From Nguyenibacter vanlangensis (GTDB lineage Bacteria > Pseudomonadota > Alphaproteobacteria > Acetobacterales > Acetobacteraceae), in contig NZ_JABXXP010000002.1 in NCBI RefSeq assembly GCF_013376155.1, positions 1 to 64,000 on the forward strand: a stretch of DNA of 64,000 nucleotides, in the 5' to 3' direction. Positions 1 through 64,000 of the stretch are shown one piece after another (position 1 is the stretch's first letter; each line of letters opens with the position of its first letter). The notes below the pieces were generated by a model. That model did not search any database. It was given only the letters and a program-made list of their open reading frames with translations, and was not told the DNA's origin. The translations under genes were made by a program, and so were the position numbers.

Positions 1-111
1 TATTTGGGGAACGATCGTCCTGGCGGGGGCATGCCCCCGCCAGGACGATCCTCGGTCAAACTGGGGAAATTTCAGCCAGCCGTTTTGGGGAGATTACATC
101 CAGCACTGACA
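1..111. mobile_element. End of an IS21-like insertion sequence (remnant)
   Basis: The stretch contains the spaced 'tggggaaatttcag' and 'ttttggggagatta' blocks that characterise the non-coding ends of many IS21-family elements, and it stops with TGACA at 107-111, matching the CA-terminal dinucleotide of that family. Immediately after it, a TrbI reading frame opens without a start codon, so the element appears to interrupt trbI. No transposase is visible because the element continues beyond the left edge. The family call rests on remembered IS21 end structure. Confidence 0.45.
13..50. repeat. Perfect 38-bp palindrome in the IS end
   Basis: Bases 13-31 are the exact reverse complement of bases 32-50 (core GGGGGCATGCCCCC). 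As RNA this would give a very stable GC-rich hairpin. It lies inside the IS21-like end, where it could act as a terminator or block read-through into trbI. No T-tract follows. Confidence 0.9.
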
Positions 112-1018
112 GCCGCTGCCCGGCGATCTCGGCAAACCGATCCTGAATGCCGGCGCCGCGCCGAATACCGGCGCTCCGGCAACCACGCCCGATCCCGCAG
201 CCCAGCGGCTTGCCCAGGAGACGGACGCCGCCCGCGTGAGCCGCCTCTTCGCCCAGACCAACCAGCAGCCGCAGCCGGTCAGCCTGGTCACTCCGCCGGC
301 GACGGGGACGCAGAGCGGTCCGACGCCCACGCCGCCTGTCGACGCCGGATCCGCGCAGAACATGCAGGATCGCAAGACCGCCTTCCTCAACGCCACGCCG
401 GACAAGCGGACGGTCAGCCCCGACCGCCTCGACGCCAAGGCCTCGCCCTATGTCGTTCAGGCGGGGACGGTGATCCCGGCGGCGCTCATTACTGGAATTC
501 GATCCGATCTTCCGGGCCAGATCACCGCCCAGGTTACCGAGGCCGTCTACGACAGTCCGACCGGGCAGTTTCTGTTGATCCCCCAGGGCGCGAAGCTGAT
601 CGGCCAGTACGACAGCTCGGTCGCTTTCGGCCAAAGCCGCATCCTCCTGGTCTGGACGCGCATCATCATGCCGGATGGCAACTCGATCGTGCTGGAGCGC
701 CAGCCCGGCGCCGATACTGAAGGCTATGCCGGCCTGGAGGACGAAGTCGACAACCACTGGGGCATGCTGTTCAAGGCCGCCGTGCTCTCGACGTTGCTCA
801 GTGTCGGCGCCGAAGCCGGTACAAGCCAGGATGAGAACAATCTCGTTCAGGCGATCCGGAGTGGCGCCTCTAACAGCATCAGCCAGACCGGCCAGCAGAT
901 CGTCCAGCGCCAGCTCAACATCCAACCGACGCTCACAATCCGCCCGGGATTCCCAGTGCGCGTCATCGTGACCCGCGACTTGGTGATGGCGCCGTATGGA
1001 CAGGGAGACACACCATGA
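112..1018 (+). pseudogene. trbI: 5'-truncated conjugal transfer protein TrbI (VirB10-like)
   Basis: The frame is open from the IS junction (about residue LPGDLGKPIL) to the stop at 1018, giving about 301 residues; full TrbI is usually 380-450. The N-terminal cytoplasmic and transmembrane part is absent. What remains is the Pro/Gln-rich periplasmic linker and the C-terminal VirB10/TrbI beta-barrel-type domain (VVQAGTVIPAALITGIRSDL, then DNHWGMLFKAAVLSTLLSVG, which would be the antenna/outer-membrane helix). TrbI bridges inner and outer membranes in the type IV secretion channel for conjugation. An internal ATG at 236 exists but would start inside the domain linker. The downstream DUF2274 gene overlaps by ATGA, as in intact trb operons. 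Unless the front part lies on the other side of the IS and is rejoined by excision, the channel protein is broken here. Confidence 0.85.
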
Positions 1019-1284
1019 CCAAGTTGAAGCTCGGCCCGCTCGCAGATGATAAGCCTGTCAAAGTAAGTGTCGAGCTTCCCGCTGCCGTGCATCGAGACCT
1101 GGTTGCCTATGCTGAGCTGCTAGGCCGGACGACAAGTCGCGCGGCTCCCGATCCGACGAAGCTGATCGTGCCGATGATCGAGCGATTCATGGTAACTGAT
1201 CGTGCGTTCGCGAAGGCAAAGCGGAGAGAAGAAATTCACCTTCCGACACCAGCGAGGTCGGGGGAACGCTCGGGCAGCCCTTAA
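1015..1284 (+). CDS. DUF2274 protein of the trb conjugation operon
   Basis: This 89-residue protein begins at the ATGA overlap with the trbI stop, implying translational coupling. It has the DUF2274 pattern: KLKLGPLADDKPVKVSVELPA at the start, then a helix (HRDLVAYAELLGR) and a short Pro-rich centre followed by LIVPMIERFMVTDRAF. DUF2274 proteins sit directly after trbI in alphaproteobacterial ICEs and resemble small ribbon-helix-helix-type proteins in their first 50 residues. The biochemical role is unknown. The C-terminal tail after residue 75 is low complexity and may not be conserved. Confidence 0.8.
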   Translation: MTKLKLGPLADDKPVKVSVELPAAVHRDLVAYAELLGRTTSRAAPDPTKLIVPMIERFMVTDRAFAKAKRREEIHLPTPARSGERSGSP

Positions 1285-1339
1285 AAGGCGGCTAGATTGG
1301 ATTTCGGCTTGTCTATTGCCAAATTCGCCGAACGCATGC

Positions 1340-2260
1340 TCACGGCTGCGGCCCAGGAGCGGCTGAAAGATCCGGGTATCGATTTTCGAGCAGCTCAAGG
1401 AAGGGTTTCAATGTTGGATTTCTGCTAGCTCCACGCCAGCAGGCGGCGAAGTTCACGCGAGTCGGGCCTTCCGGGTCATGGACCTCTCGATAGACAACGT
1501 CATCATAGTGGGCGCCAGTGGCTCCCTCAAACAGCAGGTAGAGACCAAAACCAGCTCCTACCATACCCATCAAGCGGTCGATCCCTCCGTCTTGCCGCGA
1601 GAAACGCTGGCTCGCAAACGCTCCGAGTTTTGCTTCTAGGAGGCGCTGCATTTCCGGCCCTGCCCCTCTCTCTTGAACCAAGATCGGGTATCCGGCCAAA
1701 TCGGCCCATTGTAATACCGCTCGATCGCACAGCGAATGCCCTTCAGGTAGGGCTACTATCACCCGCTCGCTCCAAAGAGAGAGTGAACGATCATCCCAAC
1801 CACCGCCCTGGGCGATAACGACAGCCACATCGATCGCATTAGCGAGTGTTTCAGCGAGCAGACGCTCCCGCGCCCCATCAACAATTTGTACTGCAACGGC
1901 CGGACACTTTCTGTGGTACTCGGCCAATGTTGCTTTAAGGTTTCCGGTTGCGAGTGAAACGTGAACACCAATGGTCAGATGCCCGGTCTTTCCTAGCGAG
2001 GACGCTCGAAAGCGAGAAGCAACAATCTCCAGACTCTCCGCTATTCTCCGAGCCGCTTCGACGAATTCTTTCCCCTCCGGAGTAGGATTCGTTCCTCCAT
2101 TTGTGCGCTCAAAAAGAACGCCACCTAATTTGCTTTCGAGCTGCCGCAGGGAGCGACTGAGAGTGGATTGCCGGATGTTCAGCGTCTCGGCTGCGCGTCG
2201 GAGACTCCGATATTGCGCGGCTACAATAGCCCACTTCAGTTCCCGCAACTCTATTGTCAC
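1340..2260 (-). CDS. LysR-family regulator at the end of the trb operon
   Basis: A 306-residue protein of normal LysR length. Residues 1-60 form the winged HTH (ELKWAIVAAQYRSLRRAAETLNI, with STLSRSLRQLE as recognition helix) and residues about 90-290 the periplasmic-binding-like effector domain. It lies tail-to-tail with the DUF2274 gene. A LysR gene in this position after trbI-DUF2274 is a frequent arrangement in ICEs of sphingomonads and rhizobia, so it probably belongs to the element core rather than to the cargo. Its target is unknown. A DNA fragment resembling its first helix recurs at 39,813. Confidence 0.85.
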   Translation of the reverse strand: MTIELRELKWAIVAAQYRSLRRAAETLNIRQSTLSRSLRQLESKLGGVLFERTNGGTNPTPEGKEFVEAARRIAESLEIVASRFRASSLGKTGHLTIGVHVSLATGNLKATLAEYHRKCPAVAVQIVDGARERLLAETLANAIDVAVVIAQGGGWDDRSLSLWSERVIVALPEGHSLCDRAVLQWADLAGYPILVQERGAGPEMQRLLEAKLGAFASQRFSRQDGGIDRLMGMVGAGFGLYLLFEGATGAHYDDVVYREVHDPEGPTRVNFAACWRGASRNPTLKPFLELLENRYPDLSAAPGPQP

Positions 2261-2387
2261 CGTTCTGCCGGTCCCTAATTTAGTCGCACACGGCGTCTTC
2301 GGAATCCTTTGAGAGAGACATTCTAACCATCACCGACCCAGGTTGGGACAGGGTCGCTTGCCCGTCCGAAACACGCCGCCTCTGCGT

Positions 2388-3281
2388 TCATAGATGCCGT
2401 GCAAACCACTCGATGGCAGCCCTGGAAGCCGTCTCGAACCCCTCAAGATAGGTCGAATAGTGGCCTCCCGGCATCAGAACGAGCGACTTCGGTTCCAACG
2501 CCCTCTCATAGGCAGCAAGGGCGAGATCTGTTGGGGCAGTAGTATCGTGCGTCACCGCGATCATCAGCAGGGGAGTGGGCGAGACTCGATCGATCCACCG
2601 ACCCGGTTCGTACATCCTGGCGCGGCGATTCGACTGGATGGTGATATCGTTCTGCCACATCCCTGGGGGCACGTCCTGCGTCAGGAACTTCACTGTGTCG
2701 GGTGTATGATACTGGGCCGCGACGCTCGGGTCCGGGTCGACGAGTTTCTGCCGGCGGGGCGGTGCTCCCTTGAGTTGAGCGCGCTGGTCTTCGTTGAAGG
2801 ACTCTTCCAGAGCGCTCAGGCTAGCTGGATTCACTCGCCTCTGGCCCGCAGCGAAGCCATCGATCGTCGGCACTTGAGTAACCACCGCTTTGAGTCGCCG
2901 GTCCGTCGCTCCCAGTACGATCGCGTGGCCCCCTGAATAACTGGTCCCCCACAGCCCGATCCTCAACGGATCGACGTCGTCGAGCGTCTCCAGATAACTG
3001 ATTGCCTGCCGCCAATCCTCGATCTGCCGCCAAGGATCAATATCGTGACGCGGTTCGCCACCGCTGCCACCGAAGTTCCGATGATCGTGGAGTAGAACCA
3101 CGAAACCTGCATCGGCAAAGGCACGGGCGAGGGGTTCGATGCCGTGATATCTTGTCGCGCTGAAGCCATGCGCCATCGTCACAGCGGGCAGAGGTTTCGT
3201 GGCGTTCGCTGGACGGAATAGCCAAGCAGCAAGCCTTGTTCCGTCGATGGCGTTGAACTCCACGTCAACACGTTCAGTCAT
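2388..3281 (-). CDS. Alpha/beta hydrolase (dienelactone hydrolase/YcjY-like)
   Basis: About 297 residues. The oxyanion-hole segment AHGFSATRYHGI is near residue 38 and the nucleophile elbow GTSYSGG near 112, followed by a late acid (VTHDTTAP) and His (PGGHYSTYLEG). No signal peptide. The fold suits a cytoplasmic esterase/C-C hydrolase; substrate unknown. I chose the ATG at 3281 (AGGAAGG about 10 nt upstream) over an in-frame TTG at 3290. It is followed on the same strand by a second, larger hydrolase, which lies upstream of it; the two may form an operon under the divergent LysR at 4650. Confidence 0.8.
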   Translation of the reverse strand: MTERVDVEFNAIDGTRLAAWLFRPANATKPLPAVTMAHGFSATRYHGIEPLARAFADAGFVVLLHDHRNFGGSGGEPRHDIDPWRQIEDWRQAISYLETLDDVDPLRIGLWGTSYSGGHAIVLGATDRRLKAVVTQVPTIDGFAAGQRRVNPASLSALEESFNEDQRAQLKGAPPRRQKLVDPDPSVAAQYHTPDTVKFLTQDVPPGMWQNDITIQSNRRARMYEPGRWIDRVSPTPLLMIAVTHDTTAPTDLALAAYERALEPKSLVLMPGGHYSTYLEGFETASRAAIEWFARHL

Positions 3282-3358
3282 GGAACGCAAACCTTCCTAC
3301 GCGAAAAGTCCGATAGAAGCGGCTGACCCGAATTCGTGGTTCTTCAATTTGGTGCAGT

Positions 3359-4492
3359 TCAATCTAGGGCGGTCCGTGCGCGAAGACGCCGAGCGAACCA
3401 GTCGGCGATCAGCTGCCGGGCTGCATCCGGCTCATCGGCTTGGACATGTTCCGCACCACCTTCGGCCTCAGAAAAAATCCGAAGTTGCTTGTCCGCCGAA
3501 CTTGCGGCTTCATATGCCTTGCGTGCGTCATCGGCCGAAATCGCTAGATCATGCGCGCCATGCAGAATCAGCAAAGGCTGGGTAATTCGCTGCATTACTC
3601 CGTCCAGCTTGTATTGTTGGACACGCTGAAGGGCCTCCTCCATCGTCGCTGTGCCCATGATCCACTTCAGCTGGAAGAAGCCGACCGAGATATTTTTGGT
3701 TTGTGTTTCCCAGCGTCTTGTCCACAGCGCTCCGTAGTCCCACACGCCTCCCCATGCGACACACGCCTTAATTCGTGGCTCGAAGGCTGCTGCCCGCGGT
3801 GCGTAGTATCCGCCAAGGCTGATCCCAAGGATCCCGATCCGCGACGAATCGACGTCGGCGCGCGTTTCAAGAAAATCGATGATCGCCGCAGTGGGGACCT
3901 CATAGTCGGGACGCGATGGAACTCCACGCAGGCGTAACGGCGCCCCGACGCCCGGCGTGTCGATGGCAAGGACGCTTATGCCCCTTCGGATAAACTCCTC
4001 CCGAATGAAGAGGAACAGGAGTTCCTTTGTTACATCGAGCCCAGAATAGAATATGACGGTCGGCGCCGGTTCGGAGCTCCTTGCCGGAATGAGGTAACCG
4101 GGAAGGGAACCATCGGGTGATGCAACCTCGACACGCTCGATAGGAAAAGGCGCGTGCAGGCTCGCCGCGTCGAAAGTGTCGAGTGCGGCCTTGTAACGAG
4201 CTAGCTTGTCTGAACCAGGAGGCATTTGCCGCTCGCCGAGGAGTCTGTATGCGGCGGCCCTGGCATATCGCGCTCCGGCACTCAGCCGGTGCCCGGCATT
4301 CAGGTCGGCGGCCGCGAGTTCCTCCTGCTGAGTTGCCATTCCGACCCAAGCCCCGTCCCAGGCCTCCATATTCCCTTCAGCGCTCCGAAGCGCGCTCAGC
4401 CACCGGTGCATCTCCCCTAGTTGGCCACCTGCCATGAGACTCATCACGACTGTAGAGGACCACATGTAGTTCTCGGGAAAATAGGTAAACAT
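3359..4492 (-). CDS. Alpha/beta hydrolase of the FrsA / 2,6-dihydroxypseudooxynicotine hydrolase type
   Basis: About 377 residues from the ATG at 4492 (MFTYFPENYMWSS); an upstream in-frame start at 4588 would add 32 unconserved residues across the regulator gap. The first 130 residues are a helical cap domain, then a canonical hydrolase core: TVIFYSGLDVTKE (oxyanion region), GILGISLGGYYAPRAAA (nucleophile Ser in GISLGG), LILHGAHDLAISADDA (acid loop) and EGGAEHVQAD (His). This cap-plus-core layout is that of C-C bond or ester hydrolases acting on small aromatic or heterocyclic compounds. Divergent from the LysR gene at 4650, with a dyad between them, so likely its target. Confidence 0.8.
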   Translation of the reverse strand: MFTYFPENYMWSSTVVMSLMAGGQLGEMHRWLSALRSAEGNMEAWDGAWVGMATQQEELAAADLNAGHRLSAGARYARAAAYRLLGERQMPPGSDKLARYKAALDTFDAASLHAPFPIERVEVASPDGSLPGYLIPARSSEPAPTVIFYSGLDVTKELLFLFIREEFIRRGISVLAIDTPGVGAPLRLRGVPSRPDYEVPTAAIIDFLETRADVDSSRIGILGISLGGYYAPRAAAFEPRIKACVAWGGVWDYGALWTRRWETQTKNISVGFFQLKWIMGTATMEEALQRVQQYKLDGVMQRITQPLLILHGAHDLAISADDARKAYEAASSADKQLRIFSEAEGGAEHVQADEPDAARQLIADWFARRLRARTALD

Positions 4493-4607
4493 GGTCACGA
4501 GATCCTGGCATCTGACGCAATGGTGGGGATGGACAGCGCACCTCGGGGTTGCCGAGCGTGCTACCTGATCTACATCTATTCCCACCAAATTCTCAGGTGG
4601 CTAATTC

Positions 4608-4624
4608 GGAATAGAATGTATTCC
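4608..4624. promoter_or_regulatory. Putative LysR operator, GGAATA-N5-TATTCC
   Basis: A perfect 6+6 inverted repeat with a 5-bp spacer lies in the 157-bp gap between the divergent hydrolase (start 4492) and LysR (start 4650) genes, 26 bp before the LysR ATG. Position and dyad shape fit a LysR recognition site. No experimental basis. Confidence 0.5.
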
Positions 4625-4649
4625 AATCGAGGAATGGATATCGGGCGCT

Positions 4650-5564
4650 ATGGACAGGCTGGACCTCATTCGAATTTTCTCGCGGGTCGTAGAGCACGGC
4701 AACTTCTCTGCTACGGCTCGCGAACTCGGCGTCGGGCAGCCCGCCATCAGCAAGCGCGTCGCCGCACTCGAGGCCGAACTGGGTGTGGAGTTGATCCGAC
4801 GCTCTTCGAGAACATTCACGGTCACGGAGAGCGGCCGGCGCTTCTACGAGGCCTCAGTTCGGTTGCTCGAGGATTATGATGATGCGGCATCAGAGGCGAA
4901 GAAGGTCCAGGTCTATCCTAGTGGGCTGCTTCGGGTACTCGCGTCTCCCACGTTCAGCCGCCTCTACATCACCCCCCACTTGGCCCTGTTTCGCGATCGC
5001 TATCCGGATGTCTCGGTCGATCTTATTACAGCGACGCCTCCTACGCGAATGATGGAAGACGGTGCCGACGTCGCGATTTACGGCGGTGAACTTTCGGATT
5101 CCAGCCTTGTCGCGAAGAAGATTGCAGATGCCACGATGGTTACAGTTGCGACGCCGGAGTATCTTGTGGGTCACGGCACGCCTTGCCGGCCACAAGATCT
5201 CGAAACCCATTCGGCCATCGCAGTCCTCGAGTTCGGCGCGGTTCGCAACTGGGTATTTGCGAACGCAACAGCCCGGCACGTTCATCAGCCGAGAGGGTTC
5301 CTGCGAACAAACGATGCAGAGCAACTAAGAAGCGCCGTTCTTTCTCATCTAGGAATTGCCAACGCACCGTCTTGGCTCTTTGCCAGAGAGCTGGCAGCCG
5401 GGACGGTCCAAGCCCTGCTGCTTGACTTCAACTTTTCCAAGCCGATCTTCAGCCTCAGACCCTCAGGTCGGAGATTGGCCAAGAAAGTTGAGGTGTTCAC
5501 GGGCTTTATTTCAAAGATCTTGGCCGAAGAACTCACGCCGGCCAATGCGCTGATCGCACGCTGA
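4650..5564 (+). CDS. LysR-family transcriptional regulator
   Basis: 304 residues: N-terminal winged HTH (residues 1-60, MDRLDLIRIFSRVVEHGNFS then GVGQPAISKRVAALEAELG) and effector domain (about 90-295). The MDRLDxxxxF opening is typical of the CrgA/DsdA-like LysR subgroup (LysR_substrate clade 8). It is transcribed away from the two hydrolase genes and probably controls them and itself. Confidence 0.85.
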   Translation: MDRLDLIRIFSRVVEHGNFSATARELGVGQPAISKRVAALEAELGVELIRRSSRTFTVTESGRRFYEASVRLLEDYDDAASEAKKVQVYPSGLLRVLASPTFSRLYITPHLALFRDRYPDVSVDLITATPPTRMMEDGADVAIYGGELSDSSLVAKKIADATMVTVATPEYLVGHGTPCRPQDLETHSAIAVLEFGAVRNWVFANATARHVHQPRGFLRTNDAEQLRSAVLSHLGIANAPSWLFARELAAGTVQALLLDFNFSKPIFSLRPSGRRLAKKVEVFTGFISKILAEELTPANALIAR

Positions 5565-6078
5565 CCAGGCTCGGGCAGGACAGGCCCTCGCCACCGCGAC
5601 AAGCGACCACTCGTCCCGAATTGAGCCTGTTTTCGTCCTTCTCGAGGGCGAGCCGAGGGGCATATGGTCCTTCGTCTGGTCAGGCGCACGACGGCAGGTC
5701 GCCTTCCATCTTCGGGCAAGAAACTGATGACCTATCGTCAAATAACTCTCAAGCACCAGCTCGTAGTCATCCCCGCGACAGACAAGTGCAGCCCTGAAAC
5801 TGGACTGATGCCGCCTCTCGCAGAAGAGCAACTCCCACTCAAATTACGCTACTTGTCGCTTGATCTGTAAATGTGCGGGCGGATGTGACGGTGGGTGAAG
5901 CAGTTGCCGAAGTCATTTGACCGAACACTCCGACCACCGGCCTGGAGATCTCGTACGCGCCCGAATCGGCTGACGAAACTCACAGTTGTATCGCCCGGAG
6001 ACATAAAACGTAGAATGGCAAAGGCCGAGATCGTCAAGAACCGCAGCTGACCGGGAACTTAAATCGGAGCTCCAACCG
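5565..6078. other. Intergenic stretch without a recognisable gene
   Basis: 514 bp between LysR and the first ene-reductase. Short open frames exist on both strands but none shows a family motif, and none has a convincing ribosome binding site. It may hold the promoter of the gene at 6079 and decayed sequence. I see no clear terminator or repeat. Confidence 0.5.
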
Positions 6079-7158
6079 ATGCCATCTATCTTCGATCCGA
6101 TCCGTCTGGGCGCCATCGAAGCGCCAAACCGCATTTTGATGGCGCCGCTAACGCGCGCGCGCAACACCCGCGACCATGTCGCGACACCGATCATGATCGA
6201 GTATTACCGTCAGCGAGCTTCAGCAGGGTTGATCGTCAGCGAGGCAACAGGAATCAGCCTGCAAGGACTCGGCTGGCCCTATGCTGCCGGCATCTGGAAC
6301 GAGACCCAGATTGAGGCGTGGAGACCAATCGTTGCGGCCGTCAAGGAGGCGGGCGGACGGATCATCTCTCAGCTCTGGCATATGGGACGTGCAGTCCATC
6401 CTTCCATGCCAGGACGCGGCCAGCCAGTGTCGGCCTCGGCAACGACGCAGCCCGGAGAAGATCACACTTATGAAGGAAAGAGGCCATTCGTCGAGGCTCG
6501 ACCGTTGCACCTCGATGAGATCCCGCTCCTTCTAGATGATTACCGGCGGGCTGCCCGCAACGCCTTGGCAGCCGGCTTCGACGGCGTCCAGATCCATGCC
6601 GCGAACGGCTATCTGCTGGACCAGTTCCTGCGCGACAGCACGAACTTTCGGACCGATCGCTATGGTGGTTCGATCGAGAACCGAATCCGTCTGCTGGGGG
6701 AGGTCACAAGCGCGGTCGCGGAAGTCGTTGGGAACAACCGCACCTCCGTGCGCCTGTCGCCCAACGGCGATCGGCGCGGGGTGAACGACAGCAATCCCAG
6801 GCCCTTGTTTGAAGCCGCGGCCGCGATGCTTTCCGATATAGGCATCGCATTCCTCGATGTTCGTGAGCCTGGGTACGATGGAACTTTCGGTAAGGCCGAC
6901 AAGCCGCCGATCGCGCCTTATATGCGCGGGGCTTTTGAGGGCCCGTTCGTCCTCAATACCGACTATGACTTTGCCAAAGCGCAGACCGCTCTTGCACAGG
7001 GAGCGGCTGATGCGATCGGCTTCGGTCGTCTTTTCATCTCCAATCCCGACCTTCCGCATCGCTTCGCGAACGATTTGCCCCTCGCCCCTGACGACATGGC
7101 GACCTGGTACACGCAAGGCGAGCAAGGTTACATCGACTACCCTTCCGCCAAATCGTGA
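6079..7158 (+). CDS. Old Yellow Enzyme family ene-reductase (NemA-like)
   Basis: 359 residues, the usual length for FMN-dependent OYEs. The first strand ends in APLTRAR (residues 22-28). The active-site motif is H173-x-x-N176-x-Y178 (IHAANGYLLDQF), followed by RTDRYGGSIENR. The C-terminal FMN phosphate site reads ADAIGFGRLFISNPDLP. Such enzymes use NAD(P)H to reduce activated C=C bonds, nitro groups or nitrate esters in the cytoplasm. The gene is convergent with the MFS gene at 7161, leaving 2 bp between stops. It differs from the other two OYEs here in its long loop after QLWHMGR (SMPGRGQPVSASATTQPGEDHTYE region), so it is not a recent duplicate of them. Confidence 0.92.
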   Translation: MPSIFDPIRLGAIEAPNRILMAPLTRARNTRDHVATPIMIEYYRQRASAGLIVSEATGISLQGLGWPYAAGIWNETQIEAWRPIVAAVKEAGGRIISQLWHMGRAVHPSMPGRGQPVSASATTQPGEDHTYEGKRPFVEARPLHLDEIPLLLDDYRRAARNALAAGFDGVQIHAANGYLLDQFLRDSTNFRTDRYGGSIENRIRLLGEVTSAVAEVVGNNRTSVRLSPNGDRRGVNDSNPRPLFEAAAAMLSDIGIAFLDVREPGYDGTFGKADKPPIAPYMRGAFEGPFVLNTDYDFAKAQTALAQGAADAIGFGRLFISNPDLPHRFANDLPLAPDDMATWYTQGEQGYIDYPSAKS

Positions 7159-7160
7159 TG

Positions 7161-8447
7161 CTAGTGGCCCGGGCCGCCGGCGACGTGCTGGACCCGTGTT
7201 CGCGACGCCGAAGCTGCCCAGGTGGCTTGAGAGATCAGCGCCGCGGCGATGATGCACAGCGCGCCCGCGAGACCGATCCAAAGGACTGAGGTTAGGGCGA
7301 TGACGAGGGAGCCGAGAGCCGCCCCCAGTGCGAAGCCAAGATACATAAACGATGCGTTTAACGACAGCGCGACCGGAGCGTGGCCGACGCCGACCACCGC
7401 GATAAGCCGGTCCTGCTGGGGCGGGTAGAATCCCCAAGCGCTAAGCCCCCAAACCACCATCAATGCTAGTACCGGAACCATGGCAGCCGGCGCCATCATC
7501 AGCCCGGCGACTGTCAATCCTGCAAACGCCATCGCCAACAGCGGAAGTGCGATCGCCTGCGCCCGCCGAGCGCCCCAATGGTCATTCGCGATGCCGCCGA
7601 GCGTGACTCCGAAGATGGCCGATACGCCGACAACGGTGATCATCATGCCGGCGTGTTCGGCGGGCAGGCCCGTGCTCACGCTGATGAACGGTGAAACGTA
7701 GGTGTAGACTGCGTAGGCGCCTGTCGCCCACAGAGTTGTGGTGGCAAGCGTGCCGAGAGCGCCGGGATAGGCAATGATCGCCAGCCTCTCCCTAACGGAA
7801 GCCGGCGCACTGCCTTGCATGTTCCGAGGCAGGCGGACCGTTAGGACAAGAAGTGCAGCTGCCGCGAGCACGGCGACGCCGACAAAGGTCAGCCGCCAGC
7901 CGAGATGGGCGCCGACGAACGCCCCGGCCGGCACTCCGAGCGCAACGGCAACGGTGATGCCACCATTGACGATGGCCAGTGCGCGTCCTCGTCGAGAGGG
8001 ATGAACGAGTGTTCCCGCCAGCGCATTTGCATTGGGAACATAGAGTCCGGCGGCGAGCGCAAGAAGGATGCGGGCACCCATCAGCGACCAGTAGGAGTGA
8101 GCAGCAGCTGCGAGAAGGTTGGCGAGCACGAAGGCGGCTAGCGAACCCATCAGCAGCGCGCGGCGGCTGTGGACTGCCGTGAAAGCCGTGAGCAAAGGAG
8201 AGCTGATCGCATAAATGAGCGTGAACACCGTGACGAGTTGGCCGGCGGCCGGAACGCCGACCGAGAGCGCGTGGGCAACCTCGGGTAGGATAGCCGCTAT
8301 CATAAAGCCTTCGGTGCCGACGGCAAAGGTCCCCGCAGCCAGGGCATAAAGCGCGCCGACGTGGGACGTCACCAGTTCAGGCGCAGATCGCGTTTCCAGT
8401 TTGTTGATATCCGCGTCGGCGTGGACCGGCGAGTTGTGGGCGGGCAT
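7161..8447 (-). CDS. MFS transporter, AraJ/drug-efflux (DHA1) type
   Basis: About 428 residues with 12 predicted membrane segments. The first segment region (AAGTFAVGTEGFMIAAILPEVAHAL) and the motif-A-like loop (SPLLTAFTAVHSRRALL) are those of the 12-TM DHA1 efflux group related to AraJ/YdhP. Substrate unknown; a role in exporting toxic electrophiles or their products is an inference from the neighbours. The ATG at 8447 is chosen; a GTG at 8456 is possible. The flavin reductase gene lies just upstream on the same strand (20-bp gap), probably one operon. Confidence 0.85.
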   Translation of the reverse strand: MPAHNSPVHADADINKLETRSAPELVTSHVGALYALAAGTFAVGTEGFMIAAILPEVAHALSVGVPAAGQLVTVFTLIYAISSPLLTAFTAVHSRRALLMGSLAAFVLANLLAAAAHSYWSLMGARILLALAAGLYVPNANALAGTLVHPSRRGRALAIVNGGITVAVALGVPAGAFVGAHLGWRLTFVGVAVLAAAALLVLTVRLPRNMQGSAPASVRERLAIIAYPGALGTLATTTLWATGAYAVYTYVSPFISVSTGLPAEHAGMMITVVGVSAIFGVTLGGIANDHWGARRAQAIALPLLAMAFAGLTVAGLMMAPAAMVPVLALMVVWGLSAWGFYPPQQDRLIAVVGVGHAPVALSLNASFMYLGFALGAALGSLVIALTSVLWIGLAGALCIIAAALISQATWAASASRTRVQHVAGGPGH

Positions 8448-8467
8448 GTGTTTCACTGCGACAGCCC

Positions 8468-9109
8468 TCAGGCTTCCGTTTTCTGTCGGGCGTCCCAGTC
8501 GCCGACAGACATCGAGGGCAGTTTTATGACTTGTGTGGTCTGCACATATGAGTTTGGGCCCGCTCTTCCGATGATGCGAAGCGAGGGCGTATCGATGTAT
8601 CCACGCTCGGCATTCAGCACGGCGTCGTCGGCTATATGCATCGCGAGAACTTCACCGAGCACCAATGACCTCATTGGGCCGAGCTCGACGATCTGCATGA
8701 CCTTGCATTCGAGAGCGACGCGGCTTTCGGCGATACGGGGTGTCCTGATCTTGATTGATGGAGAGGCTGTCAGCCCAGCCTCGGCAAATTCGCTGACACC
8801 CGGGCCGAAGTCGATGGCTGTCACGTTCATCTGCTCAAGGGTTTCCTCGCTTACGAGGTTGACGACGAACTCGCCCCGGGCGCGGACGTTGTTTCCGGTA
8901 TCCTTCCTGTCGTGCATCGAGCGGCTGAGAATCGAGAAGCCAACCACCGGGGGGTCTTCCCCAAAAGCGTTGAAGAACGAGAACGGGGCCGCGTTGGCAA
9001 CTTCGGTCTCGTCCAGGGACGACACCCACGCAATCGGGCGAGGCGTGATGGTGGAGCCAAGCAGCTTGTAGCGAAGCGGCGCATCGAGCTGAGTGAAGTC
9101 AAAAATCAT
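8468..9109 (-). CDS. Flavin reductase-like FMN-binding split-barrel protein
   Basis: 213 residues from the ATG at 9109, which has GGAG about 7 nt upstream; a further in-frame start at 9241 would add 44 unconserved residues. The split-barrel flavin_reduct motif is clear: TITPRPIAWVSSLDE, then NAAPFSFFNAFGEDPPVVGFSI, and NNVRARGEFVVNLVSEE. Such proteins bind FMN and either supply reduced flavin or reduce substrates. Sharing a strand and a 20-bp gap with the MFS gene suggests co-transcription. FMN enzymes on both sides make a flavin-linked detoxification set plausible. Confidence 0.85.
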   Translation of the reverse strand: MIFDFTQLDAPLRYKLLGSTITPRPIAWVSSLDETEVANAAPFSFFNAFGEDPPVVGFSILSRSMHDRKDTGNNVRARGEFVVNLVSEETLEQMNVTAIDFGPGVSEFAEAGLTASPSIKIRTPRIAESRVALECKVMQIVELGPMRSLVLGEVLAMHIADDAVLNAERGYIDTPSLRIIGRAGPNSYVQTTQVIKLPSMSVGDWDARQKTEA

Positions 9110-9502
9110 TTTCGGAACTCCATGAAACTCCGTCCGCGCGCGAAGGAACATGTTTCCCTCTTGGGGCGGATCGCCCACGAAAATTGGGTCGGCAGCTGCC
9201 CGGGCCAGAGACGCGATCATCGCAACTGAGCGGACGCTCACGTCCGAAATCCGAATGGCGGTCCGCCGGGCGCTGTGCCCCCGTTGCTTTTAAGGCGGCG
9301 ACGATTTGGCAAGAAGGTCAAAGAGACCCGCAATTCGCGACATGGCTCGTCGGGCGACGGAGCGGGCAATTATGGACGCTGACGGCTGAACTGTTGTTCG
9401 TCCCGACCTAATTCAGGCAGCCGCGGGAGCAATCTATTTCTGGCCCGACCGCCATCGCCTTCATGCCTCTCGCGTCAGCCGGCGGCATTTGGAGATTTAT
9501 CT

Positions 9503-10618
9503 ATGTCTAAGCTGTTCAGCCCAATCCGGGTCGGCCCCTATGAACTGAAGCACCGCGTGGTGATGCCGCCTCTGACTCGGCTGCGTGCCGACCCCGATGA
9601 TACCGCCAGCGCCATGATGGCCGAGCATTACAAGCAACGCGCCTCCGACGGCGGACTCATCATCGTCGAGTCTGCGATGATCTCGGTGGAAGCGCGCGCC
9701 TACGATGGTGCGCCAGGCCTGTACCGTGACGAACATGTTGCCGGATATCGGCGGATCGCCGATGGCGTGCACTCCAAGGGAGGTGTCGTGATCGCCCAAC
9801 TGGCGCACAATGGCCGGACAAGCCACGTCGAGATGAACGGCGGCGTCCCGCCTCTCGGGCCATCAATTGTGCCGCTCGACGCGCAGGCGCTCACTCCCAC
9901 GGGTTGGAAGCCGGTCTCGCCCGGGCGCGAGGCCACAGTCGATGACATTAAACGCGTCATCGACGATTTCCGCGCGGCGGCGCGGCGGGCCTTCGACGCG
10001 GACATCGATGGTGTCGAGATCCACGCAGCGAACGGCTATCTGCTGGACAGCTTTTTGCAGGACGGTACCAATCGCCGGACCGACAGATATGGCGGGGCGG
10101 TGGAGAACCGGGCCCGAATCCTGATCGAGACGGTCGAGGCGATCGGCTCACTCAGGGGCTTCGATCGTGTCGGCGTCCGCCTTTCACCCAGCGGCGAATG
10201 GAACTCGATCCATGACAGCGATCCCGAGACGACATTCCGCCGTGTCGCCGAGCTCCTCGATCCCTATGGCCTGGCCTATCTTCACGTCATCGAGCCGCGG
10301 GTGAAGGGCGACGACGACAAGGTCGACTCCTTAGATCATCCGCCAGTCGCGTCCGCCTTCCTGCGCAACCATTTCAGTGGGCCGATTATCGCGGCTGGTG
10401 GATTCAGGGACGCCGCCGGGGCAGAGGAGACGCTGCAGCGCGGCGACGCCGACTTGATCGCCTTCGGCCGCTGGTTCACCTCCAATCCCGACCTCCCAGA
10501 ACGCCTCCGGCGCGGACTGCCGCTCACCAAGTACGATCGCTCCGCCTTCTGGGGCGGCGACGGGCGCGCCTATGTCGACTTCCTGCCCTGGCAAGGAGCG
10601 GAAGCGTCAGTCGCCTGA
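9503..10618 (+). CDS. Old Yellow Enzyme family ene-reductase (second copy)
   Basis: 371 residues. Starts SKLFSPIRVGPYELKHRVVMPPLTR; active site H174-x-x-N177-x-Y179 (EIHAANGYLLDSF), RRTDRYGGAVENR, and the FMN phosphate loop ADLIAFGRWFTSNPDLP. Cytoplasmic FMN/NAD(P)H reductase of activated alkenes. It is followed after 38 bp by a third OYE on the same strand and then an ABM-domain protein, so the three form an operon. Its closest relative in the window is the next gene (shared YDRSAFWGGDGRAYVDFLPW end), implying tandem duplication followed by divergence. Confidence 0.92.
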   Translation: MSKLFSPIRVGPYELKHRVVMPPLTRLRADPDDTASAMMAEHYKQRASDGGLIIVESAMISVEARAYDGAPGLYRDEHVAGYRRIADGVHSKGGVVIAQLAHNGRTSHVEMNGGVPPLGPSIVPLDAQALTPTGWKPVSPGREATVDDIKRVIDDFRAAARRAFDADIDGVEIHAANGYLLDSFLQDGTNRRTDRYGGAVENRARILIETVEAIGSLRGFDRVGVRLSPSGEWNSIHDSDPETTFRRVAELLDPYGLAYLHVIEPRVKGDDDKVDSLDHPPVASAFLRNHFSGPIIAAGGFRDAAGAEETLQRGDADLIAFGRWFTSNPDLPERLRRGLPLTKYDRSAFWGGDGRAYVDFLPWQGAEASVA

Positions 10619-10656
10619 TCCTTCCTCCCCAAACACTGCTTTCAAGGATTGTCACC

Positions 10657-11766
10657 ATGCTGAAGCTCTACTCACCGATTGCCCTTGGGGCGATTCATCT
10701 CTCGCATCGGGTCGTGCAGGCGCCCCTTACCCGTCTTCGTTCGGAACAGCCGGGGGATATTCCCGGCGACCTGATGGCCACGCACTACGGGCAGCGAGCA
10801 TCTGAAGGCGGCTTGCAGATCGCAGAGGCAACCACGGTCTCCATCGTTGGGCGCGGTTATCTTGGCGCTCCCGGCATCTACTCGGACGCACAGGTGGTCG
10901 GCTGGCGAAAGGTAACAGATGCGGTTCATGCCAAGGGCGGACGCATCTTCCTCCAGCTCTGGCATGTCGGCCGGCAGAGCCATATCGACATGACCGGTGG
11001 TGCGGCCCCCGTGGCGCCATCCGCAGTCCCGTTCGAACAGGTGGTCTTCACTGCGAACGGCTGGGTCCCGGTCTCGCCGGCTCGGGCGCTCGAAACCGAT
11101 GAAATCCCCGGCATCGTAGAGGAATTCCGCCAGGGCGCCGTGCGCGCCAAGGCGGCGGGTTTCGACGGCGTCGAGATCCACGGCGCCAATGGCTACCTGA
11201 TCGACCAGTTCATCCAGGACGGCACGAACAAACGCACCGACCAGTACGGCGGACCAATCGAGAATCGGGCGCGGCTCCTGATGGAGGTCGTCGAGGCGGT
11301 GAGTTCGGTGTGGGGAGCGGACCGGGTGGGCGTCCGTTTGGGCCCGAGCGGAAGCTGGGCCTCCATGCATGATAGCGATCCGGCCGCAACGTTCGGCTAC
11401 ATAGCCAACGCTCTCAACCGGTATGGCCTTGCTTACCTGCACATCATTGAGCCGCGCGTGGTCGGTGGCGAGGTACCGGATGAGAGCAAGGCACCCGTGG
11501 CGGCGGCGCAGCTGCGCAAGATTTTCCGCGGCCCGATCATTGCAGCGGGCGGCTTCAATCGCTCGGACGCGCAGGAAATCGTCGAGCGTGGGGACGCTGA
11601 TCTCGTCGCCTTCGGTCGCTTCTTCTCCTCCAATCCCGACCTGCCGGACAGGCTGCGTCGCGACCTGCCGCTGACACCCTACGACCGCTCCACCTTCTGG
11701 GGCGGAGACGGGCACGGCTACACCGATTTCTTACCCTGGCGAGATGTGGCCGATGCGGCAGCCTAA
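10657..11766 (+). CDS. Old Yellow Enzyme family ene-reductase (third copy)
   Basis: 369 residues, LKLYSPIALGAIHLSHRVVQAPLTR at the start; active site H175-x-x-N178-x-Y180 (EIHGANGYLIDQF) and RTDQYGGPIENRAR. The end YDRSTFWGGDGHGYTDFLPW parallels the second copy. Probable tandem duplicate of the gene at 9503, co-transcribed with it and with the monooxygenase-fold gene 13 bp downstream. Different loop residues suggest different alkene or nitro substrates. A 3' fragment of a fourth, distinct OYE is found at 30,591. Confidence 0.92.
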   Translation: MLKLYSPIALGAIHLSHRVVQAPLTRLRSEQPGDIPGDLMATHYGQRASEGGLQIAEATTVSIVGRGYLGAPGIYSDAQVVGWRKVTDAVHAKGGRIFLQLWHVGRQSHIDMTGGAAPVAPSAVPFEQVVFTANGWVPVSPARALETDEIPGIVEEFRQGAVRAKAAGFDGVEIHGANGYLIDQFIQDGTNKRTDQYGGPIENRARLLMEVVEAVSSVWGADRVGVRLGPSGSWASMHDSDPAATFGYIANALNRYGLAYLHIIEPRVVGGEVPDESKAPVAAAQLRKIFRGPIIAAGGFNRSDAQEIVERGDADLVAFGRFFSSNPDLPDRLRRDLPLTPYDRSTFWGGDGHGYTDFLPWRDVADAAA

Positions 11767-11779
11767 AGGAGATAACATC

Positions 11780-12106
11780 ATGGATCGCAAACCCTTCACC
11801 ATCCTCGTCGGCATTAATCTCAAGCCCGGCTATGCGCAGGAGTTCCTCGCATTGCTGGACGACATCATCGAGCCGATGCGACGCGAAGAAAGCTTCATCG
11901 ACGTCGTGGCGCTCCAGAACCAGGACGACCCCGACAGCATCGTCCTTTACGAGACTTGGCTCGACCGCCACGAGTTCGAGACCGTCCAGCGTAAGCGCGA
12001 CTATCGCCGCGCTTACGAGGAACGCTTGCCGCAAATCCTGCGCGAACCGCGCACGATCACCTTCTTCGATGCCGTCAGGGACGTGCGGGCCAGCCAGCCC
12101 GCCTGA
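11780..12106 (+). CDS. Antibiotic biosynthesis monooxygenase (ABM) domain protein
   Basis: 108 residues from the ATG at 11780, preceded by AAAGGAG. Single dimeric alpha+beta-barrel ABM domain: FTILVGINLKPGYAQEFLALLDDIIEPMRREESFIDVVALQNQDDP, then LYETWLDRHEFE. Such small proteins act as cofactor-less quinol monooxygenases (YgiN-like) or stress proteins. As the last gene of the OYE-OYE-ABM operon it may handle quinols produced by the ene-reductases; that link is inferred. Confidence 0.82.
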   Translation: MDRKPFTILVGINLKPGYAQEFLALLDDIIEPMRREESFIDVVALQNQDDPDSIVLYETWLDRHEFETVQRKRDYRRAYEERLPQILREPRTITFFDAVRDVRASQPA

Positions 12107-12124
12107 GGTAGATAACCTGGAGCA

Positions 12125-13030
12125 TCAGCCCTGCCGAATCTCGGCAAACAGATGCTCGCCCATGAAGTTGACGAAGGCCCGCACGCGCGGCAGCAATTGC
12201 CGCCCGGCGGGCCACATCATGCGGAACGTGCCGACATCATCGAGATAGCGGTCGAGCACTGAAACCAGCCTGCCTTCGTCCAACTGCCGCCGCACGGCGA
12301 AGACCGGCATCGCCGTAAAGCCAAGCCCGCGCTCGGCCATTTCGATCAATGGTTCGATAGTGCTACAAATCAGCGTTGTAGGCAGGGCGAGGTCGAGATA
12401 GGCGCCGTCGCGCTTCAGCCGCCAGCCTTCTAGCTTGCCCGTGGTCGACCAGCGGTGATGCAGGCAGGCATGCGACAGCAGACCTTCAGGCTCTGTCGGC
12501 GTACCGGCGCGGGCAAGATAGTCTGGCGAGGCAACGATCACATAGGAATAAGTACCGAGCACCCTGGTCATCAGCGTGGAGTCGGCTGCCGCTCCGGTGC
12601 GCAGCACTACGTCGAACCCCTCCTCGACAATGTCGACGAGGCGATCCGAAAAATCGATGTCGAGTTCGATATTCGGATGCGCGACAGCAAAGGCACTGAT
12701 GGCGGGCGTGAGCAACATGCCGGTAAGCGGCATACTAACCCTGAGGCGGCCGGCCGGCACGCCGTTGCTCTGCGCCATCTCCGCTTCGGCCGCTTCGATC
12801 TCGGCGAAGATCCGCCGGCAGCGTTCGAGGAATGCCTGTCCCTCGGCGGTGAGCGTCACGCTGCGGGTCGAACGGACGAACAGGCGAACGCCGAGGCGCT
12901 CCTCCAGGCGGGCTATGGTCTTGCCCACGGCCGAGGAGGAAATGCCGAGCCTGCGTCCCGCGCTAGTGAAGTTCCTCAGTTCGGCCGCTTGCACGAATGT
13001 ATTGAGCGAGCCAAGTCGATCCATATTCAA
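12125..13030 (-). CDS. LysR-family transcriptional regulator
   Basis: About 301 residues. MDRLGSLNTFVQAAELRNFT / GISSSAVGKTIARLEERLGVRLF is the winged HTH; the effector domain spans about 90-295. The start is a TTG at 13030 (AGGAG at 7 nt) or an ATG at 13024 (12 nt); the TTG has the better spacing. Convergent with the OYE operon and divergent from the Gfo/Idh/MocA gene, with a palindrome in the shared gap. Confidence 0.85.
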   Translation of the reverse strand: MNMDRLGSLNTFVQAAELRNFTSAGRRLGISSSAVGKTIARLEERLGVRLFVRSTRSVTLTAEGQAFLERCRRIFAEIEAAEAEMAQSNGVPAGRLRVSMPLTGMLLTPAISAFAVAHPNIELDIDFSDRLVDIVEEGFDVVLRTGAAADSTLMTRVLGTYSYVIVASPDYLARAGTPTEPEGLLSHACLHHRWSTTGKLEGWRLKRDGAYLDLALPTTLICSTIEPLIEMAERGLGFTAMPVFAVRRQLDEGRLVSVLDRYLDDVGTFRMMWPAGRQLLPRVRAFVNFMGEHLFAEIRQG

Positions 13031-13057
13031 TCCAGATCTCCTGTCAGCCAGAGCTGG

Positions 13058-13069
13058 CTAGCCGGCTAG
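13058..13069. promoter_or_regulatory. 12-bp palindrome CTAGCCGGCTAG between divergent genes
   Basis: Perfect self-complementary 12-mer located 28 bp from the LysR start and about 108 bp before the oxidoreductase start. A candidate regulator site; no T-N11-A pattern is needed to see it, so assignment to the LysR protein is only positional. Confidence 0.35.
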
Positions 13070-13176
13070 AATATCGGACTCTGGCGTCCGCAATGACCGG
13101 AAGGCAAGCTGTATTCCGGCCCAGGCGCTCAGTCCTTAGCTATGTGGCGAGTGGATTCCTGAAGGAGATCTCATCC

Positions 13177-14301
13177 ATGAGCGTCAGCAATCGGCCCCCG
13201 ATCCGTGTTGGCATGATCGGTATCGGCAACTGGGCCCAGCATGGCCCTATCCGCGTCCTGAACCTCCTGCCCGACTATGCGCTGTCGACACTCTTTAGCC
13301 AGAGACGTAAGGCGGCGGAGGTCGGTGCGGCCAAATACGGGTTCGATCACGTGGCGGATTCTGTCGGAGATCTTGTCCGGCGTCCCGAGGTCGATCTCGT
13401 CGCCGTGCTCACGACGGCTCCCCAACATGCAGCCGGAATCCGCGCGGCGATTGAGGCCGGCAAGGACGTCTATTGCGAATGGCCCCTCACGACTTCGACT
13501 GCGTTGTCGCAGGAACTCGCAACGCTCGCCGAAGCCAAGGGAGTGCGGACCTTCACCAGTCTCCAGCGCCGCTTCGCGCCGTTTAACCGCTACGTCAAGG
13601 ATCTCATCGGAGAGGGCTATATCGGTCGCCTCCGCTCGGTTCGCATGCACGTCAGCATGAACTACTTCCAACCGCAGCTTCCCAAGGCCCTGGCCTGGAC
13701 CGCGCCATCCGAGAACTTCTCCTCCATGGTCGCCATCTATGCCGGCCATTTTCTTGACATGCTGTTTTATGCCGTTGGCTGGCCCGAAAGCATCCAGGCA
13801 CTTGCGGTCAACCAGTTTCCCAAGGTGAAGATCGTTGAGACGGGAGAAGAAATCGCCACCACCAACGCCGACGAGTTCGTCTTGACCGGCCTGTTGCCCG
13901 ACAACGCCGTCGTCACCGTCCATCTCGAGGGCGGTAAGCGGAACGGCTCCGGTGTGCAGATCGACATCAGCGGCACAGAGGGCGACCTGCGGGTGACAAA
14001 CACCTCCGCCTTCGGCGACGTGGGCGATGACTACCGCATCTTTGGCGCCCGTGGGGACAAGCTCGACCTGCAACCGATGCCCATCCCTTCCAAATATGAC
14101 GTCCTGCCGAAAGCCGGACTTCCTTCGGCAGTAATGGAAGCCGCGGAGAACTTCGCCGCCTTCGCACGCGACGTGCGGGACGGTACAAGCACGGCGCCGA
14201 CGTTCCTCGATGCGATTCGTATGCATCGGCTGATCGATACTGCCCTGTCGTCGAGCGACAGCGGTCGCAGGAGCGCGTTCGACGCATCGCTCTTCGGGTG
14301 A
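13177..14301 (+). CDS. Gfo/Idh/MocA-family NAD(P)-dependent oxidoreductase
   Basis: 374 residues from the ATG at 13177 (AAGGAG 8-9 nt upstream); an earlier in-frame start at 13093 lacks conservation. N-terminal Rossmann fold IRVGMIGIGNWAQHGP, then DLVAVLTTAPQHAAGIRAAIEAGKDVYCEWPL with the family's catalytic-region E-W-P (usually EKP). The C-terminal domain covers residues about 135-370. Members oxidise or reduce sugars, inositols and similar polyols. The W in place of the usual lysine of the EKP motif is notable, though seen in galactose dehydrogenase-like (GAL80) members. Divergent LysR is the likely regulator. Confidence 0.85.
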   Translation: MSVSNRPPIRVGMIGIGNWAQHGPIRVLNLLPDYALSTLFSQRRKAAEVGAAKYGFDHVADSVGDLVRRPEVDLVAVLTTAPQHAAGIRAAIEAGKDVYCEWPLTTSTALSQELATLAEAKGVRTFTSLQRRFAPFNRYVKDLIGEGYIGRLRSVRMHVSMNYFQPQLPKALAWTAPSENFSSMVAIYAGHFLDMLFYAVGWPESIQALAVNQFPKVKIVETGEEIATTNADEFVLTGLLPDNAVVTVHLEGGKRNGSGVQIDISGTEGDLRVTNTSAFGDVGDDYRIFGARGDKLDLQPMPIPSKYDVLPKAGLPSAVMEAAENFAAFARDVRDGTSTAPTFLDAIRMHRLIDTALSSSDSGRRSAFDASLFG

Positions 14302-14355
14302 CGCTCAGAATCGCCGCAAGCAGCGTCTCCGCTGTACGGTTGGGCAAGCCCTGGC

Positions 14356-14745
14356 TCAGAGTTCACCGGTGAGAAACTGTGCACGGCCAAATCCGAAACT
14401 CCAATCTTCGTCGTCATTGACGCTGAGTGCGATGACGACGTCGGATGGAGATATGCCGCAACGAGTCTCAAGCCTCTCGGTAAGGAGACGGTAGAACCCG
14501 GCCTTGGCTTCCCGTGATCGGGGCCGCGTCAGGACTCGGACGAGGATAACAGCCTCCGAGCGCTCGATGCCGAGCCCGGTGTCCTGAACGACGAGGTGCT
14601 GCGGCTCGTGTTCGGTGACAATCTGGTAGCGATCCTGCGCGGGAACACCGAAAGCGCCTAGCACTGCATCATGAACAGCGTCCAGCAGCGACCCGACTTC
14701 TGCAGCAGTTCTGCCCTTGACGATATCGACCATGATAAGCGGCAT
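14356..14745 (-). CDS. Tautomerase (MIF/4-OT superfamily) protein
   Basis: 129 residues. The catalytic proline is residue 2 (mature Pro1) in MPLIMVDIVKGRTAAEV, followed by HDAVLGAFGVPAQDRYQIVTEH, a match to the double-length tautomerase_3/ malonate-semialdehyde decarboxylase-like group. These enzymes move keto-enol double bonds of small acids, typically in aromatic degradation. It is last in a minus-strand run MDR - DUF3237 - MFS - tautomerase, with a 48-bp gap from the MFS gene. Confidence 0.82.
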   Translation of the reverse strand: MPLIMVDIVKGRTAAEVGSLLDAVHDAVLGAFGVPAQDRYQIVTEHEPQHLVVQDTGLGIERSEAVILVRVLTRPRSREAKAGFYRLLTERLETRCGISPSDVVIALSVNDDEDWSFGFGRAQFLTGEL

Positions 14746-14793
14746 CTGCTACTCCTCCCAGGCGGCCGTTCCGGCCACTGCAGAAACTCTGGC

Positions 14794-15996
14794 TCAAGAT
14801 GGTTTGGCGCTCGTAGAGCGAGCGTTCGTCCTGTCACCGACGCTGTAGCAAAGCGCGGAGAGAGGCAGCAGCACGCCCAGGATGACGACCCCCAGCCAGT
14901 CGAAGTGGACAAAGCTCCAGGCTGCAATGGCGGACGCCACCGACCCGCCGACGAAGAAGACGGCAATGTAGATGGCGTTCATGCGGCCCCGCTGCTCTGG
15001 CGCAAGTGCGTAGATCGCCCGCTGCCCAATGACGAGGTTCGCCGAAACCGCGCCGTCGAGCACGATGGCCGCGATTACGACAATCACAACGATCCCCCTT
15101 TCAGCTAGAAGCGTGGCACCGAAAGCCAGCATCACAAGGATCATGGCGGCAGTTGTTGCGGTGCGACTATAGCCTTGGTCGACGAGGCGGCTCGCGATCG
15201 GCGGCGCGACCGCGCCGGCGACGCCGGCGAGTGCGACCCATGCGATGCCGCCTTGCGAGAGGTTGAATGGCGCTTGTGCAAGCCACAAAGGAACCGCCGT
15301 CCAAAAGCTGATGAAAGCACCGAACATCGCGGCATGGTAGTAGGCGCGGCGCCGAAGGATTTCGGTCTTGTAGAAAATGTCACCCATCGAGCGTATGAGT
15401 TCGCTATAGGTTTGAGAGCTTGATGGCCAACGAACCGGTAAAGAGATGAACAAGGTCGCGGTCATTAGCACCATCAGAATTGCGGCGATGACGAAGATTG
15501 AGCGCCACGCCAGCGCATCAGCGATGAAGCTCGACGCAGGTCTGGCCAGCATGATACCCAGCATCATGCCGCTCACCAGCGTCGCAACAGCGCGGCCCTG
15601 CCGTTCGCCCGGGAGCAACTGACTGGCATAGGGCAGGATGACCTGGATCGCGCTCGCGGAAACACCCGCGAAGAAGCCAATCGTCAGAAACAGAGCCGTT
15701 TGATGGACAAGCCACAGAAGGCTTAAGCAGATCGTTTCGGTCGTCATCATCACGAGGATGAGTCGGCGGTTTTCGACGAGATCGGCCAACGGCACCACCA
15801 GCAGCAGGCCCATGCCGTAACCAGCCAGCGGCAGCGTGGTAAGAAGGCCGGCCTCCTGTCGAGGCATCCGGAAGTCGGCGGCAACGAGGGCGGCAATCGG
15901 CTGAATGAAATAGAGATTGGCGATTAGCTGGCCGCAGCTGGCGGCGAGCAACAGAACCACTCGTGGCGGCAAGGCTCGCGGCGGGCCGTCCTGCAT
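14794..15996 (-). CDS. MFS transporter (YnfM/YgaY-like)
   Basis: 400 residues, about 12 transmembrane segments, from the ATG at 15996 (MQDGPPRALPPRVVLLLAAS); the longer in-frame start lies inside the upstream gene. Motif-like segments include QLIANLYFIQPIAALVAADF and LLVVPLADLVENRRLILV. The start overlaps the DUF3237 stop, so translation is probably coupled. Function is likely uptake or efflux of the small organic compound handled by the operon. Confidence 0.85.
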   Translation of the reverse strand: MQDGPPRALPPRVVLLLAASCGQLIANLYFIQPIAALVAADFRMPRQEAGLLTTLPLAGYGMGLLLVVPLADLVENRRLILVMMTTETICLSLLWLVHQTALFLTIGFFAGVSASAIQVILPYASQLLPGERQGRAVATLVSGMMLGIMLARPASSFIADALAWRSIFVIAAILMVLMTATLFISLPVRWPSSSQTYSELIRSMGDIFYKTEILRRRAYYHAAMFGAFISFWTAVPLWLAQAPFNLSQGGIAWVALAGVAGAVAPPIASRLVDQGYSRTATTAAMILVMLAFGATLLAERGIVVIVVIAAIVLDGAVSANLVIGQRAIYALAPEQRGRMNAIYIAVFFVGGSVASAIAAWSFVHFDWLGVVILGVLLPLSALCYSVGDRTNARSTSAKPS

Positions 15997-16493
15997 CAGA
16001 GGACTTCGAAAATGTTGTAGATTGGCCCTTGCGGAAAGCGGTGTCCGGTCCCGATAGCGAAGACGCCATTGAGCCACATAAGGTCCGCATTCGCGGTCTC
16101 GAAGATTGGCGCGATGCGGAAGTAGTAGCTGGAGGGATCGACGTTCTCACCGCGTTCGAGGCGCTCGATCACCTCGGCAGGACCGTGTCGCAGTCCGCGA
16201 TAGGCCATGGTCACGAGCGCCCCACTGTCGGTTTCGAAGGCAAGTCGCACGTCGAGCGTGACACTCCCATCCGGCCTCTTGACCTGCCAGTCGTTGGCCT
16301 TATTCAGTACCTTTCCGCGGATCCGCTCGCCGACGATCTCGCCGCCGGTCACAAAGCCGATCCGCCTAAAGCCGTTCGGCGTCGACCCGATCGGAACGAT
16401 GGGACGCACGTCGAGCCGCATCGTGAAGAGGTGCCGCGTACGGATCGTCGAAAGCGGTCCCTCGGCAACGACTGCAGTGATGTCCTGGTCCAT
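15996..16493 (-). CDS. DUF3237 protein
   Basis: 165 residues with the DUF3237 beta-barrel pattern: HLFTMRLDVRPIVPIGSTPNGFRRIGFVTGGEIVGERIRGKVL, GGDW-equivalent NDWQ, and YYFRIAPIFETANADLMWLNGVFAIGTG. The biochemical activity of the family is not established; genes are often found near aromatic and lactone degradation enzymes. Sits 12 bp after the MDR stop and overlaps the MFS start. Confidence 0.85.
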   Translation of the reverse strand: MDQDITAVVAEGPLSTIRTRHLFTMRLDVRPIVPIGSTPNGFRRIGFVTGGEIVGERIRGKVLNKANDWQVKRPDGSVTLDVRLAFETDSGALVTMAYRGLRHGPAEVIERLERGENVDPSSYYFRIAPIFETANADLMWLNGVFAIGTGHRFPQGPIYNIFEVL

Positions 16494-16505
16494 TGCGATA
16501 CCCTC

Positions 16506-17504
16506 TCAGCTTCTGACTTTCATCAGCACGCGGCCGAACGGTCGCGCCTCAATGAGATGCCGTACGGCTTCGGGAGCGTCTGCCAGTGGGAACATCCTGG
16601 CGATCGTCGGCTGGAGTGCTCCCGTCGCGAGGAGACCCAGCAACTTCGCCCGCGCGGTTGCCAGGACCTCGGAAGACTGCGCACGAAAGGTGAATCCGCG
16701 GATGGTCGCCGCCTTCCATATCACGTCCGTGACGTCGATATCCGCCAGGCGGCCGGCTGCGTAGCCGACGGTGATCAAAGTCCCGCCGAAAGCGAGTGCA
16801 GACAGGGCCTGCTTCGTCAGCGCGCCGCTGACGCCATCGATGATGACGTCCACGCCCCTTCCTTCGGTGAGGCGCAGGACGCCGTCCTTCAAACTCTCCC
16901 GTGAGAGATCGATGACATGCTCATAGCCGGCCGCACGGGCCTGTTCGGCTTTAGCGGTCGTACTTGCCGTGGAGATCGCGAGGGACGCACCAAGCCGGCG
17001 CGCGACCTGGACGCTCTCCATTCCGACCGCACCGCCGATTCCTGGTGCGAGTACAGACTGTCCTGGCTTGAACTGCGCGAGAGCGGTCAGCGCGACATAG
17101 CCTGTCAAATAACCAGCCCCTGCCAGATAGGCGGCGGCGCGGTCATCGTCGATGTTGTTCGGCACGTGAGTGAGGTCCGACGCCGGCGCGGCAATGAATT
17201 CGCGCCAGGTTCCGTCGGTGACGACGCCATAACCTCGACCGGCAACGAACACGCGATCACCGGGGGAAAAACTTGGATCAGTGGACTCCCGCACTAACCC
17301 AACACCGGTCTGGCCGCCGATGCGAGGCAGATTGTCGGCTATCGCCGCATAAAAATCTCCAGACCGAAAGGTGTTGTCTAAGGGGTTAATGCCGACCGTG
17401 CGCATCTCGACAAGGATCTGGCCCTCTACGGCCGCCGGGACGGCGATATCTACAAGCCGGTTTTCCTCATAACCGCCGAAGGCTTGGTATTGGATTGCTT
17501 TCAT
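16506..17504 (-). CDS. Zinc-independent MDR oxidoreductase (quinone oxidoreductase-like)
   Basis: 332 residues from MKAIQYQAFGGYEENRLVDI (ATG 17504). GroES-like domain at residues 1-110, then the nucleotide-binding fold with VLAPGIGGAVGMESVQVARRLGASLAISTAS. No zinc-binding cysteines, so it belongs to the QOR/enoyl-reductase branch that reduces quinones or activated alkenes with NADPH. First gene of a likely operon with DUF3237, MFS and tautomerase. A site matching the GlxA-linked motif lies 104 bp before its start. Confidence 0.85.
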   Translation of the reverse strand: MKAIQYQAFGGYEENRLVDIAVPAAVEGQILVEMRTVGINPLDNTFRSGDFYAAIADNLPRIGGQTGVGLVRESTDPSFSPGDRVFVAGRGYGVVTDGTWREFIAAPASDLTHVPNNIDDDRAAAYLAGAGYLTGYVALTALAQFKPGQSVLAPGIGGAVGMESVQVARRLGASLAISTASTTAKAEQARAAGYEHVIDLSRESLKDGVLRLTEGRGVDVIIDGVSGALTKQALSALAFGGTLITVGYAAGRLADIDVTDVIWKAATIRGFTFRAQSSEVLATARAKLLGLLATGALQPTIARMFPLADAPEAVRHLIEARPFGRVLMKVRS

Positions 17505-17607
17505 AGAATCGAGCCTCAAGGGTCCTAGGTCGGGTCGCCTGGCCGCGTTCGAGTGAGCCGCGACGCTTCGACTTCTGCGCTATTGTAAGCAGCGGCACCC
17601 TTGACCT

Positions 17608-17637
17608 AAATGTCATAGACACACACGAATCAAGACA
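17608..17637. promoter_or_regulatory. GlxA-linked operator-like motif, site B
   Basis: AAATGTCATA at 17608-17617 and AAGACA at the end give an outer dyad TGTC-N19-GACA. It lies 13 bp before the GlxA-type regulator ATG (17651) and 104 bp before the MDR ATG on the other strand. The same motif recurs at 20,632, 22,782 and 50,643. Confidence 0.65.
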
Positions 17638-17650
17638 CGGAAGGCCGCTG

Positions 17651-18598
17651 ATGCCGCATATTGCGATCGTCCTATCACCCGGTTTCGAGATGATGTGCTT
17701 TGCGGCGATCTCCGCCTTTGAGGCGGCAAATGTGGCCGCAGGCGAAAAACAGTACGTAGTTACCATCCTCTCTGAGCGGGGCGGTCTGGTTAAGAACACG
17801 TTGGGTGCCGGCCTAGAGACTGAGCCATTTATCGAGCCGGGCAGCTTCGACACAGTCATCGCTGGCGGTTTGATTAAGCCGGTCCCGTCATCCCCCGGTT
17901 TGATCTCCTATTTCCAGGCGGCCGGAGAACGTTGCCGTCGAGTAGCCTCAATTTGCACTGGAGCATTCATTCTCGCTGAGGCAGGTTTGCTGGATGGTCG
18001 GCGTACGACGACGCATTGGTTTTTCGCCCGCGAGCTGCAATCGCGCTTCCCGCAGGTGCTAATGGAAGAGGATCGTATTTTCATTATAGATGGTCATATA
18101 TGGACTTCAGCCGGAATGACTGCGGGCATTGATCTCGCGTTGGGCATGATTGAAAAGGACTATGGAGCAGAGCTGGCGCGATCGGCCGCGCAACTTCTTG
18201 TTGTCTATCATCGGCGCGCCGGTGGCCAATCTCAACACTCGATGCTCCTTACGATGAATGCTAAGTCGGATCGTATTCAGAGCGCATTATTGTTTGCACG
18301 ACAGAACCTCCGCTTAACCCTGAGCGTCGAGGATCTCGCAGAAGTCGCCAATCTTAGTCCGCGCCAATTCAGTCGCGCCTTTCGCGCCGAAACTGGACAG
18401 ACGCCTGCACGGGCCGTCGAAAACCTCCGCGTCGAGGCGGCGCGTCTGATGCTAGAGCAAAGCCGGCACACGCTCGACGAGATTGCCATAGAGAATGGCT
18501 TCACCGACCGCGAGCGTATGCGCCGCGCTTTTTTGCGGACCTTCGGCCAACCGCCGCAAGCGATCCGTCGTGCCGCGCGGTTCGGTGCGGAAGCCTAG
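17651..18598 (+). CDS. GlxA-family AraC regulator with DJ-1/PfpI domain
   Basis: 315 residues. Residues 1-190 are a DJ-1/PfpI (class I glutamine amidotransferase-like) sensor with the ASICTGAFILAEAGLLDG elbow carrying the conserved cysteine; residues about 215-315 hold two AraC HTHs (VEDLAEVANLSPRQFSRAFRAET and LDEIAIENGFTDRERMRRAFLRTFG). The fusion is the GlxA group of regulators, whose ligand is usually unknown. It overlaps the EthD gene stop by 4 bp tail-to-tail. Its promoter contains motif site B, implying autoregulation. Close relative at 50,686. Confidence 0.9.
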   Translation: MPHIAIVLSPGFEMMCFAAISAFEAANVAAGEKQYVVTILSERGGLVKNTLGAGLETEPFIEPGSFDTVIAGGLIKPVPSSPGLISYFQAAGERCRRVASICTGAFILAEAGLLDGRRTTTHWFFARELQSRFPQVLMEEDRIFIIDGHIWTSAGMTAGIDLALGMIEKDYGAELARSAAQLLVVYHRRAGGQSQHSMLLTMNAKSDRIQSALLFARQNLRLTLSVEDLAEVANLSPRQFSRAFRAETGQTPARAVENLRVEAARLMLEQSRHTLDEIAIENGFTDRERMRRAFLRTFGQPPQAIRRAARFGAEA

Positions 18599-19494
18599 AG
18601 TCCCTGTCCATCCCGCGTGAACATGGAAACCACAGCATGCTCTCGCTGGTTTGCGGCACCTGCTGCTTCGATGAGTTCAGCCGGGCGGCTACCGCGGAGG
18701 CCGGCCATGGTCGGCCGACCATCGCGCACAAAGGTGTAGAAGCCTGTCACCAAATAGGCGCCAAGCGCCTCAATGTGCTCGGACTGGCCGCCCAGCACCT
18801 TCTGGAAGGCGGCCGTTGCGAAGAACTCTCGTGCGGCACGGGCGCTTGTGAAGGCCACCTCGGCTACGGCGAGGTTGAGCCGATCTTCCTCCACGACGTG
18901 CTCCACATTGGGGGACGGCGGAGCTGGGTGTTCGTTGCTGTACGGCTCCGGGAGATGCAGCTTCCATTTCTGGACAGCCTCGAACCGCGCAAGCTCGGCG
19001 CTAGTCTCCTTGAGCCAGGCGGAAGCCTGAGGACCGTGCTTCCGATTCATGTAGACATGTACGCGATGATAATGGTCCGGTCCATTGCGGGTGCCGTCCT
19101 CTTCGCGGTCAACATAGGTCAGCGAGCCGTTCGGGAGCGCATAGGCGACCGCCTCGCCGATGAAATTGGCCTCGTCTCCATAAAGGATCGTGCCGGCCTT
19201 CGCGAAGATCGCCTGGTCGTCGAGATTGGCGAAACCGAGCTCGGCGGAGCCGTCGAGGACTGCCTTAATCGGGCGCACCCCATCGGCAAGCGGCCAGAGA
19301 TTGGCCGTGCGGTTCCGATCGAAATGCTGCTGGACGTAAAAGCCGAGGCCCGGAAGGCGCGAGCAGAGCGTCGAGTGGACGTCGCGCCAATAGCTCGTGA
19401 ACAGGTCGTGCGGCACGCCGTCACGACGGCGAACCGAAGCGTAGATGTTGTGCCGAACCGCCTTGTCGCGGGCCGAGTAGTCCTGCGTTGCCAT
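18595..19494 (-). CDS. EthD-domain protein (tandem EthD-like repeats)
   Basis: About 299 residues from the ATG at 19494 (GGAG 9 nt before it); an earlier ATG at 19518 overlaps the upstream stop. Two ferredoxin-like alpha/beta halves are seen: residues about 20-130 (GVPHDLFTSYWRDVHSTLCSRLPGL) and 145-280 (HYHRVHVYMNRKHGPQASAWLKE). EthD-like proteins accompany oxidative degradation pathways and some are polyketide cyclases/dehydratases. Preceded on the same strand by a SnoaL-like gene with a 20-bp gap. Confidence 0.8.
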   Translation of the reverse strand: MATQDYSARDKAVRHNIYASVRRRDGVPHDLFTSYWRDVHSTLCSRLPGLGFYVQQHFDRNRTANLWPLADGVRPIKAVLDGSAELGFANLDDQAIFAKAGTILYGDEANFIGEAVAYALPNGSLTYVDREEDGTRNGPDHYHRVHVYMNRKHGPQASAWLKETSAELARFEAVQKWKLHLPEPYSNEHPAPPSPNVEHVVEEDRLNLAVAEVAFTSARAAREFFATAAFQKVLGGQSEHIEALGAYLVTGFYTFVRDGRPTMAGLRGSRPAELIEAAGAANQREHAVVSMFTRDGQGL

Positions 19495-19514
19495 GAGGAT
19501 ATACTCCGGATGCA

Positions 19515-19919
19515 TCATTTCTGAGAAGAGTTGAACTGGTCGAGCAGGACGGTCGGATCAAAATAGGCGACCAGAAGCCGAACCGCCTTGCCATTCTCGA
19601 TATCCCAGTGCTCCGAAATCATGATCGATTCACTGGTGCCTCGGACCCCGATATCGATGAGGGCAACCACGTGGCTACCCTCGGCGACGAAGCTCACATA
19701 TCTCAGGCGTCCGAAATCGAGTGTTTCTGCGACCTGCGGCAGAATGCTGATATAGCCTGCGCGGTCGTAACGGCCGCCCCAGGGAAGCTGCGGCGGAACG
19801 AAAAGCTCGAAATTCTCGGCCAGCCGGTCGGCGAAGCCCGTGATTCTGCCCTCAGAGCCACCATCGTAGAAGGACTTCACAATTGCCTTGGCGTCATCGA
19901 TGGTAGTTGAATCCGTCAT
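19515..19919 (-). CDS. SnoaL/NTF2-like protein
   Basis: 134 residues from MTDSTTIDDAKAIVKSFYDGG (ATG 19919); an upstream in-frame extension to 20051 is not family-like. NTF2-like cone fold pattern: AIVKSFYDGGSEGRITGFADRLAENFELFVPPQLPWGG, ending in SESIMISEHWDIENGKAVRLLVAYFDP. Members include ester cyclases, isomerases and dehydratases of small ring compounds; no catalytic assignment is possible here. Co-transcribed with the EthD gene. Confidence 0.8.
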   Translation of the reverse strand: MTDSTTIDDAKAIVKSFYDGGSEGRITGFADRLAENFELFVPPQLPWGGRYDRAGYISILPQVAETLDFGRLRYVSFVAEGSHVVALIDIGVRGTSESIMISEHWDIENGKAVRLLVAYFDPTVLLDQFNSSQK

Positions 19920-20133
19920 CACGATTTTCCTTGCAATGCTGGCGCTAGCCGGTCGCTCCAGACTCGATCGAACTCGAGTCGTCCGATGCCGATCGATACG
20001 AAGATGGGCTCGGAAAACTTGCGGTTGTCCGGACCGCAGGGGTAGACACAACGACGGTGCTGCACTTTCGCGCCGCGATGGTCCTGCTAATCATGGACAT
20101 CGTGTTCGCCTTGGCCGCCGCTGAGCACGCCCG

Positions 20134-20529
20134 TCATTCGGGAAAGTGATCCTTGAACATAGGGAGCCCACTCTTAGACTCGGCCTTGGAGGCTTCGTCC
20201 TGTAGGACATCCCAATGCTCGGCTAGCACGCCGTCCGCCATCCGCACGATGTCGGCGGCGATGAGTGCACGCGGCTGACCGTTGCCCGAGAAGCGGCCGT
20301 GCAAAATAACGTAGTCGCCTTCGGCAAGCGCCAGCGCATTTTCGTAGTGCAACTCGGATGGCAGTGCCTTGACGAGGTCGAAAAGCCCTTCCCGTCCAGG
20401 GGCGATGTGGGCGCTGTGCTGAAGATAGTTCGGCGACCAATATCTCTTGGCTGCCTCATAGTCTCTCTTGTTGAAGAGAGTATCGAAGGCTTCGAGAACA
20501 AAGGCCTTGTTGTCGATCTTACCCCGCAT
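20134..20529 (-). CDS. SnoaL-like polyketide-cyclase family protein
   Basis: 131 residues: NKAFVLEAFDTLFNKRDYEAAKRYWSPNYLQHSAHIAPGREGLF, then YVILHGRFSGNGQPRALIAADIVRMADGVLAEHWDVLQDE. The ILHxR and AEHWDVxQ strings are hallmarks of the SnoaL-like group often annotated as predicted ester cyclases. Different subgroup from the gene at 19,515. A GlxA-type motif (site C) sits 103 bp before its start, so it likely belongs to the same regulon. Confidence 0.83.
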   Translation of the reverse strand: MRGKIDNKAFVLEAFDTLFNKRDYEAAKRYWSPNYLQHSAHIAPGREGLFDLVKALPSELHYENALALAEGDYVILHGRFSGNGQPRALIAADIVRMADGVLAEHWDVLQDEASKAESKSGLPMFKDHFPE

Positions 20530-20631
20530 TTTGTTTCCACCTGCGCTGACGACGAACTGCGTGCGTCACTGACGCGCTGAGATCGATCGGTTGTTTGCTT
20601 CACAAAGACTAACGGGCATGCTTGGTGGCTC

Positions 20632-20661
20632 AAATGTCAGATAGGCCATCAAATCAGGACA
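20632..20661. promoter_or_regulatory. GlxA-linked operator-like motif, site C
   Basis: AAATGTCAGA at 20632-20641 and AGGACA at 20656-20661 (TGTC-N19-GACA). A second AAATGTC follows at 20,664. The site begins 103 bp before the ATG of the SnoaL-like gene at 20529 on the minus strand. Confidence 0.65.
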
Positions 20662-20810
20662 CCAAATGTCCGAACGACGCATGCACGCGCCGTTTGCTGA
20701 ACGGCTGACCGTCGTCAGCAAGATCGAGACGCAGCGAATACGGCGGTAAAAAGCTGTGGTCCGGTTTCCGCGAAGCTCTGCTTCAGAGCAGGAGAGGCCT
20801 ATCTCGGTCA

Positions 20811-21608
20811 TCAACGAGGCCGGCGGCGCCGAGCGGGCGTAACACAGGACAGTCGCGTTGCGATTGCGTCGCGAGCGTGCTCGTAACTCGTCCAGAGCGT
20901 GGTATCAGGGAGGTACGGCATTGTGACAAGCTCGCCTTGGTCGAGGCTGGAGAGCGCCGCATCTACGAGATATTCAATGTCAATGTTGCGCTGGCCCTGT
21001 CCGTTCGATTTGCCCAGAGGCCCTTGCAATCTGGCCGTCGGCACGGGCGGAAGGACAACTTGCACCCGTACACCGTCCCGGGAAAACTGGTGATGGAGCG
21101 AACGGGTGAGTGCGAGGACGAAAGCACCGTTGGCACCGTGCACGCCGCCCACATACTCCGGAGCGATTGCCGCCATTGAAGAGATATTGACGATCGTGCC
21201 GCGACCGCGTGCCGCAAATCCCGGCGCTACGGCATAAGCGAGTCGAATTGTAGCTATGACGCTAAGAGCAATCGATTGCTCCGCTTCGTGGGCGTCCAAC
21301 AATCGAGTTCCCGGCGCAAAACTCCCTATGCCGGCGTTGTTGACGAGAAACGTCACGCTGGCATCCATGGCCAAAGTATTCACCACTGTGACGAGGTCAG
21401 CCGGATTGCTTAAGTCGGCGGCGATCATCTCGACCGAGCGCCCGCTCTCATTGGTGAGGAGGGTGGCAAAGGTTCTCAGGCGGTCAGCCTGACGCGCGAC
21501 CAGAATGAGATCATATCCGGCCCGAGCGAGCCGCTTTGCATAAACAGCGCCGATACCCAGAGACGCGCCGGTGATAAGCGCTGTTCCCTTGTGGCGAGCG
21601 AAGGGCAT
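20811..21608 (-). CDS. SDR-family protein with degenerate catalytic site
   Basis: 265 residues, classical SDR layout: cofactor loop TGASLGIGAVYAKRLA (residues 13-28), VARQ, NNAGIG (90-95) and NISSMAA (141-147). The catalytic Y-x-x-x-K is not present: the aligned segment reads GGVHGANGAFV, with His157 in the Tyr position and Gly161 in the Lys position. The paralogue at 49,775 has YSASK at the same place. It probably lacks normal dehydrogenase activity or acts as a binding or partner protein. It lies 41 bp after the ADH stop on the same strand, so it is likely the second gene of an ADH-SDR operon. Confidence 0.85.
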   Translation of the reverse strand: MPFARHKGTALITGASLGIGAVYAKRLARAGYDLILVARQADRLRTFATLLTNESGRSVEMIAADLSNPADLVTVVNTLAMDASVTFLVNNAGIGSFAPGTRLLDAHEAEQSIALSVIATIRLAYAVAPGFAARGRGTIVNISSMAAIAPEYVGGVHGANGAFVLALTRSLHHQFSRDGVRVQVVLPPVPTARLQGPLGKSNGQGQRNIDIEYLVDAALSSLDQGELVTMPYLPDTTLWTSYEHARDAIATRLSCVTPARRRRPR

Positions 21609-21649
21609 TCCAAAGCTCCCGCATGGGCGGTGGCTGAATGGACATGAGC

Positions 21650-22678
21650 CTACCCCGCCTGCGTCATCTCCAAGACCATGCGGAAGCGTGCTTCGTTGGC
21701 GAGCATCTTGGCGTAGGCCTCGGGTGCTCGCTCGAACGGTACGCGCTCGATCGTAGCCCGCACGTCCTGGAACAGGCTAAAGTTCAGCGCTTCCTCGATC
21801 TCGATTGGTGTTCCGGTGTTTCGTCCTGCGATCGAGCGTTCGCCGAACAGCAGATCGACCACACCGAACTGTATTGGCTCTGCGCCGGCGCCGACGACGA
21901 TGAGTTGACCCTTTGCCGCTAGCCCGCCCAGAAGCGGCCCAAACGTTGCGGGGTTCGACGCCGTCGCGACGATCACGCTGGCGCCGCCAAGCTCCCGGAG
22001 CGTAGCGGCTGGATCTTCGGCCTCGCTATCGATGTACCGGTGCGCGCCGAGCGATAGAGCAAGATCCTTCTTGCCTGCGCCCCGCGCAATGGCGACCGTC
22101 TGGAACCCCATGTGTCGGGCGAATTGGATGGCGAGATGGCCGAGACCGCCAACTCCCTGAATGGCGACCAGATCGCCCGCCGTGGCCCCTGATTTGCGCA
22201 ATGCGTTGAAGGTCGTGACGCCGGCGCATTGCAGCGGAGCCGCATCGACCGACTGCAGCGCATCCGGAATGGCGACGAGAGCATGCTGACTCGCTGTCAT
22301 AATTTCGGCATAGCCGCCATCGAGGTGAATGCCGGTGATCGCCTGGTTGGAGCAGTTGACGAAATCGCCACGGCGACAAGAGGGGCATACGCCGCATCGT
22401 CCGGCGAGGAAACCAACCCCGACCCGCTGTCCGATCGTCCAACGCGCCACGCCCTCTCCGATCGCGTCGATCCGCCCCACCGCTTCGTGCCCGGGAACCC
22501 GCGGATAGCTCAGTCCCGGAAACCCACCCTCGACGGTCACGGCATCGGTATGGCAGACGCCGCAAGCCTCAACTGCGACCCGCACCATGCCGGGAGCAGG
22601 AGGCTCGATCGCTTTCTCCACTAACTCGAGCTTGCCACCGCCGACCGCCTGGAACGCCTTGTAAGTTGTGGACCCCAT
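21650..22678 (-). CDS. Zinc-dependent alcohol dehydrogenase (AdhP-like)
   Basis: 342 residues from the ATG at 22678. Catalytic zinc ligands C42 (GVCHTD) and H64-E65 (PGHEAVG); structural zinc cysteines C95, C98, C101 and C109 are all present, so the enzyme looks complete. Rossmann motif GVGGLGHLAIQFARHMG. Cytoplasmic NAD(P)-dependent oxidation of primary alcohols or reduction of aldehydes. Site D of the GlxA-linked motif begins 104 bp before the ATG, and the degenerate SDR follows it, indicating a regulated two-gene operon. Confidence 0.9.
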   Translation of the reverse strand: MGSTTYKAFQAVGGGKLELVEKAIEPPAPGMVRVAVEACGVCHTDAVTVEGGFPGLSYPRVPGHEAVGRIDAIGEGVARWTIGQRVGVGFLAGRCGVCPSCRRGDFVNCSNQAITGIHLDGGYAEIMTASQHALVAIPDALQSVDAAPLQCAGVTTFNALRKSGATAGDLVAIQGVGGLGHLAIQFARHMGFQTVAIARGAGKKDLALSLGAHRYIDSEAEDPAATLRELGGASVIVATASNPATFGPLLGGLAAKGQLIVVGAGAEPIQFGVVDLLFGERSIAGRNTGTPIEIEEALNFSLFQDVRATIERVPFERAPEAYAKMLANEARFRMVLEMTQAG

Positions 22679-22781
22679 GTCTGCTGCCTTCCCTTGATGC
22701 AAGAGGGGCTATCTGCCGGCTCTCGAGCATAGGCTTGCGACGATAACGTCCTTCATTTCTATGTTGAGGCCTCATGGGCGC

Positions 22782-22811
22782 AAATGTCAGATATGCCCGC
22801 AATTTAGGACG
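22782..22811. promoter_or_regulatory. GlxA-linked operator-like motif, site D
   Basis: AAATGTCAGA at 22782-22791 and AGGACG at 22806-22811 (TGTC-N19-GACG). It starts 104 bp before the alcohol dehydrogenase ATG (22678, minus strand), the same distance as sites B and C from their target genes. Confidence 0.65.
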
Positions 22812-23311
22812 CGAACGGGCATCTCGATGCTGGCGGCGCAACGTTGCGCCGGCGAAGCCTCGCTGCAATTGTAAACCCCTGCCCGGCGCGTCTACATGGC
22901 TGGACGTTTGGCGCGGCCTATGGCGCAAGTCGCGCTTGCAAAGGCAGACTCAGCGTCCAGGCGTCGCGGGCAAAAGGGCCAGACCGCCACGCCGTTGAGC
23001 TTATCGCTGCGCGCGCCGGCCAACTTGATCACACCGGAAAGGCGGCGAGTATGGCGGTGTCGGGATAGTGCGGCCGCCTTGGCACCGGCGTCCACGCCCT
23101 CATTCCTGCCAGCTTGCTCCGAGAGTTTATCGAGCGGCGAAACTAAGACGACTCCTGCATCGCGGTCGAGATGGCCGAGGGCACGAGTTGCGCCCTTGGC
23201 AATGAAATAGCTCACCCGGCAAGACTCGAACGTGTGGCCTCTACGTTCGGAGGGCAACGGACGACGCTAACGAAATGCGCAAACCTGCTCCGGTGGCCGG
23301 CACAGGGGAAT
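22812..23311. other. Gap upstream of the ADH gene and after the integrase stop
   Basis: About 500 bp without a convincing gene. A minus-strand frame (22892-23257) is open but shows no family motif. At 23,209-23,260 the minus strand resembles the anticodon-arm/T-arm end of a tRNA-Arg (CCG-type): CCTCCGAACGTAGAGG then CACACGTTCGAGTCTTG, with several mismatches in the stems and CTA in place of CCA. It looks like a decayed tRNA end, perhaps an older attachment site. Confidence 0.4.
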
Positions 23312-24727
23312 TTATGTGTTCAGCGCGACCACCTGGGCTATGATCGCTCGCAGGCGGGCCGCGTCTGAATCTTCTTTCGATAGCCGTTCGGCCAACATGC
23401 GGATCAGGTCCGCATCGAGTTCCGGGGTATCATCAGAGGCGTCGCCGTCGTTCGATTGCGCGGCCTTTCCCTCCAACGCTGTAGCCAGCAACTCTTCCAC
23501 GCGCTTCGCGGCCTCAAGGGACGGGTCCCGCTGCACATGCGCGTAGATCGCGGTTGAACGAACGTTCGCGTGACCGAGGATCGCGCCGATGAGCGCCAAC
23601 GCCTCACCACTCGACGTCGCCGTGGATCCAAGCGTATGGCGTAGAGTGTGCGGGGTGACGCCCGGCAACTTGGCGGTCTTGATCACTTCCGCCCAGACCT
23701 TGCGCGTGCTCTGATAGTAGCCTTCGCCCGTCTCCGCCGGGAATACGTAACCTGACCTCCGATCCTTCAAAAGCTGGGCGAGGAGCGTCGCCGCCGCCGG
23801 CCCGAAGGGGCGAATGGACTTTCCCGTCTTCGTGTCGTCGAACTCGAAAAGGCTCTGATCCAGATTGACCTCGTGGACCCTGAGTGCCGCGATTTCGTTG
23901 CGTCGACAGCCGGTCAGCGCCCAGAGCCGTGCGATTGCCACGGCCTTTGGGTTGGCGCCATTGGCCTCGACCTGGTTGAATGCCTCGCCGAGTCGCGAGA
24001 CCTCCTCCAGCGTGAGAAAGCGTCCACGGCGATTGTCCGTCTTTCTTACCGATGCGGTCTCGACTGGGTTCGTCGTGACAAAGCCGTGACGCGCTCCGAA
24101 GCTGAACACGGCCGATACGTCGCGCACGACTTTTCGTGCGGCGCCTTCGCCGCCACGGACGATGATGCGCTTGCGTGGCCCGATTTTCTCGTCCTTCGCC
24201 GTCTTGCCCGCCGTAATGTCTGCGACCATCGTTTCGATATCGCCTGAGCTGATTTCGCTGGCCCGCCGGTGGCCGAGCAGCACCTCGAAGTGATTGCGGA
24301 GCCGGGCCATCGTGTACTTCTTCGTCAGGGGCTTCATCGGTTTCCCCTTGTGGATGCCGCGCTGAATGAAACAGCCATGCTCCTCGTAGTAGTCGAGCAG
24401 TTCGCGCACTGTCTTCTCGCGACGCTTCTCCTGCACGTCGCCGGCGGGATCTTCTCCACTGGCGGCTGCGCCCAGCAAATTCTTCGCCCTCTTCCTCGCC
24501 TGCTCAACCGTCAGCGTCCCAAAACGTCCGACCGTCAGGAAGCGTCTTGGCGCGGACCTGCCACCCCCGTCGGTGCGGTAGCGGACGATGAACGTCTTTG
24601 TGCCGCTCTTCTCGACCCGCAGACCGAAGCCGGCAAGTTCCAGGTCCCAGAGGTCGTACCGGGCGTCGCGAATCTCGGCCTTCTCGGCTACCGTCTTTGT
24701 CAATCGAACGCTGGACGAACGATCCAT
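23312..24727 (-). CDS. Tyrosine site-specific integrase of the ICE
   Basis: 471 residues. N-terminal arm-binding DUF4102-type domain (residues 1-90, LELAGFGLRVEKSGTKTFIVRYR), SAM-like core-binding domain (about 105-225) and catalytic domain with R275 (LTGCRRNEI), H360-x-x-R363 (HTLRH), H386 (GHANVRS) and nucleophile Y395 (IYAHV). All catalytic residues are present, so it should be active. It catalyses integration/excision between attP and the tRNA-Gly attB. It is transcribed away from the att copy 188 bp upstream of its start, the usual place for int at the end of an ICE. Confidence 0.93.
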   Translation of the reverse strand: MDRSSSVRLTKTVAEKAEIRDARYDLWDLELAGFGLRVEKSGTKTFIVRYRTDGGGRSAPRRFLTVGRFGTLTVEQARKRAKNLLGAAASGEDPAGDVQEKRREKTVRELLDYYEEHGCFIQRGIHKGKPMKPLTKKYTMARLRNHFEVLLGHRRASEISSGDIETMVADITAGKTAKDEKIGPRKRIIVRGGEGAARKVVRDVSAVFSFGARHGFVTTNPVETASVRKTDNRRGRFLTLEEVSRLGEAFNQVEANGANPKAVAIARLWALTGCRRNEIAALRVHEVNLDQSLFEFDDTKTGKSIRPFGPAAATLLAQLLKDRRSGYVFPAETGEGYYQSTRKVWAEVIKTAKLPGVTPHTLRHTLGSTATSSGEALALIGAILGHANVRSTAIYAHVQRDPSLEAAKRVEELLATALEGKAAQSNDGDASDDTPELDADLIRMLAERLSKEDSDAARLRAIIAQVVALNT

Positions 24728-24754
24728 GACACGTCTCCGACGCCCTCATTTCCA

Positions 24755-24793
24755 GTGGACACCAGTTTACAATGGTGTCCACATGGTGTCCAC
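24755..24793. repeat. Three copies of TGGTGTCCAC before int
   Basis: The 10-mer occurs inverted at 24755-24764 and direct at 24773-24782 and 24784-24793, i.e. an inverted pair with an 8-bp spacer plus a direct repeat at 11-bp period (about one helical turn). The cluster lies 28-66 bp upstream of the integrase ATG, between int and att. Candidate arm-type integrase sites or an operator for an excisionase-like regulator. Confidence 0.7.
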
Positions 24794-24914
24794 CGTGATC
24801 AAAAAGTGGGTCGCGGTAGATCGCAAATGCGGCGGAACCCTCCTACATAAGCTACTGATATCGTAGAATTAAGGCGAATTAGAGAGGAAGCGAGGTGACG
24901 CCAGCGTAGGCGGA

Positions 24915-24967
24915 ACACAACCTTGCCAAGGTTGGGGTCGAGGGTTCGAATCCCTTCGCCCGCTCCA
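24915..24967 (+). other. att site: 3' half of tRNA-Gly(GCC)
   Basis: The 53 bp from ACACAACCTTGCC to CGCTCCA match the anticodon arm (anticodon GCC), variable loop, T-arm (GAGGGTTCGAATCCCTT) and acceptor 3' strand with CCA of alphaproteobacterial tRNA-Gly. The upstream bases do not form the D-arm or 5' acceptor strand, so this is not a complete tRNA but the duplicated half left by integration. The intact tRNA-Gly, remade by the element's own attP sequence, should lie at the other (left) ICE end outside the window. Confidence 0.85.
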
Positions 24968-25000
24968 AGTTTCCTTCAAGGAAATCAGAGCGTTATGATA

Positions 25001-25030
25001 GGGCCGCCGCAGGGCGGCCCTTCGCTTTTA
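25001..25030 (+). terminator. Rho-independent terminator after the att site
   Basis: GGGCCGCC (25001-25008) pairs with GGCGGCCC (25013-25020) around a GCAG loop, followed by TTCGCTTTT. Orientation and a 33-bp distance from the tRNA 3' end fit the native terminator of the displaced tRNA-Gly, which places the element-chromosome border at the att site. Confidence 0.75.
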
Positions 25031-25052
25031 GCGCTTACATTTAAGGTCAGGC

Positions 25053-25540
25053 TCAACTCGCCACCAATCCTTCAGCCACGAGCCTGAACGCTTCGATCGC
25101 CTTCGGGAGAACGTGTGCGGCTCGTTACTGAAGGCGACCCACAGCGCGGCGTTGAAAGCCGTGCCGCTCAGAAGGGATGTCGAGCGAGGATGGATCGGCA
25201 TCGGGCCACAAACTATTGGCGAGCCCTGAGGGCGATATGCCGGCTGGAAAGGTCAATAGCTTCGGCCAAAGAGTTCCGTCGCGATCGGGCGCGCGGCAAC
25301 GTCGCGCATATAGCGGGGCCTCAGCGTAAGCGCGTCCAGTGCGTCGCGATTGCGGCGCAGCCCATGTCGGCGCCCGTGCCGCTCTCGATATATCCCTGCG
25401 CGATGGTGGGCATCCGGTGCCGCGCGATCCGGCGAGATCGTCGGTCGCCGTCGCGTCTGACAGCCCGATTCTGCTCATCGCTCGCTCCGTGCCGAGCGCC
25501 CCACCGAAGGGGCCGCCTCTGCGCGAAAAGAGGCTTCACC
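25053..25540 (-). pseudogene. Decayed unidentified gene
   Basis: Pieces of plausible protein sequence in different minus-strand frames read RDVAARPIATELFG, LSGTAFNAALWVAFSNEP and, after a frameshift, VLPKAIEAFRLVAEGLVAS ending at the TGA at 25053. The last part resembles the C-terminal helix of LysR-type effector domains, so a broken regulator for the adjacent MDR operon is possible. No frame is open throughout. It begins right after the tRNA terminator. Confidence 0.35.
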
Positions 25541-25542
25541 CT

Positions 25543-26556
25543 TCACCATTCGACGCAGATCTTGCCGAAATGTTCGCCGCTCAGCTGATAGGCGAAGGCC
25601 TCGGGCAACTCCCCGAAGGCAAAGCTGCGGTCGATGACGGGACGGACGCCGGTCGCTTCAAGCGCTGCGATATAATTCTGCTGATCGCGCCGACTGCCGA
25701 CGATCAATCCCTGCAAGCGAATTTGCTTGCGCATCAGCTCCATCGTCGGCACCTGACCCTCGCGCCCGGTGAGCACGCCGATCAGCGCGATATGGCCGCC
25801 AACCCGTGTGGCCCTGACCGACTGTGGCAAGGTGCCCGGCCCGCCGATTTCGACGACATGGCTCACGCCTTCTCCGCCCGTCAGCCGCAAGACCTCGTTG
25901 CCCCATTCGGGCGTGGCTTTGTAGTTGATCGTGTGATCTGCCCCGAGCGCGCGTAGACGCTCGCGTTTTTCGTCTGAGGACGAGGTGGCTACTACATTCG
26001 CACCCATCGCTTTGGCGAGTTGAAGTGCGGCGATTGACACGCCGCCGCCTCCCATGGTCAGCACGGTTTGACCCGCCTGCAGCGCGCCGTCGACGACGAG
26101 CGCGCGCCAAGCGGTAAGCCCGGCGGTGGTAATAGTCGCGGCTTCGGGATGGCTCCAGCCCTTGGGCGCCCGGGTGAAGGCCGAGACAGGGCGCACGACA
26201 TGCGCCGCCGCCATGCCGTCGATCCCGTCGCCTGGCGTCCCCGCGAAGTTGCCGACTGCGGTGAAGGGCCTGCCGGCGATCCAGTGCGGAAAGAAAGTCG
26301 AAACGACATGATCGCCCGGGGTGAATTCGGCAACGCCTGCGCCCACTGCCTCGACAACGCCAGCGCCATCGGCCATGAGGACACGACCATCTTCGGTAGG
26401 GATACCGCCGTTAGCGACGAGCAAGTCATGGAAATTGAGCGAGGTCGCGTGGATCGCCACGCGTACTTCGCCGGGTCCGGGCTCGCCCGGATCATCCCGC
26501 TCGACGATTTCGAGACGGTCTAAACCGCCGGGGGTGCGCACGACGTAGGTCTTCAT
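25543..26556 (-). CDS. Zinc-independent MDR oxidoreductase
   Basis: 337 residues, complete: KTYVVRTPGGLDRLEIVERDDPGPG-like start, GroES domain to about residue 125 (HATSLNFHDLLVANGG), then nucleotide fold VLTMGGGGVSIAALQLAKAMGANVVATSSSDEKRERL. The missing zinc cysteines place it with quinone oxidoreductase/YogA-like alcohol dehydrogenases. Its ATG overlaps the MFS stop (ATGA), so it is translated as the last gene of the quinone reductase-MFS-MDR operon. Confidence 0.87.
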   Translation of the reverse strand: MKTYVVRTPGGLDRLEIVERDDPGEPGPGEVRVAIHATSLNFHDLLVANGGIPTEDGRVLMADGAGVVEAVGAGVAEFTPGDHVVSTFFPHWIAGRPFTAVGNFAGTPGDGIDGMAAAHVVRPVSAFTRAPKGWSHPEAATITTAGLTAWRALVVDGALQAGQTVLTMGGGGVSIAALQLAKAMGANVVATSSSDEKRERLRALGADHTINYKATPEWGNEVLRLTGGEGVSHVVEIGGPGTLPQSVRATRVGGHIALIGVLTGREGQVPTMELMRKQIRLQGLIVGSRRDQQNYIAALEATGVRPVIDRSFAFGELPEAFAYQLSGEHFGKICVEW

Positions 26557-27779
26557 AAGACAGTGCTTTCATTAATGGTTGATCGGGCTGCAGAACCGGA
26601 CCTTTCTCCGGAAATCGGCATGCGCCCCGGCTGCCACGAGCGGACGAACAAACTGGCGACAAGCGCAGCGCAGCCAGCAGCTGCGCCCCCCCAGGGTGTC
26701 GTCATGATGCCGGGGCCGGCCACGAGCAGACCGCCGATCGCCGAGAATGTTGCGATGCCGAAGTTGAACGCGGCGATGTTGAAGCCCGAAGCAGTCGCGA
26801 CCGCGTCGGGCGCGACCTCTTCCGCGGCCGCGACCACGCCCGACTGAACGATGGGGCCAAGACAGAAGCAGCAGGCAGACCAGAGGAGAAGGTTGGCGAA
26901 CATTGTCAGGACGTGCGGAGCCGAAAAGGGCAGCGCCGCAAGCGCCAGGACAAGACCGACCAGCGCTGCTGTCAGGCCGCGCCGCGTGCCGAGTGCATCG
27001 CTAAGCCGGCCCCCGCCAAAATTCCCGACCATCGCAGCTGCGCCGAATGCCATAAGCGCCAAGCTGACTGCGGCCGGAGACACACGGGTGACCTCCATCA
27101 GCAGCGGCGCGAGAAAGGTGAAAACCACGAATGATCCGCCGAACCCCGTCATGGCGATGAAATAGAGCGCCAGGAGGCGGGGCTTCGCCAGTACGGCGAA
27201 CTGCGACTGCAATCCGGCGGGCCGAGCGTGGGGGATTTCCCGCGGCAACAAAAGTCGCAATAGCGCTGTCGCGAGGCATCCGAGCACAGCCACCGCCAGC
27301 AGCGGTGCGCGCCACCCAAGGCTCTGTCCGACGATTGTGCCGAACGGGACACCGATCACCATTGCAAGGGTGAGCCCTGCGAACATCATCGCCACCGCCT
27401 GCGCGCCGCGCTCACGATCCGCCAGGCTCATCGCAATCGGCGCGCCGATTGCGAAGAACACGCCGTGCGCCACTCCGGTCATAATCCGCCCGGACAGCAG
27501 CACTTCATAAGTCGGCGCAGCGCCGCCAAGCAGATTACCGAGCGTGAATAGGCCCATCAGCCCAACCGCAAGCCCGCGGCGGGGAAGCCTCCCGGTAAGG
27601 GCCGTGACCGTCGGCGCACCAACGGTCACGGCCAGGGCATAGCCAGTCACAAGCAGACCGGCTTGGGGTATCGTTACCGTAAGATCGCGCGCGACATCCG
27701 GGATAAGCCCGATCATGACGAATTCCGTAGTGCCGATGGCGAAGGCCGCCACGGCAAGCGCGATCAATGCGGGCGACAT
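26553..27779 (-). CDS. MFS transporter, AraJ/arabinose-efflux type
   Basis: 408 residues, 12 TM segments. Starts ALIALAVAAFAIGTTEFVMIGLIPDVARDLTVTIPQAGLLVTGYALAVTVGAPTVTALTGRLPRRGLAVG, a strong DHA1 efflux signature (GTTEFV plus motif A region). Located 12 bp after the flavodoxin-fold reductase gene and overlapping the MDR gene by 4 bp. Efflux of a quinone-like or electrophilic compound would suit the operon, but substrate is not seen in sequence. Confidence 0.87.
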   Translation of the reverse strand: MSPALIALAVAAFAIGTTEFVMIGLIPDVARDLTVTIPQAGLLVTGYALAVTVGAPTVTALTGRLPRRGLAVGLMGLFTLGNLLGGAAPTYEVLLSGRIMTGVAHGVFFAIGAPIAMSLADRERGAQAVAMMFAGLTLAMVIGVPFGTIVGQSLGWRAPLLAVAVLGCLATALLRLLLPREIPHARPAGLQSQFAVLAKPRLLALYFIAMTGFGGSFVVFTFLAPLLMEVTRVSPAAVSLALMAFGAAAMVGNFGGGRLSDALGTRRGLTAALVGLVLALAALPFSAPHVLTMFANLLLWSACCFCLGPIVQSGVVAAAEEVAPDAVATASGFNIAAFNFGIATFSAIGGLLVAGPGIMTTPWGGAAAGCAALVASLFVRSWQPGRMPISGERSGSAARSTINESTVL

Positions 27780-27791
27780 CGGTGTTGCTCT

Positions 27792-28580
27792 TTATACGTC
27801 GACCAGATCGGCAAAGTGCGCGACGAGGCCGGTTTGGCCCGGCGCAACATGGTCGGCCATGGTGTGGCGATCGGGGAAGTCGCCGCCGTTTTGCGACCGG
27901 AAGGGAATCGGCGTGTCGGTGAATAGCCCGGCGAGACGCACACGCCATGCTGCCTTGATCGCCTCCACGTCTTCCGCCGTGGAAATTTGACCCGCGCCAT
28001 AGACCGCGTGCGTCGGCAGCACGTCCATGCCGGGGTAGAACAGCGCGCCATGAGTCAGCGGGAACAACAGTTGCTCGATCGGCCCGTTGATACCCCGCGG
28101 GCCATAATCGGCCACTGGGCCGCCTGCCTGCACGTTGACCAACGCTCGCTTGCCCTTGAGGATGCCCTCGCCAAAGCGGAACTCGTTGGAGCCATTCTGA
28201 TAGCCGTAGGCAAAACCGAAGGCATAGACCCGCTCTATCCAGCCCTTCAGGATCGCGGGCACGCCGTACCACCACAGCGGGAATTGTAGGACCACAGCAT
28301 CGGCCTCGAGCAGCTTCTGCCGCTCGGCGATCACGTCTGGCGTCTGACGCCCGCTTGCGTAAGCATGGCCCGATTCCATGATGAACGACAGCCGTTCGGG
28401 GTTGTCGCGCGTCGGAAAGTCATCGGCGTCGTACACCGCCTTCCACTTCATGCCGTAGAGGTCCGAATGGACCACGGTGTGCCCCGCCGCCGACAGCGTC
28501 TCAGCGGTCACGTCGACCAACTGCCGTGTCAGCGAGGTGGGTTCAGGGTGCGCGTAAACGACGAGAATATTTCTTCTCAC
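27792..28580 (-). CDS. NAD(P)H:quinone reductase, flavodoxin-2 fold (MdaB/KefF-like)
   Basis: 262 residues from a GTG at 28580 with GGAG 9 nt upstream; the in-frame start at 28643 adds sequence without family match. RRNILVVYAHPEPTSLTRQLVDV is the flavodoxin_2 start; ADAVVLQFPLWWYGVPAILKGWIERVYAFGFAYG is the FAD/substrate segment typical of NQO1-like enzymes. Performs two-electron reduction of quinones, avoiding semiquinone radicals. First gene of the quinone reductase-MFS-MDR operon; the NahR/NodD-type LysR at 29,183 is divergent and its likely regulator. Confidence 0.87.
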   Translation of the reverse strand: MRRNILVVYAHPEPTSLTRQLVDVTAETLSAAGHTVVHSDLYGMKWKAVYDADDFPTRDNPERLSFIMESGHAYASGRQTPDVIAERQKLLEADAVVLQFPLWWYGVPAILKGWIERVYAFGFAYGYQNGSNEFRFGEGILKGKRALVNVQAGGPVADYGPRGINGPIEQLLFPLTHGALFYPGMDVLPTHAVYGAGQISTAEDVEAIKAAWRVRLAGLFTDTPIPFRSQNGGDFPDRHTMADHVAPGQTGLVAHFADLVDV

Positions 28581-28639
28581 GAAATGATCTCCGTAGTTGT
28601 TGAGAGCTTTGTCCGCTTGATTGATGTTGCCGATCGGCA

Positions 28640-28915
28640 TCAATTTCTCGCCAGGGCCTGCGCGCTGGTGACACGGACATCTTCGAGAAATTTGCGTGCC
28701 TGCGCGGGCGCGCTGGGCTCGGTGGTGCCGACATCGATTTCGACACTTACGCTGTCGATGGCGCGGCGAGGCTCCTCGATCACGAGCAGAATGCTTGTCG
28801 TTGCAGCGATTCGCGCCAAACCGCGCGCTAGGCTATTCGGGTATGGGATGCTGACTAAGATCACTCGATGCCTCCGGCTCGGGATTGGAAGCCCGACGAG
28901 CATCAACGTGGGCAT
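28640..28915 (-). CDS. Short tautomerase-like protein (doubtful)
   Basis: 91 residues, ATG at 28915, MP at the start and a C-terminal part (IDSVSVEIDVGTTEPSAPAQARKFLEDV) that resembles the second half of 4-oxalocrotonate tautomerase-like proteins (SLDIxVTxGTN pattern). The middle looks shortened and the N-terminal strand is unlike the family, so it may have a frameshift. It sits at the head of the quinone reductase operon, 59 bp before the GTG. Confidence 0.35.
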   Translation of the reverse strand: MPTLMLVGLPIPSRRHRVILVSIPYPNSLARGLARIAATTSILLVIEEPRRAIDSVSVEIDVGTTEPSAPAQARKFLEDVRVTSAQALARN

Positions 28916-29182
28916 CTGACAGAGATTTGTGAAATCGATTATCTTAACCCATGGTATCCAAATGACGGATATCTAGTCGCTGATCGCGACGTTTGCGGCA
29001 CTTGCACGGAGCGTGCACTGGCCCGTCGCCGAGGCGCGGCTCAACACGCTCCAGTTTGGTGGCCATCTACCAATCGTGAGAACGGCGCCGATCGCTTTCG
29101 TCGCAAGCGGTCCGACGCGAACACAGACAGCTTCCGGCCAAGCGGCCCAAGCCGTTGACGTGTCGCGCCACGACCATCATAT

Positions 29183-30163
29183 ATGAAATCGATTAAACGG
29201 CGACCAGGAATAGACGGCGTGGATGACAGTCGCATCGACCTCAATCTCTTGGCGACACTCGAAGTGCTGCTTGCCGAACAAAACGTCACGAAAGCGGCAA
29301 CTAAACTGCATCTCAGTCAGCCGGCTGTAAGCGCGCAACTGGCACGGCTTCGGGATTTGTTTGACGACCCGCTTCTGCTCCCGACGCGTCGAGGCATGAT
29401 CCCGACCGCCAAGGCACTCGAACTTGCGCCGCAACTGAGAGACGCGCTGGATCACGTGCGCAACGCGCTACATTCTCATCAGGAGTTTGATCCAGGCAAG
29501 GCTGAACTGACCGTATCGATCGGTTGTTCTGACTACATCCAGGCAGCAGTGGTGATGCCGTTCGTCTTGGCTCTCCGGCAGACGGCGCCGGGAGTACGGG
29601 TGGCGGTACGGCATCTGGTACCCGAGCTGATCGAGCAGCAATTGGGAAATAAAGAAGTCGATCTCGTTATCGCTACTCCCGAACGGTCGACCCCGCACTT
29701 GCGGACGTACCACCTATTCGATGAAAGTTATGTCCTCGTAGGAAGGCACAGTCATCCTCGGCTGAAATCGGGCATGACAATAAACGAATATGTCGAATTG
29801 GAACACGTCGTGGTCTCACCGCAAGGCGGCGGCTTCGAAACGCCAGTGGACAGCGCTTTGGCGACACTTGGCTATCGACGCAACGTCGTCGTATCAGCGG
29901 CCTCCTTTTTGTTCCTGCCGGAGATCGTCTCAGACAGCGATTTGGTTGCACTCGTGCCCAGGCGGCTATTTCTTAGACAATCAGAAAAGTTCACGATGGT
30001 TGACCTGCCCTGGCTAGGTGAGCAATTCAATGTCAGCCTGATTTGGCACGAGAGATGTCATGGGCATGCAGGCCACCGCTGGGTCCGAAACCTGATTGGA
30101 AATCTGGTCGGGGAAAATGATAAACGCAGGTCCGTGGCAGCCCAGCCGGCGCGGTCGGCTTAA
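29183..30163 (+). CDS. LysR-family regulator of the NodD/NahR subgroup
   Basis: 326 residues. The opening VDDSRIDLNLLATLEVLLAEQNVTKAATKLHLSQPAVSAQLARLRDLFDDPLLLPTRRGMIPTAKA is diagnostic for the NodD/NahR/LinR subgroup, whose known members respond to aromatic compounds or flavonoids. Effector domain about 110-310. Divergent from the quinone reductase-MFS-MDR operon, which makes an aromatic or quinone inducer plausible. Confidence 0.88.
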   Translation: MKSIKRRPGIDGVDDSRIDLNLLATLEVLLAEQNVTKAATKLHLSQPAVSAQLARLRDLFDDPLLLPTRRGMIPTAKALELAPQLRDALDHVRNALHSHQEFDPGKAELTVSIGCSDYIQAAVVMPFVLALRQTAPGVRVAVRHLVPELIEQQLGNKEVDLVIATPERSTPHLRTYHLFDESYVLVGRHSHPRLKSGMTINEYVELEHVVVSPQGGGFETPVDSALATLGYRRNVVVSAASFLFLPEIVSDSDLVALVPRRLFLRQSEKFTMVDLPWLGEQFNVSLIWHERCHGHAGHRWVRNLIGNLVGENDKRRSVAAQPARSA

Positions 30164-30257
30164 GATGCCGTCATTCATGTCGCACTTCGACTTCGCCTGC
30201 CGTCGGAAATCCCTGGGCGACCATGCCTTGGTATCTGTTCCATTGATATCAGTCTCT

Positions 30258-30749
<492 letters not shown>

Positions 30750-30855
30750 TCCGCATTCCTCTCAGGAATAACGCCTATTCGGGAAAGCCGCCTACGCGGC
30801 CCCACCGGGGCGCATCATTCTCGTCACATCAAGACGCCAATCAGGGAGTGCCATC

Positions 30856-31530
30856 ATGACCCTTCAAGAGAAGCTCGACGCCTTCAAGGGCGACTTCGAA
30901 GCGGGCAAGCCGCCGTATAACGTGCCCTATTCGGTGATCGAGACCATGCATCGGGCGACGGCGGAATTGATCGCCTCGGGCGCTGCCGGCCGCGCGCTCA
31001 AGGCCGGTGACAAGATGCCCGCGTTCACGTTGAACGACCCGGACGGCAAACCGGTCTCCTCGCGCGATCTGCTCGCCCATGGCCCCCTGGTCGTGAGCTT
31101 CTATCGCGGTGTCTGGTGCCCCTATTGCAACATGGAATTGCAGGCGCTTCAGGAGACGCTCCCGGCTTTCGAAAAGCTCGGCGCGAGCCTGATTGCCATT
31201 TCACCGCAAACCTCGGTGAACAGCCGAAAGTCGGTCCGCCAGAACGAACTTTCATTTCCGATCCTCTCGGACGAGCACAACGATGTTGCCGCCGCCTTTG
31301 GTCTGCGCTTTGCCATGCCTGACTATCTTGTCGACCTCTACAAGGAGCTCAAGAACGATCTGCCGTCCTTCAATGGCGATGACAGCTGGACCCTGCCGAT
31401 GCCGGGCCGCTTCGTCATCGGCCAGGACGGCGTCATCCTCTATGCTGAGGTGAACCCGGACTATACGCGCCGCCCGGAGCCCGCGGGCATGCTGCCCGCG
31501 CTGCGCCACGCAGCGCGCGTCGCGGCATGA
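30856..31530 (+). CDS. Peroxiredoxin-like (AhpC/TSA) protein
   Basis: 224 residues. After an 85-residue helical N-terminus comes the thioredoxin-fold core with C88-P-Y-C91 (YRGVWCPYCNMELQAL), SLIAISPQTSVNSRKSVRQN and FPILSDEHNDVAAAFGLRF. The WCPYC motif belongs to the peroxiredoxin-like group with a CxxC rather than the single peroxidatic Cys of AhpC. Cytoplasmic thiol peroxidase or disulfide reductase. First intact gene of a three-gene cassette with the SDR and CMD genes, bracketed by inverted IS remnants. Confidence 0.87.
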   Translation: MTLQEKLDAFKGDFEAGKPPYNVPYSVIETMHRATAELIASGAAGRALKAGDKMPAFTLNDPDGKPVSSRDLLAHGPLVVSFYRGVWCPYCNMELQALQETLPAFEKLGASLIAISPQTSVNSRKSVRQNELSFPILSDEHNDVAAAFGLRFAMPDYLVDLYKELKNDLPSFNGDDSWTLPMPGRFVIGQDGVILYAEVNPDYTRRPEPAGMLPALRHAARVAA

Positions 31531-31586
31531 GGAAACGCAGGCGACGGTCGCTACCGCGCCCGGAGCCCCGGACGGAGTGCAAATTG

Positions 31587-32303
31587 ATGTCTCGTACGTT
31601 CCTCGTCACCGGCGCCAGCAAGGGCATAGGCTTGGCGCTCTCCCATCGCCTGGTTAAAGCTGGGCATCACGTCATCGGCATCGCCCGCCACCGGACCGAC
31701 GACTTTCCGGGCGAGCTTGTGCCCATCGACCTCGGGGACGGTGCCGCGACCAATGCGGTGCTGACCGATCTCAGCGGCCGTTTCGAGGTCGATGGTGTGG
31801 TCAACAATGTCGGCCTCGTTCGCCCGCAATTGCTGGGAGCGGTCGATCTCCCGACGCTCGATGAGGTGATGCGGGTCAATCTTCATCCCGCCGTACAAAG
31901 CGCCCAGGTGTTTCTGCCCGGCATGAAAGCGCGCGGCTGGGGACGTATCGTCAATATCACCAGCTTGACCGTGCTCGGCAGCGTTCAGCGGACCGCCTAT
32001 GCGGCCGCCAAGGCAGCCCTGACCAGCTTCACCCGAGGCTGGGCGCTGGAGCTTGCCGAGACGGGGATTACCGTCAATGCCGTCGCACCGGGACCGACCG
32101 AGACGGAACTCTTCCGCGCTAATAATCCGCCGGGCTCCGACGGGGAGCGCCGCTATCTTACGGCGGTGCCGATGCGGCGCTTCGGCAAGCCCGATGAGAT
32201 CGCCGCGGCGATCGCATTTCTTCTGTCCGAAGATGCGGGCTTCGTCACGGGACAGGCGCTGCATGTCGATGGCGGCGCATCTATCGGCAAATCTGCCTTC
32301 TGA
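31587..32303 (+). CDS. SDR-family oxidoreductase
   Basis: 238 residues from the ATG at 31587 (GGAG 9-10 nt upstream); the longer in-frame start at 31527 is a weaker choice. TGASKGIG cofactor loop, NNVG, and intact catalytic Y138-x-x-x-K142 (YAAAK). C-terminal FVTGQALHVDGGASIG as in FabG-like reductases. Follows the peroxiredoxin gene by 56 bp. Confidence 0.87.
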   Translation: MSRTFLVTGASKGIGLALSHRLVKAGHHVIGIARHRTDDFPGELVPIDLGDGAATNAVLTDLSGRFEVDGVVNNVGLVRPQLLGAVDLPTLDEVMRVNLHPAVQSAQVFLPGMKARGWGRIVNITSLTVLGSVQRTAYAAAKAALTSFTRGWALELAETGITVNAVAPGPTETELFRANNPPGSDGERRYLTAVPMRRFGKPDEIAAAIAFLLSEDAGFVTGQALHVDGGASIGKSAF

Positions 32304-32417
32304 CCTTTGGCCAGCAGAAACACCGCGGCTAGCGCGTCGGCGCTCGTCGACGGATCAAGGCGACCGGCCGTGCTGGCGCACCCTCATCTCTCAGCCTTCC
32401 TCGAACGGAGACACACC

Positions 32418-32993
32418 ATGATCAACGGATTCACGCTTCTCGACGCGACGACAGCCCCCACCGAGTCGGCCCAAATCCTCAATGAGGTCCAGGCGGCGTG
32501 GGGCTTCGTGCCCAATCTGCACCGCGTGCTCGCGGAAAGTCCCGCCGCCCTGGAAGCTTATGCCACTCTGTGGGGTATCGCGGAGAAGACGAGCTTCACC
32601 GCTCAAGAACGGAATATCGCCTATCTCTCGATCATTTACGAAAACGAGTGCACCTACTGCATGGCGGGGCACACCAATCTTTCTAAGATGGCAAAGGTGA
32701 ACCCGGCCGATATCGAAGCGATCCGGGCAGGCCGCGCCATCGCCGATAGCAAGCTGGAGGCCCTGCGGCAGTTTGCTGCCAAAATCACCCGCCAGCGCGG
32801 TGTCGTCAGTGAGACGGACGTGGCCGCCTTCAAGGCCGCGGGCTACACCAACCAGTCCGTGCTCGATGTGCTGGTCCTGGCGGCCACCAAGCTCATCTCC
32901 AACTACACCAACCACCTGGCGGCCACTCCCAACGACGACTTCATGAAGGGCGCCGAATGGACCGCGCCGGGCAAGCTTCACGCCATCGCATAG
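32418..32993 (+). CDS. Carboxymuconolactone decarboxylase/AhpD-family protein
   Basis: 191 residues from the ATG at 32418; GGAG 9 nt upstream. The AhpD-type redox motif is present: E-N-E-C78-T-Y-C81-M-A-G-H85, following RNIAYLSIIYENE. A protein of this type can act as an alkylhydroperoxidase or as the reductant of a peroxiredoxin, and pairing with the CxxC peroxiredoxin two genes upstream fits that role. Last gene of the bracketed cassette. Confidence 0.87.
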   Translation: MINGFTLLDATTAPTESAQILNEVQAAWGFVPNLHRVLAESPAALEAYATLWGIAEKTSFTAQERNIAYLSIIYENECTYCMAGHTNLSKMAKVNPADIEAIRAGRAIADSKLEALRQFAAKITRQRGVVSETDVAAFKAAGYTNQSVLDVLVLAATKLISNYTNHLAATPNDDFMKGAEWTAPGKLHAIA

Positions 32994-33174
32994 CCGCACA
33001 ATGCCCGCCTTCCATGGCAGTGGGAGGCGGAAGCTTAAGCGCGTCAGGTCCGTGCCCTTTTTGATGGGGCCATCGGCAGGCGACGACGCTGTAGTGCGGT
33101 GCGAATCATCTCAGAGCCCCAACCCCCGATTGCGACCGAAGCCCCAGTCGACGCCGCCGTCATCGCGCCAGGCG

Positions 33175-33374
33175 CGGCCCGTGGCGATCGTTCGATGCCG
33201 TCGAATATGCGACGCTGGAATGGGTGGACTGGTTCAACAACCGCCGCATCCTCGATGCCCATCGGCAACATCACGCCGGCCGAGGCCGAACAACAGTTCT
33301 ACGCCGCTATAGACCGTGTCCCTATGGCAGCCTAATTTGTGCAAACCGGTCTCCGCCAATCCCGGAGCGGTTCA
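33175..33374 (+). mobile_element. IS3/IS5 hybrid transposase remnant, right inverted copy
   Basis: Same IS3 OrfB end as the left copy ([20 protein letters not shown]), here on the plus strand, with one extra base that breaks the frame after ILDA. It ends with the native-looking PMAA stop of IS3 transposases, then the IS5-type segment ending at GGAGCGGTTCA. About 95% identical by eye to the reverse complement of 30,398-30,593. Confidence 0.75.
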
Positions 33375-33439
33375 TCCCGTTCCCCGCATCGTTCCAGACA
33401 ACGCGGAAATCATGCTCTTTTCTTCCGTCATCGGTGCCC

Positions 33440-33506
33440 CGCTCAAAAACGAAGGGGGGGTCAGTTCCTCATTGCGACAGGGGTCACTTTCTCACTTCGC
33501 CTGACA
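33440..33506. mobile_element. IS21-like end fragment
   Basis: The sequence has a GGGGGGTCAGTTCC block, a GGGGTCACTTTCTCAC block 29 bp later and finishes with TGACA at 33502-33506. Repeated gggtcA-type blocks ending in CA are typical of IS21-family termini. No transposase nearby. Confidence 0.4.
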
Positions 33507-33660
33507 GTCAGGTCGTGCGCGCAAGCCTATGAGTGTCACCCGTACATGCCAGGGCATTGCCAAACTGAACTAACCCTGTTGCCTCCCCTTGAGCTAGTCT
33601 AGTGGCTTTACCACAGCAGGCGAGTACCGCCTCCTGTTCAACGGATTGCAAGAGATCGTC

Positions 33661-34497
33661 GTGAAACTTCCCAGATTTACCGCAGTTCTGGCCTGCGCGT
33701 TCATGATAAGCGAGCCGGCCATGGCCGACTCGCCCGAAGTTTTGCCTTTGCAAGAAGTGCCAGGTGTGGGGTTGGCGTTAGATGTCACCGTCGATGGCCA
33801 TCTTGGGCGTTTTCTTTTTGACACCGGCTGGGGCGTCAGCGCCGTCACACCGACGGTTGCAGCCATTATCGGCTGCAAGCCCTGGGGACGTGTCACAGGG
33901 TTTCGGGCGATCGGAGAGCGGCTGGACAGCCAACGTTGTAACGCCGCCACGTTCCGGGCTGGCGGTTTTCAGGCCAAGGCGCCGGAAGTCATTGTCGTCG
34001 ATCTCATGAAGTTCTTACCCCCGGGCACGAAGCCCCTGAGTGGCGGCATCGGCTTGGACCTCTTTGCCGGGCACACCGTGACGATCCAGTCGCACCTTCA
34101 CCGCCTCGTGCTGGAAACCAGCGCTAGCCGAGAGGCTCGCATCAAGACCGCTCAGGAGATCACCGTACGGCTCGTACGCGACGCACAAGGCGCCGCCCTT
34201 ACCGTGGACGTGGCCGTGCCGACAGCCGATGGCCCCGCCTGGATGGAACTGGACACCGGCAACAATGGTCCGACCCTGATCGCCGCCCACGTCGCGGATC
34301 TCGTGGGCGTGAAGGCGGGGGAGGACAAGCCTCAGCCCCTCACCATGCCACTTCGTCCCGGTGTGACGGTGCGGGATGCGGCGATCGTTCGCGACCTTAT
34401 CTTGGACGGCGATATCGGACGCGGCTTTCTGGACCACTGGGATCTGACGCTTGATCTGGCGCAGGGGAAGGGTTGGCTGGCGCCGGCTCAGCAGTAG
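33661..34497 (+). CDS. Periplasmic retropepsin-like aspartyl protease family protein
   Basis: 278 residues from a GTG at 33661. A signal peptide is clear (FTAVLACAFMISEPAMA, cleavage near residue 22). Two half-domains each carry an Asp-Thr-Gly: FDTGWGVSAVT near residue 60 and LDTGNNGPTLIA near 200, i.e. a tandem of two retropepsin-like units that could pair within one chain. Probably exported. Substrate unknown; no obvious functional tie to its neighbours, and the upstream 150 bp are IS debris. Confidence 0.78.
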   Translation: MKLPRFTAVLACAFMISEPAMADSPEVLPLQEVPGVGLALDVTVDGHLGRFLFDTGWGVSAVTPTVAAIIGCKPWGRVTGFRAIGERLDSQRCNAATFRAGGFQAKAPEVIVVDLMKFLPPGTKPLSGGIGLDLFAGHTVTIQSHLHRLVLETSASREARIKTAQEITVRLVRDAQGAALTVDVAVPTADGPAWMELDTGNNGPTLIAAHVADLVGVKAGEDKPQPLTMPLRPGVTVRDAAIVRDLILDGDIGRGFLDHWDLTLDLAQGKGWLAPAQQ

Positions 34498-34518
34498 TCA
34501 GCGCCGGGCCCCGGCCTA

Positions 34519-35172
34519 CTATCGTCGGTCGGAGCGCTTCGCACAGCCCGAGCCGGCGTGGTCGACCACAGCCCTGACACGCATGGCCTGTGCGCGCCGG
34601 ATCGCCTGTAGCGAAAGACCGCTCGCGAGCAGTTCGTCGATGAGATCGATATGGAGCGAGGCCAGCAGCGCGTGGGCGACATAGAGCGAGTCGTCCGCCG
34701 TCGTTGGGCTCGTAGCATCTTCGATAAGCGTTTGCGCGATCTTGTGCATCCAGCGGTAGTGAGGTGATTGCAGGAGACCTGCGCCGACCTCGCGGGCACG
34801 GATCAGATGCCGGTTGTCCAGCTTGAACGTCAGAACCGCATCCAGGAACGCCACAAGCCGCTCCTCTGGCGTCGTGGCGGCTTCGAACGGCGGCGCACCC
34901 CGCTCGACCTCCTCGCGTAAGGCCGCGATCTTAGACGCCCAAAGCACATCGAGAAGCCCGTCACGGCTCCCAAAGGCGCGAAAGAGCGTCCCCTTGCCGA
35001 CCCCGGCAGCAGCCGCGATGGCGTCCATCGTCACGTTCCCCGGAACATCGCTTGCGGCAAACAGCCTGTCGGCGGCCGCCAGCATCGCGACAGGGGAAAG
35101 CGGGCGACGCCCACGCCGCACGACTTGCGTTTCGGACTGATAGTCCGATATAGAAGAGGCTGTTGGACCCAT
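34519..35172 (-). CDS. TetR-family regulator
   Basis: 217 residues. HTH at about residues 30-75 (LAAADRLFAASDVPGNVTMDAIAAAAGVGKGTLFRAFGSRDGLL). C-terminal ligand domain to about 200. The last residues (VVDHAGSGCAKRSDRR) are encoded by a 24-bp sequence that is repeated in the N-terminal region of the hydrolase gene at 35,768 in the other reading sense, so the natural C-terminus may have been replaced. Divergent from the SnoaL-like gene at 35,199 (26-bp gap), its likely target. Confidence 0.85.
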   Translation of the reverse strand: MGPTASSISDYQSETQVVRRGRRPLSPVAMLAAADRLFAASDVPGNVTMDAIAAAAGVGKGTLFRAFGSRDGLLDVLWASKIAALREEVERGAPPFEAATTPEERLVAFLDAVLTFKLDNRHLIRAREVGAGLLQSPHYRWMHKIAQTLIEDATSPTTADDSLYVAHALLASLHIDLIDELLASGLSLQAIRRAQAMRVRAVVDHAGSGCAKRSDRR

Positions 35173-35198
35173 GGTCCGAATTATAGCGAGGTTGCCTC

Positions 35199-35600
35199 AT
35201 GACCCCAACATCTTGTTTGCCGGACTGGTTCGAACAGGCGCTCGAAGGGCTTCGCGCGGGAGATATCGGGCGATGGATGACGATCTACGCGCCCGAGGCA
35301 GTTCACGAATTTCCATTTGCACCCGAGGGCGCCCCGCGTGAGCTTGTCGGGCGTGACGCCATCGCGGTCTATATGAGCCGGTTGCCATCGCTCCTCCGCT
35401 TCGGCGCGCTCAGCGATGTGCGGGCGCGGGTAGCGGATGATGAACTGATCGTCGAAGCCACGGGACATCACCGGCGCGTTGCCGACGACGCGGTCAGGGA
35501 AATCTCCTACGTCTGGTTCATCAAGACCCGGGACGGCAAGGTCGTACATTTCCGGGATTACATGAATCCACGTCAGCTATCGTCCATCGTAGCCGAATGA
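35199..35600 (+). CDS. SnoaL/NTF2-like protein
   Basis: 133 residues, DWFEQALEGLRAGDIGRWMTIYAPEAVHEFPFAPEGAPRELVGRDAI, then SYVWFIKTRDGKVVHFRDYMNPRQ: the SnoaL-like PF12680 pattern. Often isomerase- or cyclase-like; function not deducible. Divergent from TetR with only 26 bp between starts, so the operator must overlap both promoters. Confidence 0.8.
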   Translation: MTPTSCLPDWFEQALEGLRAGDIGRWMTIYAPEAVHEFPFAPEGAPRELVGRDAIAVYMSRLPSLLRFGALSDVRARVADDELIVEATGHHRRVADDAVREISYVWFIKTRDGKVVHFRDYMNPRQLSSIVAE

Positions 35601-35701
35601 AGGCGGGGTTCGGGACGCCAGTCTCTTCTTGGGCACCCCCCCTCGTCGTTCATCCTCAGCGGTGTAGCGGAGCGACAAACGGAGGACTGGGATAGTTCGC
35701 C

Positions 35702-36517
35702 ATGCTGAACTTTTCGCTGCTCGCTGCCGCAACAGTCTTACCTGCTGTATCCGCTCCGGCCCTTGCGCAGCCCGAGCCGGCGTGGTCGACCTCCGCCGCC
35801 GGTGAACAAGTTGTGGATCTGCCATTAGGGGATGGAGTCACCCAGCGTGTGCTGCTCGATGCGCCGGTTCATCCGCGCGCCACGCTGGTCATGCTCCCGG
35901 GGGGAACGGGCGACGTTGGCGTAGGGCGCGACGGCGATCCGCGGCACGACGACAATTTCGTCGTCCGCACGCGGGCGGCTTGGGTGGCGAAGGGCTATGC
36001 CGTGGTGATCCCGGACACCATCGATCAGGCGAACCTGCGCGGCGTGCGCAGTTCTCCCGCATACGGCCGCTTGGTGGATGACGTAGCTGGCTATGCTCGG
36101 GATCGGTTTCAGGCGCCGGTGTTCCTGGTCGGCACCAGCCAAGGAACGATCGCGGCGATGAACGCCGCCGCCCGGGCTGGGCCTGGGCTGATTGCAGGCG
36201 TGGTGCTGACCGAGTCGGTGAGTGTTCCCGGGCGTCGCAGCACGGAGACCGTCTTCGATGCCAGGCCGCAGGACGTGCGGGTCCCCGCCCTGATCGTCGC
36301 CAACCGCGACGATGCTTGCGACGTGGCGCCTCCCGCAATGGCAGAGCGCATCGTCGCGGCCATGATCCACTCTCCGAGTGTGCAGTTGTTACCGGTCAGC
36401 GGCGGCGCCCAGCGGTCGCAAAGCGCGTGCGGCTCGCTATCGCCGCACGGCTACTATGACATCGAACAGCCGGTGATCGACCGCGTCGCCGGGTGGCTGC
36501 GGGTTCACGGCGGCTGA
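35702..36517 (+). CDS. Exported alpha/beta hydrolase
   Basis: 271 residues. An N-terminal signal peptide (MLNFSLLAAATVLPAVSAPALA, cleavage near residue 22) is followed by LVMLPGGTGDVGV (oxyanion region) and VFLVGTSQGTIAAMNAAAR, where GTSQG is the nucleophile elbow near residue 142. Acid in NRDDACDVAPP and His in SPHGYYDIE. A periplasmic esterase-like enzyme. The sequence just after the signal peptide (AQPEPAWST) is encoded by the 24-bp repeat shared with the TetR gene end. Confidence 0.8.
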   Translation: MLNFSLLAAATVLPAVSAPALAQPEPAWSTSAAGEQVVDLPLGDGVTQRVLLDAPVHPRATLVMLPGGTGDVGVGRDGDPRHDDNFVVRTRAAWVAKGYAVVIPDTIDQANLRGVRSSPAYGRLVDDVAGYARDRFQAPVFLVGTSQGTIAAMNAAARAGPGLIAGVVLTESVSVPGRRSTETVFDARPQDVRVPALIVANRDDACDVAPPAMAERIVAAMIHSPSVQLLPVSGGAQRSQSACGSLSPHGYYDIEQPVIDRVAGWLRVHGG

Positions 36518-36520
36518 CTG

Positions 36521-36903
36521 TTGGTTCCCTCCGGAGGTCTACTTGCAGGCAATCTGCAGGCCGGCGAGACGCTTGTCGTCAACGGCGGAACCGGGGGCTT
36601 CGGCGGCGCAGGAATCGCGATGGCATTGGCGATGAGCGCGGGGCGGGTCGCGGTCACTGGCCGCAGTCAGGAGACATTGGAAAACTTTGCCAGGAAATCC
36701 AGGACCAAATCGATCGGCTCGCCGGCCGCGTCGCAGATCGACCTTCGGTCGTGCGCTTCATCGCCGGTGAACCGACTGTCCGAATGCGGCGTCCGTATCG
36801 CCTTGCCGAATTCGGACTGGATGAGGCCAACGAGGCGGTGGCCTATGCCGCAGCCCACGCCGGGCCGCGTCAATTGACCGTGCTGCGGCGCCAATCGCAA
36901 TAA
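36521..36903 (+). pseudogene. Fragmented MDR alcohol dehydrogenase
   Basis: Frame 2 from 36,521 encodes GGLLAGNLQAGETLVVNGGTGGFGGAGIAMALAMSAGRVAVTGRSQETLE, the nucleotide-binding start of an MDR enzyme, then the frame shifts at about 36,680 and continues as VVRFIAGE...FGLDEANEAVAYAAAHAGPRQLTVL, the usual MDR C-terminus. The GroES-like front half and the part between are deleted. Non-functional. Confidence 0.78.
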
Positions 36904-36910
36904 CCAGATA

Positions 36911-36922
36911 AACTTGCAAGTT
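36911..36922. promoter_or_regulatory. MarR-type operator AACTTGCAAGTT
   Basis: Perfect 12-bp palindrome 26 bp before the MarR ATG at 36949. Sequence and length match the AT-rich inverted repeats (xACTTGCAAGTx) bound by many MarR/SlyA proteins. Likely the autoregulatory site. Confidence 0.7.
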
Positions 36923-36948
36923 AATCTGTCTTATGATATGCATGGGGT

Positions 36949-37383
36949 ATGACGGATGAAACTGACCGATCATTAGAAATCGTCGCCAAGGATCTCACTG
37001 CGGCCATCAGCCGGGTGCTGCGCCGCCTTCGCACCGAAGCGAACCCGACCGAGTTGGCCCTTTCGCAGATGGGTGTGCTGTCGCGCCTTGAGGGCGGTCC
37101 GATGAACACGGCGGACCTGGCGCGCGCAGAGCTGATGAAGCCGCAGTCGATGGGCGTCATCTTGGGAAGCCTCGAGCAGGAGGGGCTAGTCGAGCGACAG
37201 CCCCATCCGACCGACCGCCGTCAGGTGCTCTTCGCGCTGACCGAGGCTGGCGCCGCGGTGAGGACGAAGCATCGCGCCATGAAGCGGGACTGGTTGGTCG
37301 GCGCTCTCGCTAAACTCGATCCGGCTCAACGAGAAGCGCTCATCGCGGCGATCCCCGTCATCCGCCAAGTCGGCGATTCCTGA
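36949..37383 (+). CDS. MarR-family regulator
   Basis: 144 residues; winged HTH at about residues 40-105 (LALSQMGVLSRLEGGPMNTADLARAELMKPQSMGVILGSLEQEGLVERQPHPTDRRQVLFALTEAG, with the D-x-R-R wing). No cysteine near the N-terminus, so a ligand rather than thiol signal is expected. Upstream of an isochorismatase-fold gene and an efflux gene on the same strand, probably controlling them. Confidence 0.88.
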   Translation: MTDETDRSLEIVAKDLTAAISRVLRRLRTEANPTELALSQMGVLSRLEGGPMNTADLARAELMKPQSMGVILGSLEQEGLVERQPHPTDRRQVLFALTEAGAAVRTKHRAMKRDWLVGALAKLDPAQREALIAAIPVIRQVGDS

Positions 37384-37450
37384 CCTCCTTCCCTCGGCCG
37401 CCAAAGGCCAGTCTGCGGCAGCAATCAAACATCCAATCGTGGAGGCCGTC

Positions 37451-38014
37451 ATGGCTGCGACTCAACTCGATCCCAGAACCGCCCTGATCGTCGTCGATCT
37501 CCAGAAGATCGTCGCTTTTATGCCCAGCGCCCATCCCTTCGGGGAGGTGTTGAAGAACGCCGGCCGGTTGGCTGGCGCCTTCCGTCAAGATGATCTTCCC
37601 GTGGTTCTGGTCAACGTTGTCGGGATGGCGCCGGGTCGGACGGAGCAGAGCCATTCGGGCGGCGGACTTCCTCCTGACTGGTCCGAATTGCTGCCGGAAT
37701 TGAACCAGCAGCCGCAGGATCATCGTGTGTCGAAGAAAACTTGGGGCGCGTTCACCGACACCGGGCTTGAGGATTATCTCAGGTCCGCCAGCGTCACCCA
37801 TGTCGTGGTCTGCGGCGTCGCAACGAGCGTCGGCGTCGAGTCGACAGCGCGTCAGGCCCATGAACTCGGCTTCAACGTAACCCTCGCCGTCGACGCCATG
37901 ACCGATCTCAGCGCGGAGGCGCATGCCAACAGCGTGGAGCGGATTTTTCCAAAGCTCGGCGAGACCGGCACGACCCAAGACATTGTCGACCTCCTATCGG
38001 CGCGGGGCGCCTGA
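37451..38014 (+). CDS. Isochorismatase-family cysteine hydrolase
   Basis: 187 residues from the ATG at 37451 with GGAGG 6 nt before. Catalytic triad visible: D16 (ALIVVDLQK), K95/K96 (VSKKTWGAF) and C121 (VVVCGVATSVGVESTARQA). Cytoplasmic amidase/hydrolase of small carboxamides or related compounds; exact substrate not known. The efflux gene starts 1 bp after its stop. Confidence 0.88.
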   Translation: MAATQLDPRTALIVVDLQKIVAFMPSAHPFGEVLKNAGRLAGAFRQDDLPVVLVNVVGMAPGRTEQSHSGGGLPPDWSELLPELNQQPQDHRVSKKTWGAFTDTGLEDYLRSASVTHVVVCGVATSVGVESTARQAHELGFNVTLAVDAMTDLSAEAHANSVERIFPKLGETGTTQDIVDLLSARGA

Positions 38015-38015
38015 T

Positions 38016-39743
38016 ATGTCCTGGCTTCCACTTCTTGCTTATTTCTTTGGGGGCTTCTTCCTGGCGAACGCGGTGCCGCACGCCGTGAGCGGTATGATGG
38101 GACGGCCATTCCAGAGTCCATTCGCAAAGCCGCCAGGACAAGGCCTGTCGTCTTCGACGACCAATGTGCTTTGGGGCTTCTTCAATATCGTCGTCGGCTA
38201 CCTGCTGGTCTGCCGCGTCGGGGATTTCCAGTTGCGGAATACGGCCGACATCGTCGCCCTGGGCGCCGGCGCATTCCTGATCTCGCTGTTCTCGGCGCGG
38301 CACTTCGGCCAGTTCAACGGCGGCATGCAACAAAACGATCCTGAAACGGCTGATACGGCGGACGATCGGCTCGATCCCTCAGTCTGGAAAATCGCCGGCG
38401 TCGCGCTGTTCGGGGCTTTGCTCGCACAGCTGGATGCGACGATCGTCAACGTCTCCCTGTCGAGCCTTGCGGCGGAGCTGAAGACCAGCCTTTCGACCAT
38501 TCAGTGGGTCACCAGCGGCTATTTGTTGGCGCTCACCCTGGTTCTGCCGTTGAACGGATGGCTGGTCGACCGCATCGGCGCCAAGGCACTTTATCTGTGG
38601 TGCTTCTCTGCATTCACACTCTGCTCGGCGCTGTGCGGTCTGGCTTGGTCGGCACCCTCCCTGATCGGATTCCGGGCCTTGCAGGGCATCAGCGGCGGCC
38701 TCCTGGCGCCCATGACCCAGATGATGATCGCGCGGGCTGCGGGCAAGCATATGGCCCGCGTAGCGGGCTATATGGCGCTGCCCGTTCTGTTGGCGCCGGT
38801 CATCGGTCCCGTCATCGCCGGCGCTATCCTGCAATATGCGTCATGGCGCTGGCTGTTCCTGGTCAATCTGCCGGTCGGAGCTGTTGCACTTCTGCTGGTG
38901 CTCATATTCCTGCCCAACGATCGGCACGAGACGAGACGACAGACTCTGGACTGGCTCGGCCTCGCGCTGCTCTCACCGGGCTTGGTTCTGTTTCTCTATG
39001 GCTCCGAGCGTCTCGGCGGAGTGATGGGGCGCATCACTCTGGCAGGCGGAATTGCGATGATGGCGGGCTTCTTGTGGACAGCGCGGCGAAAAGGCGACGA
39101 TGCGCTGATCGACTTGCGCCTGTTCGGAGGCAAGGTCTTCTCCGCAGCGGCCATCACGCAATTCCTCTCGAACGGCGGCATGTTCGCCGGCCAGATGCTC
39201 ATCCCGGCGTTTCTCATCCAAGCTTGCGGCCGGACGCCCGGCGAAATGGGTTGGATGCTGGCGCCGCTGGGCATTGGCATGATGCTCACCAATCCCTTCA
39301 TGGGCGCGCTGACGGATAGGTTCGGCATTCGGCGCGTGTCCGCAGGAGGCGCGCTCCTGACACTCATCGCCACATTGCCAATACTTTACCTTGCCGCACG
39401 GGGGCTGAATCTGCTGGTGCTTGTTCCCGCTCTACTCTTGAGAGGAATGGGAATGGGCGGGGTCGGCCTGCCATCGCTGACGGCAGCTTATGCTTCGGTC
39501 AGCCGACAGAAAATGCCGATGGCAACGACTTCGCTGAACATCGTTCAACGTCTCGGCGGCCCGACGATGACGACCGTTTGTGCAACGTTTCTAGCGTGGA
39601 AGCTGGGACCGCATGCCACCGGGCACGCTGTTTCGAATGCGTATGCTTGGACGTTTCTGATTCTCTGCGGCCTCCACGCATTCACCTTTCTTGGCGCAAT
39701 CCAGTTGCCACGCCGGCTAAGCGACGTTGAAACACGAGAATGA
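38016..39743 (+). CDS. Fusion of a small membrane protein and a DHA2 (EmrB-like) MFS efflux pump
   Basis: 575 residues in one frame. Residues 1-103 form a separate membrane domain with three hydrophobic segments (LLAYFFGGFFLANAVPH, NVLWGFFNIVVGYLLVC, ALGAGAFLISLFSARHFG). From residue about 122 a 14-TM DHA2 exporter follows: ALFGALLAQLDATIVNVSLSSLA is the typical first helix and LDATIVNVS the motif D1. A Met at residue 104 (38,325) could be the start of a normal-length pump. The first domain resembles a stand-alone ~110-residue family I have seen in proteobacteria, so the join may be recent. Coupled to the isochorismatase gene by a 1-bp gap. Confidence 0.85.
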   Translation: MSWLPLLAYFFGGFFLANAVPHAVSGMMGRPFQSPFAKPPGQGLSSSTTNVLWGFFNIVVGYLLVCRVGDFQLRNTADIVALGAGAFLISLFSARHFGQFNGGMQQNDPETADTADDRLDPSVWKIAGVALFGALLAQLDATIVNVSLSSLAAELKTSLSTIQWVTSGYLLALTLVLPLNGWLVDRIGAKALYLWCFSAFTLCSALCGLAWSAPSLIGFRALQGISGGLLAPMTQMMIARAAGKHMARVAGYMALPVLLAPVIGPVIAGAILQYASWRWLFLVNLPVGAVALLLVLIFLPNDRHETRRQTLDWLGLALLSPGLVLFLYGSERLGGVMGRITLAGGIAMMAGFLWTARRKGDDALIDLRLFGGKVFSAAAITQFLSNGGMFAGQMLIPAFLIQACGRTPGEMGWMLAPLGIGMMLTNPFMGALTDRFGIRRVSAGGALLTLIATLPILYLAARGLNLLVLVPALLLRGMGMGGVGLPSLTAAYASVSRQKMPMATTSLNIVQRLGGPTMTTVCATFLAWKLGPHATGHAVSNAYAWTFLILCGLHAFTFLGAIQLPRRLSDVETRE

Positions 39744-39812
39744 TAGGTGGATGTCGCGCGGAGATCTGCGTGCCTTGCGGCACAAGCAGGATGCGGCCGT
39801 TCCTGCCGCACG

Positions 39813-39878
39813 GATGAGTTCCGGGAGCTTCGCTGGGCGATCGTCGCATCCGAACACCGGAGCCTTCGGCGAGCGGCC
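39813..39878 (+). pseudogene. LysR N-terminal fragment
   Basis: Twenty-two codons read DEFRELRWAIVASEHRSLRRAA, matching the first helix of LysR proteins such as ELKWAIVAAQYRSLRRAA encoded at 2,210-2,260. The frame then loses similarity. The rest of 39,744-40,102 holds no recognisable gene, so this is debris from a vanished regulator, possibly of ICE type. Confidence 0.6.
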
Positions 39879-40102
39879 CGCGGCCGAGGCCGGGCACCCG
39901 TTCAATCAGGCGGCGTCCGGCGCGTATGTCTCCGGCGTCAGCCGAGATGATGGTGGCGTTAACCGGGGCTTCGGGCACAATAGGGGAGCTCGCCTATAAA
40001 CAAAAAATTGCTGACAGAATCGAACAATTCGCGGTTTCGGCTAAGGCGAATAATTCCAAAAATTGATTTGAAACCGGGTAGAAACCATTGAACTGCATCG
40101 GC

Positions 40103-40507
40103 TCAACTCGAGACACTCGCGGCAGCATCGTAAACACCTCTCGCTTGCTCCATGGCCGGCCAGTTCTCCTTGATCCAACCCGCAAAGACTTCAATCGGAT
40201 GCAGCATGCTCTTCCCCATGGAAGTCAGTTGATACTCAACGCGGGGCGGCACTTCTGGAAAATAATGTCTTGATACGATTCCGTTTCGTTCCAGCATCCT
40301 CAGAGTTAAAGTCAGCATTCTCTGAGAAATTCCCCGCACCCCATGTTTTATCTCAGAAAACCTCGCGCGATTATCCGGAGCTTGAGCGAGCATCGATAAC
40401 ACAAGAATCGTCCATTTATCGCCAAGGTGAGTGAGCACATCATGCGGTGCGCACGAAGCGACCGGCTCCACATCTGCCTGCGACTGTCCATTTGCCGTCG
40501 GTGGCAT
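40103..40507 (-). CDS. HxlR-family regulator
   Basis: 134 residues. Single winged HTH: DVLTHLGDKWTILVLSMLAQAPDNRARFSEIKHGVRGISQRMLTLTLRMLERNGIVSRHYFPEVPPRVEYQLTSMGKSM, the full HxlR signature. A cysteine precedes the first helix (VASCAPHDV), the position used for thiol sensing in YodB/QorR-type members. Divergent from the F420-reductase-like gene at 40,609, which it likely represses. Good SD (AAGGAGAG). Confidence 0.9.
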   Translation of the reverse strand: MPPTANGQSQADVEPVASCAPHDVLTHLGDKWTILVLSMLAQAPDNRARFSEIKHGVRGISQRMLTLTLRMLERNGIVSRHYFPEVPPRVEYQLTSMGKSMLHPIEVFAGWIKENWPAMEQARGVYDAAASVSS

Positions 40508-40608
40508 CGGTTCTCTCCTTGTAACCGAAGCACAAAAACGTGCCGTCTTGTGGAAACCCCATAGCAGTATACCTTCGTAACTATCAAGAGTTATGAAAGG
40601 GAACCCAA

Positions 40609-41463
40609 ATGCAGCAAATTGGCGTTATCGGCGCTGGCCCTGTTGGACAAGGCCTGGCCAAGCGGCTTGTCGCGCTCGGATATGTCGTCCGGATTGCAAA
40701 TTCGAGAGGTCCGGCGAGCCTTCGGGATGTCGCCAAAAGCACAGGCGCCGAGCCCATCGACATTACGGACATATCCGCGGGTGCCGCGGTCCTTGTTCTT
40801 GCCATCCCGTTCGGTCGTGTTCCCGATCTGCCAAAATCGGTCGTCAGCTCGCTTCCTGGCGACGCGATCATTGTCGATGCCGGCAATTATTACCCGCGAC
40901 GTGATGGGGCGATCCCGGAAATCGACCAGGGCCTTCCGGAGTCTCAATGGATCTCCCGAAAGCTCGGCGTACCGGTGGTCAAAGCGTTCAACAGCATCAT
41001 TGCATCCCGGCTGGTCGATCAATGTAGGCCCGCAGGAGACCGGCGCCGCATCGCACTGCCGGTCGCTGGCGATGATTTGGCGAACCGCAGAGCCATCATG
41101 GCTCTTGTGGAGGCATTTGGGTTCGACGCGTTCGACGCCGGCTCCCTCGCGGAATCGTGGCGCCAACAGCCAGGACAGCCAGCCTACTGCACCGATGCGA
41201 CAAGGGCAGAACTGCGCCTGTTGCTCGCGCGCGCCGATCGGGAAATGGCCAAGCGCAACCGCGATAAAGCAACGGAAATTCTCTCGAAGCTGCCGGAGGA
41301 TTACCCGGCGGACCAACTCGTCCGGGCGTCGAGAATTTTGGTGGGACTGGACAAGCTGCGGCCGGCAAGCTGGTTTGCCATCTTGCGCCTGGCGGCGACG
41401 ATCGCTCTTCGGAAGCAACGGCGGCGTGACGCGGTGAAAGACAGAGTCGCCTCACCTTCATGA
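40609..41463 (+). CDS. NADPH-dependent F420 reductase-like dinucleotide-binding protein
   Basis: 284 residues: Rossmann loop IGVIGAGPVGQGLAKRLVALGYVVRIANSRG, DISAGAAVLVLAIPFGRV and VVKAFNSIIASRLVD are the F420-reductase/NAD-binding-2 (COG2085) core, to about residue 195. A C-terminal helical tail (RADREMAKRNRDKATEILSKL) is common in proteobacterial members. F420 itself is unlikely in this organism; related enzymes are NADPH-linked reductases of unknown substrate. Divergent HxlR gene is the presumed regulator. Confidence 0.85.
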   Translation: MQQIGVIGAGPVGQGLAKRLVALGYVVRIANSRGPASLRDVAKSTGAEPIDITDISAGAAVLVLAIPFGRVPDLPKSVVSSLPGDAIIVDAGNYYPRRDGAIPEIDQGLPESQWISRKLGVPVVKAFNSIIASRLVDQCRPAGDRRRIALPVAGDDLANRRAIMALVEAFGFDAFDAGSLAESWRQQPGQPAYCTDATRAELRLLLARADREMAKRNRDKATEILSKLPEDYPADQLVRASRILVGLDKLRPASWFAILRLAATIALRKQRRRDAVKDRVASPS

Positions 41464-41597
41464 TAGGTGGTCTGTGTTAAGGAGTAATGATTTCACCTTG
41501 TGCAGCGGTGTGCCAACACAATTTGGCGGCAAAAGATGAGCGGTTACGGCGGGAAATTCCGCCGGATCGGAAAGTCCGCCCCGCGGCTAAACTTGCA

Positions 41598-41622
41598 CGC
41601 GAGGGGCACTGTGCCCCTCGCG
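41598..41622. terminator. GC-rich hairpin between convergent genes
   Basis: CGCGAGGGGC and GCCCCTCGCG form a perfect 10-bp stem around ACTGT. It lies between the stops of the F420-reductase-like gene (41463) and the haloperoxidase-like gene (41660). No T-run follows on either strand, so a bidirectional terminator is only probable. Confidence 0.45.
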
Positions 41623-41659
41623 CCGACTTGATGGACCTTCAACGGTCCAGGATCAAAGC

Positions 41660-42496
41660 TCAGCCACGGATGAATGCGAGCAGGTCGGGATTGACGAGGT
41701 CGGCATTCACGGTCAGCAGGCCATGCGAAAGCCCCGCATAGACCTTGAGGGTGCTGGACTTTATCAGCTTGACCTGCAACTCGACCGCGTTCCTGTAGGG
41801 CACGACCTGATCGTCATCGCCCTGGATGCAGAACGTCGGCACTGTGATCGCTTTCAAATCCTCGGTCTGGTCGGTCTCCGAGAACGCCTTGATGCCGTCG
41901 TAGTGGGCCTTGGCGCTCCCCATCATTCCCTGGCGCCACCAGTTCCGAATGACGCCCTGCGAGATTTTCGCGCCCGGACGGTTGAAGCCGTAGAACGGCC
42001 CCGAAGCCACATCGAGGAAGAACTGCGCCCGGTTGGCGGCCAAGGCCGCGCGGAAGCCGTCGAAAACCTCGATCGGCGTGCCGCCGGGATTGTGGTCCGT
42101 CTTGACCATCAACGGCGGAACCGCGCTGACCAGGACCGCCTTGGCTACCCGGCCTTGCGGTTGACCATACCGGGCGACATAGCGCGCGACCTCGCCGCCT
42201 CCGGTCGAATGACCGACGTGGATGGCATTCTTCAAGTCCAGGGACTCGGCGACCGCGGAGGCGTCGGCCGCATAATGGTCCATGTCATGACCGTCGCCGA
42301 CCTGGCTCGAACGTCCGTGGCCGCGGCGATCATGAGCGATGACGCGGTAGCCCTGGCCGAGGAAGAACAGCATCTGCGCGTCCCAATCGTCGGCGCTGAG
42401 CGGCCAGCCGTGGTGGAACATGATCGGCTGGGCGTCCTTCGGTCCCCAATCTTTGTAGAAGATGTTCACGCCATCCTTGGTCGTCACGAATGTCAT
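41660..42496 (-). CDS. Alpha/beta hydrolase, non-heme chloroperoxidase-like
   Basis: 278 residues from [18 protein letters not shown] (ATG 42496); typical length is 270-280. Oxyanion region [16 protein letters not shown], nucleophile [20 protein letters not shown] (GHSTGG), acid [10 protein letters not shown] and His LSHGLL. Such enzymes are esterases with perhydrolase activity; the haloperoxidase name is historical. Downstream of a MarR gene on the same strand. Confidence 0.87.
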
Positions 42497-42563
42497 GGTC
42501 GGCTCTCCTTGCGGGTGATGAATGTTATGCGGGGCGCGACCGTCTAAAGGCAAGCGCCTCGTT

Positions 42564-43010
42564 TCACGGGCCATCATCGCCCGTCACAATGCTCTTCAAG
42601 GCCCCTTGCAACGTGGCAACCTGTTTCGTGCCGTTCAGTTGCACGAATTGTCGTTGAGCTTCCTGCCAAAGGGGCGCCGCTTCGTCGTGAAGGCGGCGGC
42701 CCGCCTCGGTGAGTTCGACCAGGCGGCTTCGGCCGTCCGTGGCAGAGGGCCTGATACAGACCAAGCCGTCCCGTTCCAGAAACCCGACCATTTTGCCCAT
42801 CGCCGTCCGTTCGATGTCCAACCGTTCGGCAAGAGCGTTAACCGCCGCGCTCCCTACCTCGTTCAGGGCCGCCAAGGTGAGGAATTGCGTGATGCGCAGG
42901 CCCGCCGGCTCAAGGTGGGCATCGTAGAAGCGGGAGACCTGCCGGTTCGCCTTCCTGATGGCGAAGCAATTGCATTGATCGATTCCGAGAGGCTGGCTGA
43001 CCGGCAGCAT
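42564..43010 (-). CDS. MarR-family regulator with N-terminal Cys pair
   Basis: 148 residues. Winged [69 protein letters not shown]. The start has C13-N-C15 followed by [15 protein letters not shown], a pattern in OhrR-like and other thiol-sensing MarR proteins. In line with the SDR upstream (20-bp gap) and the hydrolase downstream, so the three probably share transcription. Confidence 0.85.
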
Positions 43011-43030
43011 CGCTTTGTCCTTTCAATTTT

Positions 43031-43747
43031 CTACGAAAGCCCGGCCGGCGGGGTGATGTAGCCGGGCGCCTCTGCCGCAAGGGTGCTCTTCAGCAACTCA
43101 GTCCCCTTGTCAGCCATGATCTCGTTCTTGCCGGCGGCGAGAGCGTCATAGGTCTGGCGCACGACGTCATCCGGGCTGGCCTTTGGCACGTCGATCCCAT
43201 TGGTCAGGTCGGTGTCCACGAACCCGACATGCAGCCCGAGAACCTGGATGCGGCGCTCATGCAGGTAAAAGCGAAGCTGGTTCGTATAGTTCCAGGCTGC
43301 CGCCTTCGACGCTGCATAGGGCGCCAGAATGGGCCGCGGAAGCCAGACAATGTCGGAAAGCACGTTGATGATGGCGGCCTGCGGTTTGTTCGACAATATC
43401 GGCTCAAAGGCCTGCGTGACGCGCACCACGCCATAATAGTTGGTCTCGAACATGCGGGCGGACTGCGCTTCGACATCGGCGGCCAGCGGCCCGTCGATCA
43501 GGGCGGCGATGCCGGCGTTGTTGACCAGCAGCGTGGTATCCGCCGCCAGTTCCGCAGCCGCGGCGATCGACGCCTTGTCGGTGACATCGATCCTGACCGG
43601 AATGAGGCCAGGCTCGTCGAAACCGCTCGTCTTGCGCATGCCCGCATAAACCCTTGCCGCTCCGCGACGACGCGCCTCACGTGCAAAGGCCAGACCCAGA
43701 CCACGATTTGCGCCAGTGATGAAGACGGTGGCGTCGGTGACGTCCAT
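43031..43747 (-). CDS. SDR-family oxidoreductase
   Basis: 238 residues from MDVTDATVFITGANRGLGLAFAREA. TGANRGLG cofactor loop, NNAGIA, catalytic Y-A-A-S-K present (YAASKAAAWNYTNQL). The C-terminus (ADKGTELLKSTLAAEA) differs from FabG, as in the subgroup of SDRs paired with TetR/MarR regulators. Its stop is 20 bp before the MarR start. Confidence 0.86.
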   Translation of the reverse strand: MDVTDATVFITGANRGLGLAFAREARRRGAARVYAGMRKTSGFDEPGLIPVRIDVTDKASIAAAAELAADTTLLVNNAGIAALIDGPLAADVEAQSARMFETNYYGVVRVTQAFEPILSNKPQAAIINVLSDIVWLPRPILAPYAASKAAAWNYTNQLRFYLHERRIQVLGLHVGFVDTDLTNGIDVPKASPDDVVRQTYDALAAGKNEIMADKGTELLKSTLAAEAPGYITPPAGLS

Positions 43748-43813
43748 GACAAACTCCATTTCGAGAATCGCAGCCGGCGGGAACCAATTCGCGCCGGGCC
43801 GGCGGGTGTCAAT

Positions 43814-44188
43814 TCAAAGGAACATGCCTTCCGGCAACTGCTTCGAGAGCGCATCCCGCAGATGAGAGGCCAGAGACAGCACAGCGCCCAACGGACTCAT
43901 CCGCACGCTCACGCGCGGCACAGAGCCATCGGCGTTGTGGTCGACGACAACGCTCGCGCTCAGGCTTTCGCCGCTCGTCAGGACGGCGTCGTATTCGATG
44001 AAAAGCCGCGAACCGGCGGTCTGAACGAACGTCGGTGTCTGCGAGGCGTAGAACGTTCCGACGGCGTTGACCGCGAGCCGGATATCTTCGCGCCCGATCA
44101 CCGAGCCGCGCAACACCGAGCTGACGAGTTCGGCGTCAGGCGTCAGATCATCCAGAAACGGATGACGCTCATCTTGGGTGTGTGACAT
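43814..44188 (-). CDS. SnoaL/NTF2-like protein
   Basis: 124 residues from MSHTQDERHPFLDDLTPDAELVSSVLRGSVIGREDI; the ORF continues upstream to 44350 but without family-like sequence. The pattern VIGREDIRLAVNAVGTFYASQ and LSASVVVDHNADGSVPRVSVRMSPLGAVL fits a compact NTF2-like fold. Lies 31 bp after the NmrA-like gene, in the same operon. Confidence 0.72.
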   Translation of the reverse strand: MSHTQDERHPFLDDLTPDAELVSSVLRGSVIGREDIRLAVNAVGTFYASQTPTFVQTAGSRLFIEYDAVLTSGESLSASVVVDHNADGSVPRVSVRMSPLGAVLSLASHLRDALSKQLPEGMFL

Positions 44189-44219
44189 TTTGAAACCCTC
44201 GACCTGTCCGGGATCGCGC

Positions 44220-45101
44220 TCAGGCGAACACGGCGCGATTCCGCGCGATGAACTGCTGGACCGAGAGCGGCGGCGTCCCGGTAATCGTCTCGACGGCATC
44301 GTTGACGCCCGAGAAGATCCCGTCGCGATAGTTTTGCGCGACCTCGACAAGGTGCTGTACGAGGAACGGCGGAAATCCGTAGAGATTTTCCATCTTGTCC
44401 TTGAACGCCTCGATCGAAGTCGGCGCGTACTCGATCCTGGCGTCGAGCACTTCGCTCATGGCGGCGGCGATTTCGGCATGGTTCATCTCGACCGGACCAT
44501 GGAGGGTATAGATCTTGCCTTCATGGCCCGCCGGCCTGGCCAGGAGGTGGGCGATCACTCGTCCCTGGTCGTCGGTGCTGATCGGGGCATGGCGGCCATT
44601 CTCGAAGGGGAATTCGATCTTTTTCTTCGCCCAGATTTCCTTGGCGAAATGCGGGTACACCAGCCAGTCGGCAAAGAAGGTCGGGCGAATGTGGGTTGTC
44701 GCCACGCCAGACCAGTCGAACACCCGTTCGGACACCCAATGATCCTGCGCGGCATGGCTCGCCGACTCCCGGCGCGCCGAAATTTGCGACATGTTGACGA
44801 TCGAGGCGACGCCCGCTTCCTTCGCGGCTTGCGCGAAACAGGCGGCGGCTCCGATGATTCCGGGCGCAATCGGATAAAGAAAATAGGCCGATTTGACGCC
44901 TTCCATCGCAGCCCGGATCCGGTCGATGTCGGTGAAATCCCCGACCGCGATATCGACGCCGCGCGCCCTCAGGGCAGCCGCCCGCTCATCATCGGCGCGC
45001 ACATAGGCACGGACGCGCCTACCCATCTTCAACAGTTCGTCTATGGCGACGCCGCCGGTCCGGCCCGTCGCGCCGCTTACGAGAAAGTCAGCGTCGCTCA
45101 T
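44220..45101 (-). CDS. NmrA/YtfG-like NAD(P)-binding reductase
   Basis: 293 residues, MSDADFLVSGATGRTGGVAIDELLKMGRRVRAYVR: GATGxxG Rossmann loop of the NmrA atypical SDR family, then GDFTDIDRIRAAMEGVKSAYFLYP. No YxxxK catalytic pair, as usual for NmrA-like quinone oxidoreductase or redox-sensor proteins. ATG at 45101 is right below the paired palindromes. Confidence 0.87.
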   Translation of the reverse strand: MSDADFLVSGATGRTGGVAIDELLKMGRRVRAYVRADDERAAALRARGVDIAVGDFTDIDRIRAAMEGVKSAYFLYPIAPGIIGAAACFAQAAKEAGVASIVNMSQISARRESASHAAQDHWVSERVFDWSGVATTHIRPTFFADWLVYPHFAKEIWAKKKIEFPFENGRHAPISTDDQGRVIAHLLARPAGHEGKIYTLHGPVEMNHAEIAAAMSEVLDARIEYAPTSIEAFKDKMENLYGFPPFLVQHLVEVAQNYRDGIFSGVNDAVETITGTPPLSVQQFIARNRAVFA

Positions 45102-45120
45102 GGTTCTGCTCCGCGCGAAC

Positions 45121-45169
45121 ATAAGAGCATATGCTCCAATACGGACCATATAGGAGCATATGCTCTTAT
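45121..45169. promoter_or_regulatory. Twin palindromic operator before the NmrA-like gene
   Basis: Two perfect GAGCATATGCTC palindromes at 45125-45136 and 45154-45165, centres 29 bp apart. Their flanks are also mirrored, so 45121-45137 is the exact reverse complement of 45153-45169. The block lies 20-68 bp upstream of the NmrA-like ATG and just past the AraC stop. Strong candidate for a repressor site with two cooperatively bound dimers; which protein binds is unknown. Confidence 0.75.
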
Positions 45170-45221
45170 AGTCAAGCCGTTCCCCGCTTCGCTCGGTCGC
45201 CGGATGCGCCGCCCGCATCGG

Positions 45222-46133
45222 TCAGGGCGCAGGAACGGATTGCTGCCGCGCATAGCGCGCCGGCGGCAGTCCGACATGGCGGGTGAAGGCGACGCTGAAA
45301 GCACTCGCGGAGCCGTAGCCGACACGTTGCGCGATCTCGGCGATACCAACCTCGCTCCGCCGGAGCATGTTTTTGGCCAGAGCCATGCGCCAGTTCAGCA
45401 AGTAGGCCATCGGCGCCAGACCGACGACGCGACTGAAACGTTCGAAGAAGGCCGAACGGGAAAGCGCAGCCTCCTTCGCCAATTGTGCGACGGTCCACGT
45501 CTTGGTCGGGCTTTCATGCATCCGGCGTAGCGTCATGGCAAGGCGTTCATCGGCTAGCCCCCGCACGAGACCGGGCGAGAACGGTGTCGCGGCCGTCGAC
45601 CGAAGCGCCTCTATAAGAAGGACCTCGAGCAGGTGGGTGAGGATGACCTCGCGCGCCGGTCGGCGGTCGCGGAACTCGTCTCTGACGAGCTGGACGAGGG
45701 TGGCAAGCCGGGGCTCGCCGCGGACATGCACGACCTGCGGAAGCAGCGACACCAGCAGGTCCGCATCGGGAGAGCCGAAGCCGCAGTGGCCGGCCAGCAT
45801 TCTTAGATCGGGTGGTCCGTCCTGATCGCCGATCCTGAATTCGCCCCCGCCAAGCGCAACCGGCACCGCTTCGGAGGAGTCGGCCGAAGCTGGCATGATG
45901 CTGGTCATTGCGACGCCATAAGCCTCGGGGACCAAGATGAAGTCGCCTGAACGGAGCTCAATGGTCTCGCGCCTGTCAATCGCGAGGCAGCAGGCTCCCT
46001 CGAGAACGACGCAATAGAAGGGCTGCCCGGCGTCCGAGCGGCGGATGTGCCACGGCCCGGCTCCAACGACCAGCTTCGCGTATCGGGCGCTCGGCTGGAG
46101 CAGTGTGACGACCTCCGCCAGCGGATCAATCAT
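45222..46133 (-). CDS. AraC-family regulator with cupin sensor
   Basis: 303 residues. N-terminal cupin (DUF6597/cupin_6-like, residues 10-170: PWHIRRSDAGQPFYCVVLEGACCL ... LRSGDFILVPEAYG). C-terminal double AraC HTH (TVAQLAKEAALSRSAFFERFSRVVG and IAEIAQRVGYGSASAFSVAFTRHVG). Divergent from the SDR at 46,235, its probable target; the NmrA operon lies downstream on the same strand. Confidence 0.9.
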   Translation of the reverse strand: MIDPLAEVVTLLQPSARYAKLVVGAGPWHIRRSDAGQPFYCVVLEGACCLAIDRRETIELRSGDFILVPEAYGVAMTSIMPASADSSEAVPVALGGGEFRIGDQDGPPDLRMLAGHCGFGSPDADLLVSLLPQVVHVRGEPRLATLVQLVRDEFRDRRPAREVILTHLLEVLLIEALRSTAATPFSPGLVRGLADERLAMTLRRMHESPTKTWTVAQLAKEAALSRSAFFERFSRVVGLAPMAYLLNWRMALAKNMLRRSEVGIAEIAQRVGYGSASAFSVAFTRHVGLPPARYARQQSVPAP

Positions 46134-46234
46134 ATTCAGGACTCTTACTAACTAAATATAGATTTTCAATAATAGATGATCCAGATAAGGCGGTCTATCC
46201 TCTTGGCGTAGACAACCACTCCCGAGAGTCCTTC

Positions 46235-46978
46235 ATGAAAACCATTCTGATCACCGGGTGCTCTTCCGGCTTCGGGCTTGAAACGGCCGAATATTTCCTC
46301 GATCGCGACTGGATGGTTGTCGCGACGATGCGCACACCACGCGAAGACGTGCTGCCCGCTTCAAAGAACGTGCGCGTGCTCGCACTCGATGTGACGGATC
46401 CGGACAGCATCCGGCAAGCCGTCGAGGCTGCGGGGCCGCTTGACGCTCTCGTCAACAATGCCGGTTTCGGTGCGGCGGCGCCGTTCGAGGTCACGCCCAT
46501 GTCGACGATACGCGAGGTCTTCGAAACCAACAGCTTCGGCACGATGGCGGTGACGCAGGCGGTGCTGCCGCAGTTCAGAGGGCGCAAGGCCGGCGTGGTC
46601 GTGAACGTCACGTCGAGCGTAACCTTGAGGGCCATCCCGCTGATCGCAGCCTACACAGCGAGCAAGGCGGCGGTGAACGCATTCACCGAGTCGATGGCGC
46701 TGGAACTCCAGCCGTTCGGCGTGCGCGCACACCTCGTGCTTCCTGGACGCGCTCCCGAAACCCGCTTCGCCGAGAATGGCAGCTCCCGCATGCAGGGCCT
46801 CGACCACGAGGCCTATGCCGATCTCGTCAAGGGCTTCATGGCTGGATTCAGCGAACCAGGACCGATCACGCATCCGCAGGATGTCGCCAAAGCCGTATGG
46901 CGCGCGGTGACCGATCCCTCAAGTCCCGTGCGGATCCCCGCAGGGGCTGACGCGGTGGCCTGGGCCGGGGCGAGCTGA
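46235..46978 (+). CDS. SDR-family oxidoreductase
   Basis: 247 residues, KTILITGCSSGFGLETAEYFLDRDWMVVATMR, NNAGFG, catalytic Y-T-A-S-K (YTASKAAVNAFTESM). The TGCSSGFG loop is typical of the 17-beta-HSD-like/ 'oxidoreductase' SDR subgroup that is frequently paired with AraC regulators of the type just upstream. Confidence 0.87.
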   Translation: MKTILITGCSSGFGLETAEYFLDRDWMVVATMRTPREDVLPASKNVRVLALDVTDPDSIRQAVEAAGPLDALVNNAGFGAAAPFEVTPMSTIREVFETNSFGTMAVTQAVLPQFRGRKAGVVVNVTSSVTLRAIPLIAAYTASKAAVNAFTESMALELQPFGVRAHLVLPGRAPETRFAENGSSRMQGLDHEAYADLVKGFMAGFSEPGPITHPQDVAKAVWRAVTDPSSPVRIPAGADAVAWAGAS

Positions 46979-47175
46979 CCAGAAGCCTGCCACGTCATCG
47001 CCCCCTAAATCGAACGAGGCCGAGCTTCGGCACGCCGATCAGAGACATGCTCCGCGAGGTGCCCGGCAACGCCGCCGCCGCGTCGATCGCCTTCTTTGTC
47101 TCGGTCGCCCCGGCCCAGGCGATGGTGCCGCGTCCGTTTGATGGGCGGAGCCCGAAGAACGCTTCAGCGAACTGA

Positions 47176-48366
47176 TCATTGATCCGTCCCACCAACCTCG
47201 TTGATGAAGGCGAGCAGGAGCGCGCCGAGCCGAGCCGGCTGTTCCTGTTGGATCCAGTGACCGGCACCGTCAATCAGCGCGATGCCACCCATCCTCGTCG
47301 CCGCCCTCGTCCTCATAAGATCGAGCGCGCCCGGCGCCGCATAGGTGCCCCAATCGCTCTTCCCGCCGATGAAGAGCGACGGGACATCGATCGCCTTGCC
47401 CGAAAACAGGCGTAACTCAGCGTTTAGGTCAGGGTCGGAAAAGACGCGATAAGCCTGCAGGGCGCCCTGAAACCCGGTGCGGCCGTACTCCTCCGTGTAC
47501 ACCCCAAGTTCCGGCTCGGTGAGCCATTTGCAGGCCTTGACCTCGGCGGCGGACGGTTCGAATGGAGCCACCGTCTCAGGCATCGTCTTGCCGAGATCCA
47601 TCACGTAATAAGTAGGCATCTGTGCAAGGTCTGCGGCGGTTCCTCCCTTCAACGGATAGGGCTTGTTTCCTGGCCAGTCAGCGCTCTTGACGTAGAAAAA
47701 TGCACGAAGAAATCTGCGTAAACCCTGAGGCGGGTGCCACATGTCGTCATTCGCCCGCCGCCCGCTGAGATATTGCTGATAATACGCTCTCGGCGGGTCC
47801 AGCGCCGCCAGCGCCGTCGCCAAATTTTGAAATTGATTGTTCGGTTGGACCGACGCTGCCTCGCTTTCCGCAGTGTTGAACGGAAACGCCGGCGGACCGG
47901 GGAACGGTGCGCTCATCAGCACCACCGAGGGAAAGACGTCAGGTCGGGCCAGCGCACAATAGGCCGCCACGGGCGAGCCGAAATCGTGCCCGACAAGCAT
48001 CGCCGTCCGTCGAAACCCCAACGCCGAAACCAGTCCGAGGGCGTCACGCGTCATATTCAAGAGGCTGAAGGGCCCAAGAGGGGCATCATAGCCGTTCACC
48101 CAACCGGTGGTGCGGCCAAAACCCCGCTGGTCGGGTGCCACGACATGGTAGCCGGCATCGGCCAGGATCGGAATCAGATGCCGCCAGCCGTAAGCCAGAT
48201 CCGGAAAGCCATGCAGAAGCAGTGCGAGCGGCCTGCCCGAGCTTTCGTAACCGGCCTCGAGAATATGGACATCGAGGCCATTGACCCCACGGATCATGCG
48301 CGAGCGGACCCCCGTGGGAAGCGTTCCCCCGCCATATGTCGGTGTCGTCAAATCAGTTCCTCCCAT
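47176..48366 (-). CDS. Epoxide hydrolase-like alpha/beta hydrolase
   Basis: 396 residues. HGFPDLAYGWRHLIPILADAGYHVVAPDQRGFGRT (HGxP oxyanion) and VGHDFGSPVAAYCALA with Asp as nucleophile mark the epoxide-hydrolase/haloalkane dehalogenase branch; His in GHWIQQEQP near the end. Insert of about 120 residues between forms a large cap. Catalyses hydrolysis of epoxides or related substrates; not shown. Divergent from the TetR gene at 48,511 with a large palindrome between them. Confidence 0.86.
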   Translation of the reverse strand: MGGTDLTTPTYGGGTLPTGVRSRMIRGVNGLDVHILEAGYESSGRPLALLLHGFPDLAYGWRHLIPILADAGYHVVAPDQRGFGRTTGWVNGYDAPLGPFSLLNMTRDALGLVSALGFRRTAMLVGHDFGSPVAAYCALARPDVFPSVVLMSAPFPGPPAFPFNTAESEAASVQPNNQFQNLATALAALDPPRAYYQQYLSGRRANDDMWHPPQGLRRFLRAFFYVKSADWPGNKPYPLKGGTAADLAQMPTYYVMDLGKTMPETVAPFEPSAAEVKACKWLTEPELGVYTEEYGRTGFQGALQAYRVFSDPDLNAELRLFSGKAIDVPSLFIGGKSDWGTYAAPGALDLMRTRAATRMGGIALIDGAGHWIQQEQPARLGALLLAFINEVGGTDQ

Positions 48367-48444
48367 GGGTTTGCGTGGCCCGGTCGCAGTGAAGCCGCAA
48401 CCAGGGCGGCCGCCCCCATCGCCAAGACGGCGCCGAACTTTTTA

Positions 48445-48477
48445 TATGGTGATTGCCATAGTATGGCGATCACCATA
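48445..48477. promoter_or_regulatory. TetR-type operator, 33-bp interrupted palindrome
   Basis: TATGGTGATTGCCATA (48445-48460) and TATGGCGATCACCATA (48462-48477) are reverse complements at 15 of 16 positions around a single G. Each half is itself a partial dyad, giving four TATGG/CCATA boxes, as expected for LmrA/QacR-like proteins binding as two dimers. It lies 33 bp before the TetR ATG and 78 bp before the hydrolase ATG. Confidence 0.78.
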
Positions 48478-48510
48478 GCGGAGTCAAGCGAAGCGTGGTA
48501 TATTCACGGC

Positions 48511-49092
48511 ATGGCACGTAAGACTGACGCACGCGCTCGCGCGATCGCCGCGGCGGAACGGCTTTTTCGCATCCAAGGCTACACTGCGACTGGATTGACC
48601 CAGATCCTTGAAGAAAGCGGTGCGCCTAAAGGATCGTTCTACTTTCACTTTCCTCGCGGAAAGACTCAGCTCGCAGAAGAAGCGATCGACCATTACATTG
48701 CATGTAGAATTGCCGTATTGCAGGACATCTCGGCGAAGACGACAGGCGATGCTCTGAATTTTGTTAATCGGATTTTCAGTACATTCGCGGCCGAAATGGT
48801 CGCCTCCGATTTCCAGTATGGATGTCTCATGCAAAATCTGGCGAACGAGCTGCCGGCGCTCGATGCCGAGTTGACCAAACGGGTAGCGCGCGGATTTGTC
48901 GATTCGACCGAGATAATTGCGGAGCATTTCAGGGGATGCGGCTTCGCTCCCGCGCGCGCATCCTCTAGCGCAGCCGCATTGGTTGCGGCCCTCGAAGGCG
49001 CGCGAACGATCGCCCGCCTGGAACGCACACCGGCTATATTCGAGGCGCTGGCGGATGTTAGTGTCCAGAGGTGGGCTGCCCCCGAGGCGTGA
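48511..49092 (+). CDS. TetR-family regulator (LmrA/YxaF type)
   Basis: 193 residues from MARKTDARARAIAAAERLFRIQGYTATGLTQILEESGAPKGSFYFHFPRGKTQL (HTH 10-55). The long open frame upstream of 48,511 is antisense to the hydrolase. The C-terminal domain (CLMQNLANELPALDAELTKRV) matches the LmrA/YxaF ligand domain. Likely represses the divergent epoxide hydrolase-like gene through the palindrome at 48,445. Confidence 0.9.
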   Translation: MARKTDARARAIAAAERLFRIQGYTATGLTQILEESGAPKGSFYFHFPRGKTQLAEEAIDHYIACRIAVLQDISAKTTGDALNFVNRIFSTFAAEMVASDFQYGCLMQNLANELPALDAELTKRVARGFVDSTEIIAEHFRGCGFAPARASSSAAALVAALEGARTIARLERTPAIFEALADVSVQRWAAPEA

Positions 49093-49306
49093 TCCGGGTC
49101 CAATGTCATCGCCTGGTGGACTCCGGTGGATACACAGGCACGCCCCTACGACCGTCACCGCCTGCGCACGGCATCGGCCATCGGCCCCTTCCATGGGCTG
49201 CCGGGACAACCGCCCGCTCCCCTGACAGAGGACGCCCACCGCTGGCTGGCTCCGAGACGCATGGAAGGCATGGTCCGGACATCGGCCGGATTTGGTTCTC
49301 GGACGT

Positions 49307-49432
49307 TCAGGTCTCGATGGTTCGGAGGAAGCGAATCAGTTCTTCGTTGAACCGTTCCGCCGCCTCCATCGGCACCATGTGTGAAGCGCCTGGAATAACG
49401 ACCATCTCGGCTCCCGGGTTGTCTCGGCCGAC
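49307..49432 (-). pseudogene. 3' end of an alpha/beta hydrolase gene
   Basis: Minus-strand codons read NPGAEMVVIPGASHMVPMEAAERFNEELIRFL before the TGA at 49307: the catalytic His loop and last helix of an alpha/beta hydrolase. The remaining ~230 residues are missing; the break point adjoins the MmyB-type fragment. Confidence 0.72.
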
Positions 49433-49724
49433 TTATGACCTCTGGGCGTATGATCGCGCCTTCGTACAGTTGCTGGAGCGCGTGCAGGCAGGGTGCAAGG
49501 AACTCGCGCACTGGTGGAAGGACCACGCCGTCCAAGCGTCCTCATCGGGAACCAAACGGCTACATCATCCAATCAACGGCCCGATCTGTTACGAATATAC
49601 GACATTCCAGGCCCACGAGGATTTTGGACTGAAATTGGCGGTTTATCTGCCGGCCACGCAAAACGCGCCGCAGCAGGATGCGCATCAGCCGCTCAGCAGA
49701 AACATGGGATTTGCCTTGGGGTGA
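49433..49724 (+). pseudogene. C-terminal fragment of an MmyB-type XRE regulator
   Basis: The frame ends at 49,724 with YDRAFVQLLERVQAGCKELAHWWKDHAVQASSSGTKRLHHPINGPICYEYTTFQ, the MmyB-like ligand-binding domain end. The HTH and first half are gone. Together with the hydrolase fragment, this shows a deletion joining two unrelated genes. A GC-rich hairpin (49,731-49,746) follows. Confidence 0.7.
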
Positions 49725-49774
49725 CGGCCGCCGCCCCAAGGGGCGGGGGGCCTTAGCGGGGTGCGTTGCGCACG

Positions 49775-50572
49775 TCAGGCGACGTGGTAGCGCGGGGCGG
49801 GCTTCGGGTTGAGGAACTTCGGGGCCAGGTCACGACGATCCTGTTCCCAACGGATCCAGGCCTCACCTTCGTGAAGGCCCGGGATGGTCACCAACTCGCC
49901 CGCGTCCAGGCCGGCCAGGGCGGCGTCGACCAGGTCGGAGGCCTGCATGGTGATTTCGGCGGTCTTCTGGGGCGCGTAGCCGGCGACGTCCCAGAACGCC
50001 GTGGCGGTCGCGCCGGGCAGCACCGTCTGGATGCGGACGCCCTTCTCGGCCAGGTCCTTCTGCAGCGAATGACCGAAGCTGAGCACGTACGATTTCGAGG
50101 CGCTGTAGACCCCGTTCAGGGCCTCCACCGCGACGCCCACCACCGACGAGATGTTGATGATGGTGCCGGCGCCGCGGGCCACGAAGGCCGGGGCGGCGGC
50201 GTAGGTCAGACGAGTCAGGGCGGTGATATTCAGGTCGATCATCGCCTCCATCTTGTCGATGTCGGCCTGCAGGATCGAGGCAACCGAGCCGACGCCGGCA
50301 TTGTTGACCAGCATGGTGATCTTGGGATCGTCGCGGAGCACCGCCTCGACTTTCGCCAGATCGGCGTGATTGTTCAGGTCGGCGACCAGCGGGGTGACCG
50401 TCACTCCGGTCTCGGCCTGCAGGCGCCCGGCGGCCGCCTGAAGCCGCTGCTCATTGCGGGCGACCAGGATCAGGTCATAGCCGCGCTTGGCGAGGCGATC
50501 GGCGTACATCGCGCCGATGCCGGTCGACGCGCCGGTAATCACGGCGACGCCTTTGGTGGATGGACTGCTCAT
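49775..50572 (-). CDS. SDR-family oxidoreductase next to a GlxA regulator
   Basis: 265 residues from the ATG at 50572 (GGAG at 8-9 nt). TGASTGIGAMYADRLAKRGYDLILVAR, NNAGVGSVAS and catalytic Y156-S-A-S-K160 all present. Closest in-window relative is the degenerate SDR at 20,811, same length and same neighbourhood of GlxA and motif sites. DltE/YdfG-like group. Divergent from the GlxA gene; the motif site A lies 71 bp before its ATG. Confidence 0.88.
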   Translation of the reverse strand: MSSPSTKGVAVITGASTGIGAMYADRLAKRGYDLILVARNEQRLQAAAGRLQAETGVTVTPLVADLNNHADLAKVEAVLRDDPKITMLVNNAGVGSVASILQADIDKMEAMIDLNITALTRLTYAAAPAFVARGAGTIINISSVVGVAVEALNGVYSASKSYVLSFGHSLQKDLAEKGVRIQTVLPGATATAFWDVAGYAPQKTAEITMQASDLVDAALAGLDAGELVTIPGLHEGEAWIRWEQDRRDLAPKFLNPKPAPRYHVA

Positions 50573-50642
50573 CGTGTTTCTCCGTCTCGACGGCTCGTGA
50601 TTGAGCCCGTGGACAGACACTAAGCTTGCAGCCAAAAGTCTC

Positions 50643-50671
50643 AAATGTCATATAAGCGGACATTTAGGACA
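50643..50671. promoter_or_regulatory. GlxA-linked operator-like motif, site A
   Basis: AAATGTCATA at 50643-50652 and AGGACA at 50666-50671 (TGTC-N18-GACA). It lies 14 bp before the GlxA-type gene ATG (50686) and 71 bp before the SDR ATG. Same relation to its regulator gene as site B at 17,608. Confidence 0.7.
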
Positions 50672-50685
50672 TAGGGCGGGACGCC

Positions 50686-51666
50686 ATGCGTGACATCGCT
50701 TTCCTCGTTTACCCCGGCTATTCGCTGATGGCGCTGGCCATGGTGGCGGGCTTCGAAGTGGCCAATTCTATGGTCGATCCCGAGCCCTACGCGTTCCACT
50801 ACGTGTCCGAAGAGGGCGGCCCGATCAAAACCTCGACTGGCCTGAAGCTGGAAACAGAGCAGTTCACGGAAAAGCCGTTCGACACGCTTGTCGTCGGCGG
50901 TGCCGCCGTGATTGCACCCTCAACCCCTGGCGTCATCGAATTCATGCGGGACGCGCCCAGGCGTCATCGGCGGATCGCAGCGGTCTGCACCGGCGCCTTC
51001 GTCCTGGCCGAGGCGGGACTCCTGGATGGGCGGCGCGCCACCACCCACTGGATTCATGCGCGCGCGCTACAGCGGACTTATCCGAAGGCGAAGATGGAAG
51101 AGGATCGCATCTTCATCAACGACGGGCCGATCTGGACGTCGGCGGGCATGACGGCCGGTGTCGACCTCGGCCTGGCGCTCATCGAGAACGATCTCGGACC
51201 CGAGATCGCCAAGGCCGTGGCGCGAAAACTGGTCATCTACCATCGTCGCGGCGGCGGGCAGTCGCAGTTCTCCACCTTGCTCGAGCTCTCGCCGAAATCG
51301 GACCGCATCCAGGCGGCCCTCGCCTACGCACGCGATAACCTTCATAAGCCCTTGACCGTCCCCGACCTTGCCGAAGCGGCCAACCTCAGCCCGCGTCAGT
51401 TCAGCCGCGCCTTCCACGCCGAAACGGGCCAGTCTCCGGCCAAGGCGATCGAGAATCTTCGGGTCGAGGGCGCGCGCAATCTCATGGAGCAAAGCCGCCA
51501 TCCGATCGACATGGTGGCCCGGCAAACCGGCTTTAGCGACCGCGACCACATGAGGAGAGCATTTCTTCGCGCTTTTGGGCAGCCGCCACAGGTTCTCCGC
51601 CGTAATGCCCGGCTGGGGTCAATCGACATCAACGACGAAGCTGACGAGCCCATCGGCGCGGTGTAA
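50686..51666 (+). CDS. GlxA-family AraC regulator with DJ-1/PfpI domain
   Basis: 326 residues. DJ-1/PfpI domain at 1-190 (DIAFLVYPGYSLMALAMVAGFEVANS; AAVCTGAFVLAEAGLLDGRRATTHW with the elbow cysteine), AraC double HTH at about 220-320 (VPDLAEAANLSPRQFSRAFHAETGQSPAKAIENLRVEGARNLMEQSRH; DRDHMRRAFLRAFGQPPQ). Nearly the same architecture and recognition helices (LSPRQFSRAF) as the gene at 17,651, consistent with both proteins reading the same DNA motif. Confidence 0.9.
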   Translation: MRDIAFLVYPGYSLMALAMVAGFEVANSMVDPEPYAFHYVSEEGGPIKTSTGLKLETEQFTEKPFDTLVVGGAAVIAPSTPGVIEFMRDAPRRHRRIAAVCTGAFVLAEAGLLDGRRATTHWIHARALQRTYPKAKMEEDRIFINDGPIWTSAGMTAGVDLGLALIENDLGPEIAKAVARKLVIYHRRGGGQSQFSTLLELSPKSDRIQAALAYARDNLHKPLTVPDLAEAANLSPRQFSRAFHAETGQSPAKAIENLRVEGARNLMEQSRHPIDMVARQTGFSDRDHMRRAFLRAFGQPPQVLRRNARLGSIDINDEADEPIGAV

Positions 51667-51768
51667 CGAACAGGTCTTCGCCCCGTTCGGATATTCCGTT
51701 CCGATATGCCGCCGAAAACCATGAATGACCGTGAAGCCGCCGTCCTGGTCGGGGACGGCGGCAATCGT

Positions 51769-52416
51769 TCAGGCCGCGAAGCTGGGGCGCCCGGCGACCT
51801 TGTCGCACCACCGGCGCGTCGCGCCATTCCCGTCCGGGATCGGGAGGGCCAACGCCTTGGCCGCGAAATCGATCGCGACGACGGCGGTAATGTCGGCCGC
51901 GCTGAACCGGTCGCCCGCGACGAACGGCGCCTCGCCGAGCCTGGTTTCCAGATCGGCATGGAAATCCGCGATCCGCTGATAGCCGCGCTCCACGATCCCC
52001 GGGATCTGCTCGTAACCGTGCGTGCCGACGATTGCGCGCCCCTTGAGCCCCGGAACCTTGTTGCGGATGGTCTCCATCACCGCCGCAAAGCCCTCAAGCT
52101 CCATCCGGCATTCCCACATCGTCACCAGCGCCTTGTCCGCGGGCGATGTGCCGAGCAACGGCGTGCCGGGATAGGCCTCTTCAAGATAACGCAGGATCGC
52201 CGGCACCTCGCCGATCGCCGTCCCGTCTTCGAGAACCAGCGTCGGGACGACCTGGCGCGGATTGATTTTGACGTAGGCTTCGGAGAACTGCTCCTTCGCG
52301 CCGAGATCGACGGGGACGCGCGAGACGCAAATTCCCTTCTCCGCGATAAAGATGCGAACGCGGCGCGAATTGGGCGAGCCGCTCGACTCATAGAGTTTCA
52401 GATGATCGTTTGACAT
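51769..52416 (-). CDS. Glutathione S-transferase
   Basis: 215 residues from MSNDHLKLYESSGSPNSRRVRIFIAEKGI. Thioredoxin-like N-domain (1-80) with SPNSRRVRIFIAEKG and the cis-Pro/glutathione region NPRQVVPTLVLEDGTAIGEVPAILRYLEEAYP; C-terminal helical domain to 215. Conjugates or reduces electrophiles with glutathione in the cytoplasm. Followed on the same strand's upstream side by an SDR gene, with a terminator between. Confidence 0.9.
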   Translation of the reverse strand: MSNDHLKLYESSGSPNSRRVRIFIAEKGICVSRVPVDLGAKEQFSEAYVKINPRQVVPTLVLEDGTAIGEVPAILRYLEEAYPGTPLLGTSPADKALVTMWECRMELEGFAAVMETIRNKVPGLKGRAIVGTHGYEQIPGIVERGYQRIADFHADLETRLGEAPFVAGDRFSAADITAVVAIDFAAKALALPIPDGNGATRRWCDKVAGRPSFAA

Positions 52417-52467
52417 GACAGCACCATTTTGAATGGGAATGAGAACGGGGATGTCGGGCATGCCAGC

Positions 52468-52494
52468 GGGGGCCGGGTTTCGACCCCGGCCCCC
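52468..52494 (-). terminator. Hairpin terminator after the SDR gene
   Basis: GGGGGCCGGG (52468-52477) pairs perfectly with CCCGGCCCCC (52485-52494) around a 7-nt loop. It lies just past the SDR stop (52501, minus strand) and before the GST start. No long T-run, but stem strength is high. Confidence 0.55.
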
Positions 52495-52500
52495 TTGGGT

Positions 52501-53247
52501 TCAGCCGGCCGACTTGCCGCCGTCGACGGTCAGGATGTGGCCGGTGACGAAGCTGGCGTCGTCCGAAGCGATGTAGAGGATCGCGCGCGCGATCTCGTCG
52601 GGCTGGCCGATCCGCTTTTGGGCGTTGAGGGTCGCCAGATAGGCCTTGACCTCCTCGCCGCCGGTGAAGCGATCGAGCATGCCGGTCTGAATCGGTCCCG
52701 GCGCCACGGCGTTGACCCGGATGCCTAGGCTGCCGACCTCCAGCGCGACCGACTTGGTCAGGCCCTCGACCGCGTGCTTGCTCGCGGCATAGATCGACGC
52801 GCCGGCGCCGCCCTCGTGCCCGAAGGTCGAGGAGATATTGACGATGCTGCCGCTGCCCTGAGCCTGCATGACGCGCAGTTCATGCTTCATGCTGAGGATC
52901 GTGCCGAGGACGTTGGTGTCGAAAGTCGCGGCATAGCTCTCGGGGGTCTGGTCGACAGCCGGGCCGGGCGTGCCTTCGGTGCCGGCGGAATTGACGGCGA
53001 TGTCCAGCCGGCCGAAGCGCCTGACGGCCTCATCGACGAGGGCACGAACGTCGTCCTCATGGCGCACATCGGCGCGGACGAATTCGGCTTCCGCGCCGAC
53101 GGCGCGCAGTTCCGCGACGAGAGCGGCCCCCGCATCGTCGTGGCGGCCGGAGGCGACGATCTTCGCCCCTTTCCCGGCGAAGGCGAAAGCGGTGGCGCGG
53201 GCGATGCCGGTGAGTGCGCCGGTGATCAGAACGACGGGCGTAGTCAT
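52501..53247 (-). CDS. SDR-family oxidoreductase (FabG-like)
   Basis: 248 residues from MTTPVVLITGALTGIARATAFAFA (ATG 53247); the ORF extends 61 codons further upstream without similarity. GALTGIAR cofactor loop (Ala instead of the third Gly), NSAGTEG, and intact Y-A-A-S-K (YAASKHAVEGLTKSVALE). C-term FVTGHILTVDGGKSAG. Divergent from the LysR gene at 53,436, the likely regulator. Confidence 0.88.
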   Translation of the reverse strand: MTTPVVLITGALTGIARATAFAFAGKGAKIVASGRHDDAGAALVAELRAVGAEAEFVRADVRHEDDVRALVDEAVRRFGRLDIAVNSAGTEGTPGPAVDQTPESYAATFDTNVLGTILSMKHELRVMQAQGSGSIVNISSTFGHEGGAGASIYAASKHAVEGLTKSVALEVGSLGIRVNAVAPGPIQTGMLDRFTGGEEVKAYLATLNAQKRIGQPDEIARAILYIASDDASFVTGHILTVDGGKSAG

Positions 53248-53435
53248 GTTATTCTCCACTCGAAATAATGTTCCAGTTGGCCATGCCATGCCTTGATTGT
53301 CTGGCTCGGCCATCGTGGATTTCGGGCTTGCGTAAACTCGGCTGGACAATCCGGCCGGTGAGAGAGGAATAGGCTTGGAATTCTTCGGGGAAAAAGACTT
53401 TGTTTCTTGGGGTCCATGCTTGTAAGGCATGGATT

Positions 53436-54329
53436 ATGGATCTTCGTCATCTCCGGTATTTCATCGCCGTCGCCGAGGAAGGCAGCCTGACCGTCGCGGC
53501 GGAGAAGCGGCTGCATACCGCGCAGCCATCCCTCAGCCGGCAGATGCGCGATCTCGAGGCCGAGCTTGGGTGCGCGCTTCTGATCCGCGGTGCAAAGGGC
53601 ATTGAACTGACCGCTGCTGGTCGCGTGTTTCTCGACCACGCGCGCGCCGTGCTCGTCCAGGTCGAAGCGACGGTCGAGGCCACGCGCCGCGCCGCAGTGC
53701 CCGCCAAGCGGTCTTTCGTCCTCGGCTTCCTGACCGGCTATGAATTCGATTGGCTACCGGCGGTCATGCGCATCATGCGTGACGAACTGCCGAATACCGA
53801 GGTCGTACTTCTCAGCCTCTCATCGCCTGACCTGGCCGAGGGATTGATGCGCGGCAAGATCGACCTCGCCTTTCTCCGGCACGAACGCAACGCGCCGGGA
53901 ATCGTCTTCACGCGATTGATCGATGAGCCGCTGATCGTGCTGATGCCAGTGGATCATCCGCTCACGGCGCGCAGTGCCGTCACCAGCGAGGACATCATCG
54001 GGGAAGAACGCGTCGGCGTTCCTCACGACAAGTCCCCGGCGCTCAGGGCGGTGACCGACGCCTACGGCGCGAAACTGGGCATCGATCTCACGCCCGACCA
54101 CGATGTCGACAACCTCGCGATGGCGATGTCGCTGGTCACCTCGACCCGCGGCATCGCCCTGATGCCGCTCTATGCGCGCAACCTGCTGCCCCCAACTGTC
54201 GTCAGCAGGCCACTCGCCGGCGTGCCGCCGACGATCGACCTGTCGCTGGGCTACAACGAAGCCAATACATCACCCCTTCTCAAGACCATCGTATCGAAGA
54301 TCGGTGATCTCAAATTCGCCAATCCTTGA
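53436..54329 (+). CDS. LysR-family transcriptional regulator
   Basis: 297 residues from MDLRHLRYFIAVAEEGSLTVAAEKRLHTAQPSLSRQMRDLEAELGCALL. LysR winged HTH 1-60, effector domain 90-290. The MDLRHLRYF opening is typical of the HcaR/BenM-like group. Starts 188 bp from the SDR start. Its stop is 72 bp from the stop of dmmB, convergent, marking the border between the SDR/GST module and the methylamine island. Confidence 0.88.
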   Translation: MDLRHLRYFIAVAEEGSLTVAAEKRLHTAQPSLSRQMRDLEAELGCALLIRGAKGIELTAAGRVFLDHARAVLVQVEATVEATRRAAVPAKRSFVLGFLTGYEFDWLPAVMRIMRDELPNTEVVLLSLSSPDLAEGLMRGKIDLAFLRHERNAPGIVFTRLIDEPLIVLMPVDHPLTARSAVTSEDIIGEERVGVPHDKSPALRAVTDAYGAKLGIDLTPDHDVDNLAMAMSLVTSTRGIALMPLYARNLLPPTVVSRPLAGVPPTIDLSLGYNEANTSPLLKTIVSKIGDLKFANP

Positions 54330-54401
54330 GCGTCGGCTTCGGCCGCCAAGGAGGCACGCCTCGGCGCGGCGTGCTGGCGTGATTTGTGGAGTTCGCCTGT
54401 G

Positions 54402-55343
54402 TCACAGATCAAGCGTCAACGTCGCCCCCATCGTGCGGGAAACGCAGGTCAGGATTTCGGTCCCAGCCATGCGCTCCGCCTTGGTCAGGACGTGGTCACG
54501 ATGGTCTGGCCGGCCATCCAAAACCCTTACGCGGCACATGCCGCACGCACCGCCGCGGCACAGGCTGGGTACATCCACGCCGGCCGCCTCCAGCGCCTCC
54601 AGCAGCGTCTGGTCCGCCCCGACCGCGATGCGCCGACCGTCGCGCGCCAGCGTGACGGTAAAGGCCGCACCGCCTGCGGCTGCGGAAAAGCGTTCAAGAT
54701 GGATCTTCATGTCTGGAAAGCCGACCTGGCGGGCACATGTGGCCACATGATCCATGAAACCGTCCGGTCCGCATGCATAAAGCCGGGTCCCGACCGGTTG
54801 CGCGGCCAGCAGCGCCGGCAGATCCAGCGCCCTTCGTCCGGCATGAATCCGCACGTCACCCTTCAACCCGTCCGGCAGCAAGTTCGCGAACGCCGCGCGC
54901 TCATCGGGACGGCAGACATGCAACAGCACATAGTCTGCCCCGATCCGCTCGAGTGCCTCTATATAGGCAAGAAATGGCGTGATCCCGATTCCACCCGAAA
55001 CCATCAGATGTCGGCGCGCAGTGCGGACGATCGGAAAAAGATTACCGATCGACGCCACGTCCACCCTCATGCCGACCATGGCGCGGTCATGCAGGAACGC
55101 CGATCCGCCTCGGGCCGACTCCTCCCGCCGGATGATCACGGTCAGGCTGCTGCCATCCTCGGCCGCATTGACGATTGAATATGGATTTTTCCACCGCCGT
55201 GTCTCGTCCCCAAAGGCCAGCACCGCATGGCTACCCGCCGAAACCGGCGGAAATGGGCGATCAGAGGCCGTCAGGACAAAACGGCGCAACGCCGGGGCGA
55301 GGACATCGATCACCGCGATCCTGGCCGCAATAGTGCCGCTCAT
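54402..55343 (-). CDS. dmmB: Dimethylamine monooxygenase reductase subunit (DmmB-like)
   Basis: 313 residues from the ATG at 55343. Phthalate dioxygenase reductase layout: flavin domain with RRWKNPYSIVNA (51-61), NAD domain with GGIGITPF (117-124) and CGPDGF (191-196), and plant-type [2Fe-2S] domain with C262, C267, C270 and C300. Passes electrons from NAD(P)H to the oxygenase that demethylates dimethylamine to methylamine. Its start overlaps the dmmA stop by 4 bp. In known systems dmmC follows it; here the next gene is a convergent LysR. Confidence 0.85.
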   Translation of the reverse strand: MSGTIAARIAVIDVLAPALRRFVLTASDRPFPPVSAGSHAVLAFGDETRRWKNPYSIVNAAEDGSSLTVIIRREESARGGSAFLHDRAMVGMRVDVASIGNLFPIVRTARRHLMVSGGIGITPFLAYIEALERIGADYVLLHVCRPDERAAFANLLPDGLKGDVRIHAGRRALDLPALLAAQPVGTRLYACGPDGFMDHVATCARQVGFPDMKIHLERFSAAAGGAAFTVTLARDGRRIAVGADQTLLEALEAAGVDVPSLCRGGACGMCRVRVLDGRPDHRDHVLTKAERMAGTEILTCVSRTMGATLTLDL

Positions 55344-55879
55344 ATGCCGTCTGCCCGTGCCTCGGCAAACGGCCCCCGCCAGACCCCCAGATAAGCCGCA
55401 AGACGACGGGAAAAATGAGGACGCACCTCCAGCTCCGCCCCGCATCCGGCACAAACCAGATTGTCGCCTGCCACCGACGGCGCAACGGTGTCGCAATGCA
55501 CGCAGATCACCGGCCGCCCCGCGCCGGCCGGCGACGCCAAGGCCATCTCCTCGTCGCACAATCCGGCCGCGGCGCCCTGTCGTGCGACAGCGCTCAGAAA
55601 CGCTTCGCCGCCCGCACCATACAGACGCAGGCCGATATGCGCGGCATGCAGTTCACAGACCAAACTCTCCAGCAATTGCGCGGCCGAACGGAAATGGACC
55701 TCTGCCGCCTCGCGACTCGGCACCGCGCGCGAATCATGTACGACGCTCCAGATCTCCACCGCCGCCGGCCTCGGCCCGCCCGGCAGCGGCAAGTCTGACC
55801 GGTCACGTACCATCAGATGACGCCGCCCACGGGAATCCCACATCAGCGACCGAAAGGGAAAGAGACTGGCGGAAGGCAC
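55340..55879 (-). CDS. dmmA: Dimethylamine monooxygenase subunit DmmA
   Basis: 179 residues from a GTG at 55879 with AGGAG 6 nt before it; an alternative TTG at 55912 has no SD. The C-terminal part has four cysteines in two pairs, C126-x-x-C129 and C143-x-x-C146, followed by RPHFSRRLAAYLGV, the hallmark of the DmmA-like C-terminal domain, probably a metal-binding ribbon. The N-terminal domain has no other known relatives. Essential but poorly understood subunit of the DMA monooxygenase. It sits between dmmD and dmmB as in known dmmDABC operons. Confidence 0.85.
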   Translation of the reverse strand: MPSASLFPFRSLMWDSRGRRHLMVRDRSDLPLPGGPRPAAVEIWSVVHDSRAVPSREAAEVHFRSAAQLLESLVCELHAAHIGLRLYGAGGEAFLSAVARQGAAAGLCDEEMALASPAGAGRPVICVHCDTVAPSVAGDNLVCAGCGAELEVRPHFSRRLAAYLGVWRGPFAEARADGI

Positions 55880-55912
55880 ATCACTCTCCTGTTGGATTTC
55901 ACGTGGCAGCAA

Positions 55913-57046
55913 TCAACCCTTCACCGTGCGCTTGTACTTCTGCGGATCGTCGAACGGCAGGGAATGGGTAACACCGCCGATCTCGACCGCGCGCGATTGA
56001 ACGGCGACGGCATGCCCGTCGATCGCGAATTCCGGCGACACGCGCGCGATCGCCATCGTCCGGCCGGCCAGCGACGAATACATCGCGCAGGTCACCACGC
56101 CGACCGTCCGACCACCCGCCACCACCGCGGCCCCAGCATCGGGCGCCTGCTGTCCCTCCAGCAGCAAACCCCAGATTCTGAACCGTTCGCGGCCCTTGGC
56201 ATGGAAGTGCGCCGGCGCCCCGCGAAATTGCGTCTTGCGCGGACTGACGGTGAAATCCAGCCCCAGCTCCCATAGCGTATCCCCCGGCATATCATCGCCC
56301 AACGGATAGATTTCCGAATTATCATAAGGATAAAACAGAAGGTAGCTCTCGACCCTCAGGTAATCCAACGCCGTGAAACTGGTCGGCACGATGCCCATCT
56401 CGCGCCCTTCCTCGACGATGCGGTCCCAGATCATGGCGGCGTCGGTCGCCTTGCAAAAGATCTCATAGCCCCGTTCGCCGGTATAGCCTGTGCGCGAAAT
56501 CGTCACTGCTGCGCCGAACAGCGTCGTCTGCATATGATGGAAGTAATTCAATTGGCGAATGCCTGGCACGTGGCGTTCCAGGTAGACCACCGCCAGTGGT
56601 CCCTGCAGCGACAGATCATGCAGGTCATCGTCGAACAGAAGCGCGGCGTTGCGCCCGACCACCGCCTGGGCCAGCATTTCATGCAGCGTTCCCGCCCCAT
56701 GCACGACCATCCATGCATTGGGCCCGGTGCGGTAGAGCACGCAATCGTCGATGAAGCGACCCGCATCGTTCAGCACCGTGGCATAGGCAGAACGGCCCGG
56801 CGTAATCTTCGCCACGTTACGCGTGGTGGCGTAATCAAGGATCGCCGACGCGTGTGGCCCCACCAGATGCAATTTTTTCAGCCCCGACACATCCATCAGC
56901 CCGGCGCGCGTGCGGATCGCGACATAATCGTCCTGCACGTCGCCGCGATATGTCCACGGCGTCCCCATGCCGTTCCAGTCTTCGAGCGCCGATCCCAGAG
57001 CCCTGTGCCGCTCGGACACGGCGCTGATACGCCAGCTTTCAGCCAT
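55913..57046 (-). CDS. dmmD: GcvT-like aminomethyltransferase (DmmD-like)
   Basis: 377 residues, both GcvT domains: folate-binding domain (RTRAGLMDVSGLKKLHLVGPHASAILDYATTRNV; TVLNDAGRFIDDCVLY; SRTGYTGERGYEIFC) and the C-terminal barrel (ARVSPEFAIDGHAVAVQSR). Position directly before dmmA marks it as DmmD, which is thought to pass the released formaldehyde unit to tetrahydrofolate. It is 66 bp after gmaS in the same operon. Could also serve N-methylglutamate dehydrogenase, which yields 5,10-methylene-THF as well. Confidence 0.82.
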   Translation of the reverse strand: MAESWRISAVSERHRALGSALEDWNGMGTPWTYRGDVQDDYVAIRTRAGLMDVSGLKKLHLVGPHASAILDYATTRNVAKITPGRSAYATVLNDAGRFIDDCVLYRTGPNAWMVVHGAGTLHEMLAQAVVGRNAALLFDDDLHDLSLQGPLAVVYLERHVPGIRQLNYFHHMQTTLFGAAVTISRTGYTGERGYEIFCKATDAAMIWDRIVEEGREMGIVPTSFTALDYLRVESYLLFYPYDNSEIYPLGDDMPGDTLWELGLDFTVSPRKTQFRGAPAHFHAKGRERFRIWGLLLEGQQAPDAGAAVVAGGRTVGVVTCAMYSSLAGRTMAIARVSPEFAIDGHAVAVQSRAVEIGGVTHSLPFDDPQKYKRTVKG

Positions 57047-57112
57047 CTATCCTCTCCCGTTTCTTGGGCCGGCACATCACCCCGCGCGCGCCTGTTCCGT
57101 TCAGCAATCCAA

Positions 57113-58453
57113 TCAGCAATCCAACGTCGTCGCGCGTTCCCAGTCGGACAGATGCGCGCAATAATCCGCCCACTCTGCCTCTTTTTGCCACAGGTACGAG
57201 TCCGCCAGATCCTTTCCCAATTCTCTATGAAGAACGGTCGAGTTCCGGAATTCCCTGATTGCGTCCACTAGGTTCAAAGGCAATTTTTTCAACGCGCGGA
57301 CGCTATGCCCGTCGGTGTACATATTGATCTCCAGCGGCGCGCCGGGGTCTCGCTGGCTGCGAACGCCCTCCAATCCCGCGGCAGCCAGCCCCGCCTGCAA
57401 CAGATAAGGATTTGCCGCCCCGTCGGGCAGGCGCATCTCGAATCGCCCTCCCCCCGGCACACGAATCATGTGAGTACGGTTATCACCGGCATAGGTGACG
57501 GCGTTAGGCGCCCAGGTCGCGCCCGAGACCGTGCGCGGAGCATTGATGCGCTTGTAGGAATTCACCGTCGGATTGAATAACAGGCACAGGGCCGGCGCAT
57601 GTTCGATCAGGCCACCGACGAAATGATAACCCTCCCTGGACAGCCCCAGTCCGTACGCATCATCATCTCGGCCACGGCATATATTTTCCGCACCCTTCCA
57701 GAGCGAGATATGCGCGTGGCATCCGGTTCCAGTCAGATGGGGAAACGGCTTGGGCATGAAGGTCGCACGCAGGCCGTGCTTTTCCGCCACCGAGCGGACC
57801 AGGAACTTGAAGAACGTGTGACGGTCGGCTGTCACCAGCGCTTCGTCATATAGCCAGTTGATTTCATACTGACCGTTCGCGTCCTCATGGTCGTTCTGGT
57901 AAGGTTGCCAGCCCAGGCCCTCGATCGCATCGCAGATCTCGGTGATGACATCATAGCGTCGCATCAACGCCTGGGAATCGTAACATGGCCGCCGGGCATC
58001 GTCGTGCGGATCCGAGACCTGGGATCCATCTGGTGAAATCAGGAAAAATTCGCATTCCACTCCGGTCATCACCGTCAACCCATCGGCCGCGGCGCGGCCG
58101 AGTACCCGCTTCAATGTATTGCGTGGCCCCTGCTCAATCGGCTGGCCAGCCATCCACAGGTCACTGGCCAGCCAGGCGACATCCGGCTTCCACGGCAGCA
58201 CCGTCAGGCTGGCCGGATCGGGCATAGCCACCAGGTCGGGATCGGCGGGCGACAGGTTCAGGTTGGTGGCGAATCCCGCAAATCCAGCGCCGTTGCGCTG
58301 AATAGCGTCGATGGCGGAAATCGGTACCAGCTTGGATCGCGACACCCCGGCCAGGTCTGTAAAGGAGATGAGGAAATACCGGACATCGCGGATCTTTCCC
58401 TCGTCGAACAAGGACGCGCCGGATGACGGCCTGGACAGCGCATTGGACTTCAT
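57113..58453 (-). CDS. gmaS: Gamma-glutamylmethylamide synthetase (type III glutamine synthetase-like)
   Basis: 446 residues from the ATG at 58453. GS fold: metal ligands in GVECEFFLISPDG (E133, E135), GTGCHAHISLWKG and NPTVNSYKRINAPRTVSGATWAPNA, GGGRFEMRLPDG. Length, the missing adenylylation region and the mgs neighbours fit GmaS, which ligates methylamine to glutamate with ATP. Plain GlnT is the alternative, but adjacency to mgsABC and dmm genes favours GmaS. Seven bp after mgsC. Confidence 0.85.
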   Translation of the reverse strand: MKSNALSRPSSGASLFDEGKIRDVRYFLISFTDLAGVSRSKLVPISAIDAIQRNGAGFAGFATNLNLSPADPDLVAMPDPASLTVLPWKPDVAWLASDLWMAGQPIEQGPRNTLKRVLGRAAADGLTVMTGVECEFFLISPDGSQVSDPHDDARRPCYDSQALMRRYDVITEICDAIEGLGWQPYQNDHEDANGQYEINWLYDEALVTADRHTFFKFLVRSVAEKHGLRATFMPKPFPHLTGTGCHAHISLWKGAENICRGRDDDAYGLGLSREGYHFVGGLIEHAPALCLLFNPTVNSYKRINAPRTVSGATWAPNAVTYAGDNRTHMIRVPGGGRFEMRLPDGAANPYLLQAGLAAAGLEGVRSQRDPGAPLEINMYTDGHSVRALKKLPLNLVDAIREFRNSTVLHRELGKDLADSYLWQKEAEWADYCAHLSDWERATTLDC

Positions 58454-58460
58454 GACCGCC

Positions 58461-59831
58461 CTATCCCGCTGATTGCGGCGTCTTGCCGGGGAACCAGTCG
58501 GTACCGGCCAGCGGCACACGCGTCATCGCCGCCGCCTCCATCGTCAGCGCCACCATGTCCTCGGGTTCCAGGTTGTGCAAATGACTCTTGCCGCAGGCTC
58601 GGGCGATCGCCTGCGCCTCCATCGTCATCACCGACAGGTAATTGGCCACACGCCGTCCGCCCAGGACCGGGTCCAGCCGCGCCGCCAGCATCGGGTCCTG
58701 GGTCGTGATCCCGGCAGGATCGCGCCCCTCCTGCCAATCATCATAGGCACCCGGCACGGTTCCCAGCTTGGCATATTCTTCGGCTAGTTCAGGAGCGTTG
58801 TCGCCCAGTGCGATCAGCGCCGCCGTACCGATCGACACTGCGTCGGCACCCAGCGCAAGCGCCTTCGCCATGTCGGCTCCGGAACGAATACCTCCCGACA
58901 CGATCAGTTGGACCTGCCGATGCATTCCCAGATCCTGCAATGCCTGCACCGCCGGACGGATCGCCGACAGGATCGGCAGCCCCACATGCTCGATGAACAC
59001 GTCCTGCGTCGCGGCGGTCCCGCCCTGCATGCCGTCCAGAACGACGACATCGGCCCCGGCCTTCACCGCCAATGAAACGTCGTAATAAGGCCGACTGGCC
59101 CCGACTTTGACATAGATCGGCTTTTCCCACTTGGTGATCTCGCGCAGTTCGAGGATCTTGATTTCCAGATCGTCCGGCCCCGTCCAGTCCGGATGCCGGC
59201 AGGCCGAACGCTGATCGATCCCTTCAGGCAGATCCCGCATCTTCGCCACGCGCGGCGAAATCTTCTGCCCCAGCAGCATGCCGCCGCCACCCGGCTTCGC
59301 GCCCTGCCCCACCACGATTTCTATCGCGTCGGCACGGCGCAAATCGTCGGGATTCATGCCATAGCGCGAAGGAAGATACTGATAGACGAGGGTCTGAGAA
59401 TGTCCGCGCTCCTCCGGCGTCATACCGCCATCGCCGGTGGTGGTCGACGTGCCGACCGCGCTGGCGCCACGCCCGAGCGCCTCCTTTGCCTGGGCTGATA
59501 ATGCACCGAAAGACATGCCGGCAATCGTCACCGGCGTCTTCAGCGTGATCGGCTTCTTGGCAAAGCGCGTGCCCAGCGTCACCGACGTGTCGCAGCGTTC
59601 GCGATAGCCTTCCAGCGGATAACGTGAAATCGACGCGCCAAGGAACAGAAGATCGTCGAAATGCGGCAGTTTGCGCTTGGTCCCGGCGCCACGGATATCA
59701 TAGATACCTGTCGCCCCGGCACGCTGGATTTCCGAAATCGCATAAGGATCGAAGGTTGCCGAAAAACGTGGAACAGTACGCGGTATTTCCTGTTCAGTGC
59801 TCTGAGCGGCTCCAGAATCGCGTGTCGTCAT
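58461..59831 (-). CDS. mgsC: N-methylglutamate synthase subunit MgsC (FMN domain)
   Basis: 456 residues from MTTRDSGAAQ (ATG 59831, GAGGGG upstream). Glutamate synthase FMN-barrel: ITLKTPVTIAGMSFGALS, TTTGDGGMTPEERG, VGQGAKPGGGGMLLGQKI, KVGASRPYYDVSLAVKAGADVVVLDGMQGGTAA, LIVSGGIRSGADMAKALALGADAVSIGTAA. The usual [3Fe-4S] cysteine triplet of glutamate synthase is absent; the aligned stretch is EGRDPAGITTQDP, as is normal for Mgs/GlxD-type subunits. Makes N-methylglutamate from methylamine and glutamate. Seven bp after mgsB. Confidence 0.88.
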   Translation of the reverse strand: MTTRDSGAAQSTEQEIPRTVPRFSATFDPYAISEIQRAGATGIYDIRGAGTKRKLPHFDDLLFLGASISRYPLEGYRERCDTSVTLGTRFAKKPITLKTPVTIAGMSFGALSAQAKEALGRGASAVGTSTTTGDGGMTPEERGHSQTLVYQYLPSRYGMNPDDLRRADAIEIVVGQGAKPGGGGMLLGQKISPRVAKMRDLPEGIDQRSACRHPDWTGPDDLEIKILELREITKWEKPIYVKVGASRPYYDVSLAVKAGADVVVLDGMQGGTAATQDVFIEHVGLPILSAIRPAVQALQDLGMHRQVQLIVSGGIRSGADMAKALALGADAVSIGTAALIALGDNAPELAEEYAKLGTVPGAYDDWQEGRDPAGITTQDPMLAARLDPVLGGRRVANYLSVMTMEAQAIARACGKSHLHNLEPEDMVALTMEAAAMTRVPLAGTDWFPGKTPQSAG

Positions 59832-59838
59832 GGTCCCC

Positions 59839-60549
59839 TCAGTAGACATTCGCGTGATCGACATGGAAGTGATACAAACGCCGGGCCGAACCATAGAGCG
59901 TGAAGTCTTCGGCCGACATGTCCGCAATCCCCGCCGCTGTCAGCAACCCTTCCAAGCGCACGCGGTCCTCATGGGTCATGTCCTTGCGCTCGCAATCCGC
60001 GCCCAGATTCGTGACCGTGCCGCGCACGAACAACCTGGCCTCGTACAGGCTGTCGCCGAATGCCTCACCTGCGTCGCCGCAAACGACCAGCGCGCCGGAC
60101 TGCGCCATGAAAGCACTCATATGCCCGACATTGCCTCGCACCACGATATCGACGCCCTTCATCGAAATCCCGCAGCGTGCGCCGGCATCGCCGTCGATCA
60201 GCAGGAATCCGCCACGTGCCGTCGCTCCGGCCGCCATCGAGGCGTTACCTTTGACATGCACCCGTCCGCTCATCATGTTTTCGGCGACGCCGGGTCCGGC
60301 ATTGCCTTCGACGATCACCGTCGCGGCCTTGTTCATGCCCGCAGCGTAATAGCCGACATTGCCTTCGATGGTGACATGCACGGGCGCATCCAGCCCAACC
60401 GCAATCGCATGCTGACCACGCGGATTTTTCAGCCGGTACGGATGCTGACTGCCCCGGCGGCCGGCCTGCAGCAATGCGTTGACCTCGCGCAGCGGCTGCA
60501 CTGCAAGATCGATTATCGTGGTATCCTCACGGGTAGATGCGGAAATCAT
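59839..60549 (-). CDS. mgsB: N-methylglutamate synthase subunit MgsB (GXGXG domain)
   Basis: 236 residues, made of right-handed beta-helix turns with the glutamate-synthase gltB_C signature: IEGNVGYYAAGMNKAATVIVEGNAGPGVAENMMSGRVHVKGNASMAAGATARGGFLLIDGDAGARCGISMKGVDIVVRGNVGHMSAFM. Structural domain that shapes the ammonia/methylamine tunnel. Overlaps mgsA by 4 bp. Confidence 0.9.
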   Translation of the reverse strand: MISASTREDTTIIDLAVQPLREVNALLQAGRRGSQHPYRLKNPRGQHAIAVGLDAPVHVTIEGNVGYYAAGMNKAATVIVEGNAGPGVAENMMSGRVHVKGNASMAAGATARGGFLLIDGDAGARCGISMKGVDIVVRGNVGHMSAFMAQSGALVVCGDAGEAFGDSLYEARLFVRGTVTNLGADCERKDMTHEDRVRLEGLLTAAGIADMSAEDFTLYGSARRLYHFHVDHANVY

Positions 60550-61451
60550 GCGGCATGTTCCCAGTAATAGACCGTTTGCGGGGCCGGCTCGAAGACCCGT
60601 CCGTGTTCGACGCCGGGCAGATCGACCAGCGCGCGATATTCGGACCCGAAAGCCACGTAATCGTCGGTTTCGACCATCACCGCCGGCTTGCAGGCGATCG
60701 GATCACGCAGGACCGCAAAACCCGTCCTGGTACCCACAACGAAAGTATAGAACCCGTCCAGATCGCCCAGCGCCGCGTCCAAAGCCTCGTCCAGCCGCGC
60801 GCCCTGGCTCATGCGCCATGACAGGTAGCCGGCGGCGACCTCGGAATCGTTCTCGGTGGAAAAGCGGATACCCTCGCTCCGAAGCTTGCGGCGCAGAGCG
60901 TTGTGGTTCGACAGTGAACCGTTATGGACCAGACACTGGTCCGGCCCGGTCGAGAAAGGATGGGCGCCGGCGATGGTCACGGCCGATTCAGTCGCCATAC
61001 GGGTATGGCCGATGGCATGAGTGCCGGCCATTCCGGCCAGGCCGAAGCGCGTCGTCACGTCACGCGGCAGGCCCACGCCCTTGTAGAGTTCCATCGCCTC
61101 GCCATCCGCCACGACCACCGCGCCGAGCGCCAGAGCGGACATCACGTTGCCCACAGCGCCAGTTGCTTCGGCCGGATAGCGAATCACGACATGGTCATCC
61201 CGCCGGACGATGTCGACTACATCCCCGACCTTCACGGCCAGAGCCTCGTCCAGCCGCATGACCAGATCCGCGTCATCAGCCTCGATGCGCAGCGTCAGCT
61301 TCCGCTTACCCGGTGGTTCCGCGTTATAGATCGCGAAACCTGCACTGTCCGGCCCGCGCTCGGTCATCACATCCAACATCCGCGCCGTCAGTGTGCCCAG
61401 CTCCGGTCGCAGTTCGGGTTTTTTCAAAAACAGGCCGACAATGCCGCACAT
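60546..61451 (-). CDS. mgsA: N-methylglutamate synthase subunit MgsA (class II amidotransferase)
   Basis: 301 residues. The catalytic nucleophile is C2 (MCGIVGLFLKK), with RGPDSAGFAIYN, GHTRMATESAVTIAGAHPF and NGSLSNHNALRRKL, the full GATase_2 (PurF-like) set. In the N-methylglutamate synthase complex it supplies the amidotransferase module. First gene of the mgsABC-gmaS-dmmDAB operon; promoter region 61,452-61,573 carries the TTTTCC-N5-GGAAAA dyad. Confidence 0.9.
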   Translation of the reverse strand: MCGIVGLFLKKPELRPELGTLTARMLDVMTERGPDSAGFAIYNAEPPGKRKLTLRIEADDADLVMRLDEALAVKVGDVVDIVRRDDHVVIRYPAEATGAVGNVMSALALGAVVVADGEAMELYKGVGLPRDVTTRFGLAGMAGTHAIGHTRMATESAVTIAGAHPFSTGPDQCLVHNGSLSNHNALRRKLRSEGIRFSTENDSEVAAGYLSWRMSQGARLDEALDAALGDLDGFYTFVVGTRTGFAVLRDPIACKPAVMVETDDYVAFGSEYRALVDLPGVEHGRVFEPAPQTVYYWEHAA

Positions 61452-61532
61452 CGCCGCGTCTCCATCGAACCAGGTGTATCTGCGATGACCTTAGGCGTCG
61501 TGCGGTGCAGCGGTCAACTATAAAGAACAATT

Positions 61533-61549
61533 TTTTCCTATGTGGAAAA
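61533..61549. promoter_or_regulatory. Dyad TTTTCC-TATGT-GGAAAA before mgsA
   Basis: Perfect 6+6 inverted repeat with 5-bp spacer, in an AT-rich island, 82 bp upstream of the mgsA ATG and 25 bp after the XRE-cupin stop. It is followed by another palindrome, GAAAATTTTC at 61,545-61,554. Likely binding site of the XRE-cupin regulator encoded just upstream. Confidence 0.55.
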
Positions 61550-61573
61550 TTTTCTTCCGCCACGCGCCGGCGA

Positions 61574-62299
61574 TCAGTCCGGCGTCCGGGCGTGCACGAT
61601 GATAGACAGATAGGTCATCGGCTTTTCCAGCAGCTTTTCCGGACCGTGCGGGGCGCTGCTGTCGAACAGCAGCGCATCACCGGGCTTGAGGTGATAATTC
61701 GCCGAACCATGCCGGTAAAGGACATGGCCCGACAGCATGTAGATCAGTTCGATCCCGGAGTGACGAAAATTGGTATAGGGATGCGCTTCCTCATGCAGGG
61801 TGATCAGATAGGGCTCCAGCACCACGTCGCCGCCCAGCAGATGACCCAATAGGCGATATTCATGCCCGACCTTGGTTCCCCGCCGTTCGATTACGACGCC
61901 CTGCCCGGCGGGAACATAGGAACAGTCGCGCTGTTCCTCCGAAGCGGAAAAAAGCTGGCTGAGCGGCACATTCAGTGCGCGCGACACCGCCTGCAGCGTC
62001 GCCAACGAGGCCGAGATCTGGCCATTTTCGATTTTCGACAACATGCTGAGCGAAATCCCGGCCGCCTGCGCGATATCCCCGCCCCGCAATTCCGCCTTGC
62101 GCCGCAACTGCCGGATCTGGTTGCCCAGCGCTTCCTCCAGCGTCATCTCGCGCACCGGGGCGGCGGTGGAACCGGTCAGCAGGTCGGCGGCGTCATCATC
62201 GTCGCGCGTCGACACGGCATCGGCCGCCGGCCGCCGCTCGGACACGGTCCGCACCCGCGTCTTGCGGGCGGGGGAAGCGGGCCGGACTGTCTTGATCAA
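61574..62299 (-). CDS. XRE-family regulator with C-terminal cupin
   Basis: 241 residues. After a disordered Arg/Asp-rich N-terminus (1-50), HTH_3 at about 60-115 (IRQLRRKAELRGGDIAQAAGISLSMLSKIENGQISASLATLQAVSRALNVPLSQLF), then a cupin_2 barrel (HEYRLLGHLLGGDVVLEPYLITLHEEAHPYTNFRHSGIELIYMLSGHVLYRHG ... LFDSSAPHGPEKL). Same group as PuuR and SutR. Directly upstream of mgsA on the same strand; probable regulator of the methylamine operon. Confidence 0.9.
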   Translation of the reverse strand: MIKTVRPASPARKTRVRTVSERRPAADAVSTRDDDDAADLLTGSTAAPVREMTLEEALGNQIRQLRRKAELRGGDIAQAAGISLSMLSKIENGQISASLATLQAVSRALNVPLSQLFSASEEQRDCSYVPAGQGVVIERRGTKVGHEYRLLGHLLGGDVVLEPYLITLHEEAHPYTNFRHSGIELIYMLSGHVLYRHGSANYHLKPGDALLFDSSAPHGPEKLLEKPMTYLSIIVHARTPD

Positions 62300-62337
62300 G
62301 GCTATGGTCCTGTAAGCAAGAAGAGACGAAACGCGGA

Positions 62338-63336
62338 TTATAGGTCCATCACCCCGCCGTGGGAAACCACATTCACTTCGGGTTCCAGCGTCGGCAGGAT
62401 CCCGCGCAGCACCGGCACCACTTCGGCATGCAGCGCCGCGCGCAGCGTGGCCGACAAGTCTCGCGGCAGCGCGCCGAATTCCCGTTCACGCGCCACGATC
62501 GTCAGCACTCGCCCCATCTTCGGCCCAGGCAGCGGCGCCCAGCGCAAGCCGGTCAGATCCAGCCCGCATTCGAACAAGCACAGCGACGTTGTGATCGCCA
62601 TCGCGCCCTGGCGACAGGCGGTCAGCACGCCATAGGGGGCATCGAACTCCATGCTTACCGGCAACTCCAACCGCAACCGGCGCAGATAACGCTCGATCTC
62701 CTGCCCCGTCCGCGAGCGCAGCGAAAACCGTACAAACGGGCAGACCTGGCTCAACGCCGCCAGGTCGGCCGGTGTCTTGGGCACCGGCCGGTCTGCGGGC
62801 AGCAACAACAGATAGGGTTCCCGCGCCAGCGGAAAACGCTCCAATCCATTGACGTCGGCGAAGTCGCTGACCCCTACCACGATGTCCATCTGCCGACCAA
62901 ACAGGGCCGACGCATGGCTTTCCGTCAAGCCCGAATGAATGACGGCCTGGACCGTCCGTTCCGCCAGAAAACGCGACAGCGGCGGCAGGACCGCACGCAT
63001 CAGACTGTCGACGATACCGACACGGATCAGCGAAACCCGCCCGGCATGCACCTCGCGCAGCCGGTTGGCCGCCTGTCGGGCCTCCGACGTCAGGGCCAGT
63101 GCACTCTGCCGCAAAACTGCGCCCGCCGCGGTCAGCGCCAGCGGACGCACCCCTCGATCGAACAGGCGTACACCGCCTTTCGCCTCGATTTCGCCGATCA
63201 CCTGAGAAACGGCGGGCTGGCTGACACCCAGATGGCGCGCCGCCGCCGCCATACTGCCATGCTCGCAGACCGCGACAAAAACCGACAGCGCTTGCAGATC
63301 GAAGGGAAGCGGTCGCTCGCCCGCTGGTCGCGCCAT
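62338..63336 (-). CDS. LysR-family regulator of the methylamine cluster
   Basis: 332 residues from MARPAGERPLPFDLQALSVFVAVCEHGSMAAAARHLGVSQPAVSQVIGEIEAKGGVRLFDRGVRPLALTAAG. Winged HTH 15-75, effector domain 100-310. Divergent from the SoxB-like gene with a CCATAA/TTATGG dyad between, so it probably controls mgd expression. Runs in the same direction as the XRE-cupin gene, 38 bp apart. Confidence 0.88.
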   Translation of the reverse strand: MARPAGERPLPFDLQALSVFVAVCEHGSMAAAARHLGVSQPAVSQVIGEIEAKGGVRLFDRGVRPLALTAAGAVLRQSALALTSEARQAANRLREVHAGRVSLIRVGIVDSLMRAVLPPLSRFLAERTVQAVIHSGLTESHASALFGRQMDIVVGVSDFADVNGLERFPLAREPYLLLLPADRPVPKTPADLAALSQVCPFVRFSLRSRTGQEIERYLRRLRLELPVSMEFDAPYGVLTACRQGAMAITTSLCLFECGLDLTGLRWAPLPGPKMGRVLTIVAREREFGALPRDLSATLRAALHAEVVPVLRGILPTLEPEVNVVSHGGVMDL

Positions 63337-63372
63337 GGAAAGCACCTGTCGATGCGTCATCTCATTGCATCC

Positions 63373-63397
63373 CCATAACTATAAAACAATCTTATGG
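63373..63397. promoter_or_regulatory. Putative LysR site CCATAA-N13-TTATGG
   Basis: Perfect 6+6 inverted repeat (63373-63378 and 63392-63397) in the 111-bp gap between LysR (start 63336) and the SoxB-like gene (start 63448). Both ATAA and TTAT arms and an intervening A-rich centre match LysR-type dyad shape. Confidence 0.55.
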
Positions 63398-63447
63398 TAC
63401 TGTCGAGCGGATTCCGCCGTATATGTCGCGGAGAGCCGAGGATCAAC

Positions 63448-64000
63448 ATGACGTTCGACCGTTATTCCATATTTTCCCTGATCCGAAATGCCATATCCGG
63501 TAACCGCGACTGGACGCCGGCCTGGCGCAAGGCGGCACCCGCGCCACGCTACGACGTCGTCATCATCGGCGGTGGCGGACACGGGCTGGCGACGGCCTGG
63601 TACCTGGCCAGCCGCTACGGGGTCCGAAACGTCGCTGTCGTCGAACGCGGCTGGTTGGGCAACGGCAACGTCGGACGCAACACGACCATTATCCGGTCGA
63701 ACTATCTGCTGCCCGGTAACCTCCCGTTCTACGAAGCATCGATGAAGCTTTGGGAAGGCCTCGAACAGGACATCAATTTCAACGCGATGGTCAGCCAACG
63801 CGGCGTGCTGAACCTGTTCCATTCCGACACCCAACGCAACGCCTATGCCCGGCGCGGCAACGCCATGCGCCTGCACGGTGTCGACGCCGAACTGCTGAAT
63901 GAGGACGCGGTGCGCACGGCGCTGCCGTTCCTCGATTTCAACAGCGCGCGTTTTCCGATCATGGGCGGCCTGTTGCAGCCCCGTGGCGGCACGGTACGGC
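63448..64000 (+). CDS. mgdA: N-methylglutamate dehydrogenase subunit A (sarcosine oxidase beta-like), partial
   Basis: The frame from the ATG at 63448 (GAG-AGCCGAGGA upstream) runs off the right edge after 184 codons. MTFDRYSIFSLIRNAI at the start, FAD loop VVIIGGGGHGLATAWYLASRYG, then GNVGRNTTIIRSNYL, a strict SoxB signature. Together with the mgs-gmaS operon this is the first of the four mgdABCD subunits, which oxidise N-methylglutamate back to glutamate plus a C1 unit on tetrahydrofolate. Sarcosine oxidase proper is the alternative; the rest lies outside the window. Confidence 0.85.
   Translation, partial: MTFDRYSIFSLIRNAISGNRDWTPAWRKAAPAPRYDVVIIGGGGHGLATAWYLASRYGVRNVAVVERGWLGNGNVGRNTTIIRSNYLLPGNLPFYEASMKLWEGLEQDINFNAMVSQRGVLNLFHSDTQRNAYARRGNAMRLHGVDAELLNEDAVRTALPFLDFNSARFPIMGGLLQPRGGTVR

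Follow-up and report, generated by a model that had tools for sequence, protein, structure and literature searches.

A rare split of the dimethylamine monooxygenase genes: dmmC lies apart from dmmDAB in what appears to be one methylated-amine island of an acetic acid bacterium

Does a dimethylamine monooxygenase operon that stops after dmmB still belong to a complete enzyme? The window, the whole 64,000-nucleotide stretch of DNA analysed here, is part of contig C2 (which ends at 66242) of a draft genome (G000; 3.92 Mb in 1307 contigs, 87.6% complete), and it carries dmmD, dmmA and dmmB in that order on the minus strand at 54402-57046. A sequence-only reading of the window had given this order and these gene families, and the profile matches bear out both. 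It was also right that dmmC is missing behind dmmB, where a 72-bp spacer (54330-54401) is followed by the end of a convergent, plus-strand LysR gene with its stop at 54329; the window contains no PF11927 match. Three explanations had been offered for this absence: that dmmC is elsewhere, that it was lost by a rearrangement in the spacer, or that the complex works with a different partner. The features of this part of the window are as follows.

53436..54329, plus strand: LysR-family regulator (PF03466/PF00126), predicted start, inside a 98% match to the same-species genome G436; species-backbone flank, outside the island
54349..54350: junction of the methylated-amine island edge with the backbone; G436 homology stops at 54349
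54354..54374: 10-bp inverted repeat 3' of dmmB from a repeat search, a possible (weak) hairpin
54402..55343, minus strand: dmmB, reductase/ferredoxin subunit of dimethylamine monooxygenase (Fer2, 8.8e-17; 58% to the operonic DmmB of Gluconacetobacter tumulisoli)
55340..55912, minus strand: dmmA subunit (PF22289, 1.2e-18; NF041259 above cut-off)
55913..57046, minus strand: dmmD, GcvT-like tetrahydrofolate-binding protein (PF01571, 3.1e-58; 78% to G. tumulisoli DmmD)
57113..58453, minus strand: gmaS-like gene, glutamine synthetase family (TIGR03105, 630 bits, cut-off 469.6), predicted start
58461..59831, minus strand: mgsC, glutamate-synthase-like (PF01645, 4.9e-90; 92% to the G. tumulisoli protein), predicted start
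59839..60549, minus strand: mgsB, GXGXG protein (PF01493, 7.1e-13)
60546..61451, minus strand: mgsA, glutamine amidotransferase-like (PF13522/PF13537)
61574..62299, minus strand: XRE/cupin regulator (PF01381, PF07883), also adjoining mgs in genomes G427 and G439
62338..63360, minus strand: second LysR regulator (lysR2), also adjoining mgs in G009, G427 and G439

The assignments of the three dmm genes in the window are correct. DmmA matches PF22289 (DmmA-like_C) at 67.2 bits, against a cut-off of 27.4, and NF041259 at 86.4 bits, against 60, while DmmD matches the GCV_T and GCV_T_C families. DmmB carries the 2Fe-2S domain (Fer2, 61.3 bits); its matches to reductase-type profiles fall below their cut-offs, and no NCBIfam model was found above its cut-off for this protein. 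The dmmB frame runs from a predicted ATG that overlaps the dmmA stop by 4 bp, and its end by the junction is intact, since its alignment with the DmmB of G. tumulisoli LMG 27802 (G009, of the same genus; dmm loci L035/L080) spans residues 6-312 of 312. The names gmaS, mgsA, mgsB, mgsC and mgd are assigned from gene context; so named, the neighbouring gmaS-mgsCBA genes are consistent with methylamine metabolism.

A profile search of the whole draft genome, which the sequence-only reading had proposed, found one gene of PF11927 (DUF3445), the haem-dependent oxidative N-demethylase alpha family. It lies on contig C8 (loci L040/L041), with the following features.

C8:16470-17507, minus strand: dmmC (PF11927, 230 bits, cut-off 25), full-length and open from a predicted ATG
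C8:17538-20033: TonB-dependent receptor gene, directly 5' of dmmC
C8, behind dmmC: luxR gene (PF00196)
C8: tmm, trimethylamine monooxygenase (NCBIfam, 795.5 bits, cut-off 675)
C8: tdm, trimethylamine N-oxide demethylase (NCBIfam, 1154.6 bits, cut-off 1100)
C8: ammonium transporter gene (amt), folD and purU
C8: mgdD, soxG-like
C8, right end: C-terminal part of mgdC, soxA-like

The stop of the TonB-receptor gene precedes the dmmC ATG by 30 nt, with a GGAG motif before the ATG. The luxR product matched no NCBIfam model at 1e-10.

By its sequence, the C8 protein is an orthologous DmmC, so that the catalytic subunit is encoded in this genome and dmmC is, as one of the three explanations had it, elsewhere. 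It shares 69% identity over 339 residues with the operonic DmmC of G. tumulisoli and 61% with the DmmC of genome G051, and its only strong match among solved structures is the haem-dependent oxidative N-demethylase of Pseudomonas mendocina (5LTE; 408 bits, 3e-121, residues 12-329). Identity falls at 45-46% to the divergent second set of G009 and to the sole set of G010; these divergent DmmABC-like sets of Gluconacetobacter relatives lie at L036 (G009:C9, 10539-12824) and L037 (G010:C2). For comparison, a GTDB scan that took eight aligned DmmC proteins as its query (A2, made without L064, which contains X and a gap, and without the divergent L036/L037) retained the best 80 of its 505 confirmed relatives, and 397 sampled genomes of the family, a sample of a larger group, were searched for DmmA. 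These two sets overlap (L080 is G009 and L106 is G427), and trees and conservation counts were made without L106, a duplicate of L160, and without rows that covered no more than 75% of the query. In the tree of 87 DmmC proteins, whose bootstrap had not settled, the C8 protein groups with seven acetic-acid-bacterial rows (support 100/100) and is sister to them by a weak split (92/68); in the tree of 84 DmmB proteins, the DmmB of the window groups with the same seven rows (100) and is firmly their sister (98). This agreement on the clade suggests that the window dmmB and the C8 dmmC most likely share one history. In 22 genomes from the same family or class there is a PF11927 gene but no DmmA hit; the DUF3445 proteins of the three compared (L007, L010 and L013, one from the same family and two from the same class) are 25-31% identical to the C8 DmmC, versus 69% for that of G. 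tumulisoli. An unrelated DUF3445 paralogue as a replacement is ruled out by identity and tree, and the different partner once envisaged for the complex is unneeded, given that the single such protein found, on C8, is a DmmC orthologue.

The most fitting reading of contigs C8 and C2 is that each carries part of a single methylated-amine island. The end of C2 falls inside the N-terminal part of mgdC: along the soxA/mgdC profile (996 positions) the right end of C2 covers 4-400 and the right end of C8 covers 475-995, and against the full MgdC of a relative C2 gives residues 1-404 and C8 begins near 466. We infer the join, rather than read it, across a gap of ~60-70 codons. The mgdA, mgdC and mgdD products score below the cut-offs of the families that they match, sarcosine oxidase beta, alpha and gamma respectively, the mgdA and mgdC genes being cut by contig or fetch ends, and mgdB was assigned by eye. 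An N-terminal piece on contig C99 was considered as partner of the C8 mgdC end and ruled out; it is a 99% match to a core gene of G436, and the G436 copy has its own C-terminus, 46% like that of C8. The joined run gmaS-mgs-xre-lysR2 / mgdC-mgdD-purU-folD lies on a single contig in Komagataeibacter swingsii (G427) and likewise in G439, which bears the same genus number. The order of the island would accordingly be, on the left, LysR; dmmB, dmmA, dmmD, gmaS, mgsCBA, xre, lysR2; mgdABC up to the gap; and, on the right, mgdD, purU, folD, amt; tmm, tdm; TonB receptor, dmmC, luxR and, further on, gene X; asparaginase. On this map dmmB and dmmC would stand ~24 kb apart (11.8 kb on C2, 12.0 kb on C8 and ~0.2 kb missing). 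The G+C contents, 61.5% for C8 and 62.0% for the window, are near-equal.

The outer edges of the island can be located in G436, a genome that is of the same species by its label and complete in one contig. It matches the window at 46823-54349 with 98% identity, after which homology stops within the 72-bp gap. Across the site (L061, G436:C1:3915554-3924529), G436 continues past 54349 with 466 bp and then with sequence matching C8:8461-8241 (98%) and C8:718-1 (99%), so that both outer edges meet at one place in G436, 466 bp apart. The spacer thus contains a real junction, as had been proposed for 54,330-54,401, but it is an island edge at which the gene was separated, not lost. G436 gave no DmmA hit, and the whole island is absent from its locus. 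At least part of this difference looks like a deletion in G436, where the asparaginase gene, complete on C8, is reduced to its 3' end. The 466 bp occur as one full copy in G436, with short partial matches elsewhere in G436 and in G000 and no match in G009 or G004; an insertion-sequence scar at the site was considered and rejected. A search of 54250-54500 of the window for direct repeats at the junction found none, and one short inverted repeat.

These edges bear on whether the split is an artefact of assembly or binning, with C2 chimeric at 54349 or C8 derived from another organism. The draft is fragmented, and the island genes are absent at the locus in a complete genome of the same species, as such an artefact would allow. 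However, both edges map independently to within 466 bp of one another in G436 at 98-99% identity, a convergence that a random chimera would not give; moreover, mgdC is common to both contig ends, the two contigs agree in G+C, and the trees of DmmB and DmmC place this genome in the same clade. A chimeric contig is unlikely given the two edges, and an artefact of either kind appears very improbable. An operon without dmmC would also be expected had the gene been lost and had DmmA and DmmB come to serve another oxygenase, but the PF11927 gene on C8, with its identity as DmmC in the same draft genome, rules out the loss of dmmC, and this explanation can hardly be credited unless the C8 protein is inactive.

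Very probably, then, the gene set for dimethylamine monooxygenase is complete and its operon is split, with subunits made from two transcripts and assembled in trans. The sequences themselves show that the genes are present and orthologous and, across one small assembly gap, where they lie. By analogy with known relatives, from which the electron path, assembly, activity and regulation are all drawn, dmmDAB would be expressed behind gmaS-mgs at one island edge, and dmmC behind the TonB receptor, near luxR, tmm and tdm. DmmA and DmmB would hand electrons to DmmC, the haem-type catalytic subunit, which would demethylate dimethylamine; the formaldehyde would be captured on tetrahydrofolate by DmmD, and the methylamine would be processed by GmaS, Mgs and Mgd. 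Against this reading, the part of the genome beyond the 87.6% in the draft could hold a second, intact operon.

Alternatively, selection on the detached DmmC may have weakened or changed since the separation, leaving the protein to drift or to acquire another function, in which case the strain may be a poor user of dimethylamine or unable to use it. In 86 other DmmCs, 124 columns reach a conservation of 95% or more; the C8 protein differs at 9 of them, the seven acetic-acid-bacterial relatives at 0 to 2, and all others at a median of 1. In this count the rows used for comparison also entered into the choice of columns, and with gaps and X counted one other row also reached 9; when each row was left out in turn, with gaps and X not counted, the C8 protein still had the most deviations of the 87 (9; next 6). 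The window DmmB and DmmD are normal in this respect, deviating at 2 of 50 and 0 of 44 conserved columns, and the terminal branches point the same way, at 0.5 for the C8 DmmC versus 0.21 (L080) and 0.25 (L160), and at 0.38 for the window DmmB versus 0.46 and 0.48. Either the function of the detached gene or the selection acting on it may therefore have been weakened or altered; nevertheless, the frame is full-length and open, the match to 5LTE reaches 408 bits over residues 12-329, and 115 of the 124 conserved columns are kept, and we regard drift as unlikely. Separation might also have given DmmC, then made together with a TonB-dependent receptor near tmm, tdm and luxR, its own control and selection, under which it diverged from an otherwise rigid DmmC pattern and changed its role, toward another N-methyl substrate or a dimethylamine step tuned apart from the reductase subunits; this seems rather improbable. 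We retain the complete but split gene set as the preferred reading.

The separation of dmmB from dmmC is rare, and the arrangement was not seen in the relatives examined. Every one of the 80 GTDB loci (the best 80 of 505) has dmmB immediately before dmmC, at a distance of 54 to 198 nt. DmmA was found in 16 of the 397 sampled family genomes, G000 included, and in the other 15 dmmC follows dmmB every time (G010 counted by its divergent set only, and the dmmC of G235 containing X and a gap). Adjacency of dmmC to dmmB, which gives way here to ~24 kb, is a feature of gene order and not of the enzyme. The gene dmmA is more mobile: nine of these best 80 loci have no dmmA within 400 nt upstream of dmmB, four of them (L102, L132, L135, L158) with dmmB starting within 12 bases of a contig end and five (L106, L123, L129, L146, L149) not at or near a contig end. 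In Paraburkholderia/Caballeronia (L123, L129, L146, L149), dmmA stands ~2 kb downstream of dmmC and not upstream of dmmB. The case is a real and rare operon split, but mostly an ordinary one, in that the enzyme is known, all its subunits are encoded and one gene has parted within its own island. Subunit genes that are adjacent in the 80 best GTDB loci and 15 family genomes can evidently part, apparently with both kept, which makes the split a test case for whether operon co-location matters to complex assembly; a search for dmmDABC as a single operon would wrongly score this organism as unable to degrade dimethylamine. A literature search, limited in coverage and weak as evidence of absence, returned nothing on Gluconacetobacter and dmmDABC together, and among the matches listed none was, by its title, about genes for methylated amines in acetic acid bacteria.

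Characterized systems share the proteins but not the layout. In Ruegeria pomeroyi (PMC5520151), all four proteins belong to the families found here and the N-methylglutamate pathway likewise lies downstream, with dmmDABC as one operon, whereas here dmmDAB follows gmaS-mgs and dmmC lies ~24 kb off on the other strand. There, dmmABC alone gives dimethylamine demethylation in Escherichia coli, and dmmD is needed for growth on methylated amines, although its disruption may affect downstream genes (PMC5520151). In Paracoccus aminophilus (PMC4543880), tdm, tmm and the dmm genes lie near each other, as here, but with dmmC within the operon; dmm mutants are impaired on dimethylamine, and the four single-gene mutants do not grow on it as sole carbon/energy source, while another passage of PMC4543880, like PMC5520151, treats dmmD as auxiliary.

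Closer relatives indicate that acetic acid bacteria broke the dmm set in two ways, by detaching dmmC here and dmmA in Komagataeibacter. In G. tumulisoli (L035/L080), gmaS-mgs is likewise followed by dmmDAB, but dmmC comes directly after dmmB, and then gene X. In K. swingsii (G427:C47; L160/L161), a TonB receptor precedes dmmD-dmmB-dmmC (L160, 9133-12370) and dmmA (L161, 14481-14972) sits after mgd-purU-folD, ~22 kb from dmmD, so that dmmB and dmmC remain together, unlike here; G439 (L164, L074) has the same split, with dmmA after folD ~22 kb from dmmD-dmmB-dmmC. The TonB receptors before dmmD-dmmB-dmmC in these two genomes are 43-46% identical to the receptor before dmmC here (46% for K. swingsii), and their placement directly before dmm genes hints at import of a source of methylated amines, or of haem or iron. 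The L160 receptor gene of K. swingsii occupies 12737-14929.

As to the direction of change, tdm-tmm-dmmDABC occur together in Acetobacter (L079, L081, L082) and in the family genomes G349 and G424 (L071, L073), an arrangement which suggests that dmmC stayed with tdm, tmm and luxR while dmmDAB moved to gmaS. Genes related to the luxR on the dmmC side adjoin tdm in L065 and L079. Since G. tumulisoli has all four dmm genes at gmaS, it is equally allowed that dmmC moved, or that two copies underwent opposite losses. In L079 (Acetobacter papayae), the tdm matches at 2484-4644 fall in three pieces, possibly through frameshifts or sequence errors.
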